64,000 nt of DNA, from positions 62,001 through 126,000 of the forward strand of contig NZ_CAKASL010000003.1 of the NCBI RefSeq assembly GCF_916858655.1, in the 5' to 3' direction. The DNA comes from Aeromicrobium sp. Leaf350 (GTDB lineage: Bacteria; Actinomycetota; Actinomycetes; Propionibacteriales; Nocardioidaceae). Position 1 is the first letter of the stretch; each line of letters starts with the position of its first letter. The notes under the pieces were generated by a model. That model saw nothing but the letters and a program-made list of their open reading frames with translations. It made no database searches and was not told the origin of the DNA. The position numbers and the translations under genes were made by a program. Below are positions 1 through 64,000 of this stretch, piece by piece.

Positions 1-1083
1 GCCGCCGGGATCCACGCGGGCTCGGGCAAGGTCGTCGGGCACGTGCACTACATGTCGCCCGAGCAGGCCCGTGGTCAGCCGGCCGGTCCGGCCGGCGACC
101 TGTACCAGGCGGGGGCACTGCTGCACTTCCTGCTGACGGGGGAGCCGCCCTTCGTGCGCGACCGGGTCGAGGACGTGCTGCGGGCTCACGTGGAGGCACC
201 CGTTCCGGTCCCGTCGGCCCGCGACCCGCGCAACCGGCCCCTGGACACGGTCGTGGCGACGGCGCTGGCCAAGTCGCCCGAACGCCGCTTCGCCTCGGCC
301 GTCGCGATGCGTGACGCCGTCGCCCGCCTCCTCGGTGCCGACGACGTTCCCGCGGACGCTGCGGCCACGCAGGCGGTCGCGGCGGCGGGGCGCACGACGA
401 CCGTCGCCGCGTGGACCCCGGCGGCGAACGCGACGGCGGCGGGCCCGACGTACGACGAGGACTTCCGCGAGAGCCGGTTCGGCGGCATCGGCTGGCTCCT
501 CGGAGCGGCGCTCGTGCTGATCGTGGCCATGGTGTGGGGCCTGGCGGGGGGAGACTCCACGACGGCGCTCGCCACCAGCACGCCCACGCCGTCCGCCACC
601 CCGACCCCGGAGCCCGTGGTGACGACCCCCGTCGCGGCGGTCGACGAACCGGTCGACGACTCGGTCGCGGTGCCGGTGCTGGTCGGCTCGCTCCCCGAGA
701 TCGAGTCCCGGCTGCGAGCTGCCGGGCTGACGGTCGGCGCCGTCCGTCGCGTGTCGTCGCCGGAGGTGTCGGGGACCGTGCTGGGCGGGTCGTCCGCCTC
801 CGGCACCAGGGTCCCGCCGGGCTCGGCGGTCGACCTCGACGTCGCGTCCGGGTCGAACGTGGTCCCGAGCGTGGCCGGGACGTCGGTCGGCGAGGCGCGC
901 GCGCTGCTCGAGGCGGCAGGCTTCGTCCCTGTCGTGGTCGAGTCGACGAGCGCCAGCGTCACGGGGACGTCCGTCGTCGGCACGCAGCCGGGGAGTGGCA
1001 CCGTGCTGAGGCTCGGGGTCAGTGTCACGGTCGAGGTCGTCGGGCCTCCGGCGCAGGAGGTGCCGGATGCACCCGCCGCTTGA
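1..1083 (+). CDS. Ser/Thr protein kinase with PASTA domains (5' end missing)
   Basis: The reading frame is open from base 1, so the N-terminal lobe and catalytic loop lie outside the window. What remains starts just before the activation-segment motif MSPEQARG, continues through the kinase C-lobe (DLYQAGALLHFLLTGEPPF), and is followed by a linker, one membrane helix (GWLLGAALVLIVAMVWGLA), a Thr/Pro-rich stretch and two PASTA repeats (cores VPVLVGSLPEIESRL and VPSVAGTSVGEARALL). This is the PknB/StkP layout: a cytoplasmic kinase with an extracytoplasmic muropeptide-sensing part. It overlaps the start of the lytic transglycosylase by 17 bp, which fits a cell-wall role for both. Having only two PASTA units is fewer than the four of mycobacterial PknB. 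Confidence 0.9.
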   Translation, partial: AAGIHAGSGKVVGHVHYMSPEQARGQPAGPAGDLYQAGALLHFLLTGEPPFVRDRVEDVLRAHVEAPVPVPSARDPRNRPLDTVVATALAKSPERRFASAVAMRDAVARLLGADDVPADAAATQAVAAAGRTTTVAAWTPAANATAAGPTYDEDFRESRFGGIGWLLGAALVLIVAMVWGLAGGDSTTALATSTPTPSATPTPEPVVTTPVAAVDEPVDDSVAVPVLVGSLPEIESRLRAAGLTVGAVRRVSSPEVSGTVLGGSSASGTRVPPGSAVDLDVASGSNVVPSVAGTSVGEARALLEAAGFVPVVVESTSASVTGTSVVGTQPGSGTVLRLGVSVTVEVVGPPAQEVPDAPAA

Positions 1084-1840
1084 GGTCCGGCCCGTCAGCC
1101 GGCTCGCGTCCGTGGCTTCCGTGGTCAGTGGGCTCGCCGCCCTCGCGCTGCTCGCGGTGACGGTCGTGGTGGCGGTCCAGCTGCTCCGGGTCGAGGCGGT
1201 GGCGACGGGAGACGTCCCGGTCGTGTCGTCCGCCGACGTCGTCACCACCACGGGGGCGTCGACGGCCTCGGGCCCGGTGCGCGGCATCGATCCCGCGTGG
1301 CTCGCGAGCACGGCCGCGGCGACCGGCATCCCGCCCCGGGCGCTCGCCGCCTACGCGTCGGCCTCGCTCGTCGCGGCCGACGAGTCGCCGCAGTGTGGCC
1401 TCGGCTGGAACACCGTGGCCGCGATCGGGGCGATCGAGACCGGGCACGGCACCCACGGCGACAGTGCGATCGACCCCGACGGCTGGGCCCGTCCCGCGAT
1501 TCTCGGACCCCGTCTCGACGGCCAGGGCTTCGCCGCCATCAGGGACACGGACGGCGGCCTGCTCGACGGCGACACCACGTGGGACCGCGCCGTCGGGCCG
1601 TTGCAGTTCATCCCCTCGACCTGGGCGCGGTGGGGCGCCGACGGCAACGGCGACGGCGTCGCCGACCCGCACCAGATCGACGACGCCGCTCTCGCGGCCG
1701 TGCGGTACCTGTGCCACGGCGGGTCGACGACGACGCCGGCCGAGTGGCGACGGGCCGTGTTCAGCTACAACCACTCCGACGCCTACGTCGACCAGGTCGC
1801 CGCGCGGGCGAACACGTACGCGGGAGCCGTCGGTGGCTGA
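1067..1840 (+). CDS. Membrane-anchored lytic murein transglycosylase (SLT domain)
   Basis: Predicted 257-residue protein with an N-terminal membrane helix (VASVVSGLAALALLAVTVVVAV) and an extracytoplasmic SLT/MltB-type domain. The domain shows the catalytic-Glu neighbourhood (AAIGAIETGHG), the typical GPLQFIPSTWARWG motif and NGDGVADPHQIDDAA. It should cleave peptidoglycan glycan strands. ATG at 1067 is chosen because AGGAGG sits 6 bp upstream (1055-1060); the alternative GTG at 1022 adds an Arg-rich stretch without sense. It is coupled to the upstream PASTA kinase by a 17-bp overlap, so wall cleavage and kinase signalling are probably co-expressed. Confidence 0.88.
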   Translation: MHPPLEVRPVSRLASVASVVSGLAALALLAVTVVVAVQLLRVEAVATGDVPVVSSADVVTTTGASTASGPVRGIDPAWLASTAAATGIPPRALAAYASASLVAADESPQCGLGWNTVAAIGAIETGHGTHGDSAIDPDGWARPAILGPRLDGQGFAAIRDTDGGLLDGDTTWDRAVGPLQFIPSTWARWGADGNGDGVADPHQIDDAALAAVRYLCHGGSTTTPAEWRRAVFSYNHSDAYVDQVAARANTYAGAVGG

Positions 1841-2315
1841 CGTGCGGCACGTCGCGCCCTCGCAGTGCCGTGTCGAGCTCCTCGACACGGTCGAGGACCT
1901 GCGTGGTGCGGCGCGCGGCCGGCTGCGGCAGCGGGTGCTCTCGATGACGCCGGAGGACCTGGGGGCGCCAGCCGTGGCCCTGGCACCGGCCCTGCGCTCG
2001 CGACCGGGGGCGGCGACCTGGGCGGTCGTCGAGCCGAACGGCGTGGCGCGGGCGATCCGGGCCCGCAACTTCTCCGGCCGTCGGGCGATCCGCGACGACC
2101 TTCGCGAGATCGTGCGGCGCCGCGACGAGCTCCGCGTCGTCGACGTGGCCGACGAGGACGGCCGAGCGTGGTGGATCGCGCTCGACAGCCGCGTGGTGCT
2201 CGTCGCCGGACGGGTGTTCCGTCCGCGTCGTCTGCTGGAGGTGCAGCGCGACGGCCGGCTCGCGCTTCGGGCGTTCTCCCGGCTCCCGGCGGACCCCCTC
2301 GGCGGCGGTGGATGA
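1833..2315 (+). CDS. Hypothetical protein, third gene of the kinase operon
   Basis: 160-residue soluble protein read from GTG at 1833, overlapping the transglycosylase stop by 8 bp. No family was recognised. It is rich in Arg and Asp, has no signal peptide or membrane helix, and contains a central stretch (RAIRARNFSGRRAIRDDLREIVRR) followed by an apparent beta-rich part (LRVVDVADEDGRAWWIALDSRVVLVAG). The overlap with the upstream gene suggests co-translation. A start at GTG 1842 is also possible. Confidence 0.6.
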   Translation: MADVRHVAPSQCRVELLDTVEDLRGAARGRLRQRVLSMTPEDLGAPAVALAPALRSRPGAATWAVVEPNGVARAIRARNFSGRRAIRDDLREIVRRRDELRVVDVADEDGRAWWIALDSRVVLVAGRVFRPRRLLEVQRDGRLALRAFSRLPADPLGGGG

Positions 2316-2356
2316 CGCCGCGCACCAGACTTCGTCGTCCCGGTGGGGCCGAATTC

Positions 2357-2380
2357 GGTCCGGGCCACGTGACCCGGACC
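2357..2380. terminator. Hairpin between convergent genes
   Basis: GGTCCGGG and CCCGGACC form a perfect 8-bp stem around an 8-base loop, placed between the ends of the upstream + gene (stop at 2315) and copC on the minus strand (stop at 2486). There is no T-tract, as is common for actinobacterial terminators. The rest of 2316-2485 holds no recognisable feature. Confidence 0.5.
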
Positions 2381-2485
2381 GTGTCAGGGGACCGGCATCG
2401 CGCCGCGCCGTGGTCGACGAGGGTGAGGGCGGTGGGCAGCGGGGAGCTCCACCGTCCTCACAGCAGCTGTCGCTGAGGGGTCGCG

Positions 2486-3082
2486 TCAGTCGACGTCGTC
2501 ACCCGGGTCGGTCGGCCCGGCGGTGCGCCGCCGGCGGCGTGCGGCGCTGATGGCCACGGCCGTGCCCACCACGAGCACCGCGATCGCCGCGGTGATGAGC
2601 GCGACGGTGCCCGTGCTGCGGCCCTCCTCCGTGGCGGAGCCCGGAGCGGCCTCGGCGCGCTCGTCGGCGGTGTCGTCCGTGGGGACATCGCCCGGGGTGG
2701 GGCTCGCTGTGGCCGGACCGTCCCACGTGAAGCTGACGGTGCCCTCGATCGGGTGGCCGTCGGACGACGTGACCCGGTAGGACGCGGTGTACGTGCCGGG
2801 GGTCGTGGCGGCGAACTCCCGCGTCACGGTGTCGTCGACGACGATCGCCTCACCGGTCGACACGTCGGCCCCGGCCGGGTCGAGCACGGCGACGAAGGCC
2901 GCGGTCTCGAAGATCGTGTTGTTGAAGCGGAACGACGCCACCTGAGGGTCGCCGGCGCCCAGGACGGAGCCCTCCGCAGGTGACGCCTCGACCAGCGTGT
3001 CGTGCGCCGAGGCGGGCATCGGGCTGAGGACGGTGAGCAGCGCGAGGAGCGAGACCGCCATGAGTCGGAGCAGGTTCTTCAC
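2486..3082 (-). CDS. copC: CopC-family copper-binding protein
   Basis: 198-residue exported protein. Residues 1-26 form a signal peptide ending in PASA, and the mature protein starts with His-Asp (AHDTLVEASPAEGS), the N-terminal His that makes the copper brace in CopC. The family signatures SFRFNN and SSDGHPIEGTVSF are present, and a C-terminal helix (ALITAAIAVLVVGTAVAI) followed by Arg residues anchors it to the membrane. A CopD partner is not next to it. Translation starts at GTG 3082. It is divergent from sodA, so copper handling and superoxide defence share an intergenic region. Confidence 0.88.
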   Translation of the reverse strand: MKNLLRLMAVSLLALLTVLSPMPASAHDTLVEASPAEGSVLGAGDPQVASFRFNNTIFETAAFVAVLDPAGADVSTGEAIVVDDTVTREFAATTPGTYTASYRVTSSDGHPIEGTVSFTWDGPATASPTPGDVPTDDTADERAEAAPGSATEEGRSTGTVALITAAIAVLVVGTAVAISAARRRRRTAGPTDPGDDVD

Positions 3083-3118
3083 GGCGACCAGCCTACGGGG
3101 AGGTCACACCTCGGCGGC

Positions 3119-3149
3119 TTGACCTCAATCGCAGTTGAGGTTTTACGGT
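3119..3149 (+). promoter_or_regulatory. MerR-type sodA promoter with SoxR-like box
   Basis: The -35 TTGACC (3119-3124) and -10 TACGGT (3144-3149) are separated by 19 bp, the long spacer typical of MerR-family-activated promoters. Inside the spacer lies CCTCAA-tcgcag-TTGAGG (3123-3140), with the half-sites and 6-bp gap of the SoxR box. The sodA GTG is 28 bp further on, preceded by AGAGGAGA. The regulator gene is not in the window. Confidence 0.75.
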
Positions 3150-3177
3150 CGAGTCACATCGACGAGAGGAGACGGTC

Positions 3178-3810
3178 GTGACCGTCTACACCCTGCCCGA
3201 GCTGCCGTACGACTACAGCGCGCTCGACCCGCACATCAGCGGCCGCATCATGGAGCTGCACCACAGCAAGCACCACGCCGCGTACGTGACCGGAGCCAAC
3301 GCTGCGCTCGAGGCGCTGGCCGACGCCCGCGCCCGTGACGACCTGGCGGACGTCAACCTGTTCGAGAAGAACCTCGCCTTCCACCTCGGCGGCCACACGA
3401 ACCACACCGTCTTCTGGCATAACCTCTCGCCCGAGGGCGGAGGCGAGCCGGAGGGTGAGCTTGCGGCGGCGATCACCGAGCAGATGGGCTCGTTCGCCGC
3501 GTTCCAGAAGCACTTTGCCGCCACGGCGACCGGCATCCAGGGGTCGGGCTGGGCGGTGCTCGGCTGGGACTCGATCGGCGAGCGGCTCACGATCTTCCAG
3601 CTCTTCGACCAGCAGGCGAACGTGCCCGTGGGTGTCGTGCCCCTGCTGATGCTCGACATGTGGGAGCACGCGTTCTACCTCGACTACCTGAACGTGAAGG
3701 CCGACTACGTCGCCGCGTTCTGGAAGCTGGCGAGCTGGCAGGACGTTGCCGCCCGGTTCGACCGCGCGCGCACGCAGACCGCGGGACTCATCGTCCCGTC
3801 GAGCGCATGA
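3178..3810 (+). CDS. sodA: Superoxide dismutase (Mn/Fe family)
   Basis: 210 residues, the usual family length. By alignment to the E. coli Mn enzyme the four metal ligands are His28 (MELHHSKHH), His76 (GGHTNH), Asp160 and His164 ([11 protein letters not shown]). Gly at the helix position (LGGHTNH) and Gln in [10 protein letters not shown] favour a Mn-type or cambialistic enzyme. It is cytoplasmic, with no signal peptide. The GTG start has a good AGAGGAGA site. It overlaps the downstream flavin reductase by 4 bp, and the promoter suggests induction by redox stress through a MerR-family activator. Confidence 0.96.
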
Positions 3811-4334
3811 TCGGCGCCGGCGGCGCGCGGGCCGACGGCGCCGCGTGGCTCCGCCAGGCCTTCCGTCTCTACCCGTCCGGGGTCGCGATCGTGACGGCGG
3901 CGACCCCGGAGGGTCCTGTGGGGCTGACGGTCTCGAGCCTCGCGTCGGTCTCGGCCGAGCCGCCCGTGCTCTCGTTCTCCCTGTCGTCGGCGACGCGCTC
4001 GGCCGCGGCGCTGCTCGAGGCCTCGGAGGTGGCCGTCCACGTCCTCCCGGCCCGCCGGGCCGAGCTCGCGGCCGACTTCGCGCGGAGCGGTGCGCCGCGG
4101 TTCACGCCCGAGCAGGGGTGGCTGATGCCGGCCGGCGCCCCGCCGCGGCTCCCGGACGCCGTCGTGAGCCTGGTCGGCCCCGTCCGTGACCGGGTGCCGG
4201 TGGCCGACTCCGTGCTCGTGCTGGTCGACGTGACGTCGACCTTGATCGGCCCTCCGAGCGCTCCGCTGCTGCACCTGGACCGCGGGTTCCGCAGCGTCGG
4301 CCCGCCCGCGACGCCCGTCGCCCACGCCTCTTGA
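3807..4334 (+). CDS. Flavin reductase-like protein (FMN split-barrel)
   Basis: 175-residue protein with the flavin-reductase-domain opening ([13 protein letters not shown], then [28 protein letters not shown]). That region binds FMN and places it for NAD(P)H reduction. The C-terminal half is more divergent. The ATG at 3807 overlaps the sodA TGA (ATGA), so the two are translationally coupled. Pairing a flavin reductase with a redox-stress SOD is plausible, but its oxygenase or metal partner is not visible nearby. Confidence 0.85.
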
Positions 4335-4340
4335 CCCCAG

Positions 4341-4456
4341 GGCGGTGACGTAACGTCCGTTCCGTCCGCCGGGCGGTGACTTAACGTCCGTTCCGCCCGA
4401 GCAAGCGGGCGCTAGCTCACCGCTCGGGGCGGTAGATGGGCGTTATCTCACCGCCC
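4341..4456. repeat. GGTGA-core palindromic repeat cluster 1
   Basis: Two direct units (4341-4364, 4372-4395) share GGCGGTGAC-N-TAACGTCCGTTCCG and are followed by two inverted units (4405-4426, 4438-4456) reading GAGCGGTGAGCTAGCGCCC and GGGCGGTGAGATAACGCCC on the minus strand. The cluster fills the gap between two convergent genes. Related clusters occur at 38671, 47632 and 52296. Confidence 0.75.
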
Positions 4457-4471
4457 AGGCGTGGAGAGGGG

Positions 4472-5095
4472 TCAGGATCCGTCGGTGCGGTGGCCGAGGC
4501 CCTGCTCGGGGCGCAGCCGGAGGAACAGGCCGTCGGCCTCCGCGCAGACGGTCGACCCGTGGCGGATCTCGCCGCGCAGGAAGATCTTCCGGTCCTCGAT
4601 CCGCTCGACCCAGGCCGAGACCTGCAGCTCGGTGTCGAGCGGCGTCAGCGCCCGGAAGTCGGTACGCAGGTAGGCCGTGCGGGTGATCGCCTTGCCGGTG
4701 ACCGAGGCCAGGATGCCGAGTGCCTCGTCGAACAGCAGCGTGATGGCCCCGCCGTGCGCCGCCATACCGCCACCCATGAACCAGCGACCAAACGACACGG
4801 TGCCGTCGACCCGACCGCCACCCGCCGACGTCACGCGCAGCTCCGGCAGCATCGCGTGGCCACGCACGGGCAGCGTCGGTACGCGGCCGTTGACCTGCTC
4901 GGACTCCGAGGCGGAGAGCGGCTCGAGCTTGTCGGCCCAGGCACCGAGGTCGTCCGCGAGCGCGTCGACCGTGCCGCGGTCGAAGCTCATCGACGCCACC
5001 CCGTCCTGCACCTCGCGCAGGCTCCGCACGAGACGACCCCAGGCTGCGGCGTCGTCGGGACCGAGGTTGCTGGCGAAGATCGTCTCCCAGGACAT
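4472..5095 (-). CDS. PaaI/4HBT-type acyl-CoA thioesterase
   Basis: 207-residue hotdog-fold protein. The core motif MAAHGGAITLLFDEALG matches the HGG(A/x)-D/E signature of PaaI-like thioesterases, and LRTDFRALTPLDTELQVSAWVERIEDRKIFLRGEI is the usual central hotdog sheet. An N-terminal extension of about 80 residues precedes the domain. The ATG at 5095 is chosen; the frame continues open upstream but would run into the divergent gene. It is divergent from an acyl-CoA ligase, so the two probably act on acyl-CoA pools in opposite directions. Confidence 0.82.
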   Translation of the reverse strand: MSWETIFASNLGPDDAAAWGRLVRSLREVQDGVASMSFDRGTVDALADDLGAWADKLEPLSASESEQVNGRVPTLPVRGHAMLPELRVTSAGGGRVDGTVSFGRWFMGGGMAAHGGAITLLFDEALGILASVTGKAITRTAYLRTDFRALTPLDTELQVSAWVERIEDRKIFLRGEIRHGSTVCAEADGLFLRLRPEQGLGHRTDGS

Positions 5096-5237
5096 TCCCG
5101 CACCGTACCGACCCGCACGGGGCAGCCGTCCGCCGCACGGCGGCAGCCGTTCATCGCGGCACCCTCGTCGTGCAACGTCCTGGCAGCGCGAGGCACGATA
5201 GGACTGGTGTGACCCGCACCACGCATCGGAGGCAACC

Positions 5238-6782
<1,545 letters not shown>

Positions 6783-6792
6783 CAGCGGCACC

Positions 6793-6845
6793 GGTGGTTG
6801 AGGTGCGAGGAGCTCTCGCGACGAGCCTCGAAACCTCGGTCGGCC
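6793..6845. repeat. GAGCCTCGAAACC repeat, copy 1
   Basis: Imperfect palindrome containing GGTTGAGGTGCGAGGAGC and GAGCCTCGAAACCTCGGTCGG. The right half is shared with the copy inside the mce operon at 30578-30632, and a related copy lies at 10645-10690. It sits between convergent genes. Confidence 0.7.
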
Positions 6846-6861
6846 TGCGACTCGGGATGCC

Positions 6862-7704
6862 TCAGCGGTCGTCGGGGGAGGGGGCGACGCGCCAGAGACG
6901 CTCGGCGACCGAGAACCCCTTGAGCTCGACCTCGCGCACGTCGTCGAAGACGAACTCGGTGGAGTCGATCAGGGCCTCGCGCAGGTCGTTGCTGACGAGC
7001 ACCTCGCCGCCCTCCGCCTCGGCGGCCACCCGGGCGGCGAGGGCCACGTTGCGTCCGAAGTAGTCGCCGTCGCGCGCCACCACGGCGCCGCGGTGCACGC
7101 CGATGCGCACGCGCACCGCGTGGGTGCGGAGCCGTCCGCGGTCGGCCCCGAGCCGGGTCTGCACCTCGAGCGCGGCCCGCAGCGCGTCGGTGGGCCAGCG
7201 GAACACGACCATGAAGCCGTCGCCCTGCGTCTTGACGACCTCGCCGTGGTGCTGCTCGATCGCGGCGCGCATGACCTCGTCGTGGCGGGCCAGCACCTTC
7301 ATGAAGGCGCGGTCGCCGAGGGAGACGTTGAGCTCGGTGGATCGCTCGATGTCGGAGAAGAACATCGTGACGGTGCCGTCAGGGGCCGTGGCCCGCTCGA
7401 CCACGGCACGGTCCTCGCGGAGCCATTGGGTGAGGTCGTCGATCGAGCTCGCGACGAGGGCCTGCATGCCGTGGGTGCGCAGCAGGTCGGCGGTCTCGGC
7501 GACGGCCTTGACCGCGTGGGTGGCGCGGCGGATCGCCCGCGGAGGTCGGCGCCGCGAGGGTGCGGCGACGATGAGCCGCTCCTCCTCCAGCCGGGCGACC
7601 TCGAGCCGGGCGCGCCGAAGCTTCACCCGGAGCACGATCGAGGTGACCCCAAAGCCGATCGTGCCGGCCACGAAGATCGCGAGCAGCACGGCGAGCACGG
7701 TCAC
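6862..7704 (-). CDS. Membrane-anchored class III adenylate/guanylate cyclase
   Basis: 280 residues. An N-terminal helix (VLAVLLAIFVAGTIGFGVTSIVL) and a basic linker lead to a class III cyclase domain (about residues 120-270) with the metal-binding TMFFSDIERSTEL, the KTQGDGFMVVF motif and the C-terminal FGRNVALAARVAAEAEGGEVLVS typical of bacterial mono-domain cyclases. It should make cAMP (or cGMP) as a homodimer at the membrane. The start is taken at GTG 7704, directly before the helix; the frame further upstream runs into the 24-bp inverted repeat and is unlikely to be coding. Confidence 0.85.
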   Translation of the reverse strand: MTVLAVLLAIFVAGTIGFGVTSIVLRVKLRRARLEVARLEEERLIVAAPSRRRPPRAIRRATHAVKAVAETADLLRTHGMQALVASSIDDLTQWLREDRAVVERATAPDGTVTMFFSDIERSTELNVSLGDRAFMKVLARHDEVMRAAIEQHHGEVVKTQGDGFMVVFRWPTDALRAALEVQTRLGADRGRLRTHAVRVRIGVHRGAVVARDGDYFGRNVALAARVAAEAEGGEVLVSNDLREALIDSTEFVFDDVREVELKGFSVAERLWRVAPSPDDR

Positions 7705-7733
7705 CCGCGCATCGTAGCCCCCCGTCCCCCTCC

Positions 7734-7799
7734 CCCAGATTTGCGCCGAGTTGTGCGTCAACCGTGATGCAAAGCCGCACAACTCGGCGCAAATCTGGG
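7734..7799. terminator. Perfect 24-bp inverted repeat downstream of ppc
   Basis: Left arm 7734-7757 and right arm 7776-7799 are exactly complementary over 24 bases (core ATTTGCGCCGAGTTGTGCG), with an 18-base spacer. It lies 7 bp after the ppc stop and about 30 bp before the cyclase start. It could therefore terminate ppc transcription. The length and perfection also suit a mobile palindromic element. Confidence 0.6.
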
Positions 7800-7806
7800 T
7801 ACGGGG

Positions 7807-10560
7807 TCAGCCGGTGTTGCGCAGGCCGGCGGCGATGCCGTTGACCGTCATGAGCAGGGCCCGGCGCAGACCGTCGTCGAGCGAGTCCGGGTCCTTGCGC
7901 GAGCGGGCGAGCAGGTCGACCTGGGCGAACGACAGCGGCTGCAGGTACGCGTCGCGCACCTCGAGCGTGCGGCGCAGGGCCGGCTGGTGGTCGAGCAGCC
8001 GCTTCGAGCCGGTGACCCGCAGCACCTCCTCGACCGTCACGGCGTGCTCCGCGCGGATCACGTCGAACAGCGGCTGCAGCTCGACGGGGACCAGCTCAGA
8101 GACGTAGTGGCCGGCGATGTCGAGGTCGGTCTTGGCGAGCGTCATCTCGACGTTGGACATGAACGTCGCGAAGAAGTGCCAGTCGGCAAGCATCTCCCTG
8201 AGTCGGTCGCCGTGGCCGGCCTGTCGGGCGGCGCGCAGGCCGCTGCCGACCCCGAACCAGCCGGGCACGACCTGCCGCGACTGCGTCCACCCGAACACCC
8301 ACGGGATCGCGCGCAGGGCCGTGATGTCGCCACCCTGCCCGGGCCGCTTCGAGGGCCGCGAGCCGATGTTGAGGTCGCCCAGCTGCTCGACCGGCGTGGA
8401 GTGCACGAAGTAGTCGAACAGGCTCGGGTCCTCGACGAGCCTGCGGTAGGCCGCGTACGCGGAGTCGCTGACGAGCTCCATCGTCTCGTCCCACTCGGCG
8501 AGCTGTTCCGGGCCCTGCCGCGCCTCGGTGTGCAGCGTCGAGGCCGTCAGCACAGCTGCCATCGACAGCTCGAGGTTCTCCCGGGCGAGCACCGGCAGCG
8601 CGTACTTGTCGCTGATGACCTCGCCCTGCTCGGTGAACTTGATGTCACCGGTGAGCACGCCGAACGGCTGCGCGAGGATCGCGTCGTACGTCGGTCCGCC
8701 CCCGCGGCCCACGGTGCCACCGCGGCCGTGGAACAGTCGAAGCCGCACGCCGTGGCGCGCCGCGACGTCGCGCAGCGCTCGCTGGGCCTGGTGCAGCTCC
8801 CACTGGCTCGTCGTGATGCCGCCGGCCTTGTTGGAGTCGGAGTAGCCGAGCATGACCTCCTGCACGTCGCCGCGCAGCGCGACGATCTGCCGGTAGCTCG
8901 GGTCGCTCAGCAGCTCGTCGAGCACGGTGCCGGCGCGGCGGATCTCCTCGATCGTCTCCAGCAGGGGAGCGAAGTCGAGCCGGGAGAACGGCTCGGCGCC
9001 GTGCAGCTCGACCAGGCCGGCCTCGCGCGCCAGCACGACGAGGGCGAGCAGGTCGTCGGAGCCGGTCGTCATCGAGACGATGTAGGTCTCCACGACCTCA
9101 GGGCCATAGGTCGCGTGCAGCTCGCGCACGACCTCCAGCACGCCGTAGGTCCGGGCACCGTCCTCGTCGAGCACGGGCGGCTGCGGGCTGAGCGGGCGGC
9201 GCGAGGCCAGCTCGGTCGAGAGCAGGGACCGCCGGGCCGCGCGGTCGAGGTCCGCGTACGGCCCGGGCTGCTCGCCCACGCGGTCGACGAGCTGGCCGAC
9301 GGCGTGGTGGTGGGCGTCGGCGTGCTCACGGATGTCGAGGCTCGCCAGGTGGATGCCGACGAGCGAGGCGGTGCGGATCGTGTCAGCCAGCATCCGGTCG
9401 GCGACGATCTCGCCACCGTGCGCGCGCAGCGACGCGTCGATCAGGGCGAGGTCGGCCAGCAGCTCCTCGCGTCCAGCGTAGTCGTGGCCCGGGACGTGCG
9501 CCTGCCCGGAGACGATCCGCTGCGCGGTGTGCTCGACCTTCAGCCGCATGCACGACAGCTTGAGGCGGTACGGCTCGGCGGCGTTGACCGTCAGGACACG
9601 CGGGTCGAGGTCCGGCAGCGCCTCACGATCGGCCTCCAGCGACGCGGCGAGCTCGTCACTCACGCCCACGAGGTCGGCCGAGGTCGACAGCTCACGGATC
9701 ACGACGTCGAGGCTCGCGAGCACCAGGCGGGTGGCGACGCGGTTCTGCAGGCGCAGCACCTCGCGCGTCACCTCGGGCGTGACGTTCGGGTTGCCGTCAC
9801 GGTCGCCGCCGATCCACGAGCCGAACGTGAGCGGCCGCGACGTCGCCGACGGACGCACGCCGTGGTCGCCGAGGCTGTCGGCGAGGTCCGCCGAGAGCGA
9901 CGGCATCGTCTCGGTGAGGATGTCGCCGAGGTAGTAGACGGCGTGACGGGCCTCGTCGAGCGGTGTCGGCTTGCTGCGGCGCACCGGGTCGGTCTGCCAG
10001 ACCAGGTCGATGAGCTGCGAGAGGTTCGCGTCCTGGCGGCGTCGCAGGGGACCCTCGTCGACGGTCGGCTCGGCGAGGATGTCGGCGATGCGGCGCAGCT
10101 TGGTCAGGGTCGAGCGGCGGCTGACCTCGGTGGGGTGCGCCGTGAAGACCGTGCGCACGTTGAGCGCCGCAACGGCCTCGGCGAGCGCCTCCGGCCCCTG
10201 CTGGTCGACGATGTCGGCGATGGCCGTGTCGAGCCAGCCCTCCCCGTAGGGGCGAGCGTCGACCTCTCTCATGCGCGCGACCTGCTCGGCCATGTTGGCG
10301 AGGTTGAAGTAGACGCTGAACGCCCGCACGAGCGCGGCGACGGTGTGGGCCGGCTGCTCGTCCAGCAGCGTGCTGACCTCCGCGCGCGCTGCGGCGCGGT
10401 CGCCCGCCTCGCCGGACTCGGTGCTGGTGCCGGCCAGCTCGCGCACGCGCTCCACGAGCTCGAGCAGCTCGGGCCCCTCCTGGCGGACGAGCGTCTCGCC
10501 CAGCAGGTCGGCGACCCGGCGCACGTCGTGGTGCAGCTGGTCCTCGGTCGAGTCGTTCAA
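7807..10560 (-). CDS. ppc: Phosphoenolpyruvate carboxylase
   Basis: 917 residues, the standard bacterial length. It carries the catalytic-His motif [12 protein letters not shown] (about residue 140), the second signature [16 protein letters not shown], the mobile-loop motif [12 protein letters not shown], and the conserved C-terminus RNTG. It makes oxaloacetate from PEP and bicarbonate (anaplerosis). It is read from an ATG at 10560 and followed by a strong inverted repeat. The next gene on the same strand upstream is a degenerate biotin-carboxylase-like protein, an odd second bicarbonate-linked family. Confidence 0.97.
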
Positions 10561-10644
10561 CGGGGCCTCCGGAGCATGATCGGGAACCGGCGCCGTTGCC
10601 GTGCCCCCACCCTATGACCCCGCGGCCCGCCCGCACCCCGTCCC

Positions 10645-10690
10645 GTGGTCGAGGTTCCTCTTTCGAGGCTCGTTCCTCGCACCTCAAGGG
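10645..10690. repeat. GAGCCTCGAAACC repeat, divergent copy
   Basis: Contains GTGGTCGAGGTTCC, then TTTCGAGGCTCGTTCCTCG and CACCTCAAG. This is the reverse-complement form of the element at 6793-6845 with more changes. It lies between ppc and the biotin-carboxylase-like gene. Confidence 0.55.
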
Positions 10691-10722
10691 GCGGGGCCGG
10701 TCCCGGCGGACGGGGCGGGGCG

Positions 10723-11667
10723 TCAGGGGTGGCGGGTGAGGGCGTCGTGCAGGGCGGGGAGGTTCGAGGTGCCGTCGACCTCGAGCTCGGTCAGCCCGCG
10801 GCGCGTGCGACGCATCGTGTGCACGAGGTCGCGTCCACGGAACGTCAGAGCGGCGACGAGGCGCGAGGCGTGCCCGCCCGGCTCGCCGTCGACGCGGACG
10901 CCGGGCCCGGCCGGAACCCGCCAGCGGGTGCCCGACTCGGCGCTGTCCGCCGTCACCCGGCACTGGATCGCGTAGCCGCGCACGATGATCGACTCCTGCG
11001 TGAGCCCCAGGTGCACGAGCCGCGCCCCGTGGGCGAGGTGGAGCTGGGCCTGCACGAGGTCGAGGTTCGTGACCTCCTCGGTCGCGGTGTGACCCAGCTG
11101 CAGTCCCGGGAGCACGGCGGTGATCGCGTAGGTCTCGTCGACCACCTCGAACCGCACGGTGACCGCGCCGGTGAGTCCGACCAGCTCGACGAGCCGCACG
11201 GCGTCGCGGCACAGGCCGTTGCGGACGGCGGTCGCGAGGCGCGGTGCCGGGGCCATGATCACGGAGTCGTCGCCACCGGTGAGCTCTCGCTCGCGCAGGT
11301 GGACGACCTCGCCGGTGTGGTCGGCGAGCAGCTGCACGTCGATGCGCCGTCCGTCCGTGGCCTCCGCCACCGGGAGCCCCGCAGCGCGCGCGATGCCACC
11401 CCAGCGCTCGGGGTCGACGACGGTCGCGAGCGCAGTGACCGAGGCGCCGACGAGCTGGAGCCCGGCCGGGGCGCAGCCGCGCGCGATGGTCAGCTGGGTC
11501 GCGGCGTCGGCGTCGAGCAGGTGCAGGGCATCCGCCCCGGCGTCGACGGCCTCGCCGATCGGGTCCACCGCCGACACGAAGGTGGTCACGACGCCGAGCT
11601 CGTGGGCGGCACCGGCGACGCGTCGCGTCAGGGGGCCGGCGTCGACCACGGCGAGAGAGGTGAACAT
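10723..11667 (-). CDS. Degenerate biotin carboxylase-like protein (probable pseudoenzyme)
   Basis: 314 residues against about 450 for biotin carboxylase. Residues 109-142 follow the family pattern (DVQLLADHTGEVVHLRERE), but the QRRHQK stretch is replaced by GGDDS. Residues 179-206 align with the catalytic strand ExNxRxQVEH yet read TAVLPGLQLGH, losing the Glu, Asn and Arg. Residues 227-238 (IIVRGYAIQCRV) and the C-terminal MRRTRRGLTELEVDGTSNLPALHDAL match the carboxylase C-domain. The glycine-rich ATP loop is also missing. So the fold is recognisable, but ATP, bicarbonate and biotin chemistry should be lost. Location next to ppc suggests a structural or regulatory role, which is inference. 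The frame is intact, so it is probably an expressed gene. Confidence 0.72.
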   Translation of the reverse strand: MFTSLAVVDAGPLTRRVAGAAHELGVVTTFVSAVDPIGEAVDAGADALHLLDADAATQLTIARGCAPAGLQLVGASVTALATVVDPERWGGIARAAGLPVAEATDGRRIDVQLLADHTGEVVHLRERELTGGDDSVIMAPAPRLATAVRNGLCRDAVRLVELVGLTGAVTVRFEVVDETYAITAVLPGLQLGHTATEEVTNLDLVQAQLHLAHGARLVHLGLTQESIIVRGYAIQCRVTADSAESGTRWRVPAGPGVRVDGEPGGHASRLVAALTFRGRDLVHTMRRTRRGLTELEVDGTSNLPALHDALTRHP

Positions 11668-11823
11668 CGTCCCGACGCTAGGCCGGACCGATGTCCGTCA
11701 GATGACGCGCGAGCAAACGTCGACGGCACGTCGGCCGTCCACAGGCCGCGATCGGGTCGTGGCGAGGTGTCATGGGTCCTTGGCAGCCTGTCGCTCACCA
11801 CCGACACTGAAAGGGTGATCACG

Positions 11824-12066
11824 TTGACCGAGGCCCAGACATGGACGGCGATCGTGGGCATGCTGACCGCGATCATCTCGATGATGAGCATCGTGACGTT
11901 CAACTTCAACCGCATCCTCCGTGCCGAGATCGGCTCGGTCCGCACCGAGGTCGGTGCGGTCCGCACCGAGATGCGTAGCGGGTTCAAGCGCCTCGACGAA
12001 CGTCTCGACCACCTCGACCGCGACGTCCAGGCGCTCACGCGCCACGTGTTCGGCCGACCGGAGTAG
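11824..12066 (+). CDS. Small membrane protein with coiled-coil stem (paralogue 1)
   Basis: 80 residues: an N-terminal hydrophobic helix (about residues 7-27, WTAIVGMLTAIISMMSIVTF) and a charged coiled-coil tail ending LDHLDRDVQALTRHVF. The DNA at 11932-11973 is a tandem pair of 21-bp units encoding GSVRTEV/GAVRTEM. The start is taken at TTG 11824 because the paralogue at 14559 begins with the matching Met-Thr-Glu and because AAAGGG lies 8 bp upstream; GTG 11815 is possible. The two paralogues flank the Pif1-like helicase. No family recognised. Confidence 0.7.
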   Translation: MTEAQTWTAIVGMLTAIISMMSIVTFNFNRILRAEIGSVRTEVGAVRTEMRSGFKRLDERLDHLDRDVQALTRHVFGRPE

Positions 12067-12091
12067 TCGGGCCCCTCGGTAGGTTGCCCGC

Positions 12092-14476
12092 ATGCCGTTG
12101 ACGATCACCGACGAGATCCGCACCGCGCTCTCGCTCATCGAGTCCGGCAGCCACCTCTTCCTCACCGGCAAGGCCGGCACGGGCAAGTCGACCCTGGTGC
12201 GCCACTTCCTCGACACGACCGAGCGGCGAGTGGTCGTCGCGGCACCGACGGGCATCGCCGCGCTCAACGTCGACGGCTTCACGATCCACCGCCTGTTCGG
12301 CTTCCAGACCACGACCCACCTGGCGGACGTTCGCTCGGGCAGCTACCGTCCCGGCCGGTTCACCAAGACGCTCCGGTCGCTGCAGACGCTCGTGATCGAC
12401 GAGGCGTCGATGGTGCGCGCCGACGTGCTCGACATGGTCGCGGCCGCGCTCGAGCGCTTCGGTCCCCGACCGGGCGAGCCGTTCGGCGGCGTGCAGGTCG
12501 TGCTCGTGGGCGACCTGCTGCAGCTGCCGCCGGTCGTCGACGAGGGCTCGGCGGCCTACTTCGAGTCGCACTACGAGACGCCCTACTTCTTCTCGGCGCA
12601 CTCCTTCGACCGCGAACGCTTCCCGACCGTCGCGCTCACGACGGTCTTCCGCCAGCTGGGCGACGACCGGCTGACGTCGCTGCTCAATGCCGTGCGCGAC
12701 GGGGTGCTGCTCGAGGCGGCGCAGGCCGAGCTGAACGCCCGCGTCGATCCCGACTTCGAACCGCCGGAGGACGAGCTGTGGCTGACGCTGGCGCCCTCCA
12801 ACACGATCGTCAGCGCCCGCAACCGGCAGCGCCTCGAGCGACTCCCGAGCCCGCAGCACGAGCTGGTGGCGACGACGTCCGGTGACGTCTCGGCCTTCGA
12901 TCCGCCGACCGACGCCGTGCTCCGGTTCAAGGTCGGCGCGCAGATCATGATGCTCACGAACGACGTCGCCGACCGGTGGGTCAACGGCACGCTCGCCCGC
13001 ATCGTCGACGTCACCGTCCCCGATGCCGACGGCGACGAGATCGAGGTGGAGGTCGAGCTCGCGGACGGTTCGCGGGTGGCCTTCGGGCCCCACCGATGGG
13101 AGGTCACGCAGCCGGTCGTCGACGGTGGGTCGCTGCGCCGCGAGGTCGTCGGCACGTACACGCAGCTGCCGTTCAAGCTGGCCTGGGCCATCACGATCCA
13201 CAAGAGCCAGGGGCAGACCCTCGACCGCCTCGTCGTCGACCTCACGGGCGGCGTGTTCGCCACGGGCCAGGTCTACGTCGCGCTGAGCCGCGCCACCTCG
13301 ATGGCGGGTCTGGTGCTGAAGCGGGCCGTCGAGCCGCGCCATCTGCGCACCGACCGTCGCATCCTGCGCTTCCTCCAGGAGTCCTCGGCGCGCACGGAGG
13401 CGCAGCGGCACGGCGCGCTCGGGGTCACCTTCGTGGGTGACGAGGGCACGTTCTCCCGACCGCGTCCGGTCGAGATCGCCGTCGCCTTCGACGACGGCAC
13501 GGCCGTCAGCACGCTCGTGAACCCGGAGCGCGACCTCGGCGAGGCTCGCGTGGCGCTGGGCATCACCGCCGACGACGTCCTGCTGGCGCCGACGCTGCCG
13601 GAGGCCTGGGCGGTGCTCGCGCCCCTGCTGGCCGGCGTGGTGCCGGTCGGGGTCGGCGTCGACGACGTCCTGGGCAAGGTCGACTTCGAGCTCAAGCGCC
13701 TGCGCCACGTGGCCGCGGTGCCGCTCGGCGTGGAGATCGGGTTCCACCGGCTCACCCCGGCCGAGCGGGCGGGCCATGCCGCGCCGACCGCCCTGCAGCG
13801 GGCACGCGCGGCCCTCGCGGCCTTCGAGCGACTGCGTGACGAGCTCGCGCCCGGCACGCCCTTCCCCGTGCCGGAGGGAGAGGACGAGCCCACCTACCTG
13901 CTCACCCGCGACCCGGACGCCGCCGGTCCCGTGGCCGACCGCCACCCCACGCTGGCCGCGATCGTCGACGCGAGCTCGACGATGAGTCGGCTCCTCCTGG
14001 GCGACGTGGCGACGGCGACGACGACGCCGGGCGGCACCGCACCCTCGCCGGTCGTGGCGGCCGCGGTGTCCAGCCGGCTCGTGAACGTCGCCACGAAGGC
14101 GGCGCGTCTCTCGCCCACGCTGGTCGAGCGCCTGCAGCTCGTCGAGCAGCATCTCGGCACCGCGTTCGTCGACGACGTCCTGCGTGCGCTCAACGCCGAC
14201 GTCCTCGGGGTGGACGAGCTGTTCGTCCCCGGTGCGCGGGTCTGCTTCACCGGCACCGCGATGTCGCCGTCCGGACGCGTCCACGGCCGCGACGAGATGA
14301 ACGCCCTGGCGACGTCCCTCGGGCTCACCCCGGTCGCCAACGTCACCAAGACCCGGTGCGACCTGCTGGTCGTCGCCGAGATCGGTACTCAGTCGGGCAA
14401 GGCCCGCAAGGCCCGCGACTACGGCAAGCCCGTCGTGACCGCGGAGGAGTTCTTCGCCTGGGCTGGAGTCGCCTGA
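12092..14476 (+). CDS. Pif1/RecD-like DNA helicase with C-terminal BRCT domain
   Basis: 794 residues. The N-terminal half is a superfamily 1B helicase: Walker A GKAGTGKST (26-34), VVVAAPTGIAALNVDG, Walker B LVIDEASMVRADV, GDLLQLPPV, and the C-terminal helicase motif AITIHKSQGQTLD followed by YVALSRA. A middle region of about 250 residues is not assignable. The last 85 residues form a BRCT-like domain (ARVCFTGTAM, then VTKTRCDLLVV and GKARKARDYGKPVVTAEEF), as in NAD-dependent ligases. It is probably a 5'-3' DNA helicase acting at replication or repair structures. It sits between two small coiled-coil membrane protein genes. Confidence 0.88.
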   Translation: MPLTITDEIRTALSLIESGSHLFLTGKAGTGKSTLVRHFLDTTERRVVVAAPTGIAALNVDGFTIHRLFGFQTTTHLADVRSGSYRPGRFTKTLRSLQTLVIDEASMVRADVLDMVAAALERFGPRPGEPFGGVQVVLVGDLLQLPPVVDEGSAAYFESHYETPYFFSAHSFDRERFPTVALTTVFRQLGDDRLTSLLNAVRDGVLLEAAQAELNARVDPDFEPPEDELWLTLAPSNTIVSARNRQRLERLPSPQHELVATTSGDVSAFDPPTDAVLRFKVGAQIMMLTNDVADRWVNGTLARIVDVTVPDADGDEIEVEVELADGSRVAFGPHRWEVTQPVVDGGSLRREVVGTYTQLPFKLAWAITIHKSQGQTLDRLVVDLTGGVFATGQVYVALSRATSMAGLVLKRAVEPRHLRTDRRILRFLQESSARTEAQRHGALGVTFVGDEGTFSRPRPVEIAVAFDDGTAVSTLVNPERDLGEARVALGITADDVLLAPTLPEAWAVLAPLLAGVVPVGVGVDDVLGKVDFELKRLRHVAAVPLGVEIGFHRLTPAERAGHAAPTALQRARAALAAFERLRDELAPGTPFPVPEGEDEPTYLLTRDPDAAGPVADRHPTLAAIVDASSTMSRLLLGDVATATTTPGGTAPSPVVAAAVSSRLVNVATKAARLSPTLVERLQLVEQHLGTAFVDDVLRALNADVLGVDELFVPGARVCFTGTAMSPSGRVHGRDEMNALATSLGLTPVANVTKTRCDLLVVAEIGTQSGKARKARDYGKPVVTAEEFFAWAGVA

Positions 14477-14558
14477 GCGGCTGTGGACGAGCTCCGGCGA
14501 GCGCGCGCTGACCCTGCCAGAGTGACCGGATCGGTGACACGATGGAGGGGTGGGCGAG

Positions 14559-14822
14559 ATGACCGAACCGCAGGTGTGGACGCTGATCGGCGTGCTCGCG
14601 TCGGCCTTCTTCGCGATGTTCGCGACGATGTCCGGCTGGTTCGTCCGCGTGCTCCGCGCCGAGGTCGGAGGCCTGCGTGCCGAGATGAACGCGAAGTTCG
14701 AGCGGGTTGACGCTCAATTCGAGCGGGTCGACGCCCAGTTCGAGCGGGTCGACGTCAAGCTCCAGCACCTCGACCGCGACGTCCAGGCCATCGCGCGCCG
14801 CGTGTTCCCCGAGCACGACTGA
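14559..14822 (+). CDS. Small membrane protein with coiled-coil stem (paralogue 2)
   Basis: 87 residues, same layout as the protein at 11824: MTEPQVWTLIG start, hydrophobic helix (SAFFAMFATMSGWFV), then a heptad-repeat tail (FERVDAQ three times) ending LQHLDRDVQAIARRVF, which nearly matches paralogue 1 at its end. GGAGGGG lies 8 bp before ATG 14559; a GTG at 14550 is less likely. It ends 14 bp from the convergent zinc-hook ATPase gene. Confidence 0.72.
   Translation: MTEPQVWTLIGVLASAFFAMFATMSGWFVRVLRAEVGGLRAEMNAKFERVDAQFERVDAQFERVDVKLQHLDRDVQAIARRVFPEHD
14697..14759 (+). repeat. Three tandem 21-bp coding repeats
   Basis: Units 14697-14717, 14718-14738 and 14739-14759 each read TTCGAGCGGGTYGACG followed by 5 bases, encoding FERVDAQ, FERVDAQ and FERVDVK. 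The unit equals one coiled-coil heptad, so changes in copy number would lengthen the stem without breaking the frame. Confidence 0.85.
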
Positions 14823-14836
14823 CCGTCCCGCAGGCC

Positions 14837-17155
14837 TCAGGGGCTGGAGGTGGAGGGTGCGCCCGTCACGATGTCGAGTGCGTCCGAGGCGAACTGTCGG
14901 ATGGTCGCGGCCGGTGGCATCGTCGCGGCGCTGAAGTCGGGCTTGGTGTCGTGGTGGAACAGGTTGGCAAACGTCGCGATGCGGCGCAGCTCGGCGACCA
15001 GGCCGGTCGCATGACTCAGGCGTGACGAGTGCTCGGCGTCCTCGATCTGGGTGATGGCCTTTCCGAGCATGACGTCAGACGTGATCATGCCGGGGAAGCG
15101 TCGATGCAGGTAGCCCTCGAGCAGGGGCCGGATGGCCTGTCCCGCTGCGAGGCGCTCGCTCTCGGACGGGTGGCTGCAGAATCGATCGACGGTCCGGAAG
15201 TTCTGCATGTAGGTCGACTCGCACACGCGGTCGAGGTCGGTGGCCACGAAGGTCGTGTAGTCGTCGCCGCTGATCCCGAGTGCCGCGACGGTCGGCGGGT
15301 GGTCGCGGTCCCGCTTGGTGAGGGAGGTCCGCAGGTCCCGGAGCAGGTGCGCATCGTGTGACATCACGATCAGCTGCCCGACCGAGGCCGAGAGCTCGTC
15401 GATCGCCATGATCGTCGTCTCACGGCGGCCGCGGTCGAGGCTGCACACCGGGTCGTCGAAGACGACGACCTTGCTCGCCGCTGCTGGATCGGCCTGGATC
15501 GACGCGAGGAAGAACGCCAGCGCCAGCGTGCGCTTGTCCCCGTCGCTCAGGGCGATGTCGAACGACAGGCCCTCGTCCTTGTCGTTGGGCTTGATGCGGC
15601 GGCCGCGCAGCTCGAGCACGTACTCGGTCTGACCGAGGCGCCCGCCGACCCAGGTCGTCGGCATGTCGGGGATGCGGAACCGCGCGCCGAGCTGGGCGAG
15701 CAGGACGTTGGTCGCGTCCCGGTACGCCGCCAACGTGCTCGACATGGCCGCCGCGAGCTCCTGGCGTGCCTCCTTCTTCTGGTCTCCGGCCTCGGCCAGC
15801 GCTGTGGTCGCCGTCTCGAGCTGCCGGACGATCTCGCGGACGGGTTCCCGATGCCTGGCCCTGGTCAGCCTGAGTCGGTCGAGCAACAACTGGCACGACT
15901 CCGTCGTGACGTCGCCCAGCTCCTCCTGGTACCGACGGATCTCGGCCACGTTCGCGTCGATGTGCGCATTGACCGAGCGGACCATCTGGAGGATCGAGGT
16001 CCTCGCCCGGGTCGCTGCAGCGCGCCGTTCCGGCTCGTCGATCGAGGACCCGAGTGCAGACCGCTTGGCGGCCACCAGGGCCCGCACCTGCTCGCGCGCC
16101 TCGTCGACGTGTTGGGCGAGGGCGGCCTCGTCGAGCTCCAGCTCCGGGAGGTGGACGTGCTCGTTCCACGACGTGAAGGTGGCGCGCTGGGTCTCGACGT
16201 GCGTCACGACCGCGGCGACTGCGGCGGCGGAGAGCGCGGCCTCGAGCTCGCCCGCCACGGTGGACAGCTCGTCGGCCAGCGCCGCGTAGGCGTCGTCGAA
16301 GTACTCCCGATAGGCCTGCAGCAGGGGCAGGTCGACCGTGGGCTGAGCGCAGAACGGACACGTCTCGTCGTGCTGGAGTGCGAGCCCTCGCCGGACCCAC
16401 GCCTCGGCGCCCTCGTCGTCGAGGCGGCGCAGGTGCGCGTCGACCATGACGGCAGAGGCGGCGTGGTCGTGGAGCATCGCGAGGTCGCGATCGAGCACGC
16501 CGAAGAGACGGTCGAGGTCGAGCGTGGGTTCGGGGATTGCCTCACCGACCGGGCGGCGCAGGATCTCGGCCTTGCGCCGAGCATGCGTGAGGCGTTCCTC
16601 GGCCTTGGCGATCTTGGCATCGATGTCGGCATCGTGGTCCAGGGCCACGAGGTCAGGCACGCTCATCGTGCCCGCGTGCTGCTTCAGTGCTGTTGTGGCC
16701 GTGTCTCGCGCTGCCTTCGCCGTGCTCTCGTCGGTGTTGGCGGAGTCGAGCCGGCCCTGCGCGGCGACGGCGGCGGCGCCGAGCGCGAACTGCAGGAGGT
16801 TGCGGCGGTGATCGGCGGTCACGAGCCCGCCGGAGTGCACCGTGCTCCGCACGAAAGCCGTGTCGAACACAAGGATCTCGGGACGGGTCTCCGACCACGC
16901 GCCGTCCTCGAAGGTGACGTGGTTGCTCTGGTCGAGCTCGAGCTCGATGACCTGCGAGCCGTTCGCGTCGATCGTCGTGCGGCGCTGCACCGGGTCGGGG
17001 TCGCCGGACGCGACCGATCGCAGGATGGTGCACAGGGTCGACTTGCCGCGGCCGTTGTCGGCGTACAGCAGGGCGGTGCGGCCCAGGGGATGCCGACTCC
17101 ACCGGGCGTCGGCGAACAGTCCGACGTTCTGGATCGAGACGAACTTCTTCAGCAC
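14837..17155 (-). CDS. RloC-like AAA ATPase with zinc-hook CxxC (AAA_13 type)
   Basis: 772 residues. The N-terminal ATPase half has Walker A NGRGKST (34-40). Long helical arms carry a CPFC zinc-hook candidate at 266-269. The second ATPase half has an ABC-like signature LSDGDK (536-541), Walker B VVVFDDP (563-569) and a switch His (IVMSHDAH). A C-terminal domain of about 150 residues follows with Arg676-x3-Glu680 and FHHD (733-736). The architecture resembles Rad50-like RloC/PrrC proteins, in which the C-terminal domain is an anticodon nuclease of HEPN type. Whether this C-terminus is a nuclease is not certain. It is read from GTG 17155 with a weak ribosome site, alone on its strand, with an inverted repeat about 100 bp upstream. 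Candidate for phage defence or DNA repair. Confidence 0.75.
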   Translation of the reverse strand: MLKKFVSIQNVGLFADARWSRHPLGRTALLYADNGRGKSTLCTILRSVASGDPDPVQRRTTIDANGSQVIELELDQSNHVTFEDGAWSETRPEILVFDTAFVRSTVHSGGLVTADHRRNLLQFALGAAAVAAQGRLDSANTDESTAKAARDTATTALKQHAGTMSVPDLVALDHDADIDAKIAKAEERLTHARRKAEILRRPVGEAIPEPTLDLDRLFGVLDRDLAMLHDHAASAVMVDAHLRRLDDEGAEAWVRRGLALQHDETCPFCAQPTVDLPLLQAYREYFDDAYAALADELSTVAGELEAALSAAAVAAVVTHVETQRATFTSWNEHVHLPELELDEAALAQHVDEAREQVRALVAAKRSALGSSIDEPERRAAATRARTSILQMVRSVNAHIDANVAEIRRYQEELGDVTTESCQLLLDRLRLTRARHREPVREIVRQLETATTALAEAGDQKKEARQELAAAMSSTLAAYRDATNVLLAQLGARFRIPDMPTTWVGGRLGQTEYVLELRGRRIKPNDKDEGLSFDIALSDGDKRTLALAFFLASIQADPAAASKVVVFDDPVCSLDRGRRETTIMAIDELSASVGQLIVMSHDAHLLRDLRTSLTKRDRDHPPTVAALGISGDDYTTFVATDLDRVCESTYMQNFRTVDRFCSHPSESERLAAGQAIRPLLEGYLHRRFPGMITSDVMLGKAITQIEDAEHSSRLSHATGLVAELRRIATFANLFHHDTKPDFSAATMPPAATIRQFASDALDIVTGAPSTSSP

Positions 17156-17257
17156 GGGTGGCTCGCTTTCCGGCCGCGCTGATCGCCGCCACCGCCGCAG
17201 GCTGTCAATCCGTCACGGGCCGATCAAGACCTCGACGGCCGAAGGCCCGAACTCAGC

Positions 17258-17289
17258 CGAAAACTTGTCATGCGCGTGACAAGTTTTCG
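17258..17289. promoter_or_regulatory. AACTTGT-N8-TGACAA inverted repeat, copy 1
   Basis: CGAAAACTTGTCA and TGACAAGTTTTCG are perfect 13-bp arms with a 6-bp spacer. The site lies about 103 bp upstream of the RloC-like ATPase start and just past the end of the PucR operon. It is the most symmetric of four copies, and could be an operator or the terminator of the minus-strand operon. Confidence 0.65.
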
Positions 17290-17294
17290 CTGCG

Positions 17295-18305
17295 TCAGGT
17301 CCAGCGGGCCAGGGGGAGCATCAGGGCCGCGGGGAGCGCGAGGACGCTGGCAACCGCGGCGAACACCTCGGGCGAGCCGGGCGGGGCGAGCAGGAGGGAG
17401 CCTGTTCCCGCCGCCGCGACCACCAGCACGCCGAGGCGCATCGCGCGGAGCCGAGGTCGGGCGCCGCGGAGGAGCCGCAGGACCGCTGCGACGTGGTGGA
17501 TCGCCACGTCCTCCATCGCGACACCGGCCGATCGGGTGGGGAGGCGGTCGCTCACGGCGGCACCGGCGGCGCTGCGAAGGTCGAGAGCCGTGGACGACCT
17601 CGCCACGACGACGGGGTCGGTGCCGTCCTCGAGCGTCGGGCCGTCGCGCACGACCGTCGCGCAGGGCACGGCCGCAGACAGATGTCGTACGGCAGCGTCG
17701 CTCGGTGCGACGAGCACGACCCGCCAGCCGTCGGCCACGAGCGACGCCACGGCTCCCGGCGCCTGGTCGCGCACGGGGTCGGCAACCGTGAGGCTGCCGA
17801 GCGCGCGGCCGTCGACCTCGACGGCGACGACCTGGTGCCAGCCGTCGTCCGGCGGTCGGTCGAGCCCGATCCACTCCGAGGCTCCGACACGTACCGGGTG
17901 GCGGTCGACCCTCCCTGCCGTGCCGAGACCGGGAACGTGCTTCACCTCCGTGGCTCCGCCACGGGCGGACAACCGTGAGATCGCCCGGGCCACGGGGTCG
18001 TCGGCGCCGTGCTGCAGCGCGCCGGCGAACCAGCGGAGGCTGCGGTCGTGCTCGGGGTCGATCGGTTCGACCCCGACGACGCGGAGCTCGCCGACCGTGA
18101 TCGAGCCGACCGGGTCGACCACGAGGGTGTCGCTGCGAGCGAACGCATCGAGAGCGCCGCGGCCCACGAGCCGCGTCCGGGAGTCGCCCGAGCGGCGGTG
18201 GATGGACGCGTGCAGGATCGGCCGGGCCGACCACCACGCGATCGCCGCCGCGACGACGATCGCTGCCGCGGCCAGCACGCTGGTCAGGCTCAGGAGGCCC
18301 GTCAT
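17295..18305 (-). CDS. P-type-ATPase-derived membrane protein lacking the phosphorylation motif
   Basis: 336 residues. One N-terminal helix (VLAAAAIVVAAAIAWW), then a soluble region matching the P and N domains of heavy-metal P-type ATPases, then two C-terminal helices. The phosphorylation loop is DTLVVDPVGSITVGE (DKTGT in active pumps). The SEHP-type nucleotide motif is GADDPVARAI, VPGLGTAGRVD is kept, and LTVADPVRDQAPGAVASL continues into APSD where pumps have TGDN. The CPC transport site and first helices are missing. Key Lys and Thr residues are lost, so transport is unlikely. The ATG at 18305 overlaps the PucR stop, so the two are translationally coupled, suggesting a sensor partner for the regulator (inference). 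Confidence 0.72.
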   Translation of the reverse strand: MTGLLSLTSVLAAAAIVVAAAIAWWSARPILHASIHRRSGDSRTRLVGRGALDAFARSDTLVVDPVGSITVGELRVVGVEPIDPEHDRSLRWFAGALQHGADDPVARAISRLSARGGATEVKHVPGLGTAGRVDRHPVRVGASEWIGLDRPPDDGWHQVVAVEVDGRALGSLTVADPVRDQAPGAVASLVADGWRVVLVAPSDAAVRHLSAAVPCATVVRDGPTLEDGTDPVVVARSSTALDLRSAAGAAVSDRLPTRSAGVAMEDVAIHHVAAVLRLLRGARPRLRAMRLGVLVVAAAGTGSLLLAPPGSPEVFAAVASVLALPAALMLPLARWT

Positions 18306-19510
18306 GCCTGCTCCGACGTCTGGAACCGCTCGAAGTCGCTCTGGTCGCCGGCCTTCCACAGCGGCACGCTCGCCTTGAGCACCATCGTGATCTGGACGGT
18401 GAACTCGGGCTCGCGCAGCGCGTCGCCGAACAGCTCGTTGATGCGCTTCCAGCGGTACCGCACCGTCTGCGGGTGCACCCCGAGGTGGGCGGCGATCGCG
18501 GGCGCGCTGTCGCGGGTCTCGAGCCACACGAGCAGGGTCTCGGAGAGGATCTCGCGGGAGTTGGGCGACTCGGCGAGCAGGGGGCGCAGCTGCTCCTGCA
18601 CGAGGGTCTGCCGCAGGGAGGGCTCGGCGTGCAGCCAGATCTGGGTGAGGTGCTCCGCCGTGTCGACCACGCGGGAGTCCGCGACGATGCCGCGCTGCAC
18701 GAGCTGCAGCACGCGACGGCTCCAGCGTGCGGCAGCGGGGATGCCGGCGGGTGTGGCTGCCGTGGCCAGGCCGATGCGTCCGGTGCCCGCAGCGCGGACG
18801 GCGTCGACGACCTCGCTCCGCAGGCGGGCGTCGGCCAGGACCACCAAGCGGTCACCGTCGCGCACGACCAAGGTGTCGCGCCCGAGCGCCGTCAGGTCGG
18901 GGCGTTCGTCGTCGGGCAGCTCCACGACCGCGACGAGGACGGACTGCGGCACGAGCCAGGCCTCGCGGTCTGCCGCGGTCGGCGACACCCCGGTCAGCAG
19001 GGCTTCGGCCAGTCGCGCCCGGGCCCGCGTCCCGTCGTGGTCGCGCTGCTGCACTCCCTCGGCGTGGCCGGCGTCGGCCTCGGCCACGAGGTGGTCGGCG
19101 AAGGCGATGACCGTGTCGGCGAGGTCCTGGCGCACGGGTCGCGCCGGCTGGCCGTCGGGCTGGAGACGGTGCAGGAACCGCCACGAGCACGAGACCGCGA
19201 TCTGCACGGCGGCCCGCAGGTCCGACATCGAGTGTCCGGCGCGCGCCTCTGATCGACCGAGGGCGTGGAACAGCTCCTCGACGCCACGATCGGGGTGCGG
19301 AGAGGCATCGAGCGCGTCGAGGAAGCGGTGGAGAGCGGTGCTCACCGCCTCGTCGAGCACGCGCCGGATCGTCGTGAGGGCGTACCGGGGGATCTGGGCG
19401 CGCACCTCGCGCGTGATCGTCACCGCGACCTCCGGGACCTGCCTCCGGACGGCGCGAGCACGCTCGGCGGCGCGGTCGGGCGGCTCCCCGGGCGGCGGAG
19501 TCGACGTCAT
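18302..19510 (-). CDS. PucR/CdaR-type transcriptional regulator
   Basis: About 402 residues. A helical N-terminal part (RAQIPRYALTTIRRVLDEAV) and a GGDEF-like central part (RLVVLADARLRSEVVDAVR) lead to the C-terminal helix-turn-helix of the PucR family (SAPAIAAHLGVHPQTVRYRWKRINELFG). ATG 19510 is preferred because similarity to the neighbouring paralogue begins shortly after; GTG 19603 would add 31 residues. It overlaps the next gene by 4 bp. A second, frameshifted copy lies upstream. It could bind the AACTTGT-N8-TGACAA repeats (untested). Confidence 0.82.
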   Translation of the reverse strand: MTSTPPPGEPPDRAAERARAVRRQVPEVAVTITREVRAQIPRYALTTIRRVLDEAVSTALHRFLDALDASPHPDRGVEELFHALGRSEARAGHSMSDLRAAVQIAVSCSWRFLHRLQPDGQPARPVRQDLADTVIAFADHLVAEADAGHAEGVQQRDHDGTRARARLAEALLTGVSPTAADREAWLVPQSVLVAVVELPDDERPDLTALGRDTLVVRDGDRLVVLADARLRSEVVDAVRAAGTGRIGLATAATPAGIPAAARWSRRVLQLVQRGIVADSRVVDTAEHLTQIWLHAEPSLRQTLVQEQLRPLLAESPNSREILSETLLVWLETRDSAPAIAAHLGVHPQTVRYRWKRINELFGDALREPEFTVQITMVLKASVPLWKAGDQSDFERFQTSEQA

Positions 19511-19658
19511 CGCCGCCCGCGCCAGCTCGTGCCACTGACCATGCCCTGACCCCCATCCGGACGGCGCGCCGCGGCTCACATCATCTGCCCGAGGAGCGGG
19601 CACTCCGCAACGACCCGAGCGCGCCTCGAGGGTCGTGGGAGGCGTCGTTCTGCCGTGC

Positions 19659-20914
19659 TCAGTCGAGCTCGCGGCGCCAGCGGGGCATGGCCGACTCGAG
19701 CGCCGTCAGCAGGGCGGCCGCCTGCTTGGGGTCGTCGAGGCGGTCGCGGAACATGAAGCGCAGCTTCCGCAGCCGTCCGTAGGCCGTCTGGTGGTGCACG
19801 CCGAGCCGGTCGGCCAGCGCGGCTGCGCTGTCGCCGGTCTGCAGCCACACCATCATCGTCTCGCCGAGGATCGCGCGTCGCTTGGCCGTCTCCAGCGTCA
19901 GGGGCGCGAGCATCTCGTGGTCGATGCGTTCGCGGAGCACGGGGTCGGCGTGCAGGCTCAGGTCGAGCTGGTGCTGGTCGACGTGCACAACACCGTCGGC
20001 GGGCACGGGGATCTTCTCGTCGAGGGCGAGCCGCAGGAGCCGCAGGGCCCAGCGCGACGCGTGGTGGGCGTCGGCGGTGGTGACGCGGCCACTGACGGCG
20101 ACGACGGCGCCGCCGCTGCCGAGTGCCGCAGCGACGTGCGCCGCCACCTCGGGTTCCGCGGCGACGAGGAGGTGGCGTCCGTCGGTCCCCGACAACGCCA
20201 TCGGGTGGGCCTGGGCGATCGCCCGCGCCCGCTCCGTCGGCAGGGAGACCGCCACCACCAGCTGCTCGGGAATCGGCCATGCCGCGGCGCGGGACAGAAG
20301 GGCCAGCCGCCTCGGCGACTCCCCACCGACGACGGCCGTGAGCAGGGCCGGGCGTGGATCGGGGTGCCTCGGTCGGTCGCCGGCGGAGAACCCCAGGCTG
20401 GCCTGCTGCAGCAGCTGCTCCTGGAAGGCGAGGAGCGTCTGGGCCAGCTGACCGACGACGTCCTGGCCCAGGTCGAGCTCTGTGGCGGCGTCGCGGAACT
20501 CCGTCCACGCCTCCTGGGTCGCGATCTGGTGTGCGGCCCGCATGGCGTCGAGGTCGTGCCCGGCCCGCGCCTCGAGGAGGCCGAGGTCGCGGAAGAGGGC
20601 GGCCGCGTCGTGCCCGCGCACGGGGCGCCGGCGAGCGCGTCGGCGAACAGCTCGACGGCTCGGGAGATGGCGAGGGACACCGCCTCGTGCTGGGAGGGGC
20701 CGGAGAAGGCGACGACCTCGGCCCGTACTCGCGTCGCGATGCGATCACCGAGCTGCGGCGCCCTGCGGCGCGCCACCGCCACGGCGGCCTCGTCGAGACG
20801 GGGGAGGTCGGCGAGCGAAGCCACCAGGGCGCGCGACGGGTCGCGGCCCGCTGTGCGCCCCGGCCATCGGCGCTGCCCTCGTGTCCGGTCCTCTGCGTCG
20901 AACAGCACGGTCAT
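19659..20914 (-). pseudogene. PucR-type regulator interrupted by a one-base frameshift
   Basis: The N-terminal part is read from ATG 20914 (GGGGGAGG 6 bp upstream; MTVLFDAEDRTRG...ISRAVELFADALAGAP). The rest is in another frame from about 20621 (RGHDAAALFRDLGLLEARAGHD...) to the stop at 19659, ending with the helix-turn-helix SAAALADRLGVHHQTAYGRLRKLRFMF. Alignment to the intact paralogue at 18302-19510 runs across the junction, which falls at a G4 run (20622-20625), so one base appears missing. It may be an inactivating mutation, a homopolymer sequencing error, or a fragment starting at GTG 20621. The rest of the coding sequence looks unmutated, which favours a recent event or an error. Confidence 0.75.
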
Positions 20915-21038
20915 GTCGAACCTCCCCCGGATCGTGCTGGGTCGGTCGTGTCCGGCCGGCCCATCCCTCGGGGTCAGTCAACGGTCGCGCGGTCGTCGAG
21001 GTCGATACCCGACGCCACATCGGGCCGAAATTGGGTCA

Positions 21039-21067
21039 GAACTTGTGACCCGCATGACAACTTTTCG
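21039..21067. promoter_or_regulatory. AACTTGT-N8-TGACAA repeat, copy 2
   Basis: GAACTTGT-gacccgca-TGACAACTTTTCG lies about 125 bp upstream of the ATG of the frameshifted PucR gene (minus strand) and downstream of the XRE gene. Same spacing as the other three copies; no other feature was seen in 20915-21094. Confidence 0.6.
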
Positions 21068-21094
21068 CGAGCTGCCAGGTGACTCGGTCGCGTG

Positions 21095-21307
21095 TCAGTC
21101 CTGGAGGAGGCTGAGCGGAGGGACGCCGAGCAGGCGCGCGAGCTGCTCGACGGAGGCCAACGAGAGGTTACGCTCGCCGCGCTCGATCGAGCCCAGGTAC
21201 GTGCGGTGGAATCCGAGCTCTGCGGCCAACGCCTCCTGGCTGAGGCCGAGCTTGAGCCGGTGCTCGCGCACCTTGCGGCCGAGGGTGATCTGCAGCTGGG
21301 ACGTCAC
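21095..21307 (-). CDS. Small XRE-family transcriptional regulator
   Basis: 70 residues, almost entirely one HTH_3 domain: LGRKVREHRLKLGLSQEALAAELGFHRTYLGSIERGERN, with the recognition helix around HRTYLGSIERG. There is no sensor domain, as in C.BclI-like or phage-type single-domain repressors. GTG start at 21307. About 40 bp upstream is the box ACTGATGAGTATCAC, also found near 21871 and 25502, which would suit autoregulation and control of neighbouring genes. Confidence 0.85.
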   Translation of the reverse strand: MTSQLQITLGRKVREHRLKLGLSQEALAAELGFHRTYLGSIERGERNLSLASVEQLARLLGVPPLSLLQD

Positions 21308-21345
21308 GCCAGCACTCTGGACTTCCGCTACGCATAGGTCTACAG

Positions 21346-21360
21346 ACTGATGAGTATCAC
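21346..21360. promoter_or_regulatory. ACTGATRAGTAKCAC box, copy a
   Basis: ACTGATGAGTATCAC with a palindromic core ACT-N4-AGT. It lies 39-53 bp upstream of the XRE gene start and overlaps the last bases of the DUF6907 gene. Confidence 0.5.
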
Positions 21361-21662
21361 GACTCGTCGACCTCGAGCAGGGCCCGAGCGACGCGGCGCG
21401 CGCTCTCGGGGCTCAGGTGGAGGTGCTGGCCGTCGCGCGAGGCCCCGCCGATGAACACCCACGCCTCGGTCGCGCCGACGGCACGCGTGATCGTGACGTA
21501 CAGCTCGGCGCCCGGGTCGGCAGGCGTCGTGACGGAGACCGCCGTGGCGGCGCTCTCGTGCACCCGGTCGTCGGGCAGGTCGGTCTCGTGGTGCGTGACT
21601 CGACACCACGTCGGGCACGGTTCCCGCAGCCAGGAGGGGCGGGGCGAGTCGTCAGCGTTCAT
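21357..21662 (-). CDS. DUF6907-type small protein
   Basis: 101 residues starting at ATG 21662 with GAGGA 4 bp before it. The Cys-rich motif EPCPTWCRVTHHETDLPDDRVHES is the hallmark of the actinobacterial DUF6907 family. It is followed by a predicted beta-rich part (LYVTITRAVGATEAWVFIGG) and a helix (SPESARRVARALLEV). Function unknown. Cys and His spacing suggests metal binding. It ends 49 bp before the XRE gene on the same strand and probably shares a transcript with it. Confidence 0.75.
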   Translation of the reverse strand: MNADDSPRPSWLREPCPTWCRVTHHETDLPDDRVHESAATAVSVTTPADPGAELYVTITRAVGATEAWVFIGGASRDGQHLHLSPESARRVARALLEVDES

Positions 21663-21870
21663 GGGTCCTCGGGTCGTGCGGTGTTCTGAGTGACGGTAGG
21701 TCCGCCCCCGGACAGCCCTCGTCGAGCGCGTCAGTGCCTGTGGACGGAGCAACGGCGCGGCGCCGGCCCGCCGGTTCGGGCGTCCGACGGGCCGGTCCGG
21801 CCGGGGTGGCGCTCGCGCCCCCACCGGCCACTGCCGACGAACCGCTCCGTCATGACGGTCGAGCGACGAT

Positions 21871-21885
21871 ACTGATAAGTAGCAC
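21871..21885. promoter_or_regulatory. ACTGATRAGTAKCAC box, copy b
   Basis: ACTGATAAGTAGCAC, 13 of 15 bases as in copy a and 14 of 15 as in copy c (inverted at 25502-25516). It lies about 40 bp from AACTTGT repeat copy 3. Confidence 0.5.
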
Positions 21886-21925
21886 AATGCGATCGACTCG
21901 GCGTGGGTGAAGCCCGGAACGCCAG

Positions 21926-21954
21926 GAACTTGTCACCCGACTGACAACTTTTCG
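21926..21954. promoter_or_regulatory. AACTTGT-N8-TGACAA repeat, copy 3
   Basis: GAACTTGT-cacccgac-TGACAACTTTTCG, about 135 bp upstream of the first secreted-protein gene. Its first 22 bases reappear exactly, in inverted orientation, in copy 4 at the other end of the secreted-protein cluster. Confidence 0.65.
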
Positions 21955-22088
21955 ACCCATTCGGGCGCTTCGAGCCTCGGGTCCTTGCGACGTGGTGAGT
22001 GGCGGCGGCTCAATGACGGCGTCGGCACGTCCTGTGGTCTGACTCACAGCCGACCGACGTCCTTCCGTCACCCACCCAGGAGCTTCCC

Positions 22089-22802
22089 GTGAAGACACGC
22101 ACCTCCACCCGACGCGGCTCGCGGCTCGTCGCCGCAGCGGTCGCGGCACTGACCATGGCCCTCCTGGCGCCGACCTCGCCGGTCCACGCCGAGGAGCCGA
22201 ACCCGACGTTCTCGCTCACCTACGACGCCTCCGGCAGCACCACGATCGGCGCCAAGGTCAACGCCTCGATGCCCGTCGGGCCCACCACCCTGACGGCGAC
22301 TCTCGACCTCGCCGACCAGCGCATTGCGGGTGGAGACCTCGCGATCCCCAGCCAGGTGCTGGACTTCAGCATCTTCGGCATCCCGACGCGCGCGACCGTG
22401 ACGATGACCCAGGTCGGCGAGGTCACCGGAACGCTGGAGGAGACCGCGAAGCGTGGTGACCTCGTCCTGACCGCGAACGTCGACTACGACATCAAGATCA
22501 GCAACCTGCAGGCCCGCGTGTTCGGCATCTGGTGGCCGCTGGCGGTCGGCAGCAACTGCCACACGGTCAAACCGGTCGACGTCACCGTGAAGTCGCCCGC
22601 CGGGGAGTACTTCCGCACCCTGCGAGGCGGGAAGGTGGCCGGCAGCTACACGATCGGCAGCTTCACGGGCTGCGCGCCGCTGAACTTCCTCAGCATCCCG
22701 TTCTTCTTCCCAACCTTCGGGTCGGTGCCGATCAACTCGATCGTGCCGGGCAGCAACAACACGCTCGAGCTCCAGATCTCCAACCCACGCCCCAGTGCGT
22801 GA
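22089..22802 (+). CDS. Secreted protein of unknown family (family A)
   Basis: 237 residues with a Tat/Sec-like signal (RRGSRLVAAAVAALTMALLAPTSPVHA) and a predominantly beta-strand mature part (TLTATLDLADQRI, RATVTMTQVGEVTGTL). Two Cys residues (GSNCHTVKPVDV and FTGCAPL) could form a disulfide. The second half (KISNLQARVFGIWWPLAVGSNCHTVKPVDV) resembles the protein at 24284 (SISDLVIDGVPVDVGESCSTVEPVQL), so they appear distant homologues. The GTG start has CAGGAG 6 bp upstream. It is first of four secreted proteins just before the mce operon. Confidence 0.75.
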   Translation: MKTRTSTRRGSRLVAAAVAALTMALLAPTSPVHAEEPNPTFSLTYDASGSTTIGAKVNASMPVGPTTLTATLDLADQRIAGGDLAIPSQVLDFSIFGIPTRATVTMTQVGEVTGTLEETAKRGDLVLTANVDYDIKISNLQARVFGIWWPLAVGSNCHTVKPVDVTVKSPAGEYFRTLRGGKVAGSYTIGSFTGCAPLNFLSIPFFFPTFGSVPINSIVPGSNNTLELQISNPRPSA

Positions 22803-22895
22803 GGGAGGTGCGCCGTTCGGGGGCGCACGCACGACGCCGGGCTCGGCCACGTGCCCGGTGGTTCCACCCCAACCCACAGTGAAGGAACTTCCGTC

Positions 22896-23540
22896 ATGAA
22901 GATCATGAACAGACGAGTGCTCGGCGGTCTCGTCGCCGCCGCAGCCACCACGGCCACCGTGCTGGCCATGTCCGGGCCGGCCCAGGCCACCAACCCCTAC
23001 ACGCCGGGCGGAGGCCCGGCTGCGGACTTCCGTGCCACCAACCTGACGTTCACCGACGTCGACGCGGGAGCCACGCTCGAGTGCGAGCAGGTCAACCTCG
23101 GCGGCTCCATCGTCAACCCGGGCTCGTCGCGGGCGCACTCGGCAGTGGCCGGTGAGCTCGACGACATCGAGGCGGTCAACTGCAACAACGACTACTTCGG
23201 CGCGACCAGCATCAACCTCACCGGCACCTGGGACTTCTTCGTGACGGGCGACCCGACTGGTGGCCTGTGGCCCGTCGAGCTGCGCGACGTCTCGGCCAAC
23301 GTGGCCGCCGTCGGGTGCTCGTTCACGGCGAAGGGACCCGGCGGTACCAGCGGCACGATCTCGGGCACCTTCAACCCGGTGACGCAGAAGTTCGCCGTGA
23401 CTGGCGACAACCTCGAGGTCAACAGCGCGGTCGGAAGCTGCTGGATCATCGGTGTCGGCAACGGCAACGACGTGGAGGTCGCGGGCACGTGGACCAACGT
23501 GCCGCCGGCAGGCAACTCGCCGTTCAGCCTGACGCACTGA
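22896..23540 (+). CDS. Secreted protein of unknown family (family B, copy 1)
   Basis: 214 residues. Signal peptide cleaved after AQA (VLAMSGPAQA); the mature protein starts TNPYTPGGGPAADF. Four Cys residues and a likely beta-sandwich (INLTGTWDFFVTGDPTGGLWPVELRDVSANV, then GTISGTFNPVTQKFAVTGDNL). It ends SLTH. About half of its residues match the next gene product. RBS GAAGGA about 9 bp before the ATG. No enzyme motif was seen; it could be a lipid- or glycan-binding protein, but that is a guess. Confidence 0.75.
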   Translation: MKIMNRRVLGGLVAAAATTATVLAMSGPAQATNPYTPGGGPAADFRATNLTFTDVDAGATLECEQVNLGGSIVNPGSSRAHSAVAGELDDIEAVNCNNDYFGATSINLTGTWDFFVTGDPTGGLWPVELRDVSANVAAVGCSFTAKGPGGTSGTISGTFNPVTQKFAVTGDNLEVNSAVGSCWIIGVGNGNDVEVAGTWTNVPPAGNSPFSLTH

Positions 23541-23553
23541 TCGGACATTGCTC

Positions 23554-23595
23554 CGCGTCTGTCCCGGTGTCGCCGGCGACACCGGGACAGACGCG
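23554..23595. terminator. 42-nt perfect palindrome between the two family-B genes
   Basis: The sequence reads the same on both strands over 42 bases, giving a 19-bp stem (outer arm CGCGTCTGTCCCGGTG) with a CCGG loop. It starts 13 bp after the stop of the first family-B gene. No T-tract. It is probably a terminator or attenuator that lowers expression of the downstream pair. Confidence 0.7.
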
Positions 23596-23646
23596 GTCGG
23601 TCCCGCGACTCCAACCTCGATCCCCTCGACCCTCCAGAGGAGCACC

Positions 23647-24282
23647 ATGAACCCGTTCGCAACTCGCCCCATCCGGGCCATGTTGGCGGTTGCCCTGGCC
23701 GCCGCAACGCTGCTTGGGACCACCCAGGCGGCCCAGGCGGCTGACCCCTACACGCCGAGCGGCGGCCCGGAGATCGATCTCGTCGCCGAGGGGGAGGTCG
23801 TCGTCACGGACCTGGACGCCGAAGCGACGTCGGAGTGTACGGCGCTGCCCATCGCGGGGGCGCTGGAGGACGCCGGCGTCCCGCGTCCTCACTCAGAGCA
23901 TGCAGGAACGCTCGACGACTTCAGCGGCGATCTCTGCTCCCATGACTACTTCGGTCTCACCGCCATCGACTTCGGTGGTGCGTGGGACCTGGTCGTGACC
24001 GGCGACCCGGTGGGACCGGTCTGGCCGGTCGAGGTGCGCGGGGTGAGTGCATCGGTGGCCTGGGTCGGCTGCAACTACAAGCTCGTGGGACCTGGACCCG
24101 GCGGCACGATCTCGGGTCACTTCAACACGGCCACGCAACAGTTCACATCGACTGGCGCCGATCTTCAGGTGCAAGGCGTGAGGGGATCGTGCTTCATCAT
24201 CGGCATTGCTGACGGCAACCGGGTGACGATCGAAGGCACGTGGACCAATGTTGCCGCCGCTCCGCTCGAGCTGAGTCACTGA
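23647..24282 (+). CDS. Secreted protein of unknown family (family B, copy 2)
   Basis: 211 residues, paralogue of the preceding gene. Signal peptide to AQAA, mature start DPYTPSGGPEIDL; shared blocks include YFGLTAIDFGGAWDLVVTGDP, WPVEVRGVSASVAWVGC and GTISGHFNTATQQF. Cys positions are mostly conserved and the end ELSH matches. AGAGGAG lies 5 bp before the ATG. It is followed after 1 bp by the last secreted gene, so those two are in one transcript. Confidence 0.75.
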   Translation: MNPFATRPIRAMLAVALAAATLLGTTQAAQAADPYTPSGGPEIDLVAEGEVVVTDLDAEATSECTALPIAGALEDAGVPRPHSEHAGTLDDFSGDLCSHDYFGLTAIDFGGAWDLVVTGDPVGPVWPVEVRGVSASVAWVGCNYKLVGPGPGGTISGHFNTATQQFTSTGADLQVQGVRGSCFIIGIADGNRVTIEGTWTNVAAAPLELSH

Positions 24283-24283
24283 G

Positions 24284-25438
24284 ATGCGCGGACGTCTCGA
24301 GCGGCCGGTCCTCCTCGCAGTTCTGATCCTGGTCGGGGCGGTAGCCCTGCCGGGGAACGCAGCGCCGGTCGAGCCAGATGCACCCGCACCGGGAGTCGTT
24401 GAGCCCGGCGCGCAGGAGCTCGCCGCAGCAGGCACACCAGGTCGCGAGGATCTTCCCGAGCAGCCGATCTCGACCCGCTACGGCATCGCGACGGCGACCC
24501 AGAACGCGGTCGCGAGGACCGCGAAGATGTCGCTCACGATCGGCCCGGAGTCGCCGCTCTGGACCATGATCTTCTTCCCGCTGTTCTCGCACCCAGTGGA
24601 GAACCCCACGACAGGTGGCACGGTCGTACGGGTGCCCTATCCGTTCTTCCAGCCGCCCTGTGCCGTCAACGAAGCCACTCGCAAGCAGGCCAACTACTTC
24701 CGGGGTGCGATCTACCCGATGCGGCCCATCGCGGGGGGCGGCGGTGCAGTGGGCGTTCTGGCCGAGATGTCCGTCAATCTGGTCGCCTTCGGGTCCATCC
24801 CGGCGTCGGCCACGGTCACCATGACGATGGCCCGCGAGAACGGCGAGGTCGTGCCGCTCATCACCCATCAGTGGAACGCCATCAACGCCGGCAGGTTTGG
24901 TGGGTGCGATACCACGTACCGTGCGCCATCCACGGCGATGGTGGAAGGTCCCGTCGAGCTCAGCATCAGCGACCTGGTCATCGACGGAGTGCCGGTAGAC
25001 GTCGGTGAATCCTGTTCGACGGTCGAGCCCGTTCAGCTGCAAATGTTCAACGAGGACGACTACAGCCCGACCCAAGGCGGCTCCCTTTCGGCGAGGGATG
25101 GTCTGCGCAACGGGACGCTCTTTCCGCTCAACTCGCCGTTCTACTTCAAGGACAACGGGAGGGAGATCCCGTCATCAACGGGGATCGACATTCCCGCGTT
25201 CACGGGGTGTCGAGGCGGCGGGGACGACCTGAGCCAGATCGTGACGTCGTTGGCCTCGGGCCCGAACAATCCTGTCCGTGTCCGGCAGGGGCATCTGGTC
25301 ATCCGTGCGTCGATCGACGTGGCACTGGCCAATCTGGCCGGATGCACGGACGACCCCGACGAGACCCATATTCTCTGCCCCCTCCCGGCTCCGGCGACTC
25401 CGCCCATGCCGCCGCTGCCGGACGGTGAGGGGCCGTAG
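24284..25438 (+). CDS. Secreted protein distantly related to family A
   Basis: 384 residues with an N-terminal signal (LLAVLILVGAVALPGNAAP) and a Pro-rich C-terminus (CPLPAPATPPMPPLPDGEG). The central part (FGSIPASATVTMTMARENGEV) and the CSTVEPVQL region match the family A protein at 22089, but it carries extra segments and at least six Cys residues. It starts 1 bp after the preceding stop. It is the last gene before copy 4 of the repeat and the mce operon. Confidence 0.7.
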   Translation: MRGRLERPVLLAVLILVGAVALPGNAAPVEPDAPAPGVVEPGAQELAAAGTPGREDLPEQPISTRYGIATATQNAVARTAKMSLTIGPESPLWTMIFFPLFSHPVENPTTGGTVVRVPYPFFQPPCAVNEATRKQANYFRGAIYPMRPIAGGGGAVGVLAEMSVNLVAFGSIPASATVTMTMARENGEVVPLITHQWNAINAGRFGGCDTTYRAPSTAMVEGPVELSISDLVIDGVPVDVGESCSTVEPVQLQMFNEDDYSPTQGGSLSARDGLRNGTLFPLNSPFYFKDNGREIPSSTGIDIPAFTGCRGGGDDLSQIVTSLASGPNNPVRVRQGHLVIRASIDVALANLAGCTDDPDETHILCPLPAPATPPMPPLPDGEGP

Positions 25439-25457
25439 GGCTCGGGCGTCCCGAGCA

Positions 25458-25486
25458 GAACTTGTCAGTCGGGTGACAAGTTCTCG
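25458..25486. promoter_or_regulatory. AACTTGT-N8-TGACAA repeat, copy 4
   Basis: GAACTTGTCA-gtcggg-TGACAAGTTCTCG has near-perfect arms, 118 bp upstream of the mce operon ATG. Read on the minus strand, it contains the same 22 bases as copy 3. Confidence 0.65.
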
Positions 25487-25501
25487 TCCGTCTGGGCGGG
25501 A

Positions 25502-25516
25502 GTGCTACTTATCCGT
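25502..25516. promoter_or_regulatory. ACTGATRAGTAKCAC box, copy c (inverted)
   Basis: GTGCTACTTATCCGT on the plus strand, i.e. ACGGATAAGTAGCAC on the minus strand (14 of 15 as in copy b). It lies 88-102 bp upstream of the mce operon ATG, next to repeat copy 4. Confidence 0.5.
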
Positions 25517-25603
25517 AGCGAAGTGACGGAACCCACACCTAGCATCGCGCCGGATGCACCGCAGACGGCGACAGCCGGAACACGAGGATCGGGGAGAGAT
25601 CGC

Positions 25604-27370
25604 ATGGGCGGAACGGTCGAGGTCGAGGGCCTCAGCAAGACGTACGGCAGCCAGAACATCTGGCACGACGTGACGCTGACGCTGCCGGCGGGCGAGATCA
25701 CCGCCTTGCTGGGGCCGTCGGGCACGGGCAAGTCGGTGTTCCTGAAGTCGGTCATGGGGCTCGTGCAGCCGGAGGCCGGCTCGATCCTCATCGACGGGAC
25801 GGACATGGTGCGCGCCACCGAGGCGATGCGGCTCGAGATGCGCAAGCGCTTCGGCGTGCTGTTCCAGGACGGCGCGCTGTTCGGCTCGATGAACGTCTAC
25901 GACAACGTCGCCTTCCCGCTGCGCGAGCACACGAGGAAGAGCGAGTCCGACATCCGCTCCATCGTGATGGAGAAGCTCGACATGGTGGGCCTGGTCGGCC
26001 AGGAGCACAAGGTGCCCGGCGAGATCTCCGGCGGCATGAAGAAGCGCGCGGGCCTGGCCCGCTCGCTCGTGACCGATCCCGAGATCATCCTGATCGACGA
26101 GCCCGACTCCGGCCTCGACCCGGTGCGCACGTCGAACCTCGCCCAGCTGCTGGTGGAGGTCAACGCCGCGACCGACGCCACGATGCTCGTCGTCACCCAC
26201 AACATCGAGCTCGCGCGCACGATGCCCGACAACCTCGGCATGCTCTACCGCCGCGAGCTCGTGATGTTCGGCCCGCGCGAGGAGTTCCTGCTGACCGACC
26301 ACCCCGTCGTCAGCCAGTTCATGAGCGGCGACCCCGAGGGCCCGATCGGCATGAGCGAGGAGGTCGACCACCGGCGTGACGAGCCCGTCGACCTCGGGCC
26401 CACCTACCCCGGCGGCACCTCGGTGCTCACCCGGCACTCGGGTGCGCGACCCGTCGAGGTGCTGCCGCGCCAGCTGACGCCGAAGTCGGGCCGGCCACGC
26501 CCGGCGGCCGACCGCCACCGCGAGCGCGTCTCGAGCGGAGCGGCCCAGCTGTACGTCGCGCCCGACGACGAGTCCGACCGAGCGCGGTCCCTCCCGCACA
26601 GGAACGTCGTCACCCGGGCCCTCACCGCGGTCGGCGACCTGTTCGCCCTCGCCCTCGACACCCTCCGCTCCACCTTCCGCCGACCGTTCGCCGTGCGCGA
26701 GCTGGTCGAGCAGTTCTGGTTCGTCGTCAGCGTCTCGTGGATCCCGGCGATGCTCGTCGCGATCCCGTTCGGCGCGGTCATCGCGCTGCAGCTCGGCACC
26801 CTCACCGTGCAGGTCGGGGCGCAGTCGTTCACCGGCGCGGCCAGCGTGCTGGCGGTCGTGCAGCAGGCCGCCCCCATCGTCACGACGCTCGTGATCGCTG
26901 GGGCCGGAGGCGCAGCCATCTGCGCCGACCTCGGCTCGCGCCGCATCAAGGACGAGATCGACGCGATGCGGGTCATGGGCATCGACCCCGTGCGCCGCCT
27001 CGTCGTCCCGCGCGTGATCGCCTGCGTGCTCGCCGCGGTGCTGCTGAACGGCCTCGTCTCGGTGGTCGGCGTGATCGGCGGCTACTTCTTCAACGTCGTC
27101 GTGCAGGGCGGCACGCCTGGCGCGTACCTCGCCTCGTTCACCGCCCTCGCGCAGATCTCGGACCTGTGGGTCGGCGAGATCAAGGCCGTGGTCTTCGGCT
27201 TCGTCGCCGGGGTCGTGGCTTGCTACCGCGGTCTCAACACCGCACCTGGGCCCAAGGGGGTGGGCGACGCCGTCAACCAGTCGGTCGTCGTGACCTTCCT
27301 GATGCTCTTCTTCGTCAACTTCGTGATCACCACGCTGTACCTCCAGCTGGTGCCGGGCAAGGGAGCCTGA
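25604..27370 (+). CDS. Mce ABC transporter: ATPase fused to YrbE permease
   Basis: 588 residues. Residues 1-260 are an MceG/MlaF-like ATPase: Walker A GPSGTGKS, Q-loop VLFQDGALF, signature ISGGMKKRAGLARS, Walker B IILIDEPDSGLDP, H-loop VTHN. A linker of about 85 residues follows. From about residue 345 a full YrbE/MlaE permease continues (VGAQSFTGAASVLAVVQQAAPIVTTLVIAG, the EIDAMRVMGIDP coupling motif and five helices). ATG 25604 has GGGGAGAG just upstream. The two functions are normally encoded separately, so this is a true fusion in one open frame. It powers import through the Mce proteins encoded downstream. Confidence 0.9.
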   Translation: MGGTVEVEGLSKTYGSQNIWHDVTLTLPAGEITALLGPSGTGKSVFLKSVMGLVQPEAGSILIDGTDMVRATEAMRLEMRKRFGVLFQDGALFGSMNVYDNVAFPLREHTRKSESDIRSIVMEKLDMVGLVGQEHKVPGEISGGMKKRAGLARSLVTDPEIILIDEPDSGLDPVRTSNLAQLLVEVNAATDATMLVVTHNIELARTMPDNLGMLYRRELVMFGPREEFLLTDHPVVSQFMSGDPEGPIGMSEEVDHRRDEPVDLGPTYPGGTSVLTRHSGARPVEVLPRQLTPKSGRPRPAADRHRERVSSGAAQLYVAPDDESDRARSLPHRNVVTRALTAVGDLFALALDTLRSTFRRPFAVRELVEQFWFVVSVSWIPAMLVAIPFGAVIALQLGTLTVQVGAQSFTGAASVLAVVQQAAPIVTTLVIAGAGGAAICADLGSRRIKDEIDAMRVMGIDPVRRLVVPRVIACVLAAVLLNGLVSVVGVIGGYFFNVVVQGGTPGAYLASFTALAQISDLWVGEIKAVVFGFVAGVVACYRGLNTAPGPKGVGDAVNQSVVVTFLMLFFVNFVITTLYLQLVPGKGA

Positions 27371-27371
27371 C

Positions 27372-28256
27372 ATGGCCGTCGCACCAGTCCCGCAGAGAGC
27401 CGGCGCACGCCGGTCGAGCCCGGCGCGTCCGTCGCTCGCGCGCCGCGCAGCCACGGCCCCGGTCGACCGGCTGGCCCAGCTGGGCGTCGGTCTGCGCTTC
27501 CACCTGAGCGTGCTCGCCGACATCCCGCAGGCGCTGCGCCACCACCCGAAGGAGATCCTGCGGCTGCTGTCGGAGGTCAGCTTCGGCACCGGCGCGCTGG
27601 CCGTCATCGGCGGCACGATCGGCGTGATGCTCGGCATGACGCTGTTCGTCGGCACCGTCGTCGGCATGCAGGGCTACGCGGCCCTCGACCAGATCGGCAC
27701 CGCGACGCTCAACGGCTTCATCTCGGCGTACTTCAACACCCGCGAGATCGCGCCGCTCGTCGCCGCCCTCGCCCTCTCGGCCACCGTCGGCTCGGGCTTC
27801 ACCGCCCAGCTCGGCGCGATGCGCATCAACGAGGAGGTCGACGCGCTCGACGTCATGGCCGTCTCGAGCCGCCGCTACCTCGTCACCACGCGGGTCATCG
27901 CCGGCTTCGCCGCGATCATCCCGCTCTACGTTATCGGCCTGCTGATGTCGTACGCCGGCTCCCGCATCGTCACGGTGTACTTCCACGGCCAGTCCGCCGG
28001 CACCTACGACCACTACTTCGAGCTGTTCCTGCCGCCCATCGACATCCTGCTGTCGTTCCTCAAGGTCATGGTGTTCGCGGTCATCATCATCCTGATCCAC
28101 TGCCGCCTCGGCTTCACGGCCCACGGCGGACCGGCGGGCGTCGGCATCGCGGTCGGCACGGCCGTGCGGCGCAGCATCGTGACTGTCGCCGTCCTCGACC
28201 TGGTGCTCTCGATGGCGCTGTGGGGCACCACCTCGACCGTGAGGATCGCCGGATGA
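27372..28256 (+). CDS. yrbEB: YrbE/MlaE-type permease (second Mce permease)
   Basis: 294 residues. An N-terminal tail and amphipathic segment (HLSVLADIPQALRHHPKEILRLLSEVSFG) precede the MlaE helices, with the conserved NEEVDALDVMAVSSRRYLVTTRVIAG coupling region. It pairs with the permease half of the preceding fusion to form the membrane channel of the Mce importer. The ATG is 1 bp after the previous stop. Confidence 0.92.
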   Translation: MAVAPVPQRAGARRSSPARPSLARRAATAPVDRLAQLGVGLRFHLSVLADIPQALRHHPKEILRLLSEVSFGTGALAVIGGTIGVMLGMTLFVGTVVGMQGYAALDQIGTATLNGFISAYFNTREIAPLVAALALSATVGSGFTAQLGAMRINEEVDALDVMAVSSRRYLVTTRVIAGFAAIIPLYVIGLLMSYAGSRIVTVYFHGQSAGTYDHYFELFLPPIDILLSFLKVMVFAVIIILIHCRLGFTAHGGPAGVGIAVGTAVRRSIVTVAVLDLVLSMALWGTTSTVRIAG

Positions 28257-29563
28257 GCGGGCCCGTGGTCGTCAAGAGCACCCGCACCGCCGACACGGTC
28301 TTCGGCGTCGCGTTCATCGGCCTGATCGTGCTGGGCCTGCTCGTCGCCGCGCTGGTCTACGACCGCGCGTTCGTCTCGAGCACCGAGGTCAGGCTGACGA
28401 CCGGCAGCGTCGGCAACGCGATGCAGAAGGGCTCCGACGTGAAGCTCAACGGCGTGCCGGTCGGCGTGGTCGAGGACATCGAGTCCACTGCCGACGGCGC
28501 GGTGCTGACCCTCTCGCTCAAGCCGTCGGTCGCCGAGAAGCTGCCGAGCGACACCGTCGCGCGGCTCCTGCCCAAGACCCTGTTCGGCGAGCGCTACGTG
28601 CAGCTGCTGGCCGACGGCGCCACGAGCGGCGACGGACTCGCGGCGGGCGACACGATCCGCCAGGACGCCTCCGACGAGGCCATCGAGCTGGAGCAGGTGC
28701 TCGACGAGCTGCTGCCCGTGCTCGAGGCGCTGCAGCCGCAGAAGCTCTCCGCCGCGCTGGGCGAGCTGAGCCTGCTGCTCTCCGGTCGCGGTGCCGACAT
28801 CGGCGAGTCGATGGAGCTGTGGGGCACCTATCTGACCCAGCTGCAGCCGTACGTGCCGCAGCTCGCCGACGACCTGGTCAAGCTCGGCCAGGTGGCGCGC
28901 ACCTACGAGGTCGCCGCGCCCGACCTGCTCGAGGCGCTGGACGACCTCACGGTCACCGCGAACACGATGGTGGAGGAGCAGGAGACGTTGACGACCCTCT
29001 TCGCGAACGTCGTCACGGCGTCGAACACGACCCGTGACTGGCTGCAGGTGAATCAGGGCACGATCATCACGCTCTCGGCCGAGAGCCGCTCGGCGCTGGC
29101 TGCTGCCGCGCCGTACGCGACGCAGTTCCCGTGCCTGTTCAAGGCCGTCGCCGACTTCGTCCCGACGATGGACACGGTGCTCGGCAAGGACTCCGCCGAG
29201 CCCGGCATCCACGTCACGCTCAACGTCGTGCCGACCCGCGGCGCCTATGCGTACGGGCCCGACAACCCGCAGTTCTCCCGCGGTGGTCAGGCTCGGTGCC
29301 CGTACCAGAGCAGCGCCGCCGGGAGCCCGGCCCCAGCGCCCGCCGCCGACACCCCGCCGGTCGTCGCGCCGCCACCCAGCCCCCTCGTCGCCGCCCAGGT
29401 CGCCGACGCGATGGGCCTCGGCGAGGTCAACTCGCCGGCCGAGAACCAGCTCATCGCCGAGCTCCTCGCCGGCGGCCGGGGCCTCGCCCCCGATGACTAT
29501 CCGGCGTGGTCCAGTCTCCTGCTCGGACCCGCCCTGCGCGGAACGGTGGTGACGGTCCAGTGA
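28253..29563 (+). CDS. mceA: Mce family protein, position A
   Basis: 436 residues: N-terminal helix (VFGVAFIGLIVLGLLVAALVY), MCE domain (VRLTTGSVGNAMQKGSDVKLNGVPVGVV, ERYVQLL), then a long helical region that builds the periplasmic tunnel with the other Mce subunits, and a Pro/Ala-rich end. Start at ATG 28253 inside the yrbEB stop (ATGA). Confidence 0.92.
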   Translation: MSGPVVVKSTRTADTVFGVAFIGLIVLGLLVAALVYDRAFVSSTEVRLTTGSVGNAMQKGSDVKLNGVPVGVVEDIESTADGAVLTLSLKPSVAEKLPSDTVARLLPKTLFGERYVQLLADGATSGDGLAAGDTIRQDASDEAIELEQVLDELLPVLEALQPQKLSAALGELSLLLSGRGADIGESMELWGTYLTQLQPYVPQLADDLVKLGQVARTYEVAAPDLLEALDDLTVTANTMVEEQETLTTLFANVVTASNTTRDWLQVNQGTIITLSAESRSALAAAAPYATQFPCLFKAVADFVPTMDTVLGKDSAEPGIHVTLNVVPTRGAYAYGPDNPQFSRGGQARCPYQSSAAGSPAPAPAADTPPVVAPPPSPLVAAQVADAMGLGEVNSPAENQLIAELLAGGRGLAPDDYPAWSSLLLGPALRGTVVTVQ

Positions 29564-30567
29564 CCCGCATCCTCATCAAGAGCGTCGTGTTCACCCTCGT
29601 GACCGTGCTGGCGACGATGGCCCTCGCGGCCACGATCCGGAACTCCAGCGGTCCCGGCGAGACCTTCACGGCGGTCTACACCGACGCGACGAGCCTCAAC
29701 AAGGGCGACGACGTGCGCATGGCCGGCGTCAAGGTCGGCACGGTCAGCAGCATCGACCTCGACGACGACGCCAACGCCGTGGTCGAGTTCACCGTCTCCG
29801 GCTCCGCTCGGGTCGAGAAGGGCACGGTCGCGCAGCTCAAGTTCCGCAACCTCGTGGGACAGCGGTACATCTCGCTGGAGCCGCCGAGCGACCGCGGCGC
29901 CGAGCTCGAGCCCGGGTACACGTTCGGGCTCGACGAGACCGAGCCCGCGCTCGACCTGACGCTGCTGTTCAACGGGTTCCAGCCGCTGCTGAAGGTGCTC
30001 GACCCCGAGGACGTCAACACCCTCAGCGCCGAGATCATCGCGGTGTTCCAGGGCGACGGCGCCTCGGTCGACACGCTGCTGGCCAGCACCGGCAGCCTGA
30101 CCTCGACGCTGGCCGAGAAGGACTCCGTCATCGGTGAGCTCATCACGAGCCTCAACTCGGTGCTCACGACGGTCAACAGCCGCACCGACCAGGTCGACAC
30201 CGTGATCGTCACGCTGCAGGACCTCGTCTCCGGGCTGGCCTCGGACCGCGACACGATCGGCAGCACGCTCGACGGGCTCAGCGGCCTCTCGGTCAGCGTG
30301 GCCGAGCTCCTCGAGCAGGGGCGCACGCCGCTGAAGAACGACATCACGGCGCTGCAGACCCTCGCCGGCAACCTGTCCGACGCCGAGGGCACGCTCAACA
30401 CGTTCTTCCAGACCCTCCCGACCAAGCTCGACGCGCTCGGCACGGTCGGCAGCTACGGATCCTGGCTCAACTTCTACGTCTGCCAGATCGACGGGGTCAT
30501 CCCCGATCCCGAGGGCTACTACGGCGACCTCGGCGTCCAGGCCAACGCAGCGAGGTGCGGAGCATGA
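29560..30567 (+). CDS. mceB: Mce family protein, position B
   Basis: 335 residues: membrane anchor (VVFTLVTVLATMALAATI), MCE domain (FTAVYTDATSLNKGDDVRMAGVKVGTV, GQRYISLEP), helical tail with regular Leu/Val repeats, and C-terminal Cys (NFYVCQIDGV, ARCGA) as in mycobacterial MceB. GTG start overlaps the mceA stop. It is followed by a repeat element, the only break in the tight overlaps of the operon. Confidence 0.92.
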   Translation: MTRILIKSVVFTLVTVLATMALAATIRNSSGPGETFTAVYTDATSLNKGDDVRMAGVKVGTVSSIDLDDDANAVVEFTVSGSARVEKGTVAQLKFRNLVGQRYISLEPPSDRGAELEPGYTFGLDETEPALDLTLLFNGFQPLLKVLDPEDVNTLSAEIIAVFQGDGASVDTLLASTGSLTSTLAEKDSVIGELITSLNSVLTTVNSRTDQVDTVIVTLQDLVSGLASDRDTIGSTLDGLSGLSVSVAELLEQGRTPLKNDITALQTLAGNLSDAEGTLNTFFQTLPTKLDALGTVGSYGSWLNFYVCQIDGVIPDPEGYYGDLGVQANAARCGA

Positions 30568-30577
30568 GCACCCACCG

Positions 30578-30632
30578 CTGGTCGAGGTGCGAAGGCGCTC
30601 TGGCGCCTGAGCCTCGAAACCTCGGTCGGTCC
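30578..30632. repeat. GAGCCTCGAAACC repeat inside the mce operon
   Basis: GCTGGTCGAGGTGCGAAGG followed by GGCGCCTGAGCCTCG and AAACCTCGGTCGG. It shares 20 bases (GAGCCTCGAAACCTCGGTCG) with the copy at 6793-6845. The insertion widens the mceB-mceC gap to 88 bp, while all other gaps are overlaps. Confidence 0.75.
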
Positions 30633-30655
30633 ACGACAGCACAGGAGGTACACGC

Positions 30656-31675
30656 ATGAGCAGGTTCGGGAAGTCGTTCGCGGAGCGCGACCGGGTGGTG
30701 ATCGCTGCGGTGGGTCTCGTCGTGCTCGGGCTGCTGTTCTTCGCGACGTTCAGCTCCGCGCGACTGCCGCTGATCGGGGAGGGGCGCGAGTACACCGCGC
30801 ACTTCGCCGAGGCCGGCGGGCTCAAGGAGGGCACCGAGGTGCGCGTGTCCGGCGTGAAGGTCGGCAGCGTCACGGGCGTCGAGCTCGACGGTGACGTCGT
30901 CGTCGTGTCCTTCACGGCCAAGGACGTCTCGCTCGGCTCGCAGACCACGGCCGCCGTGAAGGTCAAGACGCTCCTGGGGCAGAAGTACCTCGCGGTCGAC
31001 CCCGGCGGACGCGGCGACCTCGACCAGGCGATCCCGCTCGAGCGCACCACGACGCCCTACGACGTGACCGCCGCCTTCTCGGACCTCTCGGAGAACATCA
31101 CCGAGATCGACACGGCCCAGCTCGAGGAGAGCTTCACCGCCCTGGCCGACGCCTTCCGCGACACCCCGGAGTCGGTGCGCACCACCGTCGCGGGGCTGAC
31201 CGACCTCTCGCGCACGATCTCGACGCGCGACGAGGAGCTCGCGACGCTGCTGGAGTCGACGAGCCAGGTCACGCAGACCTTCGCGAACCGCAACGACGAG
31301 CTCGCCGCCCTGATCTCCGACGGCAACCTGCTGCTGACCGAGCTGGCCGAGCGCCGGGCGACCGTCACGGCGCTGCTCGAGTCCACCGCGTCGCTCGGCA
31401 CGCAGCTGCAGGGGCTGGTCTCCGACAACGAGGCGCAGCTGCAGCCCGCCCTGGCCGAGCTCGACCAGGTCGCCGCGATCCTCACCAACAACCAGGCCAA
31501 CCTCGACTCGGCCCTGGCCAAGCTCGGCCCGTACTACCGGGTCCTGGCCTCGGCCTCCGGCAACGGCCGCTGGATCGACGCCTACATGTGCGGGCTGTTC
31601 GGCCCCGAGAACAAGCCCCAGCTGACCAACGACGTGACCCGGGACTGTGCGCCCGTGAGTGGAGGTGGGGCATGA
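30656..31675 (+). CDS. mceC: Mce family protein, position C
   Basis: 339 residues: anchor helix (VVIAAVGLVVLGLLFFATF), MCE domain (YTAHFAEAGGLKEGTEVRVSGVKVGSV, GQKYLAVDPGG), helical tail and C-terminal Cys residues (YMCGLF, RDCAPV). It has its own strong AGGAGG 7 bp before the ATG, unlike its neighbours, in keeping with the repeat-containing gap before it. Confidence 0.92.
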   Translation: MSRFGKSFAERDRVVIAAVGLVVLGLLFFATFSSARLPLIGEGREYTAHFAEAGGLKEGTEVRVSGVKVGSVTGVELDGDVVVVSFTAKDVSLGSQTTAAVKVKTLLGQKYLAVDPGGRGDLDQAIPLERTTTPYDVTAAFSDLSENITEIDTAQLEESFTALADAFRDTPESVRTTVAGLTDLSRTISTRDEELATLLESTSQVTQTFANRNDELAALISDGNLLLTELAERRATVTALLESTASLGTQLQGLVSDNEAQLQPALAELDQVAAILTNNQANLDSALAKLGPYYRVLASASGNGRWIDAYMCGLFGPENKPQLTNDVTRDCAPVSGGGA

Positions 31676-32706
31676 GCCTCAGGAAGATCACGAGCACGCT
31701 CGCGGCCCTGCTGGTCGCGGCGCTGGTCGTCGCTGGACACCAGTGGTGGACCGACCGCAACCGGGTCGAGCTCACCGCCGAGTTCAGCGACGCCGTCGGC
31801 CTCTATCCGGGCTCCGACGTGCAGGTGCTGGGCGTCTCCGTCGGTGAGGTCACGTCCGTCGAGCCCGACGGACCCGTCGTGCGCGTCGGCATCCGGCTCG
31901 ACCAGGGGCAGGAGGTCGCGGCCGACACGCGGGCCGTGCTGGTGGCACCGACCCTCGTCTCGGACCGCTTCGTGCAGCTGACCGAGCCGTACACCGAGGG
32001 CAAGGCCCTCGCGGACGGCGCGACGATCGGCATGGACGACACCGCGGTGCCGGTCGAGGTCGACGAGCTCTACCAGAGCCTGGAGGACATCAGCACCCAG
32101 CTCGGGCCCGACGGCGCGAACGCCGAGGGGGCCCTCTCGGACCTGCTGGACGTCGCCGCCGCGAACCTCGACGGCACGGGGCTCGACATCAACCGCACGA
32201 TCAGCAGCTTCAGCGAGGCGTCCTCGACCCTCTCGGGCGTCGACGACGACCTGTTCGCCACGATCGGCCACCTGGCCGACCTCTCGGACATGCTCGCCGC
32301 CAACGACGCCGCCGTCTCCTCGGCGAACTCCCAGTTCGCGGAGGTCGCCGACTACCTCGCGGCGGACCGCACCGACCTGGCCGCCGCGATCACCAACCTG
32401 GGCGACGCGATGGCGGTGCTCGACGACTTCATCCGCGACAACCGCGGCAACCTGCAGACCAGCGTGCAGAACCTGATCGGCCCGACGCAGACGCTCGTCA
32501 ACCAGCAGGCGTCGCTCGACGAGACCGTGCGGCTGATCCCGCTGGTGCTGCAGAACTTCGTGAACGCCTACAACCCGGCGTACAACACGATCGACGGACG
32601 CGGCAACCTGCTCGAGGCCACGATCTGGAGCGGCACGGGGCTGAGCGGCCAGACGTCGCCCTCGGCGCCCCCGGTGCTCATCCCCGGCGTGGAGGTGGCG
32701 CCGTGA
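31672..32706 (+). CDS. mceD: Mce family protein, position D
   Basis: 344 residues: anchor (TLAALLVAALVVAGHQWW), MCE domain (LTAEFSDAVGLYPGSDVQVLGVSVGEV, SDRFVQLT), helical tail, Pro-rich end. The ATG overlaps the mceC stop by 4 bp. Confidence 0.92.
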   Translation: MSLRKITSTLAALLVAALVVAGHQWWTDRNRVELTAEFSDAVGLYPGSDVQVLGVSVGEVTSVEPDGPVVRVGIRLDQGQEVAADTRAVLVAPTLVSDRFVQLTEPYTEGKALADGATIGMDDTAVPVEVDELYQSLEDISTQLGPDGANAEGALSDLLDVAAANLDGTGLDINRTISSFSEASSTLSGVDDDLFATIGHLADLSDMLAANDAAVSSANSQFAEVADYLAADRTDLAAAITNLGDAMAVLDDFIRDNRGNLQTSVQNLIGPTQTLVNQQASLDETVRLIPLVLQNFVNAYNPAYNTIDGRGNLLEATIWSGTGLSGQTSPSAPPVLIPGVEVAP

Positions 32707-34019
32707 GCACCGTCCGGAACACGTCGACGCCCCGCGCGCGCATCGACTGGCACCTGCGGGCCGCCGGTGCCGCCGTCGTCGCGGCGCTGCTGCTGGGCGG
32801 CTGCGGCCTGACCGACCGTGGGGTCTACGACACGCCTCTGCCCGGCGGCGCCGACGTCGGCTCCGAGCCGGTCACGCTGACGGCCGAGTTCGAGGACGTG
32901 CTCGACCTCGTCCCGCAGTCCTCGGTCCGCGCCGACAACGTGCCGGTGGGACGGGTCGCGAAGATCGACCTGGCTCCTGACGGTCGCTCCGCGGTCGTCG
33001 AGCTTCTCGTCAACGGCGACACCGACCTCCCCGAGGGCACCACGGCGCGGGTCGAGCAGACCTCGCTCCTCGGCGAGAAGTACGTCGCCCTCGTGCGACC
33101 GGACGACAGCCCGGCCGGCAACCGACAGCTCGAGTCGGGCGCTCGCCTCGATCTCGACGAGACCGACCGGGCGGCGCAGGTCGAGCAGGTGCTCGGCGCG
33201 CTGTCGATGGTGCTCAACGGCGGCGACATCGCCGAGTTCCAGACCATCTCGCGTGAGCTGCAGGCGATCTCGGACGGTGAGCCGGAGAAGATCCGCACGT
33301 TCCTGACCCAGCTCGAGGGCTTCGTGACGACGGTCGACGCGCGCAGCACCGACATCGCCGCCACGCTCGACAGCCTTGCCGCGCTGTCGACCACGCTGGA
33401 CGGCGACAGCGACAAGATCGTCTCGGCGCTCGACGGGCTCGCCCCGGGGCTGACCGTCATGGAGGAGCAGCGACCCCAGTTCGTCGCGATGCTGGAGGCG
33501 CTCGACGGCCTCTCGTCCGTCGCGGTCGAGACGCTCGACGCCGCGCAGGCCGACATCATCGCCGACCTGCAGCTGCTCGAGCCGATCCTCACGCAGCTCG
33601 CCGCGTCCGGGCAGGATCTCCCGAACGCGCTCCAGATCCTGCTGACCTATCCGTTCCCGGACTCGGTGCTGCAGACCATCAAGGGCGACTACCTCAACGT
33701 CTTCGTCACGACGAACTTCCGCACGCTGCCGACCGACTGCACCGCGATCGGGTGCGAGTGGGCGCAGCCCGTGCAGCCGTGCCCCATCTGCACCGGTGGC
33801 GGCGGCGCCCCGGCACCGGCGCCCGTGCCGATGCTGATCCCGCCGACCAGCTCCCCGCTGCCGGGCGTGGCCACGCCGACGATGCCGACGCCGAGCCCCA
33901 CCACCCCGGGGCCGACGCCGACGGACCCGGGTCCGTCGACCCCGCCGGCCACGACGCCACCCCCGTCGACGACGCCACCGTCCTCGCCCGACCCCGATGA
34001 CGAGGAGGACTCGCCGTGA
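32703..34019 (+). CDS. mceE: Mce family lipoprotein, position E
   Basis: 438 residues with a lipobox (LLLGGC, Cys about 33), placing it as the lipid-anchored E subunit (LprK-like). MCE domain (LTAEFEDVLDLVPQSSVRADNVPVGRV, GEKYVALV), helical tail, CPIC motif (CPICTGGGG), and a Pro/Thr-rich acidic C-terminus. GTG start overlaps the mceD stop. Confidence 0.93.
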   Translation: MSTVRNTSTPRARIDWHLRAAGAAVVAALLLGGCGLTDRGVYDTPLPGGADVGSEPVTLTAEFEDVLDLVPQSSVRADNVPVGRVAKIDLAPDGRSAVVELLVNGDTDLPEGTTARVEQTSLLGEKYVALVRPDDSPAGNRQLESGARLDLDETDRAAQVEQVLGALSMVLNGGDIAEFQTISRELQAISDGEPEKIRTFLTQLEGFVTTVDARSTDIAATLDSLAALSTTLDGDSDKIVSALDGLAPGLTVMEEQRPQFVAMLEALDGLSSVAVETLDAAQADIIADLQLLEPILTQLAASGQDLPNALQILLTYPFPDSVLQTIKGDYLNVFVTTNFRTLPTDCTAIGCEWAQPVQPCPICTGGGGAPAPAPVPMLIPPTSSPLPGVATPTMPTPSPTTPGPTPTDPGPSTPPATTPPPSTTPPSSPDPDDEEDSP

Positions 34020-35209
34020 TCACCAGCACCATCCGCGCCAAGCTGGTCGCGTTCATCGTGATCGCCCTGGTGGCCACGAGCTACCTGGCGGCGAAGTACG
34101 TGGGCCTCGACCCCTTCGCCCGCGGCTACCAGCTCGAGGTCGAGCTCCCCGACGCCGGCGGCCTGTTCGTCAACAGCGAGGTGACCTACCGCGGGGTCCA
34201 GATCGGCAGCGTCGAGAAGCTGACCGTGACCGACGACGGCATGGTGGCGACGCTCGAGATCGAGTCGGGGGCGCCGGACATCCCCGAGGACGCGGAGGCT
34301 ACGGTCGCCAACCGCTCGGCGATCGGCGAGCAGTACCTCGACCTCAGCAGCGATGCCGGCGGCGGGCCGTTCCTGGCCGACGGCGACCGGCTGACGGGCG
34401 ACGAGGACGCGCTGCCGCCGGCGTTCGACGACGTCCTGCGCTCGGGCCGCGACTTCCTCGCCTCGGTCCCGGAGGGGTCGCTGCGCACCGTGATCGACGA
34501 GACCTACAGCGCCACGCGCGGGCTGGGGGACGACTTCGGCGTGCTGCTCGACACGTCGCTGGAGTGGGCGAAGACCTCCCAGGCGAACCTCCTCGTCACG
34601 ACGCGCCTCATCGAGAGCTCGGCCACGGTGCTCGACACCCAGATCGCCTCGAGCGACGACATCACGAGCTTCAGCGCCGACCTCGCCCTCATCACCGAGA
34701 CGCTGCGCACGCACGACTCCGAGCTGCGCACGCTCATCTCGCAGTCGCCCGCCGCGATGGTCGAGCTGCACACGTTGTTCCGCGACGTCGGTCAGCCGCT
34801 CGGCATGCTGATGGGCAACCTCGTCTCGACCGCGCAGGTCTTCGGGGTCAACGCGCTGGGGGTCGAGGACGCGCTGATCCGCGTGCCCGACGCGGTCAGC
34901 ATCGGCTGGCTCGTCGCGGGCAGCGGCTCGCTGAACCTGGGCCTGTCGACCTCCTTCACGCGGCCGGTCCCGTGCACGACCGGGTACGGCGGCACGACCG
35001 TGCGGCCCGGCACCGACACCGCCGAGGGCGAGCCGTTCAACACGGCTGCCGGGTGCGCCGTCGCCCCGTCGACCGGGGTCGACGTGCGGGGACCGGCCTC
35101 GGTGCCGGCCCAGGCGCTCACCACGGGTGCTGCCTCGATGCCCGCACCGACCGGCGTCGTGCTCAACGACGTCGACGACCTGTCCGACCTCCTGGGAGGG
35201 ACGTCATGA
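34016..35209 (+). CDS. mceF: Mce family protein, position F
   Basis: 397 residues: anchor (LVAFIVIALVATSYLAAKYV), MCE domain (LEVELPDAGGLFVNSEVTYRGVQIGSV, GEQYLDLSSD), long helical region, no lipobox. GTG start inside the mceE stop; it completes the A-F set expected for a hexameric Mce needle. Confidence 0.92.
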   Translation: MITSTIRAKLVAFIVIALVATSYLAAKYVGLDPFARGYQLEVELPDAGGLFVNSEVTYRGVQIGSVEKLTVTDDGMVATLEIESGAPDIPEDAEATVANRSAIGEQYLDLSSDAGGGPFLADGDRLTGDEDALPPAFDDVLRSGRDFLASVPEGSLRTVIDETYSATRGLGDDFGVLLDTSLEWAKTSQANLLVTTRLIESSATVLDTQIASSDDITSFSADLALITETLRTHDSELRTLISQSPAAMVELHTLFRDVGQPLGMLMGNLVSTAQVFGVNALGVEDALIRVPDAVSIGWLVAGSGSLNLGLSTSFTRPVPCTTGYGGTTVRPGTDTAEGEPFNTAAGCAVAPSTGVDVRGPASVPAQALTTGAASMPAPTGVVLNDVDDLSDLLGGTS

Positions 35210-35895
35210 CCCCGTCCGAGATCCGTACCGCGGCGCAGATCGCCGCCTCCGAGACCGAGGAGGACGCACAGCTGGCGTCCGACTCGCGCGACGCGTCACC
35301 CGACGCGTCCGACGCCGACCCCGCCTCCGACACCTCCCTCCCGTCGGGGGCGGGGACCGGTGGCGACGGCGATGACGAGCATGGCTCGTCGAGGCGGCGG
35401 CCGGCCGGGCCGTTGATCGCGCTGATCCTCGGCGTCGGGCTCGCCTTCGTCGGAACGTGGCTGTGGTGGCAGGCGTCGAACGACGACCAGCTGGCCGCCG
35501 CCGAGTCGCGCGACCGCGTGCTGATCGAGGCCACGGCCGCGATCGAGACCCTCAACTCGCTCGACCACCGTGACGTCATCGGCGACCTGAAGGCCTGGGA
35601 GGACGTCACGACCGGCGTCATGCACGACCAGATCGCGGCGACCGACGAGGTCCAGCGCCAGCAGCTCGCTGATGCGTTGAAGGTCTCGGAGGGTGAGGTC
35701 GTCGACGCCGCCGTGCTGCGGCTCGACGGTCCGCAGGCCACCGTCGTCGCGGCCGTGGAGATCACGGTCACCGACGACGCAGCGCCGGAGAGCGAGCCGA
35801 CGCTGAAGCGCAACCGGTTCTCCGCCGACCTGAAGCTGGTCGACGGGCAGTGGAAGATCGAGAACCTCCAGCAGGTGGCGGTGAGCCTCTCATGA
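35206..35895 (+). CDS. Mce-associated membrane protein 1
   Basis: 229 residues: acidic cytoplasmic N-terminus (about 65 residues rich in Asp/Ser), one helix (LIALILGVGLAFVGTWLWW), and an extracytoplasmic domain resembling the NTF2-like Mce-associated (Mas/Mam) proteins (VTTGVMHDQIAATDEVQRQQ, RFSADLKLVDGQWKIENLQQV). Its homologues stabilise Mce complexes in mycobacteria. ATG overlaps the mceF stop. Confidence 0.85.
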   Translation: MTPSEIRTAAQIAASETEEDAQLASDSRDASPDASDADPASDTSLPSGAGTGGDGDDEHGSSRRRPAGPLIALILGVGLAFVGTWLWWQASNDDQLAAAESRDRVLIEATAAIETLNSLDHRDVIGDLKAWEDVTTGVMHDQIAATDEVQRQQLADALKVSEGEVVDAAVLRLDGPQATVVAAVEITVTDDAAPESEPTLKRNRFSADLKLVDGQWKIENLQQVAVSLS

Positions 35896-36410
35896 GCCGC
35901 GTCCGCGCCCTGCTCGGCGCCCGTCCCACGCCCTACGTCCTGGCCGCGATGCTGGCCGTCATCGGTGCCTACGGGCTGTGGCAGGCCCACGACCTCCGCT
36001 CGACCCCGGCCGCGGAGAACCTCGCCGTGGTCGACGCGTCGCTGACCGCCGAGGTGCAGTCGTTCGTGACGCAGGGGCTCAGCCAGGTGCTGACCTACAA
36101 CTTCGCCGATCCTGACGTCACCACGGCGGCCGCCGACCAGGTGCTCGCAGGCGACGCGCGCGAGGAGTACGACACGCTGTTCGCCGACCTCCAGGAGAAG
36201 GCACCGGGCCAGCAGCTCGTGCTGACCGCCTCGGTGCAGTCGGTCGCGGTCAAGGAGCTGACCGAGAGCTCGGCGGTGGTGATCGTCTTCCTCGACCAGA
36301 CCAGCCAGCGGGCGGTCGACGACCAGGGGAGCATTTCCGCGGCCCAGCTCTCGGTCACCGCGAAGAAGTCCGGTTCCACCTGGACCATCACGGAGCTCTC
36401 CGTCCTCTGA
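35892..36410 (+). CDS. Mce-associated membrane protein 2
   Basis: 172 residues, same plan as the preceding protein: helix (YVLAAMLAVIGAYGLW) and Mas-like domain (VTQGLSQVLTYNFADPDVTTAAADQVLAG, SVTAKKSGSTWTITELSVL). ATG overlaps the previous stop by 4 bp. It is the last gene of the operon and is followed by a large hairpin. Confidence 0.85.
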   Translation: MSRVRALLGARPTPYVLAAMLAVIGAYGLWQAHDLRSTPAAENLAVVDASLTAEVQSFVTQGLSQVLTYNFADPDVTTAAADQVLAGDAREEYDTLFADLQEKAPGQQLVLTASVQSVAVKELTESSAVVIVFLDQTSQRAVDDQGSISAAQLSVTAKKSGSTWTITELSVL

Positions 36411-36421
36411 CCCGCGCCGGT

Positions 36422-36503
36422 TTCCCACGAGACCGCTCGTTTCCCGCGTCACGCGCACGAAGTTTCGTGTTGTTGATGCGGGATTCCGACGGTCTCGTGG
36501 GAA
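36422..36503. terminator. Nested hairpin after the mce operon
   Basis: The outer arms TTCCCACGAGACCG (36422-36435) and CGGTCTCGTGGGAA (36490-36503) are perfectly complementary. Inside lie imperfect arms (TTTCCCGCGTCA against TGATGCGGGAT) and an apical CACGAA-gt-TTCGTG. The whole 82-nt segment could fold into one long hairpin 12 bp after the last mce stop. Confidence 0.6.
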
Positions 36504-36599
36504 TCCGCGCCGGGCGAGGCGGGGAGCGCTGCCCATCGCTCGCCAGCCTCGCGCTGCCTAGACTCGCCGCGACATCATCCACGAGCCACGGGGAGCATC

Positions 36600-37019
36600 G
36601 TGCACGCACCGAAGTACCAGGACCGCACGGTCCAGGCCACGCCGCAGTCCGCCTTCGACGCCGTCCTGGGTCTCGCGCAGGCCAAGCCCTACGAGCTGCG
36701 GGGCGTGAACAACGAGCTGCACCGCCTGCTGTTCCTGCGTGGCAAGACCGCGCTGTCGTGGGGCACGATCCACCTCGTCGAGGTCACGCCCGACGCCGCA
36801 GGTGCCAAGATCGCCGTCACGGTCGGCGGCCGCGACGACGCGCCGAAGGCGCTGATGGACGGCTGGAAGCACAGCAAGGCGGCCACCAAGCTGCTCGACG
36901 CGGCCGAGTCCGTGCTCGCCGGGTCGGTGCCGGCCCCGCACACGCCGATGGAGTCGCACGCGCTGCTCGACGACGGCCGCACCGTCCCGTGGACCGGGCC
37001 GGACTTCCCGACCGCCTGA
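36600..37019 (+). CDS. Conserved hypothetical protein
   Basis: 139 residues, GTG start with GGGGAG 4 bp before it. No signal or membrane helix. It reads as a small alpha/beta domain (TPQSAFDAVLGLAQAKPYELRGVNNELHRLLFLR, IHLVEVTPDAAGAKIAVTVGG), reminiscent of SRPBCC-like or DUF1499-like folds, but no motif is decisive. Confidence 0.65.
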   Translation: MHAPKYQDRTVQATPQSAFDAVLGLAQAKPYELRGVNNELHRLLFLRGKTALSWGTIHLVEVTPDAAGAKIAVTVGGRDDAPKALMDGWKHSKAATKLLDAAESVLAGSVPAPHTPMESHALLDDGRTVPWTGPDFPTA

Positions 37020-37541
37020 CTACCGGCGCAGCGGCAGGCGGTGCAGCTGGAGGTCGCGGAGCTCGCCGTCGTCCGCGACCGCGGTCATGTAGGTGCAGTA
37101 CGGCTGGCGACGCCGGTCGGTGGGGGAGCCGGGGTTGAGCAGCCGCAGCGGCGCGCCGTCCGGGAGCTCGGCGACCGTGTCCCACGGGATGTGGCTGTGG
37201 CCGAACACCAGCACGTCGGCGTCCGGATAGGCCTCGGCGCACCGCTGCTCGCGGCCGCGCGAGCTCCCGGTCTCGTGGACGACCGCGAACCGGATGCCAT
37301 CGATCTCCGCGCGGGCCACCTCGGGCAGGCGTTCGCGGAGCACGCCGTGGTCGTTGTTGCCGTAGACGCCGACGAGGCGTCGCGCTCGCGCCTCGAGCTC
37401 GTCGAGCAAGGCAACGTCCACCCAGTCGCCGGCGTGCAGCACGACGTCGGCCGCGTCGACCTCGTCCCACACCTGCTGCGGCAGCACCTTTGCGCGCTTC
37501 GGCAGGTGGGTGTCGGCGATGAGGAGAAGTCGCGTGGCCAC
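37020..37541 (-). CDS. YfcE/MJ0936-type metallophosphoesterase
   Basis: 173 residues with the full set of calcineurin-like metal motifs: IADTHLPKR, HAGDWVD, VYGNNDHG, VVHETG and FGHSHIPW, plus NPGSPTDRR near the end. It is a cytoplasmic phosphodiesterase/phosphatase. GTG start at 37541; it is divergent from the FAD monooxygenase with 51 bp between them. Confidence 0.88.
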   Translation of the reverse strand: MATRLLLIADTHLPKRAKVLPQQVWDEVDAADVVLHAGDWVDVALLDELEARARRLVGVYGNNDHGVLRERLPEVARAEIDGIRFAVVHETGSSRGREQRCAEAYPDADVLVFGHSHIPWDTVAELPDGAPLRLLNPGSPTDRRRQPYCTYMTAVADDGELRDLQLHRLPLRR

Positions 37542-37592
37542 GCGCCCAGTCAACCGGACGGCGGACGGGTCCGCAGGCGCTAGCGTGGCGGG

Positions 37593-38675
37593 GTGGAGCG
37601 CGTCGTCGTGGTCGGTGCCGGGCTGGCCGGACTCACGTTCGCCGCTGCCATGCGCCGTGCCGGGCTCGAGGTGGAGGTGCGCGACGAGCGTCCCGCCCTC
37701 GGGGGTGGCGCCGGGCTGACGATCTGGCCGAACGCGCTGGCGGCACTCGACGCGATCGACCTGGGCGACGCCGTGCGCGAGCTGGGGGAGCCGGCCGCGA
37801 CCGCCGTGATCCGGCGCGCGGACGGTTCGCTCGTCCGGCGACTCGACCCCGTCGCCACGGTGCGGGCGCTCGGCGAGCCCGCGCGGGTGGTCGACCGTGG
37901 CGAGCTGCAGGCGCTGCTGGCCGAACACGCCGGACCGGTCACGCTGGACGCCGGCGTCACCGATCCGTCGCGGATCGACGCCGACTTCGTCGTGGGTGCC
38001 GACGGCTTCCGGTCGGCCGTGGCGCGACACCTCGACCCGCTCATGCGCGAGCGCCCGGCCGGCTACGTCGCGTGGCGCGGAGTCGCGCCCCTCCGCGTCG
38101 ATCCGGCGATGGCAGGGGTGGTCTGGGGCGATGCGGCCGAGGCGGGCGTGGCGCCGATGACGGGCGACCGCACCTACTGGTTCGCGACCCGCGCGGGCGC
38201 CGCCGACGTGTGGCGGCCGGACGCGGACCTCTGGCCGGACCCGCTGCCGGAGCTCATCGCGGCGACCCCGGCCTCGGCGGTGCTGCAGCACGAGATGCTC
38301 GACCGTGACCCGCCGCGGCGCTGGTTCGACGCGCGGACCGTCGTGATCGGCGACGCGGCGCACGCGATGCAGCCCGGGCTGGGGCAGGGAGGTTGCCTGG
38401 CGATCGAGGACGCCGTGGTGCTGGCCGCGATGTGGGCCGAGCGCGGTGGGGGATCAGCGACGTTCGCGGCCTTCGAGCGCATCCGTCGACCCCGCACGAC
38501 GGCGGCCCTGCGGACCTCGCGCACCGCGGGCCGCGTGCTGCACGGACCCCGCGGCCGCATCGCCGCCACCGTCGCCCGGCGCACGCCCGAGCCGATCGCG
38601 ATGCGCGCCGCCGCGCGCTTCGCCAGCCGCGACTCCGGCCTCCGCGCCCTCGCCCGCGCCACCCCCGGTCGGTGA
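37593..38675 (+). CDS. FAD-dependent aromatic-type monooxygenase
   Basis: 360 residues of the PHBH/UbiH class: dinucleotide motif VVVGAGLAGLTFAAAMRRAG, second FAD motif VGADGFRS, and GDAAHAMQPGLGQGGCLAIEDA. It should hydroxylate a substrate using NAD(P)H and O2; the substrate is unknown. GTG start with weak ribosome site. Its stop codon lies inside the left arm of repeat cluster 2. Confidence 0.88.
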   Translation: MERVVVVGAGLAGLTFAAAMRRAGLEVEVRDERPALGGGAGLTIWPNALAALDAIDLGDAVRELGEPAATAVIRRADGSLVRRLDPVATVRALGEPARVVDRGELQALLAEHAGPVTLDAGVTDPSRIDADFVVGADGFRSAVARHLDPLMRERPAGYVAWRGVAPLRVDPAMAGVVWGDAAEAGVAPMTGDRTYWFATRAGAADVWRPDADLWPDPLPELIAATPASAVLQHEMLDRDPPRRWFDARTVVIGDAAHAMQPGLGQGGCLAIEDAVVLAAMWAERGGGSATFAAFERIRRPRTTAALRTSRTAGRVLHGPRGRIAATVARRTPEPIAMRAAARFASRDSGLRALARATPGR

Positions 38676-38717
38676 GCTAGAGGCGCCTCGGGGCCGATAT
38701 GGCGCCTCTAGCTCACC
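38671..38717. repeat. GGTGA-core palindromic repeat cluster 2
   Basis: GGTGAGCTAGAGGCGCC (38671-38687) and its exact reverse complement (38701-38717) form a 17-bp stem with a 13-base loop. The left arm includes the monooxygenase stop codon. It may also act as a bidirectional terminator between convergent genes. Confidence 0.75.
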
Positions 38718-38767
38718 GCCCAGGGGCGTGACACGCCACCAGCTCACGCCCGCCGGGTGGGGCGGGG

Positions 38768-39598
38768 TCAGTCGTGGCGGGCGAGGAAGTCGGCGATGCG
38801 GGGGGTGACTACCTCGGGGAGCTCGAGAGCCACGAGGTGGGCGCCGTTCTCGACGACCCACATCTCGGAGCCGGGGATCGCATCGGCCATCGCCTGCGTC
38901 TCGGCGACCGGGAACGTCGCGTCCTCGCGCCCGGCCACCACCAGCACCGGCCGCTCGATCTGCGCGAGGAGCGACCGCTGGTCGGGCCGGTCGGGCACGA
39001 CGCTGCGCACGGCCCATGCCACCGAGTCGAGGTCGACCTGCCGCGCCGACTCGCGCACGTGCTGCACGACGGCGGGTCGCTCGCGCAACGACGTCGGACC
39101 CAGGAACGCCTTCAGCACCGACCGCGTCAGCGGCGGGCGGATGCCGCCGAGCATCCGCCCGAGCCGGAGCATCGCGCCGAACTCGAGCCGCTGCAGACGC
39201 CCCGCCGCCGAGCCGGTCGCGTTCATCAGCACGGCCGCACCGAGCCGGTCGCCGTGGCGGGCGGCGAACGTCGCCCCGACCATGCCGCCCCAGGAGTTGC
39301 CGACCACGTGGGCCGTCTCGACCTCCGCGTGGTCGAGCACGTCGAGCAGCACGCCGGCGCACTCGTCGAGCGAGAAGCTGCGCCGCAGGGGCTCGCTGCG
39401 CCCGTGCCCGGGAGGGTCGAGCGCGAGCGTCGTCCAACGTCGCGAGAGCTGCTCGGTGACCCCGTCCCACAGCGAGCCGTCCATCAGCAGGCTCGGCCAC
39501 AGCACGACCAGCGGCCCGTCGCCCCGCCGGCGCACGTGCAGCGTGCCCAGCCGGGTCGGGATCGGCAGCTCGTCGGGCTCCGGCGCGGGGGAGGTCAC
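38768..39598 (-). CDS. Alpha/beta hydrolase
   Basis: 276 residues with the nucleophile elbow GNSWGG, the catalytic His in ENGAHLVALE, an acid candidate in GREDATFP, and LALDPPGHGRSEP before the cap. Substrate unknown. GTG start at 39598. Divergent from the phytoene-desaturase-like gene, with a 45-bp shared promoter. Confidence 0.87.
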   Translation of the reverse strand: MTSPAPEPDELPIPTRLGTLHVRRRGDGPLVVLWPSLLMDGSLWDGVTEQLSRRWTTLALDPPGHGRSEPLRRSFSLDECAGVLLDVLDHAEVETAHVVGNSWGGMVGATFAARHGDRLGAAVLMNATGSAAGRLQRLEFGAMLRLGRMLGGIRPPLTRSVLKAFLGPTSLRERPAVVQHVRESARQVDLDSVAWAVRSVVPDRPDQRSLLAQIERPVLVVAGREDATFPVAETQAMADAIPGSEMWVVENGAHLVALELPEVVTPRIADFLARHD

Positions 39599-39643
39599 GT
39601 CGTCACGCTAGGTGACCGGCGAGGTCCTCGCTAGCGTGACGGC

Positions 39644-41044
39644 ATGACCACCGCCGTCGTGATCGGCTCGGGCCCCAACGGGCTCGCCGCCGGCATCGTG
39701 CTGGCCCGCGCCGGCCTCGACGTCACGGTCGTCGAGGCCGAGGACGAGATCGGCGGCGGGATGCGCTCAGCCGAGCTGACGGTGCCCGGGGTGCTGCACG
39801 ACGTCTGCTCCGCGGCGCACCCGACCGGGGTCGCGTCACCCTTCTTCTCCTCGCTCGACCTCGAGCGGCACGGCCTGACCTGGCGGTGGGCCGAGGTCGA
39901 GGCCGCCCACCCGCTCGACGGCGGCCGCGGTGCCGCCCTCCGACGCGACGTCGACGCGACGGCCGCGAGCCTCGGTGCGGACGCCGACGCGTGGCGCCGG
40001 CTGTTCGCTCCGCTCGTGGAGCGTGCCGACGCGATCACGCGCAGCACCCTGGCCCCGCTCGTCGCGGTGCCGCCGCACCCCCTGGTGATGGCACGGTTCG
40101 GCGCGCTGGGCCTGCCGCCCTCCACGTTCGTCGCGCGCCGCTTCGAGACCGAGGAGGCACGCGCCCTGTTCGCCGGCCTCACGGCGCACGCGGTGGCCCC
40201 GCACACCCGCTGGGCCACGGGCGCGATCGGCCTGATGTTCGGCCTGATGGGTCAGGCGAAGGGGTGGCCCGTCGCCGAGGGTGGTTCGGCCGCGATCGCG
40301 CGAGCGCTCACGTCGGTGCTGACCGAGTCCGGCGGACGGGTCGTGAAGGGGGAGCGGGTCACGTCGCTGCCCGACGCCGATGTCGTCATGTTCGACACCG
40401 CGGTCGACCAGCCGCTCGCGATGCTCGGAGATCGGCTGCCGCGCCGGGTCCGCCGCGCGCTGGAGCGATGGCGTCCGGGCCCGGGCCTGTTCAAGATCGA
40501 CCTCGCCGTCGACGGTGGCATCCCGTGGCAGCACCCCGACACGGCCCTCGCCGGCACCGTGCACGTGGGCGGCACGCTCGAGGAGATCCACGCCGCGGAC
40601 TCGGCGGTGAACGCGGGGCGCATGCCGCAGCGGCCGTTCGTCATGGTGTGCCAGCAGTACCTGGCCGACCCGGCGCGGTCGAACGGGTCGGTGCACCCGG
40701 TGCTGGCGTACGCCCACGTGCCGCACGGCTACACCGGCGACGCGACCCAGGCAATCCTCGACCAGCTCGAGCGGTTCGCGCCCGGCACCCGCGACCGTGT
40801 CGTCGGCATGGCCGTCACGTCGACGGCCGACCTGCAGGCGCACAACGCCAACTACCTCGGCGGCGACGTCACGGGCGGCGAGATGACGCTGTGGCAGACC
40901 GTGGCGCGCCCGCGGCTCTCGCTCGACCCGTACCGGCTCGGCGTGCCCGGTCTGTACCTGTGCTCGTCGGCAACTCCGCCCGGCGGTGGCGTGCACGGCA
41001 TGGCAGGGTTCCAGGCAGCGACGCGGGCTGTGTCCCGGCTGTGA
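39644..41044 (+). CDS. Phytoene desaturase-like FAD oxidoreductase
   Basis: 466 residues. FAD Rossmann motif VVIGSGPNGLAAGIVLARAGLDVTVVEAED, then GGGMRSAEL and the C-terminal flavin motif LYLCSSATPPGGGVHGMAGFQAA. It belongs to the CrtI/PYROXD2 (COG1233) group. No carotenoid synthesis genes are nearby, so a carotenoid role should not be assumed. Confidence 0.87.
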   Translation: MTTAVVIGSGPNGLAAGIVLARAGLDVTVVEAEDEIGGGMRSAELTVPGVLHDVCSAAHPTGVASPFFSSLDLERHGLTWRWAEVEAAHPLDGGRGAALRRDVDATAASLGADADAWRRLFAPLVERADAITRSTLAPLVAVPPHPLVMARFGALGLPPSTFVARRFETEEARALFAGLTAHAVAPHTRWATGAIGLMFGLMGQAKGWPVAEGGSAAIARALTSVLTESGGRVVKGERVTSLPDADVVMFDTAVDQPLAMLGDRLPRRVRRALERWRPGPGLFKIDLAVDGGIPWQHPDTALAGTVHVGGTLEEIHAADSAVNAGRMPQRPFVMVCQQYLADPARSNGSVHPVLAYAHVPHGYTGDATQAILDQLERFAPGTRDRVVGMAVTSTADLQAHNANYLGGDVTGGEMTLWQTVARPRLSLDPYRLGVPGLYLCSSATPPGGGVHGMAGFQAATRAVSRL

Positions 41045-41127
41045 GCTTCCCAATCGGGAACCGACCCGAGCGCACGTCCGTTGACTGATTGACGTTTCCA
41101 CCAACCCCGACCCAGGAGCCGAGACCG

Positions 41128-41592
41128 GTGACCCACCTCTCCCGTAGCAAGAAGCTGGCCATGAGTGGCGCGGCCGCCGTCCTGATGCTCACCGCGGCGT
41201 GCGGCGGCGGATCGGACACGGAGTCGGAGTCGACCGACTCGAGCAGCTCCGACGAGACCACGGAGGACGCCTCGTCCACCGAGACCGCCACGACCTACAC
41301 GGTCGGTGACTACAGCGCCGAGGGCAGCTACCAGACGCCGGGCGGCACGCAGAGCGTCGAGGTCGAGCTGAGCCTCGAGGCCGACGGCACGATCACGGCC
41401 GTGACCGTGACACCCCAGGCGGACGGGGGCAACTCCGAGCAGTTCCAGACGAAGTTCGCCGGCGGCATCGCCGACGAGGTCGTCGGCACGAAGATCGACG
41501 ACCTGGACGTCTCGAAGGTCTCCGGCTCGTCGCTCACGAGCGGTGGCTTCAACGCGGCCGTCGACGAGATCAAGGCCGAGGCCGCTGCCTGA
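41128..41592 (+). CDS. FMN-binding domain lipoprotein
   Basis: 154 residues with a lipobox (MLTAAC) and an acidic Ser/Asp/Thr linker, then an FMN_bind domain (GGTQSVEVELSLEADGTITAVTVTPQADG ... SGSSLTSGGFNAAVDEI). In relatives the Ser/Thr before the last helix carries covalently attached FMN. GTG 41128 has AGGAG 9 bp before it. It is first of a three-gene unit with ApbE, which would attach the FMN, and a membrane flavoprotein. Confidence 0.85.
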   Translation: MTHLSRSKKLAMSGAAAVLMLTAACGGGSDTESESTDSSSSDETTEDASSTETATTYTVGDYSAEGSYQTPGGTQSVEVELSLEADGTITAVTVTPQADGGNSEQFQTKFAGGIADEVVGTKIDDLDVSKVSGSSLTSGGFNAAVDEIKAEAAA

Positions 41593-42433
41593 GCCCTGGC
41601 GGTTCGAGGCGATCGGCACCGCCTGGACCGTCGACACGAGCGAGGACGTCTCGGCAGAGCAGCGTGCGGGCGTCGCCGACCTCGTCCGCGAGATCGACCG
41701 CACGTGGTCGCGCTTCCGCGAGGACGGAGGCGTCGCGCGCCTGCGTGCCGGTGAGACCGTCGACCTCGGCCCTGGTGCCGCGGAGCTGCTCGACCTGTAC
41801 GACGAGCTGCACGACGCCACCGACGGTGCGGTGAACCCGCTCGTCGGCGGAGGGCTCGAGGTGCTCGGCTACGACGCCGCCTACACGCTGACCCGCCACG
41901 GCGACCCGGTCGCTGCCCCCGCCTGGTCGACCGCGCGCCGCGTCGGCACGACGCTGCAGGTGCCGGTCGGCGCGGTGCTCGACGTCGGTGCCGCGGGCAA
42001 GGGCTGGCTCGTCGACCGGGTCGCCACACAGCTCGTCGAGGCCGGGCACGCGCCCACCGTCGACGCCGGCGGCGACATCGCCCATCACGGGACGGCACCG
42101 ATCCGCGTCGCCATGGAGCACCCCGGCGACCCGACCCTCGCGGTCGGCGTGGTCGACCTGCAACCGGGCCTCGCGCTGTGCGGCTCCGCCGTCAACCGCC
42201 GGGCCTGGGGCGAGGGCCTGCACCACGTGCTCGACGCCCGCACCGGCCGCCCCACGCGGGGCGTCGTCGCGAGCTGGGTGGTCGCCCGGACGGCCGCCGT
42301 GGCCGACGGCGCCGCGACCGCGCTCTTCTTCGTGCCGCCCGCGCGTCTGGCGGCGCTCGACGTGGAGGCCGCCTGGATCGATGATGAAGGCCTCCACACG
42401 ACCCCCGACTTCCCAGGCGAGGTGTTCTCATGA
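41543..42433 (+). CDS. apbE: FAD:protein FMN transferase
   Basis: 296 residues. ApbE motifs: DRTWSRFREDGGVARL, the Mg-binding DVGAAGKGWLVDRVA, VDAGGDIAHHG and C-terminal VADGAATALF. It transfers FMN from FAD to Thr/Ser of partner proteins. No signal peptide is seen. The only good start upstream is GTG 41543, which overlaps the lipoprotein gene by 50 bp; a CTG at 41585 would nearly remove the overlap. Confidence 0.87.
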   Translation: MASTRPSTRSRPRPLPEPWRFEAIGTAWTVDTSEDVSAEQRAGVADLVREIDRTWSRFREDGGVARLRAGETVDLGPGAAELLDLYDELHDATDGAVNPLVGGGLEVLGYDAAYTLTRHGDPVAAPAWSTARRVGTTLQVPVGAVLDVGAAGKGWLVDRVATQLVEAGHAPTVDAGGDIAHHGTAPIRVAMEHPGDPTLAVGVVDLQPGLALCGSAVNRRAWGEGLHHVLDARTGRPTRGVVASWVVARTAAVADGAATALFFVPPARLAALDVEAAWIDDEGLHTTPDFPGEVFS

Positions 42434-43974
42434 TCCGCGCGCTGCTCGGCCGCGTGACGATGTACCGGATCGTCACGATCGTGCTGCTCGCGCTCGCGGT
42501 CGTCGCGTTCGTGCTCACCGCGACGTCCCGCCTCGACCCGTCGATCTTCACGCTGCGTGGCCTCCTCGCGACCCTGGCCGTGCTCGTCGTGACCTCGGTC
42601 GTCGCCGACCACCTGCTGGGGCTCGTCGTCCGGCGCCGCCCGCACACCGAGTCGGCCGTCATCACGGCGCTGCTGCTGTGGTTCATCTACTGGCCCACGC
42701 TCGACGTGGGCACGCTCGCCTGGCTCGGACTGACGGCCGTCGCGGCGCAGGCCTCCAAGTACGTGCTGGTGTGGCGCGCGCGGCACGTGTTCAACCCCGC
42801 GGCCGCGGGTGCCGTGCTGATGATCCTGCTCGGCGAGCTGCTCGGCGACCGGGTCGACAACCCGCCGCCGTCGACCACCTGGTGGGTCGCCAGTGAGTCG
42901 ATGGCCTGGTTCGTTCTGCTCGGCGCACTGGTGGTGCTCTACCGCACGGGGCGCTTCGCGCTCGCGATCACGTTCGCGGTCCCCGCCGCGCTGCTGACGT
43001 ACTGGAACGTCTCCTCGTTCTATCCCGAGCTCGGCCAGTCGCTGGAGTACGTGGCCTACTCCACGCCGATCGTGTTCTTCGCGGCGTTCATGCTGACCGA
43101 GCCGCTCACGCTCGCCCCTCGGCGGGCGCAACAGCTCGTGCTCGCGGTGGCCGCGGCGGTCGTGTTCACGTGGCCGCTGTGGACCACGAAGATCTTCGAC
43201 GCGCCGATCGTGCTCGGACCGTTCGAGGGCACCTACGAGCTGGCGCTCGTGGGGGTCAACCTCGTCGCCTTCCTGCTCGGACAGCGTGGCGGGGTGCGGC
43301 TGCGGCTGCTCGAGTCGCGCGAGCTCGGTGGTGACCTGCACGAGTTCCGGTTCGAGCCGCGCCGCCGGGTGCGCCTGCGGGCCGGGCAGTACCTCGAGCT
43401 CCAGCTGTCGCACGCGGCCGACGTCCGCGGCGAGCGCCGGGCCTTCACGATCGCCTCGGTGCCCGACGCCGACACGGTCGACATCGCGGTGCGGGTCCCG
43501 GAGGACTGCTCGAGCTTCAAGCGCGAGCTCGCCGCCCTGCAGCCGGGCGACGAGGTGCACGCGACCGGCGTGAGCGGCGACTTCCTGTGGCCGCGAGGCG
43601 CCGGCCCGGTGCTGCTCGTCGCCGGCGGCATCGGCGTGACGCCGTTCCTCAGCCAGGTGCGCCACGAGCCGAGCCGCGACGCGGTGCTGGTCTACGGCGT
43701 GCCCTCGGCGGCGAACGTGCCGTACCGCGACGAGCTGGTCGCCGCCGGCACGCAGGTCGTGCTCGTGGCCCCCGACGAGCCGGTCGACCTCCCTGACGGA
43801 TGGACCCACGTGCGCGAGTCGTTCGTGACGGGTGAGGTCGTGCGCGAGGCGGTCCCCGACGCGAGCGACCGGCGCGCCTTCGTGTCCGGCCCGCCCGCGA
43901 TGGTCTCCCCGGTGGCGACCGACCTGCGCAAGCACCGCATCCGCGTGAAGACCGACCACTTCACCGGCTACTGA
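42430..43974 (+). CDS. NqrB/RnfD-like membrane domain fused to ferredoxin reductase-type flavoprotein
   Basis: 514 residues. Residues 1-290 have about nine helices with NqrB/RnfD-like features (TESAVITALLLWFIYWP and RHVFNPAAAGAVLM). From about 295 a ferredoxin-NADP reductase fold follows: FAD motif RAFTIASVP, NAD-site GGIGVTPFLSQ, and SGPPAMV. It likely oxidises cytosolic NAD(P)H and passes electrons across the membrane, possibly to the FMN lipoprotein encoded two genes upstream. ATG overlaps the apbE stop. Confidence 0.85.
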   Translation: MIRALLGRVTMYRIVTIVLLALAVVAFVLTATSRLDPSIFTLRGLLATLAVLVVTSVVADHLLGLVVRRRPHTESAVITALLLWFIYWPTLDVGTLAWLGLTAVAAQASKYVLVWRARHVFNPAAAGAVLMILLGELLGDRVDNPPPSTTWWVASESMAWFVLLGALVVLYRTGRFALAITFAVPAALLTYWNVSSFYPELGQSLEYVAYSTPIVFFAAFMLTEPLTLAPRRAQQLVLAVAAAVVFTWPLWTTKIFDAPIVLGPFEGTYELALVGVNLVAFLLGQRGGVRLRLLESRELGGDLHEFRFEPRRRVRLRAGQYLELQLSHAADVRGERRAFTIASVPDADTVDIAVRVPEDCSSFKRELAALQPGDEVHATGVSGDFLWPRGAGPVLLVAGGIGVTPFLSQVRHEPSRDAVLVYGVPSAANVPYRDELVAAGTQVVLVAPDEPVDLPDGWTHVRESFVTGEVVREAVPDASDRRAFVSGPPAMVSPVATDLRKHRIRVKTDHFTGY

Positions 43975-44081
43975 GGGCGCACCTCAGCCGACCGTCACGC
44001 GCCTGACCTGCGGGTTCGTTCTCCCCGAGGGCGCGCGGTGCACCTGACCGTGACAGGATTGCTGTCGAGGTCGGAGGTGGA

Positions 44082-45320
44082 ATGCGCATCGCACTGCTGT
44101 CGTATCGCAGCAAGGAGCACAGTGGTGGTCAGGGTGTGTACGTCAGGCACCTGAGCCGCGGGCTGGCCGAGCTGGGTCACGAGGTCACGGTCTACTCCGG
44201 GCAGCCGTACCCAGAGAACCTCGACCCTCGGGTCGCGCTCGAGAAGGTGCCGAGCCTCGACCTGTACCGCGATCCCGACCCGTTCCGCACGCCGCGTCTG
44301 CGTGAGTTCCGCGGCCCGATCGACGTGCTCGAGTACCTCACGATGCTGACCGCCGGGTTCCCCGAGCCGCTGACGTTCACGCTGCGGATGGCGCGCGATC
44401 CTCGGCTGGCCGAGGTCGACGTCGTGCACGACAACCAGTCGCTCGGCTACGGCCTGCTCTGGCTGCTGCGGCGCGGCATCCCGCTCGTCGCCACGATCCA
44501 CCACCCGATCAGCCGCGACCGGCGGCTCGACATCGCCGCAGCCCCCCTGCGCAAGCAGCTCAGCGTGCGTCGCTGGTACGGCTTCGTGCGGATGCAGGCG
44601 CAGGTGGCCCGCCGCCTCCCCGCGCTGCTGACCGTCTCGACCGCGTCGGCCAACGACACGATCGCCGACTTCGGCATCGACCCCGACCGCATGACGGTCG
44701 TGCCGCTGGGCGTCGACACCGAGGTGTTCCGCCCGCGGGGTGATCGCGTGCCGGGCCGGATCGTCGCCGTCGCCAGCGCCGACTCGCCGCTCAAGGGCGT
44801 GGCCCACCTGCTCGAGTCGGTCGCGAAGCTCCGCGTCGAGCGCGACGTCGAGCTGCACCTCGTCTCGCGCCTCGACCCGAAGAGCGCCACCGCCCGGCGC
44901 ATCGACGAGCTGGGTCTGTCCGACGCCGTCACGCTCTACAGCGGCGTGTCCGACGACGACCTCGCGGCGCTGCTCGCCTCGGCCGAGGTCATGGCCGTGC
45001 CGTCGCTCTACGAGGGCTTCAGCCTGCCCACCGTCGAGGGCCTGGCCTGCGGCACGCCCGTCGTGGCGAGCCGCGCCGGAGCCCTTCCCGAGGTGGTCGG
45101 TGACGCTGCCCGCCTCGTCACGCCCGGCGACGTCGGAGAGCTGACCGACGCGCTCGCCGAGCTGCTGGACGACCCCGCCGAGCGCGAGCGGATGAGCCGC
45201 GCCGGGCTCGCTCGGGTCGAGGAACGCTTCAGCTGGACGTCCGTGGCCCGCGCCACGGTCACCGCCTACGAGACCGCCATCGCCACGACCACGAAGAGGA
45301 CCATCCGTGCTGACCGTTGA
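44082..45320 (+). CDS. Family 4 glycosyltransferase
   Basis: 412 residues, GT-B fold: N-terminal GGQGVYVRHLSRGLAELGHEVTVYSG and C-terminal nucleotide-sugar site PSLYEGFSLPTVEGLACGTPVVASRAG. RBS GGAGG before ATG 44082. First of a compact four-gene operon; the sugar donor and acceptor are unknown. Confidence 0.92.
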   Translation: MRIALLSYRSKEHSGGQGVYVRHLSRGLAELGHEVTVYSGQPYPENLDPRVALEKVPSLDLYRDPDPFRTPRLREFRGPIDVLEYLTMLTAGFPEPLTFTLRMARDPRLAEVDVVHDNQSLGYGLLWLLRRGIPLVATIHHPISRDRRLDIAAAPLRKQLSVRRWYGFVRMQAQVARRLPALLTVSTASANDTIADFGIDPDRMTVVPLGVDTEVFRPRGDRVPGRIVAVASADSPLKGVAHLLESVAKLRVERDVELHLVSRLDPKSATARRIDELGLSDAVTLYSGVSDDDLAALLASAEVMAVPSLYEGFSLPTVEGLACGTPVVASRAGALPEVVGDAARLVTPGDVGELTDALAELLDDPAERERMSRAGLARVEERFSWTSVARATVTAYETAIATTTKRTIRADR

Positions 45321-46020
45321 CTTCGACCGGCTCCGCGTGGGCCGGGGCACCCGCTTCATCGACGTGGGCGCCGGCGCCGGCCGCCACTCCTACGAGGCGC
45401 TGCGCCGGGGAGCCGACGTCACCGCGTTCGACATGGACGAGGTCGAGCTCAAGGGCGTCGACGACATGTTCGGCGCGATGCAGCTCGAGGGCGAGGTGCC
45501 GCCGGGCGGCACGGGCCGCGTCGAGGTCGGCACCGTGCTCGACATGCCGTACGAGGACGGGACGTTCGACGTCGTGCTGGCGTCGGAGATCCTCGAGCAC
45601 GTGCCGGAGGACGTCGCCGCGATCCGCGAGCTGACGCGCATCCTCGCGCCCGGCGGCATGCTCGCCGTCACGGTGCCCCGCTGGCTGCCCGAGAAGATCT
45701 GCTGGGCGCTCAGCGACGAGTACCACGCCAACGAGGGCGGCCACATCCGCATCTACACGGCCGACGAGCTGCGCGACAAGATCGAGCTGACCGGCCTCAC
45801 GTTCCTCCACCAGCACCACGCGCACGCGCTGCACGCGCCGTACTGGTGGATCAAGTGCGCCGTCGGCGTGCAGCGCGACCAGCACCCGCTGGTGCGCGCG
45901 TACCACCAGCTGCTCGTCTGGGACATGATGAAGGCGCCCCGCACGACTCGGCTCGCGGAGAAGGCGCTCGACCCGCTCATCGGCAAGAGCGTCGCGCTGT
46001 ACTTCACCAAGCCGTGGTGA
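45307..46020 (+). CDS. SAM-dependent methyltransferase
   Basis: 237 residues, class I fold: SAM motif IDVGAGAGRHSYEAL, acidic residue in VTAFDMDEVEL, and ASEILEHVPEDVAAIRELTRIL of the Methyltransf_11 type. GTG start overlaps the glycosyltransferase by 14 bp. Confidence 0.9.
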   Translation: MLTVDFDRLRVGRGTRFIDVGAGAGRHSYEALRRGADVTAFDMDEVELKGVDDMFGAMQLEGEVPPGGTGRVEVGTVLDMPYEDGTFDVVLASEILEHVPEDVAAIRELTRILAPGGMLAVTVPRWLPEKICWALSDEYHANEGGHIRIYTADELRDKIELTGLTFLHQHHAHALHAPYWWIKCAVGVQRDQHPLVRAYHQLLVWDMMKAPRTTRLAEKALDPLIGKSVALYFTKPW

Positions 46021-46982
46021 CGCCCGCCGACCTGGAGCTCACCGCTGCCTGGGTCGCGGAGCAGCAGGAGGAGTCGGGAGCCGTGCCGTGGTTCGCGGGC
46101 GGGCACCTCGACCCGTGGGACCACGTCCAGGCGGCGATGGGTCTGCTGGCCTCAGGGCGCCGGGAGGCAGCCGATCGTGCGTACCGGTGGTCGGCGCGGT
46201 CGCAGCGCCTCGACGGCACGTGGGCGGCGAAGTACGTCGACGGCGAGGCGGTCGAGCACTACGTGGACGCCAACTTCACGACCTACCTCGCCGTCGGTGT
46301 CTGGCACCACCACCTCGTCACGGGTGACGACGCCTTCGCCCGCGAGCTGTGGCCCGTGGTCGACGCCGCGGTGGCGGCAGTGCTGCCGTTGCAGCGGCCG
46401 GACGGTGCCTTCGTCTGGACGCCGGGCGAGCCCGAGGCCCTCGTGACCGGCAATGCCAGCATCGCGTTCTCGCTGCGGTGCGCTCTGGGCCTCGCGCGGG
46501 TCGTCGGCGCCGAGCGGCCGGTGTGGGCGGAGGCGTCCACCGCCGTGGCCACCGCCGTCCGTCAGCCCGACCTGTTCGCGGCCAAGCCGCACTCGATGGA
46601 CTGGTACTACCCGCTGCTCGGTGCCCCGTGGACCTCCGACGAGGTGGAGCGTCGGATCAAGGACGGCTGGGACACCTACGTCGTCCCCGGTCTCGGCATC
46701 AAGTGCGTCACGCCGAACACGTGGGTCACGGGCGCCGAGTCGTGCGAGCTCGTGCTGGCGCTCGACGCGAGCGGTCGACGCGACGAGGCGCTGCAGGTCT
46801 TCGACGACATGCAGCACCTGCGCGAGGACGACGGCTCGTACTGGACCGGGTACGAGTACGAGAGCCGGCAGCGCTGGCCCGACGAGCGCACGACGTGGAC
46901 CGCGGCGACGGTGCTGCTGGCGCACGACGCGCTGCACGGGGTCACCGGCGGCAGCGGGCTGTTCCGAGGAGAGGGACTCTGA
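46017..46982 (+). CDS. Alpha-toroid (prenyltransferase/terpene-cyclase-like) protein
   Basis: 321 residues made of repeated helical pairs with QxxxG/W-like features (QQEESGAVPWFAGGHLDPWDHVQAA, RLDGTWAAKY, QRPDGAFVW, REDDGSYWTGYEY). Such (alpha/alpha)6 proteins are often called prenyltransferases, but no prenyl-diphosphate motif is seen, so a glycan-processing or scaffold role is equally possible. GTG start overlaps the previous stop. Confidence 0.75.
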   Translation: MTPADLELTAAWVAEQQEESGAVPWFAGGHLDPWDHVQAAMGLLASGRREAADRAYRWSARSQRLDGTWAAKYVDGEAVEHYVDANFTTYLAVGVWHHHLVTGDDAFARELWPVVDAAVAAVLPLQRPDGAFVWTPGEPEALVTGNASIAFSLRCALGLARVVGAERPVWAEASTAVATAVRQPDLFAAKPHSMDWYYPLLGAPWTSDEVERRIKDGWDTYVVPGLGIKCVTPNTWVTGAESCELVLALDASGRRDEALQVFDDMQHLREDDGSYWTGYEYESRQRWPDERTTWTAATVLLAHDALHGVTGGSGLFRGEGL

Positions 46983-47620
46983 TGACCGACTTCGCCGCGG
47001 TGCCGCTGCCGCCCGAGCTGGCCCGGATCGCCGCCGAGACCAAGGGGTTCCTGCCCGACGACGAGGCCGACGCGCTGCGCGCGGTCGTGGCCGCGCACGT
47101 GCTGCCGGGTGGTGTGACGGTCGAGATCGGCACGTACTGCGGCAAGTCGGCGATCCACCTCGGACACGTCGTGCGCGAGGCCGGCGCGACGCTCGTGACG
47201 ATCGACCACCACCGCGGCTCCGAGGAGCAGCAGGTGGGGTGGGAGTACCACGACCCCGAGCTCGTCGACCCGCGCGTCGGGGCGATGGACACGCTGCCGT
47301 TCGCGCGGCAGGCGCTGTTCGCGGCGGGGCTCGAGGAGGTCGTGGTGCCGGTGGTGGGTCGGTCGCGAACGATCTCGGCGTTCTGGGCGACCCCGCTCGA
47401 CGCGGTGTTCGTCGATGGCGGCCACACCGAGGAGGCCGCGCAGACCGACTACGACGGCTGGGCGCCCCACGTCCGTGAGGGCGGCGTGCTGGTGATTCAC
47501 GACGTCTTCCCGGACCCCGCCGACGGTGGTCAGGCCCCGTTCCACGTCTACGAACGGGCCCTCGCCGAAGGCTTTACGGAGATCCTCCACGTCGGCTCCC
47601 TGCGCGCCCTCCGCCGCTGA
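46982..47620 (+). CDS. SAM-dependent methyltransferase (Methyltransf_24 type)
   Basis: 212 residues: VEIGTYCGKSAIHLGHVV (SAM), TLVTIDHHRGSEEQQ, DAVFVDGGHTEEAAQTDYDGW and GGVLVIHDVF, the O-methyltransferase pattern of this family. The ATG shares one base with the previous stop. Last gene of the four-gene operon, followed by repeat cluster 3. Confidence 0.88.
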   Translation: MTDFAAVPLPPELARIAAETKGFLPDDEADALRAVVAAHVLPGGVTVEIGTYCGKSAIHLGHVVREAGATLVTIDHHRGSEEQQVGWEYHDPELVDPRVGAMDTLPFARQALFAAGLEEVVVPVVGRSRTISAFWATPLDAVFVDGGHTEEAAQTDYDGWAPHVREGGVLVIHDVFPDPADGGQAPFHVYERALAEGFTEILHVGSLRALRR

Positions 47621-47631
47621 CCCACCCGGCG

Positions 47632-47747
47632 GGCGGTGACTTAGGGACGTGTTCCCGCGCTGGGCGGTGAGTGAGGTACGTGTGGCGGGGCCGGACTGGT
47701 CTCTAGCTCACCGCTCGGGCGCGCCACTGGTCTCTAGCTCACCGCCC
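47632..47747. repeat. GGTGA-core palindromic repeat cluster 3
   Basis: Two direct units (47632-47656 GGCGGTGACTTAGGGACG..., 47662-47685 GGGCGGTGAGTGAGG...) and two inverted units (47693-47716, 47725-47747). The inverted units share the tail GAGCTAGAGACCAGT on the minus strand. Same arrangement as cluster 1 with different arm sequences. Confidence 0.75.
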
Positions 47748-47765
47748 GGGGGTGGGGCGGGTGGG

Positions 47766-48188
47766 TCAGGCGTTGCGGCGCAGGGAGTGGCGGAGCTGGC
47801 CGATGCGGACGCCGGCCGGGATCGCGACGAGCAGGGCTCCCGCGACGGCGGCGATCAGCAGTGCGGCGGCGGCCGAGATCTGGCCGGACATCCACAGGAA
47901 GTCGATCGTCACGCTCTGCGAGTTCTGCACGATGAAGATCACGAACAGGACCGTGACGACCGCGAGCGCGACGGCCGAGGCCCACGCCGTGGCGGCGCGG
48001 GTGCGCTTGACGCGGCCCTTGTCGTCCAGGCCGGAGCGTCGGCGCGGAGCGGGCTCGGATGTCTGCGGGACGGCGGGATCGACCGCGCTGCTCGAGGCAG
48101 GCGTCGTGATCGGTCCGTCGGGTCCGGTCTGCTCGATCGGCGCGCCCGGCTGGTCGACGGGCGGATCGAGGGGGTTCTGGCCGCTCAT
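47766..48188 (-). CDS. LapA-domain (DUF1049) membrane protein
   Basis: 140 residues. Pro-rich, acidic N-terminus, then two membrane helices (AVALAVVTVLFVIFIVQNSQSVTIDFLWM and AALLIAAVAGALLVAIPAGVRI), with the QNSQSVTIDFLW motif of LapA/DUF1049 proteins. Its function in actinobacteria is unknown. Confidence 0.82.
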   Translation of the reverse strand: MSGQNPLDPPVDQPGAPIEQTGPDGPITTPASSSAVDPAVPQTSEPAPRRRSGLDDKGRVKRTRAATAWASAVALAVVTVLFVIFIVQNSQSVTIDFLWMSGQISAAAALLIAAVAGALLVAIPAGVRIGQLRHSLRRNA

Positions 48189-48214
48189 GGCGCACCTTCC
48201 TGGAGAGAGGAGTG

Positions 48215-48240
48215 AGGGGCCCGCGGTCTCGCGGGCCCCT
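48215..48240. terminator. GC hairpin after csbD
   Basis: AGGGGCCCGCG-gtct-CGCGGGCCCCT, perfect 11-bp stem with 4-base loop, 14 bp past the csbD stop and before the LapA-like gene on the same strand. Confidence 0.7.
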
Positions 48241-48253
48241 GTCCGTCGAACGC

Positions 48254-48427
48254 TTACTTCTTGAAGGCGTCCTTGACGTCCTCGCCGGCGTTCTTGATGC
48301 TGCCCTTGGCCTGGTCCTTCTTGCCCTCGGCCTTGAGGTCGTCGTTGTTCGTCGCGTCCCCCACGGCCTCCTTGGCCTGGCCGGCCAGCTTCTCGGCGGT
48401 GTTCTTGGCCTTGTCGACGATGCCCAT
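48254..48427 (-). CDS. CsbD-family stress protein
   Basis: 57 residues, highly charged and Lys/Ala-rich: KNTAEKLAGQAKEAVGDATN, KAEGKKDQAKG, the CsbD pattern. GGAGGA lies 8-9 bp before ATG 48427. The family is usually induced by general stress; its biochemical role is unclear. Confidence 0.88.
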   Translation of the reverse strand: MGIVDKAKNTAEKLAGQAKEAVGDATNNDDLKAEGKKDQAKGSIKNAGEDVKDAFKK

Positions 48428-48560
48428 GATGTAGCTCCTCCGGGTGGGAAGCACCGGCGGTGAACCGGTGCGGCTTACGGTGTAAGCCATACTTCGAGAA
48501 TACGCCGGTTCGGAGGGCCTGCAACTCGAGGTGACGTGAGCCCGGTCTCGTGCCGCGAAG

Positions 48561-49346
48561 TCAGTCGAGCTGGGCGGCGACCGCGTCGAGGAGGCGCTCG
48601 AGTCCCCGCTGGAACTCCTCGTCGAAGCGGTCCTCGGCCAGACGATCGGCGAGCCGGTGCACGGTCGGGAACTCCGCGACCTCGATGTCACCCTGGGGGT
48701 CGATCTGCTCCGCGGTCGTGGTCGCCTCGGCCACCGCGTCCTGCTCCTCGTCGGTGCGGGTCGGCGTCAGACCGCCGGGCACCGGCTCGTCGCTCGAGCC
48801 CATCGATCCGTCGCCGTCCTGCGGGTCGCGCAGCGTGCGAGCGCCGGACTCCATCAGCAGGTAGCCGAGCAGGAAGCTGTTGAAGGAGCGGTACGTGAAG
48901 AGCACCTGCTCGTCGGAGAAGCCCTCGGCGGCGAGCGTCGCCAGCATCGACTCGATCCAGGCGAGCGAACGCAGCGGCGGGTTGATCCACGGGGCCTCGG
49001 CCGGGCGGGTCGTGACGAGCGGGAAGGCGTGCGGATGGGCCAGGGCGTACCGGCGCACGCCGCGAGCCAGCCGGGTCAGGTAGTCGCGCCAGCCCTCGGA
49101 GGCGTCGCGACGGACCTCCGGGTCGTCGTCGAGCTCGGCGACGATGAGCTCGACCACGTCGTCGAGGAGCTCGTCGCGGGTCCTGACGTGCTTGTAGAGC
49201 GACATGGCCTCGACCCCGAGCCGCCCGGCGATGGCCCGCATCGTGGCGGCTCCGACGCCCTCGGCGTCGATCAGGTCGAGCGCCGTGCGCGCCACCAGGT
49301 CCCGGTTGAGGCCCTTCGCGCGATTGCGGTCTTCGCGGGCGGGCAT
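48561..49346 (-). CDS. TetR-family regulator with TetR_C-type domain
   Basis: 261 residues. N-terminal HTH (GVGAATMRAIAGRLGVEAMSLYKHVRTRDELLDDVV), then a TetR_C-like ligand domain with an acidic loop (EEQDAVAEATTTAEQIDPQGDIEV). ATG 49346 is preferred to 49355 because AAGGA is at a usable distance. Divergent from the PTS operon across 75 bp that contain a palindrome, so it is probably the PTS regulator. Confidence 0.85.
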   Translation of the reverse strand: MPAREDRNRAKGLNRDLVARTALDLIDAEGVGAATMRAIAGRLGVEAMSLYKHVRTRDELLDDVVELIVAELDDDPEVRRDASEGWRDYLTRLARGVRRYALAHPHAFPLVTTRPAEAPWINPPLRSLAWIESMLATLAAEGFSDEQVLFTYRSFNSFLLGYLLMESGARTLRDPQDGDGSMGSSDEPVPGGLTPTRTDEEQDAVAEATTTAEQIDPQGDIEVAEFPTVHRLADRLAEDRFDEEFQRGLERLLDAVAAQLD

Positions 49347-49378
49347 GGTCGTCATCCTTCCACGCGAGCGGGGGGACA

Positions 49379-49398
49379 GGCGGTCCGGCGTGACCGCC
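49379..49398. promoter_or_regulatory. Palindrome between tetR and the PTS operon
   Basis: GGCGGTC-cggcgt-GACCGCC, 7-bp arms in a 20-bp site, the size of a TetR operator, in the 75-bp divergent intergenic region. Confidence 0.5.
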
Positions 49399-49421
49399 GT
49401 CACCGGAATAGGCTCAGTGGC

Positions 49422-50210
49422 ATGTCCACTCTTGCGACCCTGCTGGAGGGCGACGCGATCGCGCTCGACGTCCAGGCCCCCGACTCCGAGGCCGCGATCC
49501 GACTGGCCGGCCTCCTGCTGGAGCAGACCGGCGTCGCCGAGCCCGCCTACACCCAGGCCATGGTCGACAACGTCGCCGAGAACGGTCCCTACATCGTCAT
49601 CGCGCCGGGCTTCGCCTTCGCACACGCGCGCCCCTCGGAGGCCGTGCACCGCACCGGCCTGTCGTGGGTGCGCCTCGCCGACCCGGTGCCGTTCGGTCAT
49701 CCGACGAACGATCCCGTCACCCTGGTCGTCGCGCTGGCGGCGAAGGACGACGGTGCCCACACGAGCGCGATGGCCGAGCTCGCCAAGGTCATCGGCGACC
49801 CCACGCGCAAGGCCGCGCTCGACGCGGCCGAGACGGCTGAGGCCGTGCTCGCGATCCTGCGCGGCGAGGAGGCGCCCACCGCCGAGCCCGCGGCGGAGGA
49901 GCCCGCTGTCGCCGGCGGGTCCGACCGCCACCTGGTGCTCACGGTCTGCGGCAACGGCCTCGGCACGAGCCTGTTCCTCAAGAACACGCTCGAGCAGGTC
50001 CTGGACCGCTGGAAGTGGTCGTCATTCGTCACGGTCGAGGCGACCGACACGATCTCGGCGCGCGGCAAGGCCAAGGACGCCGAGCTGATCCTGACCTCCG
50101 GCGAGATCGCCCGCACCCTCGGCGACGTCGGCATCCCCGTGAAGGTCATCTCGAACTTCACCAGCACGTCCGAGCTCGACGCCGCGCTGCGCGAGCTCTA
50201 CGACGTCTGA
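49422..50210 (+). CDS. PTS EIIA-EIIB fusion (ascorbate type)
   Basis: 262 residues. Residues 1-148 form an EIIA domain with His68 (GFAFAHARP) as the phosphorylation site; an Ala/Glu-rich linker follows. From about 170 an EIIB domain of the UlaB/SgaB type carries Cys176 (LTVCGNGLGTSL). It passes phosphate from HPr to sugar via the UlaA-like EIIC encoded downstream. In E. coli these domains are separate proteins. Confidence 0.9.
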   Translation: MSTLATLLEGDAIALDVQAPDSEAAIRLAGLLLEQTGVAEPAYTQAMVDNVAENGPYIVIAPGFAFAHARPSEAVHRTGLSWVRLADPVPFGHPTNDPVTLVVALAAKDDGAHTSAMAELAKVIGDPTRKAALDAAETAEAVLAILRGEEAPTAEPAAEEPAVAGGSDRHLVLTVCGNGLGTSLFLKNTLEQVLDRWKWSSFVTVEATDTISARGKAKDAELILTSGEIARTLGDVGIPVKVISNFTSTSELDAALRELYDV

Positions 50211-50252
50211 GCACGACCACTCCCCGCTCCGCCCTTCACGAAAGCAGGACCC

Positions 50253-51782
50253 ATGGACTGGCTCGTCGCCGTCGCCGAGTTCCTCGTCAACGAGATCCTC
50301 AGCGTTCCCGCGTTCCTCATCGGCATCATCACCGCGGTCGGCCTGATCGCCCTGCGTCGCTCGACCGGCCAGGTGGTCGGCGGGGCGATGAAGGCCACGC
50401 TCGGCTTCCTGCTGATCGGCGCGGGCGCCACGCTCGTGGTCGCCTCCCTCGATCCGCTCGGCGCGCTGATCCAGTCGGCGACGGGCGCCCAGGGCGTCAT
50501 CCCCACCAACGAGGCCATCGTCGGCATCGCCCAGGAGTCGTACGGCGCGCAGGTCGCGTGGCTCATGATCTGTGGCTTCGCGGTGAGCCTCGTGCTCGCC
50601 CGGTTCACCCCGTTGCGCTACGTGTTCCTGACCGGTCACCACACCCTCTTCATGGCGACCCTGCTGACGATCGTGCTCGCGTCCGCCGGGTACAGCAGCG
50701 GCGTCACGGTGGCCCTGGGCGGCGCGCTGCTCGGCATCCTCATGGTCTCGCTGCCCGCCTTCGCCCACCCGTGGACCCGACGGGTCACGGGCGACGACAG
50801 CGTCGCGATCGGGCACTTCGGCACGGCCGGCTACGTCGCTGCCGGTGCGGTCGGGCGCCTGGTGGGTCGCTCCAGCAAGTCCACCGAGGACATGAAGCTG
50901 CCGGAGTCGTTGCGGTTCCTGCGTGACGCGATGGTGGCCACGGCGCTGTCGATGATGGTGATGTACGTCGTCGTCGCGCTCATCGCCCTCGGCCGCGTCG
51001 GCCAGGAGGAGTCGTTCGAGGCCTTCGGCGGCGCCGAGAACGTCGGCAACTTCCTGATGCTCGCGGTGACGCAGGGCCTGCAGTTCGGCGTCGCGGTCGC
51101 CGTGATCCTGTTCGGCGTGCGCACGATCCTCGGCGAGCTCGTCCCGGCGTTCCAGGGCATCGCGGCGAAGGTCGTGCCCGGCGCGATCCCCGCCCTCGAC
51201 GCTCCGATCGTGTTCCCCTACGCGCAGAACGCGGTGCTGGTGGGCTTCGTGTCGAGCTTCACGGGTGGCCTCATCGGGCTGGCGGTGCTCTCGCTGTGGC
51301 TCAACCCGGCGCTGGGGCTCGCGCTGATCCTTCCCGGCCTGGTGCCGCACTTCTTCACCGGTGGCGCGGCAGGCGTCTACGGCAACGCGACCGGCGGTCG
51401 CCGCGGTGCGGTCGCGGGTGGCTTCGTGAACGGCCTGCTGATCACCTTCCTGCCGGCGCTGCTGCTCGAGGTGCTCGGCGACTTCGGATCGGCGAACACG
51501 ACGTTCGGCGACACCGACTTCGGCTGGTTCGGCATCCTCGTCGGCTACAGCGCCGACATCGGCTCGGCCGGCGGCCTCGTGGTCGTCGCGCTGCTCGGGC
51601 TGGTCGTGCTGGGTGCGGCGTGGCTCGTGCAGAAGAAGGTCGTCGAGCCCGGCTGGGACCCGGCCCCGGGGCGGGCCAAGCCGGCCGCCGCGCCGGTCGA
51701 GGTGGCGCCGGCCGACGGCACGGCGTTCGCCAAGATCGCCCCGCCGCGCGGCGCCCCCGCCCCGCCGGCGCCCCCCGCCTGA
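50253..51782 (+). CDS. ulaA: PTS EIIC, ascorbate (UlaA/SgaT) family
   Basis: 509 residues, about ten helices. UlaA-type features include TGHHTLFMATLL, FPYAQNAVLVGF and PHFFTGGAAGVYGNATGGRRGAVAGGF. Pro/Ala-rich C-terminal tail of about 50 residues. It transports and phosphorylates L-ascorbate or a related sugar acid; no ulaD/E/F catabolic genes follow, so the substrate is not certain. Confidence 0.9.
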   Translation: MDWLVAVAEFLVNEILSVPAFLIGIITAVGLIALRRSTGQVVGGAMKATLGFLLIGAGATLVVASLDPLGALIQSATGAQGVIPTNEAIVGIAQESYGAQVAWLMICGFAVSLVLARFTPLRYVFLTGHHTLFMATLLTIVLASAGYSSGVTVALGGALLGILMVSLPAFAHPWTRRVTGDDSVAIGHFGTAGYVAAGAVGRLVGRSSKSTEDMKLPESLRFLRDAMVATALSMMVMYVVVALIALGRVGQEESFEAFGGAENVGNFLMLAVTQGLQFGVAVAVILFGVRTILGELVPAFQGIAAKVVPGAIPALDAPIVFPYAQNAVLVGFVSSFTGGLIGLAVLSLWLNPALGLALILPGLVPHFFTGGAAGVYGNATGGRRGAVAGGFVNGLLITFLPALLLEVLGDFGSANTTFGDTDFGWFGILVGYSADIGSAGGLVVVALLGLVVLGAAWLVQKKVVEPGWDPAPGRAKPAAAPVEVAPADGTAFAKIAPPRGAPAPPAPPA

Positions 51783-51835
51783 CCCCGGGGCGGTGAGGGG
51801 TCGCGCCGGGCGAGGTCCGGTGCGACGATCTGAGC

Positions 51836-52279
51836 ATGGCGACCTTCGAGACGACGCTGTTCCAGCAGGGCAACAACACCGGCATCGAGGTGCCCGAGCC
51901 GATCGTCGAGGCGCTGGCCGCGGGCAAGCGTGCACCGGTCGTGGTCGACGTCAACGGCTTCGAGTACCGCAGCACGATCGCGGTCATGGGCGGGAAGTAC
52001 CTCATCCCGTTCAGCTCCGACAAGCGCGCGGCCACCGGCCTGGGCGGCGGCGACGCGATCACGGTGACCCTCACGGTCGACGCCGCGCCGCGCACCGTCG
52101 AGGTGCCCGAGGACCTCGCCGCCGCGCTCGCCGGCACGGGCCTGCGCGAGGCGTTCGACTCGCTCGCACCGAGCAAGCAGAAGGCGCACGTGACCAACGT
52201 CGAGGGCGCCAAGGCCGCCGACACCCGAGCCCGCCGCGTCGCCAAGATCGTCACCGACCTGGGCCCGGCCCTCACCTGA
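51836..52279 (+). CDS. DUF1905 / YdeI (OmdA)-type protein
   Basis: 147 residues. N-terminal DUF1905 barrel (TGIEVPEPIVEALAAGKRAPVVVDVNGFEYRSTIAVMGGKYLIPF) and C-terminal YdeI motif (FDSLAPSKQKAHVTNVEGAKAADTRARRVAKIV). Relatives are linked to bacteriocin protection or have no known role. Single gene. Confidence 0.85.
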   Translation: MATFETTLFQQGNNTGIEVPEPIVEALAAGKRAPVVVDVNGFEYRSTIAVMGGKYLIPFSSDKRAATGLGGGDAITVTLTVDAAPRTVEVPEDLAAALAGTGLREAFDSLAPSKQKAHVTNVEGAKAADTRARRVAKIVTDLGPALT

Positions 52280-52295
52280 CTCGCCCCGCGACCGG

Positions 52296-52382
52296 GAGCG
52301 GTGAGCTATGGCCCGTTCCCAGTCCTGGAGCGGGCCATAACTCACCGCTACCGACGGGAGACGGGCCATAAGTCACCGCCCG
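52296..52382. repeat. GGTGA-core palindromic repeat cluster 4
   Basis: One direct unit (52296-52319, GAGCGGTGAGCTATGGCCCG) and two inverted units (52328-52349, 52359-52382), all sharing the tail TATGGCCCG. It fills the space between the DUF1905 gene and the clpB promoter. Confidence 0.75.
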
Positions 52383-52398
52383 CGGAGGGTAGTGGGGG

Positions 52399-52417
52399 TT
52401 GAGTGGAATAGACTCAA
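52399..52417 (+). promoter_or_regulatory. HAIR element (HspR site) upstream of clpB
   Basis: TTGAGT-ggaatag-ACTCAA matches the HspR-associated inverted repeat (CTTGAGT-N7-ACTCAAG) in all but the outermost bases. It lies 53 bp before the clpB start codon, indicating repression by HspR released on heat shock. Confidence 0.85.
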
Positions 52418-52469
52418 CTTTGGTGCGGTTGATGAAGGCAGGACCTACGTTCGTACCAGGAGCATGCCC

Positions 52470-55061
<2,592 letters not shown>

Positions 55062-55110
55062 GCCCGCACTCGCGTGCCCCGGTTGGGCCCGGCGTGATGG
55101 GATGGTGGCC

Positions 55111-56274
55111 ATGAGCGAGGAGCTGCGCCGTCCGCCGGCCGTCACGGTCGCGTGCATCGGTGCGGCCTTCGCCGCGTTCCTGATCCTCACGAACGTCGTC
55201 TCGCTGCTGTCCGACTGGGGCTCGCTGGAGCTGCAGGAGGTCGTCACCACGGCACTCGAGGAGGCCGGGGTCGCAGCGAGCATCTCGCTCGACACGGTGC
55301 TGGCCTGGCTGCGCGTCGGCTTCTACGTCGTCACGGTGCTGGCGATCGCCACGATGGTGTTCGCCGTCTACGCCGTGCGCGGCGACCGGACGTCCCGGGT
55401 CGCCCTGACGGTGCTGAGCGGCTTCTCCGGGTTCACGCTGACGCTGGTCGGCGGCCTCTGGGGCATCTTCCCGGCGATCGTGCTGATCGCCGTCGCGATC
55501 GTGCTCTGGACCCCGGAGGCGCGGGTCTGGTTCGACCTCAAGAACGACCGCACGCCGTCGCCGCAGCTCGTGGCCCGGGCCCGTGCCCGGCAGGGCCTCG
55601 GTCCCCAGCGCGGCCAGTCGGCCCAGGTCGACGCGCTGACGGGCCGCGCGCCCCTGCCGCCGCAGCAGCCCACCTGGCCGCCCCAGGGCCAGCCGCCGCG
55701 GGTCTCCGGCGCGGTGCCGCCCCCGCCGCAGGCCCACCCCTACCCGCCCGCCGGCCAGCCGCAGCCGTACGGCACCCCGCCGGGCTGGGGCCCGCCGATC
55801 CAGGTGCTGCCGCGCCGTGAGTCCCTGCCGGGCACCCTGATGGCCGGAGCGATCACGATGATCGTCGGCAGCCTGACCACGGCCCTGTTCACGGGAGTCC
55901 TCGCGCTTGCCTACCTCGTCCGCGCGGCGGACCCCACGCTCTTCGCCGAGGAGGTGGGGGAGTCCTCGACGCTCCTGGACGGCTCGTTCGGGCTCAGCGC
56001 GTCCGCCACCTCCGACGCGCTGCTCGCAGCAGGCTTCAGCGCCCTGACCCTGGTCGCGTTCGCCGGGGCCGCCGTCGCGATCGCCCTGCTGTTCGGACGC
56101 CGACGACTTCTCGGCGTCGCGACGGGCCTGACCGTCCTCAGTGCGGTGGTGAGCGCGGCGGTCGGCGTCGGCCTCGTGTCGGCCCTCGTCATCACGATGG
56201 CGTCGCTCGCGACGTACGTGCTCCTGCGCCACCCCGCGACCCGTCTCTGGGCGCGCGACGACACGGCCCGGTGA
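55111..56274 (+). CDS. Multi-helix membrane protein with Pro-rich cytosolic loop
   Basis: 387 residues, about seven helices in two groups (residues 15-130 and 245-380), separated by a loop rich in Pro, Gln and Tyr (QPTWPPQGQPPRVSGAVPPPP). No known domain. It lies between clpB and ndh on the same strand, but with 49 and 61 bp gaps it is not clearly in an operon. Confidence 0.7.
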   Translation: MSEELRRPPAVTVACIGAAFAAFLILTNVVSLLSDWGSLELQEVVTTALEEAGVAASISLDTVLAWLRVGFYVVTVLAIATMVFAVYAVRGDRTSRVALTVLSGFSGFTLTLVGGLWGIFPAIVLIAVAIVLWTPEARVWFDLKNDRTPSPQLVARARARQGLGPQRGQSAQVDALTGRAPLPPQQPTWPPQGQPPRVSGAVPPPPQAHPYPPAGQPQPYGTPPGWGPPIQVLPRRESLPGTLMAGAITMIVGSLTTALFTGVLALAYLVRAADPTLFAEEVGESSTLLDGSFGLSASATSDALLAAGFSALTLVAFAGAAVAIALLFGRRRLLGVATGLTVLSAVVSAAVGVGLVSALVITMASLATYVLLRHPATRLWARDDTAR

Positions 56275-56335
56275 GCCCCGTCACGTGAGGTGCTCCTGCG
56301 TGTGCCGGACCCGCCAAGGCTCGTAGACTCAAGGC

Positions 56336-57700
56336 ATGAGCGAAGTCGAGTCAGCTGCGCCGAAGCGTCCCCACGTCGTCGTGGTCGGAGGTGGGTTCGG
56401 AGGACTCGCGCTGGTGCGCAAGCTCAAGCGCGCCGACGTCTCGATCACGCTGATCGACCGGCACACCTACAACACGTTCCAGCCGCTGCTCTACCAGGTC
56501 GCGACCGCGAGCCTGAACCCCGGTGACATCACCTGGTTCCTGCGGGCCGTGCGCGCCAAGCAGCGCAACGTGCGGTTCCTCAAGGGTATCGTCACGGGCA
56601 TCGACCACCAGCAGAAGCGCCTGAGCCTGCACGGTGACGTCTCGGTCTCCTACGACTACCTCGTGCTCGCCAACGGCGTCACCACCAACTACTTCGGTAC
56701 CCCGGGCGCCGAGGAGTTCGCGATCCCGCTCTACAAGCGCTCCGACGCCCTGCAGGTGCGTGACCGCCTCTTCGAGAACCTCGAGGAGTTCGCGATCAAC
56801 GGCCAGGACCGCGACCTGCGGCTCGTGGTCGTCGGCGGCGGCGCCACCGGCGTCGAGACGGCCGGCGCGTTCGCGGAGTTCCGCAACAACGACATGCCCA
56901 CGACCTACCCCGAGCTCGACCGGGCGCGGATCCACGTGACCCTGCTCGAGATGGCGCCGAGCGTGCTGGGCCCCTTCCACGAGAAGCTCCGCGACTACGC
57001 CAAGCGGTCGCTCGACAAGCGTGACGTCGACCTGCGCCTGAACACCGCGGTCAAGGAGGTGCGCGCCGACGGCGTGCTCGTCGAGAAGGACGGCCAGGAG
57101 GAGTTCCTCGAGGCCGGCATCGTCGTGTGGGCCACCGGCGTCACGGCGCACCCCACGGTGCTCGACTGGAACGTGCCGCAGGGTCGCGGCGGACGCATCG
57201 AGGTCGACGAGCACCAGGCCGTCAACGGTCTCGAGAACACCTTCGCGATCGGCGACATCTCCATCGGCCCGAGCGCGCTGCCGCAGCTCGCACAGCCCGC
57301 CATCCAGGGCGGCAAGCACGTGGGCAAGATCATCAAGGCCGACCTGAAGGGCAAGCGCGACCGCGTGAAGGCCTTCAAGTACTCCGACAAGGGCACCATG
57401 GCCACGATCGGCAAGTCCTCGGCCGTCGCGGAGATCACCCACCTGCCGCGTCTGACCGGGTTCCCGGCCTGGATCATCTGGGTCGGCCTGCACGTCGCGA
57501 CGCTGCTCGGCGGCCGCAACCGGGCCGCCACGATGATCAACCTGAGCAGCAAGTACCTGTTCAGCGGCAGCCACAACGCGATCGTGGGCGAGACGCCGTA
57601 CATCGTGGCCAAGCACGAGATGCACATCACCCCGGCGGTCAAGAAGGCCCAGGTCCGCCGGGTCGAGGCCCGCAAGCAGGCCGCCTCGCACGAGAAGTAG
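56336..57700 (+). CDS. ndh: Type II NADH dehydrogenase (NDH-2)
   Basis: 454 residues. FAD motif VVVGGGFGGLALVRKLKR, RHTYNTFQPLLYQVATASLNP, NADH motif RLVVVGGGATGVETAGAF and FAIGDISIG; C-terminal membrane-binding region (GFPAWIIWVGLHVATLLGGRNR). Non-pumping NADH:quinone reductase at the inner membrane. Confidence 0.95.
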   Translation: MSEVESAAPKRPHVVVVGGGFGGLALVRKLKRADVSITLIDRHTYNTFQPLLYQVATASLNPGDITWFLRAVRAKQRNVRFLKGIVTGIDHQQKRLSLHGDVSVSYDYLVLANGVTTNYFGTPGAEEFAIPLYKRSDALQVRDRLFENLEEFAINGQDRDLRLVVVGGGATGVETAGAFAEFRNNDMPTTYPELDRARIHVTLLEMAPSVLGPFHEKLRDYAKRSLDKRDVDLRLNTAVKEVRADGVLVEKDGQEEFLEAGIVVWATGVTAHPTVLDWNVPQGRGGRIEVDEHQAVNGLENTFAIGDISIGPSALPQLAQPAIQGGKHVGKIIKADLKGKRDRVKAFKYSDKGTMATIGKSSAVAEITHLPRLTGFPAWIIWVGLHVATLLGGRNRAATMINLSSKYLFSGSHNAIVGETPYIVAKHEMHITPAVKKAQVRRVEARKQAASHEK

Positions 57701-57789
57701 GTCGTCGCCGCACGCCGCTCACAGGGTGCGAAACGAGAACTGATCGGCAGCGACATCCGGCCGAAACGGCAGGCTCCTAGCGTCGGGTC

Positions 57790-59232
57790 ATGACCCTGAG
57801 CGACGCGGAGCGATCCGCCCACACCCCGGCCGCCTCCACCGAGGGCGGAGCCGACGCCTACCTCGAGAAGCGTCAGCTCCGGAAGGGCAGCGCCGGCTGG
57901 GTGCTGCTGGCCGGGCTGGGGGTCAGCTACGTCGTCTCCGGCGACTACTCGGGCTGGAACTTCGGTCTCGCCGAGGGCGGATTCGGCGGGCTCGCGATCG
58001 CGTCCGTCGTGGTGGCCGGCATGTACCTGGCCGTGGTGCTCGGCATGGCCGAGCTGTCGTCGGCCCTGCCGGCCGCGGGCGGCGGGTACACGTTCGCCCG
58101 CCGTGCGCTCGGACCGTGGGGCGGGTTCGCGACCGGCACCGCCATCCTCATCGAGTACGCGATCGCCCCTGCGGCGATCGCGACGTTCATCGGCGCCTAC
58201 GTCGAGTCGCTCGGGCTGTTCGGCATCACGGACGGCTGGTGGGTCTATCTGGCGGTGTACGCCCTGTTCATCGGCGTGCACCTCGCGGGCGTCGGCGAGG
58301 CCCTCAAGGTCATGTTCGTCATCACCTCGATCGCGCTGCTCGGCCTCGTCGTCTTCGCGATAGCGGCCATCGGTGACTTCGACGTCTCGAACCTGACCGA
58401 CATCGCGCCGACCGACGCGGCTGGGGCCTCTGACCTGCTGCCGTTCGGCGTCATGGGCATCTGGGCCGCACTGCCGTTCGCCATCTGGTTCTTCCTCGCG
58501 ATCGAGGGCGTGCCCCTGGCGGCGGAGGAGACCGCGGAGCCGGAGAAGAACGTGCCGAAGGGCATCATCGCCGCGATGGGGGTGCTGCTCGTGACGTGCG
58601 TGCTCGCGCTGGTGCTGGCCACCGGGGCCGGGGGCGCCGAGGCGATGTCGGCCTCCGGGAACCCGTTGGTCGAGGCGCTCAGCAACGACACCGCCGCCAA
58701 GGTCGTCAACTACATCGGCCTCGCCGGTCTCGTCGCGAGCTTCTTCTCGATCATCTACGCGTACTCGCGCCAGCTCTTCGCGCTCTCCCGGGCCGGCTAC
58801 CTGCCGACCTCGCTCTCGGTCACGAACGGCCGCAAGGCGCCGGTGCTCGCGCTGATCGTGCCGGGCGCGATCGGCTTCGCCCTGACGTTCACGGGCGAGG
58901 GCGCCCTGCTGCTCAACATGGCCGTGTTCGGCGCAGCGCTCAGCTACGTGCTCATCATGGTCAGCCACATCGTGCTGCGGGTGAAGCAGCCCGACATGCC
59001 GCGCCCGTACCGCACGCCGGGCGGGATCGCGACGACCGGCTTCGCCCTCGTCGTCGCCGTGCTCTCGGTCATCGCGACGTTCCTCGTCGACAGCACGGCG
59101 GCCGTCTGGTGCCTCGTGGTCTTCGCCGCCTTCATGGCGTACTTCGGTCTCTACAGCCGGCACCACCTCGTCGCGGCCTCGCCCGACGAGGAGTTCGCGG
59201 CGCTCGCGGAGGCCGAGAAGGAGCTCGAGTGA
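57790..59232 (+). CDS. Ethanolamine permease (APC family)
   Basis: 480 residues, twelve helices. N-terminal GVSYVVSGDYSGWNFGLAEGGFGGL, central PAAGGGYTFARRALGPWGGFATG and FFLAIEGVPLAAEETAEPEKNVPKG are characteristic of the Eat ethanolamine transporter group. Overlaps eutB by 4 bp, which confirms the substrate. Confidence 0.92.
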   Translation: MTLSDAERSAHTPAASTEGGADAYLEKRQLRKGSAGWVLLAGLGVSYVVSGDYSGWNFGLAEGGFGGLAIASVVVAGMYLAVVLGMAELSSALPAAGGGYTFARRALGPWGGFATGTAILIEYAIAPAAIATFIGAYVESLGLFGITDGWWVYLAVYALFIGVHLAGVGEALKVMFVITSIALLGLVVFAIAAIGDFDVSNLTDIAPTDAAGASDLLPFGVMGIWAALPFAIWFFLAIEGVPLAAEETAEPEKNVPKGIIAAMGVLLVTCVLALVLATGAGGAEAMSASGNPLVEALSNDTAAKVVNYIGLAGLVASFFSIIYAYSRQLFALSRAGYLPTSLSVTNGRKAPVLALIVPGAIGFALTFTGEGALLLNMAVFGAALSYVLIMVSHIVLRVKQPDMPRPYRTPGGIATTGFALVVAVLSVIATFLVDSTAAVWCLVVFAAFMAYFGLYSRHHLVAASPDEEFAALAEAEKELE

Positions 59233-60638
59233 TCCGTCGGCACACGCTCGGCGGCACGACCTACACGTTCGACGGCCTCGTCGAGCTGCTCGCGAAGGCG
59301 ACCCCGACGCGATCCGGCGACCAGCTCGCCGGGTGCGCGGCGGAGTCGGACGCCGAGCGGGTGGCCGCGGCCTGGGCGCTCGCCGACGAGCCGCTGGCGA
59401 CCTTCCTGGAGGAGGTGGTCGTACCGTACGAGACCGACGAGGTCACGCGTCTCATCATCGACTCGCACGACGCGGCGGCCTTCGCGCCCGTCGCGCACCT
59501 GACCGTGGGAGGTCTGCGTGACTGGCTGCTCGAGACGAGTGCTGGCGCAGGCGCGGCGGCGACCCTGGCGGCGGTGTCTCCCGGCCTGACGCCCGAGATG
59601 GTCGCCGCGGTCTCCAAGCTCATGCGCAACCAGGACCTCATCGCGGTGGCCGCCGCGACCGAGGTGACCGCGGGCTTCCGCACGACGATCGGCGCCCCGG
59701 GACGCATCGCGACCCGGCTGCAGCCGAACCACCCCACCGACGACCCCGCCGGCATCGCCGCCGCGACGCTCGACGGGCTGCTGATGGGCTGCGGTGACGC
59801 CGTCATCGGCATCAACCCGGCCTCGGACTCCCCGCAGGCGACGGCACGACTCCTGCACCTCCTCGACGACGTGCGCCAGCGCTTCGACATCCCGATGCAG
59901 TCCTGCGTGCTCTCGCACGTGACGACGACGGTCGACCTGATCGAGCAGGGCGTGCCGGTGGACCTGGTGTTCCAGTCGATCGCCGGCACGGAGGGCGCCA
60001 ACGCGAGCTTCGGCGTCACGGTGCCGATGCTGCTGGAGGCCAACGAGGCGGGGCGCTCGCTGGGACGTGGCACCGTCGGCGACAACGTCATGTACCTCGA
60101 GACCGGGCAGGGCTCGGCGCTGTCGGCCGGTGCCCACCTCGGTGTCGGCGGTCGGCCGGTCGACCAGCAGACGCTGGAGACGCGCTCGTACGGCCTGGCC
60201 CGGGCACTCGACCCGCTGCTCATCAACACCGTGGTCGGCTTCATCGGACCCGAGTACCTCTACGACGGCAAGCAGATCGTGCGGGCCGGGCTGGAGGACC
60301 ACTTCTGCGGCAAGCTGCTGGGCCTGCCGATGGGCGTCGACGTCTGCTACACCAACCATGCGGAGGCCGACTCCGACGACATGGACACGCTGCTGACGTT
60401 GCTCGGCGTCGCGGGTGCCGCGTTCGTCATCGCGGTGCCGGGTGCCGACGACGTCATGCTGGGCTACCAGTCCCTGTCGTTCCACGACGCGCTCTACGTG
60501 CGGCAGGTCCTCGGCCTGCGCCCGGCCCCGGAGTTCGAGCAGTGGTTGGCGCGGATGGGCATGGTCGACGATCGTGGCCGTGTGGCCCCGGCCGAGCTCG
60601 CCGGCTCGCCGCTGCTGGCGCTGACCGGTCCGGCATGA
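59229..60638 (+). CDS. eutB: Ethanolamine ammonia-lyase large subunit
   Basis: 469 residues, normal length. Motifs include VSKLMRNQDLIAVA, RLQPNHPTDDPAGIAA, FQSIAGTEGANASFG and ETGQGSALSAGAHLGVGGRPVDQQTLE. Binds substrate and, with EutC, adenosylcobalamin, splitting ethanolamine to acetaldehyde and ammonia. GTG start inside the permease stop. No microcompartment genes and no cobalamin riboswitch were seen upstream. Confidence 0.96.
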   Translation: MIRRHTLGGTTYTFDGLVELLAKATPTRSGDQLAGCAAESDAERVAAAWALADEPLATFLEEVVVPYETDEVTRLIIDSHDAAAFAPVAHLTVGGLRDWLLETSAGAGAAATLAAVSPGLTPEMVAAVSKLMRNQDLIAVAAATEVTAGFRTTIGAPGRIATRLQPNHPTDDPAGIAAATLDGLLMGCGDAVIGINPASDSPQATARLLHLLDDVRQRFDIPMQSCVLSHVTTTVDLIEQGVPVDLVFQSIAGTEGANASFGVTVPMLLEANEAGRSLGRGTVGDNVMYLETGQGSALSAGAHLGVGGRPVDQQTLETRSYGLARALDPLLINTVVGFIGPEYLYDGKQIVRAGLEDHFCGKLLGLPMGVDVCYTNHAEADSDDMDTLLTLLGVAGAAFVIAVPGADDVMLGYQSLSFHDALYVRQVLGLRPAPEFEQWLARMGMVDDRGRVAPAELAGSPLLALTGPA

Positions 60639-61378
60639 GCGGCGAGGTCGTCGACGACCCGTGGTCGTCCCTGCGCACGACGACCCAGGCACGCATCGGC
60701 CTGGGACGGGCCGGCAACGCCCTGCCGACGACGCGGGTCCTGGAGTTCGCCGCGGCGCACGCGGCCGCTCGCGACGCGGTGCACGAGCCGCTCGACGCCG
60801 ACGCGTTCCTGACGGAGGTGGGCGGTGTCGGTCTCGGGGCACCGGTGCACGTCCGCAGTCGCGCCGGCTCGCGCAGCGAGTACCTGCGGCGTCCCGACCT
60901 GGGGCGGCAGCCGGACGACCTCACGGGGCTCGCTCCGGGTGACCACGACCTCGCGATCGTGCTGGCCGACGGCCTGTCGCCACGGGCGCTCGTCGACCAC
61001 GGCGTGGGCATGCTGGCCGCCCTGGTGCAGGCGTTCGGCGAGCGGTACCGGATCGCGCCGCCGGTCGTGGCGACCCAGGCGCGCGTCGCGCTGGGCGACC
61101 ACGTGGGGGAGGCGCTCGGCGTGACGACCGTCATCGTGGTCATCGGCGAGCGGCCGGGGCTCTCGGTGGCCGACAGCCTGGGCCTGTACCTGACCCACGC
61201 GCCGCGGCCGGGTCGCAGCGACGCCGACCGCAACTGCATCTCCAACGTGCACCCGCCCGAGGGCCTGGGCTACGCCACGGCGGCGCGCACGGCGGCGGCG
61301 CTCGTGGCCGGCGCGCGCGAGCTCGGTGCGTCCGGGGTGCGGCTCAAGGACCAGGGCGGGCTCGAGCTCGAGGGCTGA
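60635..61378 (+). CDS. eutC: Ethanolamine ammonia-lyase small subunit
   Basis: 247 residues: LRTTTQARIGLGRAGNALPTTRVLEFAAAHAAARDAVHEPLD, and DNCISNVHPPEGL-like end (DRNCISNVHPPEGLGYATAA). Completes the B12-dependent enzyme. ATG overlaps the eutB stop. Confidence 0.95.
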   Translation: MSGEVVDDPWSSLRTTTQARIGLGRAGNALPTTRVLEFAAAHAAARDAVHEPLDADAFLTEVGGVGLGAPVHVRSRAGSRSEYLRRPDLGRQPDDLTGLAPGDHDLAIVLADGLSPRALVDHGVGMLAALVQAFGERYRIAPPVVATQARVALGDHVGEALGVTTVIVVIGERPGLSVADSLGLYLTHAPRPGRSDADRNCISNVHPPEGLGYATAARTAAALVAGARELGASGVRLKDQGGLELEG

Positions 61379-61496
61379 CGGGGAGGGGTTCGTCGCCGCT
61401 TCCCGCTCTCGTCCGTCCCGACCGATAGCGTTCCCGCATGACCGACGCCCTGGCCCTGGTCTGGGTCGACGCGATCACGCCGACGAGAGGATGACG

Positions 61497-62261
61497 ATGG
61501 CCGAGGTCCTGATCACCGAGCGCGTCGACGACGTGCTGGTGCTGACGATGAACCGCCCCGACCGTCGCAACGCGGTCGACCGGGTGCTGGCCGATGCGCT
61601 CGACGCCGCCTTCGCCGCGGCCGAGGCCGACCTGGGTGTGCGGGTCGTCGTGCTCACCGGCGGCACCGAGTTCTTCTCCGCCGGCACCGACCTGAGCCAG
61701 GAGTCCAGTCCATCGACGCCCGACGGTGGCCCGTACGGATTCGTGCGCCGCTCGCGCACCGTCCCGCTCGTCGCCGCGGTCGAGGGCTTCGCCCTCGGCG
61801 GCGGGCTCGAGATGGTGCTGGCGTGCGACCTCGTGGTCGCCGCCGAGGGCACCCGGCTGGGGCTGCCGGAGGTCAAGCGCGGCGTCGTCGCCGTCTGTGG
61901 CGCGCTCTTCCGGGCGCCCGACCGGCTCCCGCCGGCCGTCGCGACCGAGATGCTGCTGACGGGCGAGCCGATCCTCGCCGAGCGGGCCCACGCCCTCGGG
62001 CTGGTCAACCGGCTCGCCCCGCCAGGTCACGCGCTCGCCGTCGCTCTCGAGCTGGCGGGCGAGATCGCCGCCAACAGCCCAGCCGCCGTGCGCACGACCG
62101 TGGGGGCGATCATCGACGCCCGCACCGCCGCGGAGGACGACCTGTGGCCGCTGACCGAGCGGGCCGTCGACGAGGTCAGCGTCTCGAAGGACCGCGTCGA
62201 GGGCGTCGCGGCGTTCTTCGAGAAGCGCGCTCCCCAGTGGCCGACCGGCACTAGGGGCTGA
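61497..62261 (+). CDS. Enoyl-CoA hydratase/isomerase family protein
   Basis: 254 residues. LTMNRPDRRNAVD, oxyanion-hole FSAGTDLSQ, FALGGGLEMVLACDLVVAAEGTRLGLPEVKRG, and C-terminal FFEKRAPQW. The second catalytic Glu is present in LPEVKRG. ATG 61497 has GAGAGG 6 bp upstream. The last 11 bp overlap the convergent gene. Confidence 0.9.
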   Translation: MAEVLITERVDDVLVLTMNRPDRRNAVDRVLADALDAAFAAAEADLGVRVVVLTGGTEFFSAGTDLSQESSPSTPDGGPYGFVRRSRTVPLVAAVEGFALGGGLEMVLACDLVVAAEGTRLGLPEVKRGVVAVCGALFRAPDRLPPAVATEMLLTGEPILAERAHALGLVNRLAPPGHALAVALELAGEIAANSPAAVRTTVGAIIDARTAAEDDLWPLTERAVDEVSVSKDRVEGVAAFFEKRAPQWPTGTRG

Positions 62262-63009
62262 GGGTCGCGCGGGCCTCGAGCATCGCAGGGCCGTACCAGG
62301 TGAGCAGGCGACCGGACACGAGCCGGGTCGGTGCCTGCGCGAACGCCTCGGGTCCGTCGTCGGGGGTGAACACGTAGGGCTCGTCGGGCAGCAGCACGAG
62401 GTCGACGTCGGGGGAGTCCAGAGCGGAGAGCTCGACGTGCGGGTACCGGTCGACGTCGCCCTGCGGATCGGGATCGGCGCCGAAGGCGTTGCGATAACCG
62501 AGGCGCTGCAGGAGGTCGTCGGTGTAGGTCCGTGGGCCGACGACCATCCACGGGTCGCGCCAGATCGGCACGGCCACGGTGGGTCCGTCGGGGGACGGGG
62601 GTGCGGCCCACGCCTCCTCGGCCTCCGTGAGCCACGACGGCACGCCCCACCCGAGGGCCTCGTCGAAGAGCCGCTTCATCGAGGCGATCGCCTCGTCGAC
62701 GGTCTCGATGCGGGTGACCCACACCGGGACGCCGGCCTCCCGCAGCCGGCGGACGTCGAGCTCGCGGTTCTCCTCCTGGTTCGCCACGACCAGGTCGGGC
62801 GCGATGGACTCGATGGCCTTGCGGTCGGGGTTCTTGGTGCCTCGCACGCGGGCGACGTCGAGGTCGGTGGGGTGCGTGCACCAGTCCGTCACGCCCACCA
62901 GGGCCTCGCGTCGGGTGGCCGCGATCGCCTCGGTGAGCGACGGCACGAGGCTCACGACGCGGGTCGTGGGGCGGGGCAGGGAGATCTCGGTGCCCAGGTC
63001 GTCGCGCAT
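62251..63009 (-). CDS. Cytosolic helical-backbone metal-receptor-like (BtuF/TroA fold) protein
   Basis: 252 residues: RVVSLVPSLTEAIAA, VGVTDWCTHP, GTKNPDRKAIESIAPDLVVANQEENRELD, the pattern of BtuF-type cobalamin/iron-chelate binding proteins. No signal peptide or lipobox is present from ATG 63009, and adding upstream residues does not give one. It could be a cytosolic binding protein. The B12-requiring eutBC genes nearby make cobalamin a possible ligand (inference). Confidence 0.78.
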   Translation of the reverse strand: MRDDLGTEISLPRPTTRVVSLVPSLTEAIAATRREALVGVTDWCTHPTDLDVARVRGTKNPDRKAIESIAPDLVVANQEENRELDVRRLREAGVPVWVTRIETVDEAIASMKRLFDEALGWGVPSWLTEAEEAWAAPPSPDGPTVAVPIWRDPWMVVGPRTYTDDLLQRLGYRNAFGADPDPQGDVDRYPHVELSALDSPDVDLVLLPDEPYVFTPDDGPEAFAQAPTRLVSGRLLTWYGPAMLEARATLSP

Positions 63010-63047
63010 GCGTCCAGTCTCCCGCACGAGGAGATTCACGCGGGCCC

Positions 63048-63077
63048 TTGACGGCGCTACTTGTTTTTTGCAAGTAT
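63048..63077 (+). promoter_or_regulatory. Promoter with palindromic operator before the VOC-hxlR pair
   Basis: -35 TTGACG (63048-63053), 18-bp spacer, -10 AAGTAT (63072-63077). TACTTG (63058-63063) and CAAGTA (63071-63076) form a palindrome around TTTTTTG that covers the spacer and -10, where a bound repressor would block polymerase. Confidence 0.65.
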
Positions 63078-63121
63078 CCACGTCAGCGGCACCACGGCCG
63101 CCGTCACACAGGAGCAGTGCC

Positions 63122-63559
63122 ATGGGCCTCAAGATCTTCGTCAACATCCCCGCTCACGACCTGGAGGCCACGAAGGCCTTCTACACCGCGCTCGGCGCGA
63201 CCATCAATCCTGACTTCACCGACGACAACGCCGCCTGCGTGGTCTGGAACGACGACATCTACTTCATGGTGCTCAAGCCGGAGTTCATGGCCACCTTCAC
63301 CACCAAGCCGATCGCCGACCCTCGCGAGAGCGCCCAGGTGGCGGTCGCGCTCATGCTCGACTCCCGCGACGAGGTCGACGCCAAGGCCGACCTCGCCGTC
63401 GCCAACGGCGGTGCCGCGCCGCGCGACCCCGAGGACTACGGCTTCATGTACCAGCGCAGTGTCGAGGACCCGAGCGGCAACATCATCGAGTTCGGCTGGA
63501 TGGACCCGCGTGCGGCCGAGGTCGGCCCCGAGGCGTACATGGCCGAGCAGGGGGCCTGA
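63122..63559 (+). CDS. VOC-family (glyoxalase-like) protein
   Basis: 145 residues: FVNIPAHDLEATKAFYTALGA, VVWNDDIYFMVLK, DPSGNIIEFGWMDP, the double beta-alpha-beta-beta-beta fold. Gln/Glu/His metal positions are only partly visible. RBS GGAG about 10 bp before ATG. Followed after 6 bp by a regulator. Confidence 0.85.
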   Translation: MGLKIFVNIPAHDLEATKAFYTALGATINPDFTDDNAACVVWNDDIYFMVLKPEFMATFTTKPIADPRESAQVAVALMLDSRDEVDAKADLAVANGGAAPRDPEDYGFMYQRSVEDPSGNIIEFGWMDPRAAEVGPEAYMAEQGA

Positions 63560-63565
63560 CGCCGG

Positions 63566-64000
63566 GTGGCAGCGCGCAGCTACGGCCAGTACTGCGGGGT
63601 CGTGACGGCCCTCGAGCAGGTCGGCGAGCGATGGTCCCTGCTCATCGTGCGCGACCTGCTCGTGGGGCCGCGTCGGTACGGCGACCTCAAGAACGGCCTG
63701 CCGCGCATCCCCACCAACATTCTCAGCAAGCGGCTCAAGGAGCTGCAGGACGACGGGGTGGTGCGGCGGGTCCCCCTCGCGCACCGTGGCCTCGTCTACG
63801 AGCTGACCGAGCGGGGGCGGGCGCTCGAGCCGCTGATGCTGGCGCTCGGTGAGTGGGGCTTCGGGGCGATGGGTGACCCCGACCCCGACGACATCGTCAC
63901 GCTCGACTCGATGACGATGGCCTTCCGCACCGCGTTCCGCGCCGACGTCGCCGCGGGCCTGCCCGCGACGCGGTACGAGGTCCACGTCGGCCCGGTCGCC
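63566..64000 (+). CDS. HxlR-type regulator (3' end missing)
   Basis: The first 145 codons are in the window, from GTG 63566, with no stop. HTH domain: LEQVGERWSLLIVRDLLVGPRRYGDLKNGLPRIPTNILSKRLKELQDDGVV. An N-terminal Cys (QYCGVV, Cys10) is in the position of the redox-sensing Cys of YodB/HypR-type relatives. After residue 105 an additional domain begins (MTMAFRTAFRADVAAGLP). It probably controls itself and the VOC gene through the operator at 63058-63076. Confidence 0.85.
   Translation, partial: MAARSYGQYCGVVTALEQVGERWSLLIVRDLLVGPRRYGDLKNGLPRIPTNILSKRLKELQDDGVVRRVPLAHRGLVYELTERGRALEPLMLALGEWGFGAMGDPDPDDIVTLDSMTMAFRTAFRADVAAGLPATRYEVHVGPVA

Follow-up and report, generated by a model that had tools for sequence, protein, structure and literature searches.

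A palindromic, predicted PucR-type operator beside mce lipid-importer, secreted-protein and regulator genes in Nocardioidaceae

MabR (Rv2242) and FasR (SCO2386) are PucR-type activators of the fasII operon. MabR is described as binding the sequence TTTTGT-N9-ACAAAA and as responding to long-chain acyl-CoA (PMC5541348). The PucR regulators studied by 2020 are presented as activators, one of which is also a repressor, and several PucR regulators are reported to bind inverted repeats of 17–24 bp (PMC7652997). Among them, GabR of Corynebacterium glutamicum is an activator that binds upstream of its target at two inverted repeats of 21 bp (PMC7652997). Dedicated control of an mce operon has been described in the family Nocardioidaceae, that of Nocardioides simplex by KstR (PMC7593942).

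A locus of Aeromicrobium sp. Leaf350, a member of the same family, partly resembles these systems. It is contained in a window of 64 kb, the whole stretch of DNA analysed. As in MabR, its intact PucR-type protein W16 has a PucR C-terminal HTH with a near-identical recognition region (VHPNTVRYRLKRI in MabR versus VHPQTVRYRWKRI in W16), the half-site is TTGT...ACAA, separated by N9 in loci outside the family, and the context is a lipid one; W16 is a candidate activator only. Unlike those of MabR and FasR, the half-sites are extended to TTGTCA...TGACAA and have the N10 spacing in Nocardioidaceae, the putative targets are an mce importer and secreted proteins, and clusters have multiple sites and multiple PucR genes with a P-type-ATPase-like partner. 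GabR, which is likened to this system without a comparison of operator sequences, differs in being a local regulator of one operon, for GABA catabolism. KstR is a different regulator, a repressor unlike the PucR proteins here, and the operon it controls is not known to be of the fused type described below.

The sequence AACTTGT-N8-TGACAA has exact matches in the window at 17262, 21040, 21927 and 25459, and none was found in 100 dinucleotide shuffles. The four elements of the original prediction are thus real, although offset by 1–4 bases from the positions it gave. The sequence also matches on the opposite strand at two of the four sites, because these two are near-perfect palindromes. The element is better seen as a palindromic core of 18 bp, TTGTCA-N6-TGACAA, between A/T-rich flanks. 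Site 1 (17260–17287; core 17265–17282) is a palindrome with perfect arms, AAAACTTGTCA-N6-TGACAAGTTTT, between the genes W14 and W15. Site 2 (21040–21063; core 21043–21060), upstream of a broken PucR gene, has the variant core TTGTGA-N6-TGACAA, one mismatch from the palindrome. Site 3 (21926–21950; core 21930–21947) is between W19 on the minus strand and the first secreted-protein gene on the plus strand, and site 4 (25458–25483; core 25462–25479) is upstream of the mce operon; none of the sites is assigned a strand. Core centres are ~118, ~137, ~150 and ~134 bp from the start codons of the RloC-like, broken PucR, secreted-protein and mce genes, respectively, roughly the 100–135 bp proposed earlier. 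Also present are the 22 bases that sites 3 and 4 had been said to have in common in inverted orientation. The 12-mer GATAAGTAGCAC adjoins both, likewise inverted, and has no other copy in the window at up to one mismatch. The element is not frequent in the 3.5-Mb genome. With up to three mismatches, ACTTGTCA-N6-TGACAAGT is found at six places, four of which are the window sites, and its reversed control pattern at two; the exact core is found at five places, three within the window.

The proposed binder, W16 (18302–19603, minus strand; start uncertain, 19423 or 19603), contains the C-terminal PucR HTH PF13556 (E 5e-15, 55.5 bits versus a cut-off of 27). A profile search also matches it to 9f80, a C-terminal structure of MabR (E 3.6e-13); the match covers profile positions 209–375 and extends beyond the HTH. 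The MabR/FasR type is marked by an N-terminal non-heme globin domain and a GGDEF-like domain, and in W16 neither was found by Pfam. The second PucR gene, W17 (19659–20914, minus strand), is frameshifted here into two overlapping open reading frames and is uninterrupted in relatives. W16 is without a site directly upstream; its transcription would have to start from site 2 and run across the broken W17. Beyond site 2 are genes for a small XRE (HTH_3) protein, W18 (21098–21307, minus strand), and, by domain match, a DUF6907 protein, W19 (21357–21662, minus strand).

The gene of the membrane protein W15 (17295–18305, minus strand) shares a few bases with the adjoining PucR gene. W15 has a profile match to the CopA-type ATPase 3rfu (E 3.9e-29), in an alignment with the final part of CopA, and its model resembles 4bbj in fold (E 3.2e-12). 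Judged by profile and model, it is a degenerate protein derived from a P1B-type ATPase and encoded together with PucR. Unlike the P1B-type copper ATPases it is short and has no DKTGT or GDGxND; these motifs of active P-type ATPases are found in none of 28 W15 homologues, and the Asp of the phosphorylation motif itself is kept in 20.

W20 (22089–22802, plus strand), the first gene past site 3, encodes a secreted-looking protein with no Pfam or NCBIfam match. Its AlphaFold model is beta-rich (mean pLDDT 81), and a fold search gave nothing at E ≤0.001, the weak matches being to beta-barrels with OmpW ranked first (E 0.13). Three more secreted-looking proteins follow on the plus strand: W21 (22896–23540), with homologues in other loci and no Pfam or NCBIfam match; W22 (23647–24282), which resembles W21 by eye; and W23 (24284–25438), whose homologues occur in 23 of the 37 loci compared below and, outside the family, near sites of spacing 5. 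A crude signal-peptide count, too blunt a measure to rely on, gave 32 of 50 target genes versus 183 of 403 'other' genes. The mce operon begins with W24 (25604–27370, plus strand), an ABC ATPase fused to an MlaE/YrbE permease (PF00005 and PF02405), and continues, by domain matches, with a second permease and six Mce (MlaD) proteins (27372–35209, plus strand).

For comparison, 37 Nocardioidaceae loci were picked by the transporter gene W24, not by the motif; fused W24 is present in 36 of the 197 genomes surveyed. The loci contain 104 palindrome copies at up to one mismatch, found in 35 of the 37. All 104 are intergenic, where intergenic sequence amounts to 14.7%, as called by a simple gene finder that might overlook genes as small as W18. 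Exact copies number 61, all with spacing 6 and none with spacings 0–5 or 7–15; the mean for permuted half-sites (n=119) is 0.19. Where sites have an outward gene, 98 of 103 are within 300 bp of its start. The element is thus conserved beside orthologous genes, as expected from the original prediction. In the W18–W17 interval, all six sites found (up to one mismatch) have the TTGTGA variant.

Of the 36 genomes with fused W24, 26 have the exact site, and of the 161 others, 5 do (Fisher p 1.6e-19, for genomes that are related and not independent, e.g. G019/G083/G121 and G074/G080). The ten other fused-W24 genomes all hold a copy with one or two mismatches. None of the 35 genomes that have only the unfused form of W24 has the exact palindrome. 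Among the matches listed for 19 fused-W24 genomes, 49 of 72 exact sites are within 25 kb of W24; in the 14 genomes first counted by hand, again among matches listed, the count is 39 of 49. Part of the remaining exact sites are on other contigs of fragmented assemblies. Two genomes, G178 and G162, have an exact site and a W15 homologue, and no fused W24. The G178 site is ~18.7 kb from the W15 homologue, among other genes, and in G162 there is no site at up to two mismatches in the 20 kb searched around the homologue.

PucR genes, of three subtypes, are found in 36 of the 37 loci, and often adjoin the sites; in one genome (G043) an exact site is present, and the stretch examined yielded no PucR. 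The PucR proteins of 28 relatives, picked by adjacency to W15 and not by their own sequence, have a mean identity to that of the window of 91% in the HTH and 33% in the first 260 residues, the lowest single HTH being 36%. For 26 relatives picked by the recognition-helix string, the values are 94% versus 34%.

TANNNT is a form of actinobacterial −10 elements. A −10-like element of this form, TAGCAT in CACACCTAGCAT (25540–25545, plus strand), precedes the mce operon, is conserved across loci and is 69 bp from the centre of site 4. In the 33 loci scored, all with a palindrome copy immediately before the mce operon, TANNNT is 79–81 bp from the palindrome centre in 23, 69–70 bp in seven and at neither distance in three; over distances of 40 to 120 bp, it was found at no others. 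Helical register upstream of a promoter is an argument for activators. Since the two distances are one helical turn apart, the pattern points to a putative activator site.

The comparison also took in ten related mce loci from beyond Nocardioidaceae. A search for recurrent palindromes gave one, TTGTCA-N5-TGACAA, and a spacing test was therefore made. At spacing 5, TTGTCA/TGACAA half-sites are present in eight of the ten loci at up to one mismatch (nine sites) and in nine at up to two. Six are exact (six loci), and there are no exact half-sites at spacings 2–4 and 6–10. None of 119 permuted half-sites reaches either spacing-5 count, exact or at up to one mismatch; at two mismatches, one of the 119 equals it. 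Individual loci vary: L109 has a one-mismatch site and no PucR in the stretch examined, L114 has two-mismatch sites only, and L137 has a PucR downstream and no site at up to two mismatches. No excess of half-sites at spacing 5 or 6 is seen in a comparison group of 26 mce loci in which PucR gave no hit; there, at two mismatches, spacings 4 and 7 give 16 and 11 matches, where the permutation mean is ~4 and the maxima are 73 and 55, respectively. Written as TTGT-N9-ACAA, the spacing-5 form equals the core of the MabR operator as published, and the Nocardioidaceae spacing-6 form, TTGT-N10-ACAA, is one base off the MabR spacing.

Alternatively, the palindromes might be intrinsic terminators or mark the borders of a small mobile element. 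Downstream of W15, site 1 forms an inverted repeat of 28 bases that ends in TTTT, and it could double as a terminator; sites 3 and 4, inverted relative to each other, flank a gene cluster. For the whole set, this reading has almost no probability and is ruled out by the positions upstream of gene starts, which are unlike those of terminators. In addition, a terminator scan (tail of at least five T) flagged none of the four sites, and the fixed distances to the promoter element and the few copies per genome argue against this reading. That the palindrome is the operator of W18 or of some other unlinked factor, the PucR genes being merely targets, is very unlikely. W18 is a predicted DNA-binding protein encoded beside site 2, and the frequent proximity of PucR genes and sites fits PucR as a target only. 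The original prediction had named the XRE protein as well, but its distribution disfavours it: W18 is a patchy neighbour, found in 12 of 37 loci, versus sites in 35, and not in any of the ten from outside the family, nine of which have half-sites (up to two mismatches). Moreover, the half-site agrees with the operator published for a PucR protein.

PucR itself may act in the opposite sense, repressing the mce and secreted-protein genes until a ligand releases it. PucR of Bacillus subtilis is reported both to activate and to repress (PMC7652997), and MabR was, by one account, first described as a repressor (PMC11617747). However, the operator does not cover the promoter but is in helical register with the −10-like element, ~70–80 bp before it, and MabR (PMC5541348) and GabR (PMC7652997) are reported to have been found to be activators. 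Repression is unlikely.

Probably, the palindrome marks the regulon of a PucR activator of the MabR/FasR kind, comprising the mce lipid importer, secreted proteins and regulators; PucR binding is predicted from sequence. The site is conserved in position, phasing, half-site and spacing, and PucR genes are in nearly all loci; PucR binding, activation, a ligand and a role for W15 we infer. The most likely binder would be W16, and the paralogue W17, broken here, and other PucR proteins of the clusters would read the same site or a one-base variant. The pair of TTGTCA half-sites would be contacted by two PucR HTHs, in a dimer or larger oligomer. From this position, in helical register upstream of the promoter and with the operator centre 69–70 or ~80 bp from the −10-like element, PucR would activate the PucR genes, the mce operon and the nearby genes for secreted beta-rich proteins. 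The signal is possibly a lipid or acyl-CoA, by analogy with MabR, and the co-encoded W15 may modulate the regulator. More tentatively, W16 and W15 could be a new signalling pair, in which W15 senses lipid, metal or nucleotide state and gates the activator, the activator switches on the importer and secreted accessory proteins, and paralogous PucR proteins read one-base operator variants as a small local network.

To our knowledge, the regulation of mce lipid importers outside mycobacteria has been little studied. No description of this operator or of a PucR-controlled mce regulon was found in the open-access PMC literature. A defined operator and a named candidate activator make the proposal directly testable in soil actinobacteria. 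If it is true, MabR/FasR-type PucR control extends from fatty-acid synthesis to lipid import, and shared control links uncharacterised secreted beta-rich proteins to the importer. A conserved P-type-ATPase-like protein without catalytic motifs would then be a possible regulatory partner.

The original prediction of one regulon, with a PucR-type binder, appears well supported by the comparison across loci for the PucR, secreted-protein and mce promoters, but not for the gene at site 1. This gene, W14 (14837–17155, minus strand), encodes an AAA_13 ATPase (PF13166, E 5e-39), which we take to be RloC-like from the label given earlier. Gene calling gave no W14 homologue in any of the 36 remaining loci, and W14 is probably not an ancestral regulon member. 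In G088, G083, G019 and G048, the corresponding site, downstream of the W15 gene, precedes a further PucR gene, and for this reason site 1 looks like an inherited operator now facing a different gene.

The element is a palindrome with the core TTGTCA-N6-TGACAA, and the original prediction of four copies with the same half-sites is borne out: a pattern search of the window finds AACTTGT-N8-TGACAA exactly at 17262, 21040, 21927 and 25459 (sites 1–4), with no match in 100 dinucleotide shuffles. In site 2, one arm reads TTGTGA instead of TTGTCA. The element is also infrequent genome-wide. At up to three mismatches, ACTTGTCA-N6-TGACAAGT is found in just two places besides the window's four in the 3.5-Mb genome, and its reversed control gives two matches in the same search. 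One remote copy (L040:8001-8022, C1:1742115) has two mismatches in the long palindrome and an exact 18-bp core, and precedes an ECF-like sigma factor gene. The 12-mer GATAAGTAGCAC is present in just two copies in the window, at 21874-21885 and 25502-25513, mutually inverted; the first lies 44 bp from the core of site 3 and the second 22 bp from that of site 4. They may be duplicated promoter segments, or else mark a second binding site.

Comparison with relatives shows a conserved putative regulon around the palindrome. Loci were selected not by the palindrome but by W24, the first gene of the mce operon, which encodes a fusion of an ABC ATPase with an MlaE permease. Among 197 sampled Nocardioidaceae genomes, 36 have the fused W24 (37 loci) and 35 solely an apparently unfused form, a call that reflects one stop inside the match. 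The exact core is present in 26 of the 36 fused-W24 genomes, in none of the 35 unfused-only genomes and in five of the 126 others (Fisher p 1.6e-19, fused W24 versus all other genomes of the 197). Two of these five (G178 and G162) carry a homologue of W15, a P1B-ATPase-derived membrane protein, with no exact-core site beside it in the stretches read. Exact sites were listed for 19 fused-W24 genomes, and 49 of these 72 copies are no more than 25 kb away from W24. The sequence fetched extended as far as 18.5 kb upstream from each locus (less in G121, G074, G157, G149 and G070, where the contig ends), the window supplying its own, and genes were called by a simple script. The nearest named W24 loci are two records at 92% and 89%, then mostly Aeromicrobium at 82–84%; L142 is a partial W24 fragment at 98%. 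At 25604-27370 of the window, the ATPase and first permease of the mce system form one fused gene, and it is with this fused form that the exact palindrome occurs.

The 37 loci (681 kb) hold 104 sites with at most one mismatch and 61 exact copies, the four window sites and those of some closely related genomes being included. All 104 are intergenic by the script's gene calls, intergenic sequence being 14.7% of the total, and 98 of the 103 with an outward gene lie <300 bp from its start (median 149 bp). Conservation near orthologous genes, the check proposed originally, is found in loci chosen by W24. Every exact copy has spacing 6, no exact half-site pair occurs at spacings 0–5 or 7–15 in these loci, and permuted half-sites (n = 119) give a mean of 0.19 exact copies. 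The left arm is TTGTGA in 21 of the 104 sites, with the mirror form in 6. All six sites found between W18, a small XRE protein gene, and W17, the frameshifted PucR gene, have this variant, site 2 included; paralogue-specific reading by PucRs is possible. The W17 gene (19659-20914, minus strand) is split by a frameshift here and uninterrupted in relatives.

Upstream of W24, where a CACACCTANNNT element is common to most loci, an operator with at most two mismatches lies within 240 bp in 33 of 37 loci; another gene intervenes in the other four. Measured from the operator centre, TANNNT lies 79 bp (one locus), 80 bp (20 loci) or 81 bp (two loci) away, or else 69 bp (four loci, the window included) or 70 bp (three loci). 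No TANNNT occurs at other distances within 40–120 bp in the 33 loci, and G043, G076 and G158 lack one at 69–70 or 79–81 bp. The distance to the start codon is variable (126–202 bp among scored loci). The two distances differ by one helical turn, as would be expected of a site for a DNA-bound activator. Activation by the regulator is indirectly supported by this geometry and by the PucR family; its ligand is conjecture. In some loci (G064, G070, G021, G049, G091, G097, G074 and G080), direct repeats like GGTTACGAAAAGGTTACGA, seen by eye, separate the operator from the promoter and look as if bound by a second regulator.

PucR is strongly supported as the binder of the palindrome on comparative grounds. 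The suggested regulon stands as conserved, with PucR-type proteins as candidate binders. PucR homologues are called in 36 of 37 loci and the XRE gene in 12. In G136, G091, G097 and G103 a single site lies between W24 and one divergent PucR, with no W15, W20–W23 or second PucR called. G043 has an exact site and a divergent oxidoreductase-like gene, and no PucR was found in the stretch fetched. When 28 PucRs were chosen by adjacency to W15, their own sequence disregarded, mean identity to the window's was 91% in the HTH (lowest 36%) and, for residues 1–260, 33%. The recognition helix starts with QT in 60 of 62 cluster PucRs and NT in one; NT is also found in the two other PucRs of the window's genome with a readable helix.

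Outside Nocardioidaceae, a W24 scan (59 loci) gave ten loci with PucR and/or secreted-protein homologues near mce genes, from Actinacidiphila, Kutzneria, Kitasatospora, Streptacidiphilus, Thermomonospora, Actinomadura, Actinoallomurus and Actinocorallia. PucR homologues are called upstream in eight (in two pieces in L128), downstream of the operon start in L137, and not in the stretch examined of L109. Spacing-6 sites number none at 0–1 mismatch and one at two. TTGTCA-N5-TGACAA is found 6 times exactly, 9 times at ≤1 mismatch and 20 times at ≤2, in six, eight and nine loci, respectively. Permuted half-sites match these counts in 0/119 cases at 0 or 1 mismatch and 1/119 at two; spacings 2–4 and 6–10 give no exact site, at most one at ≤1 mismatch and at most four at ≤2. 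The spacing-5 sites listed are all intergenic, near W23, W20, W24 or W16 (intact PucR) homologues or other genes. In 26 mce loci without a PucR match, three hits were counted at spacing 5 and one at spacing 6, no more than the permutation mean of ∼4; the counts at spacings 4 and 7 were 16 and 11.

Rewritten, the spacing-5 string contains TTGT-N9-ACAA, the core within TTTTGT-N9-ACAAAA, which excerpted text of PMC5541348 gives as the operator of MabR, a PucR-type activator of fasII. The same excerpt describes highly similar repeats for FasR of Streptomyces coelicolor and increased MabR binding with long-chain acyl-CoAs. In excerpts of PMC7652997, GabR, AdeR and PutR bind inverted repeats of 21, 24 and 17 bp, and activation is the role of the PucR proteins characterised up to 2020, with B. 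subtilis PucR repressing as well. Thus, the half-site matches an experimentally established PucR operator, independently of gene neighbourhood. The W16 profile matches MabR structure 9f80 (3.6e-13); the recognition region is VHPNTVRYRLKRI in MabR and VHPQTVRYRWKRI in W16. No paper describing this operator or a PucR-controlled mce regulon was found in searches of the open-access PMC literature.

The proposed membership of the RloC-like ATPase gene, W14, next to site 1, is not upheld: no homologue is called in the other 36 loci, and a PucR gene lies past the W15-adjacent site in G088, G083, G019 and G048. In G088 an exact site is downstream of W15, with one small ORF between; after it come a PucR gene (PF13556, E 6.2e-11) and then a homologue of W11. 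A second exact site (L153:3183-3200) precedes a W9 homologue, beyond the cluster's known extent. G094, the closest relative by W24, has no site next to the W15 position. On the simplest history, a further PucR would have been lost from this genome, and the RloC-like gene would have come to lie beside the lost gene's operator.

W15 (17295-18305, minus strand) is present in 27 of 37 loci, mostly co-encoded with a same-strand PucR within 150 bp (29 such PucRs). Its profile (3rfu, 3.9e-29) and model (pLDDT 74) match CopA-type ATPases. DKTGT and GDGxND occur in none of 28 homologues, the Asp of DKTGT being kept in 20, and therefore W15 is unlikely to act as a pump; that it is regulatory is conjecture. 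W20–W23, called secreted from signal-like N-termini judged by eye, have no Pfam match at E 0.01, and W20, W21 and W23 none in NCBIfam; the model of W20 is beta-rich, and its fold search gave no significant match. From W24 to about 35209 the genes form the mce system. Among remote sites in relatives, L026:8001 (G126) precedes a single mce gene and L023:8001 (G144) a mycothiol-S-transferase/lipoprotein gene pair; in G126 the mce gene is followed by a pair resembling that of G144.
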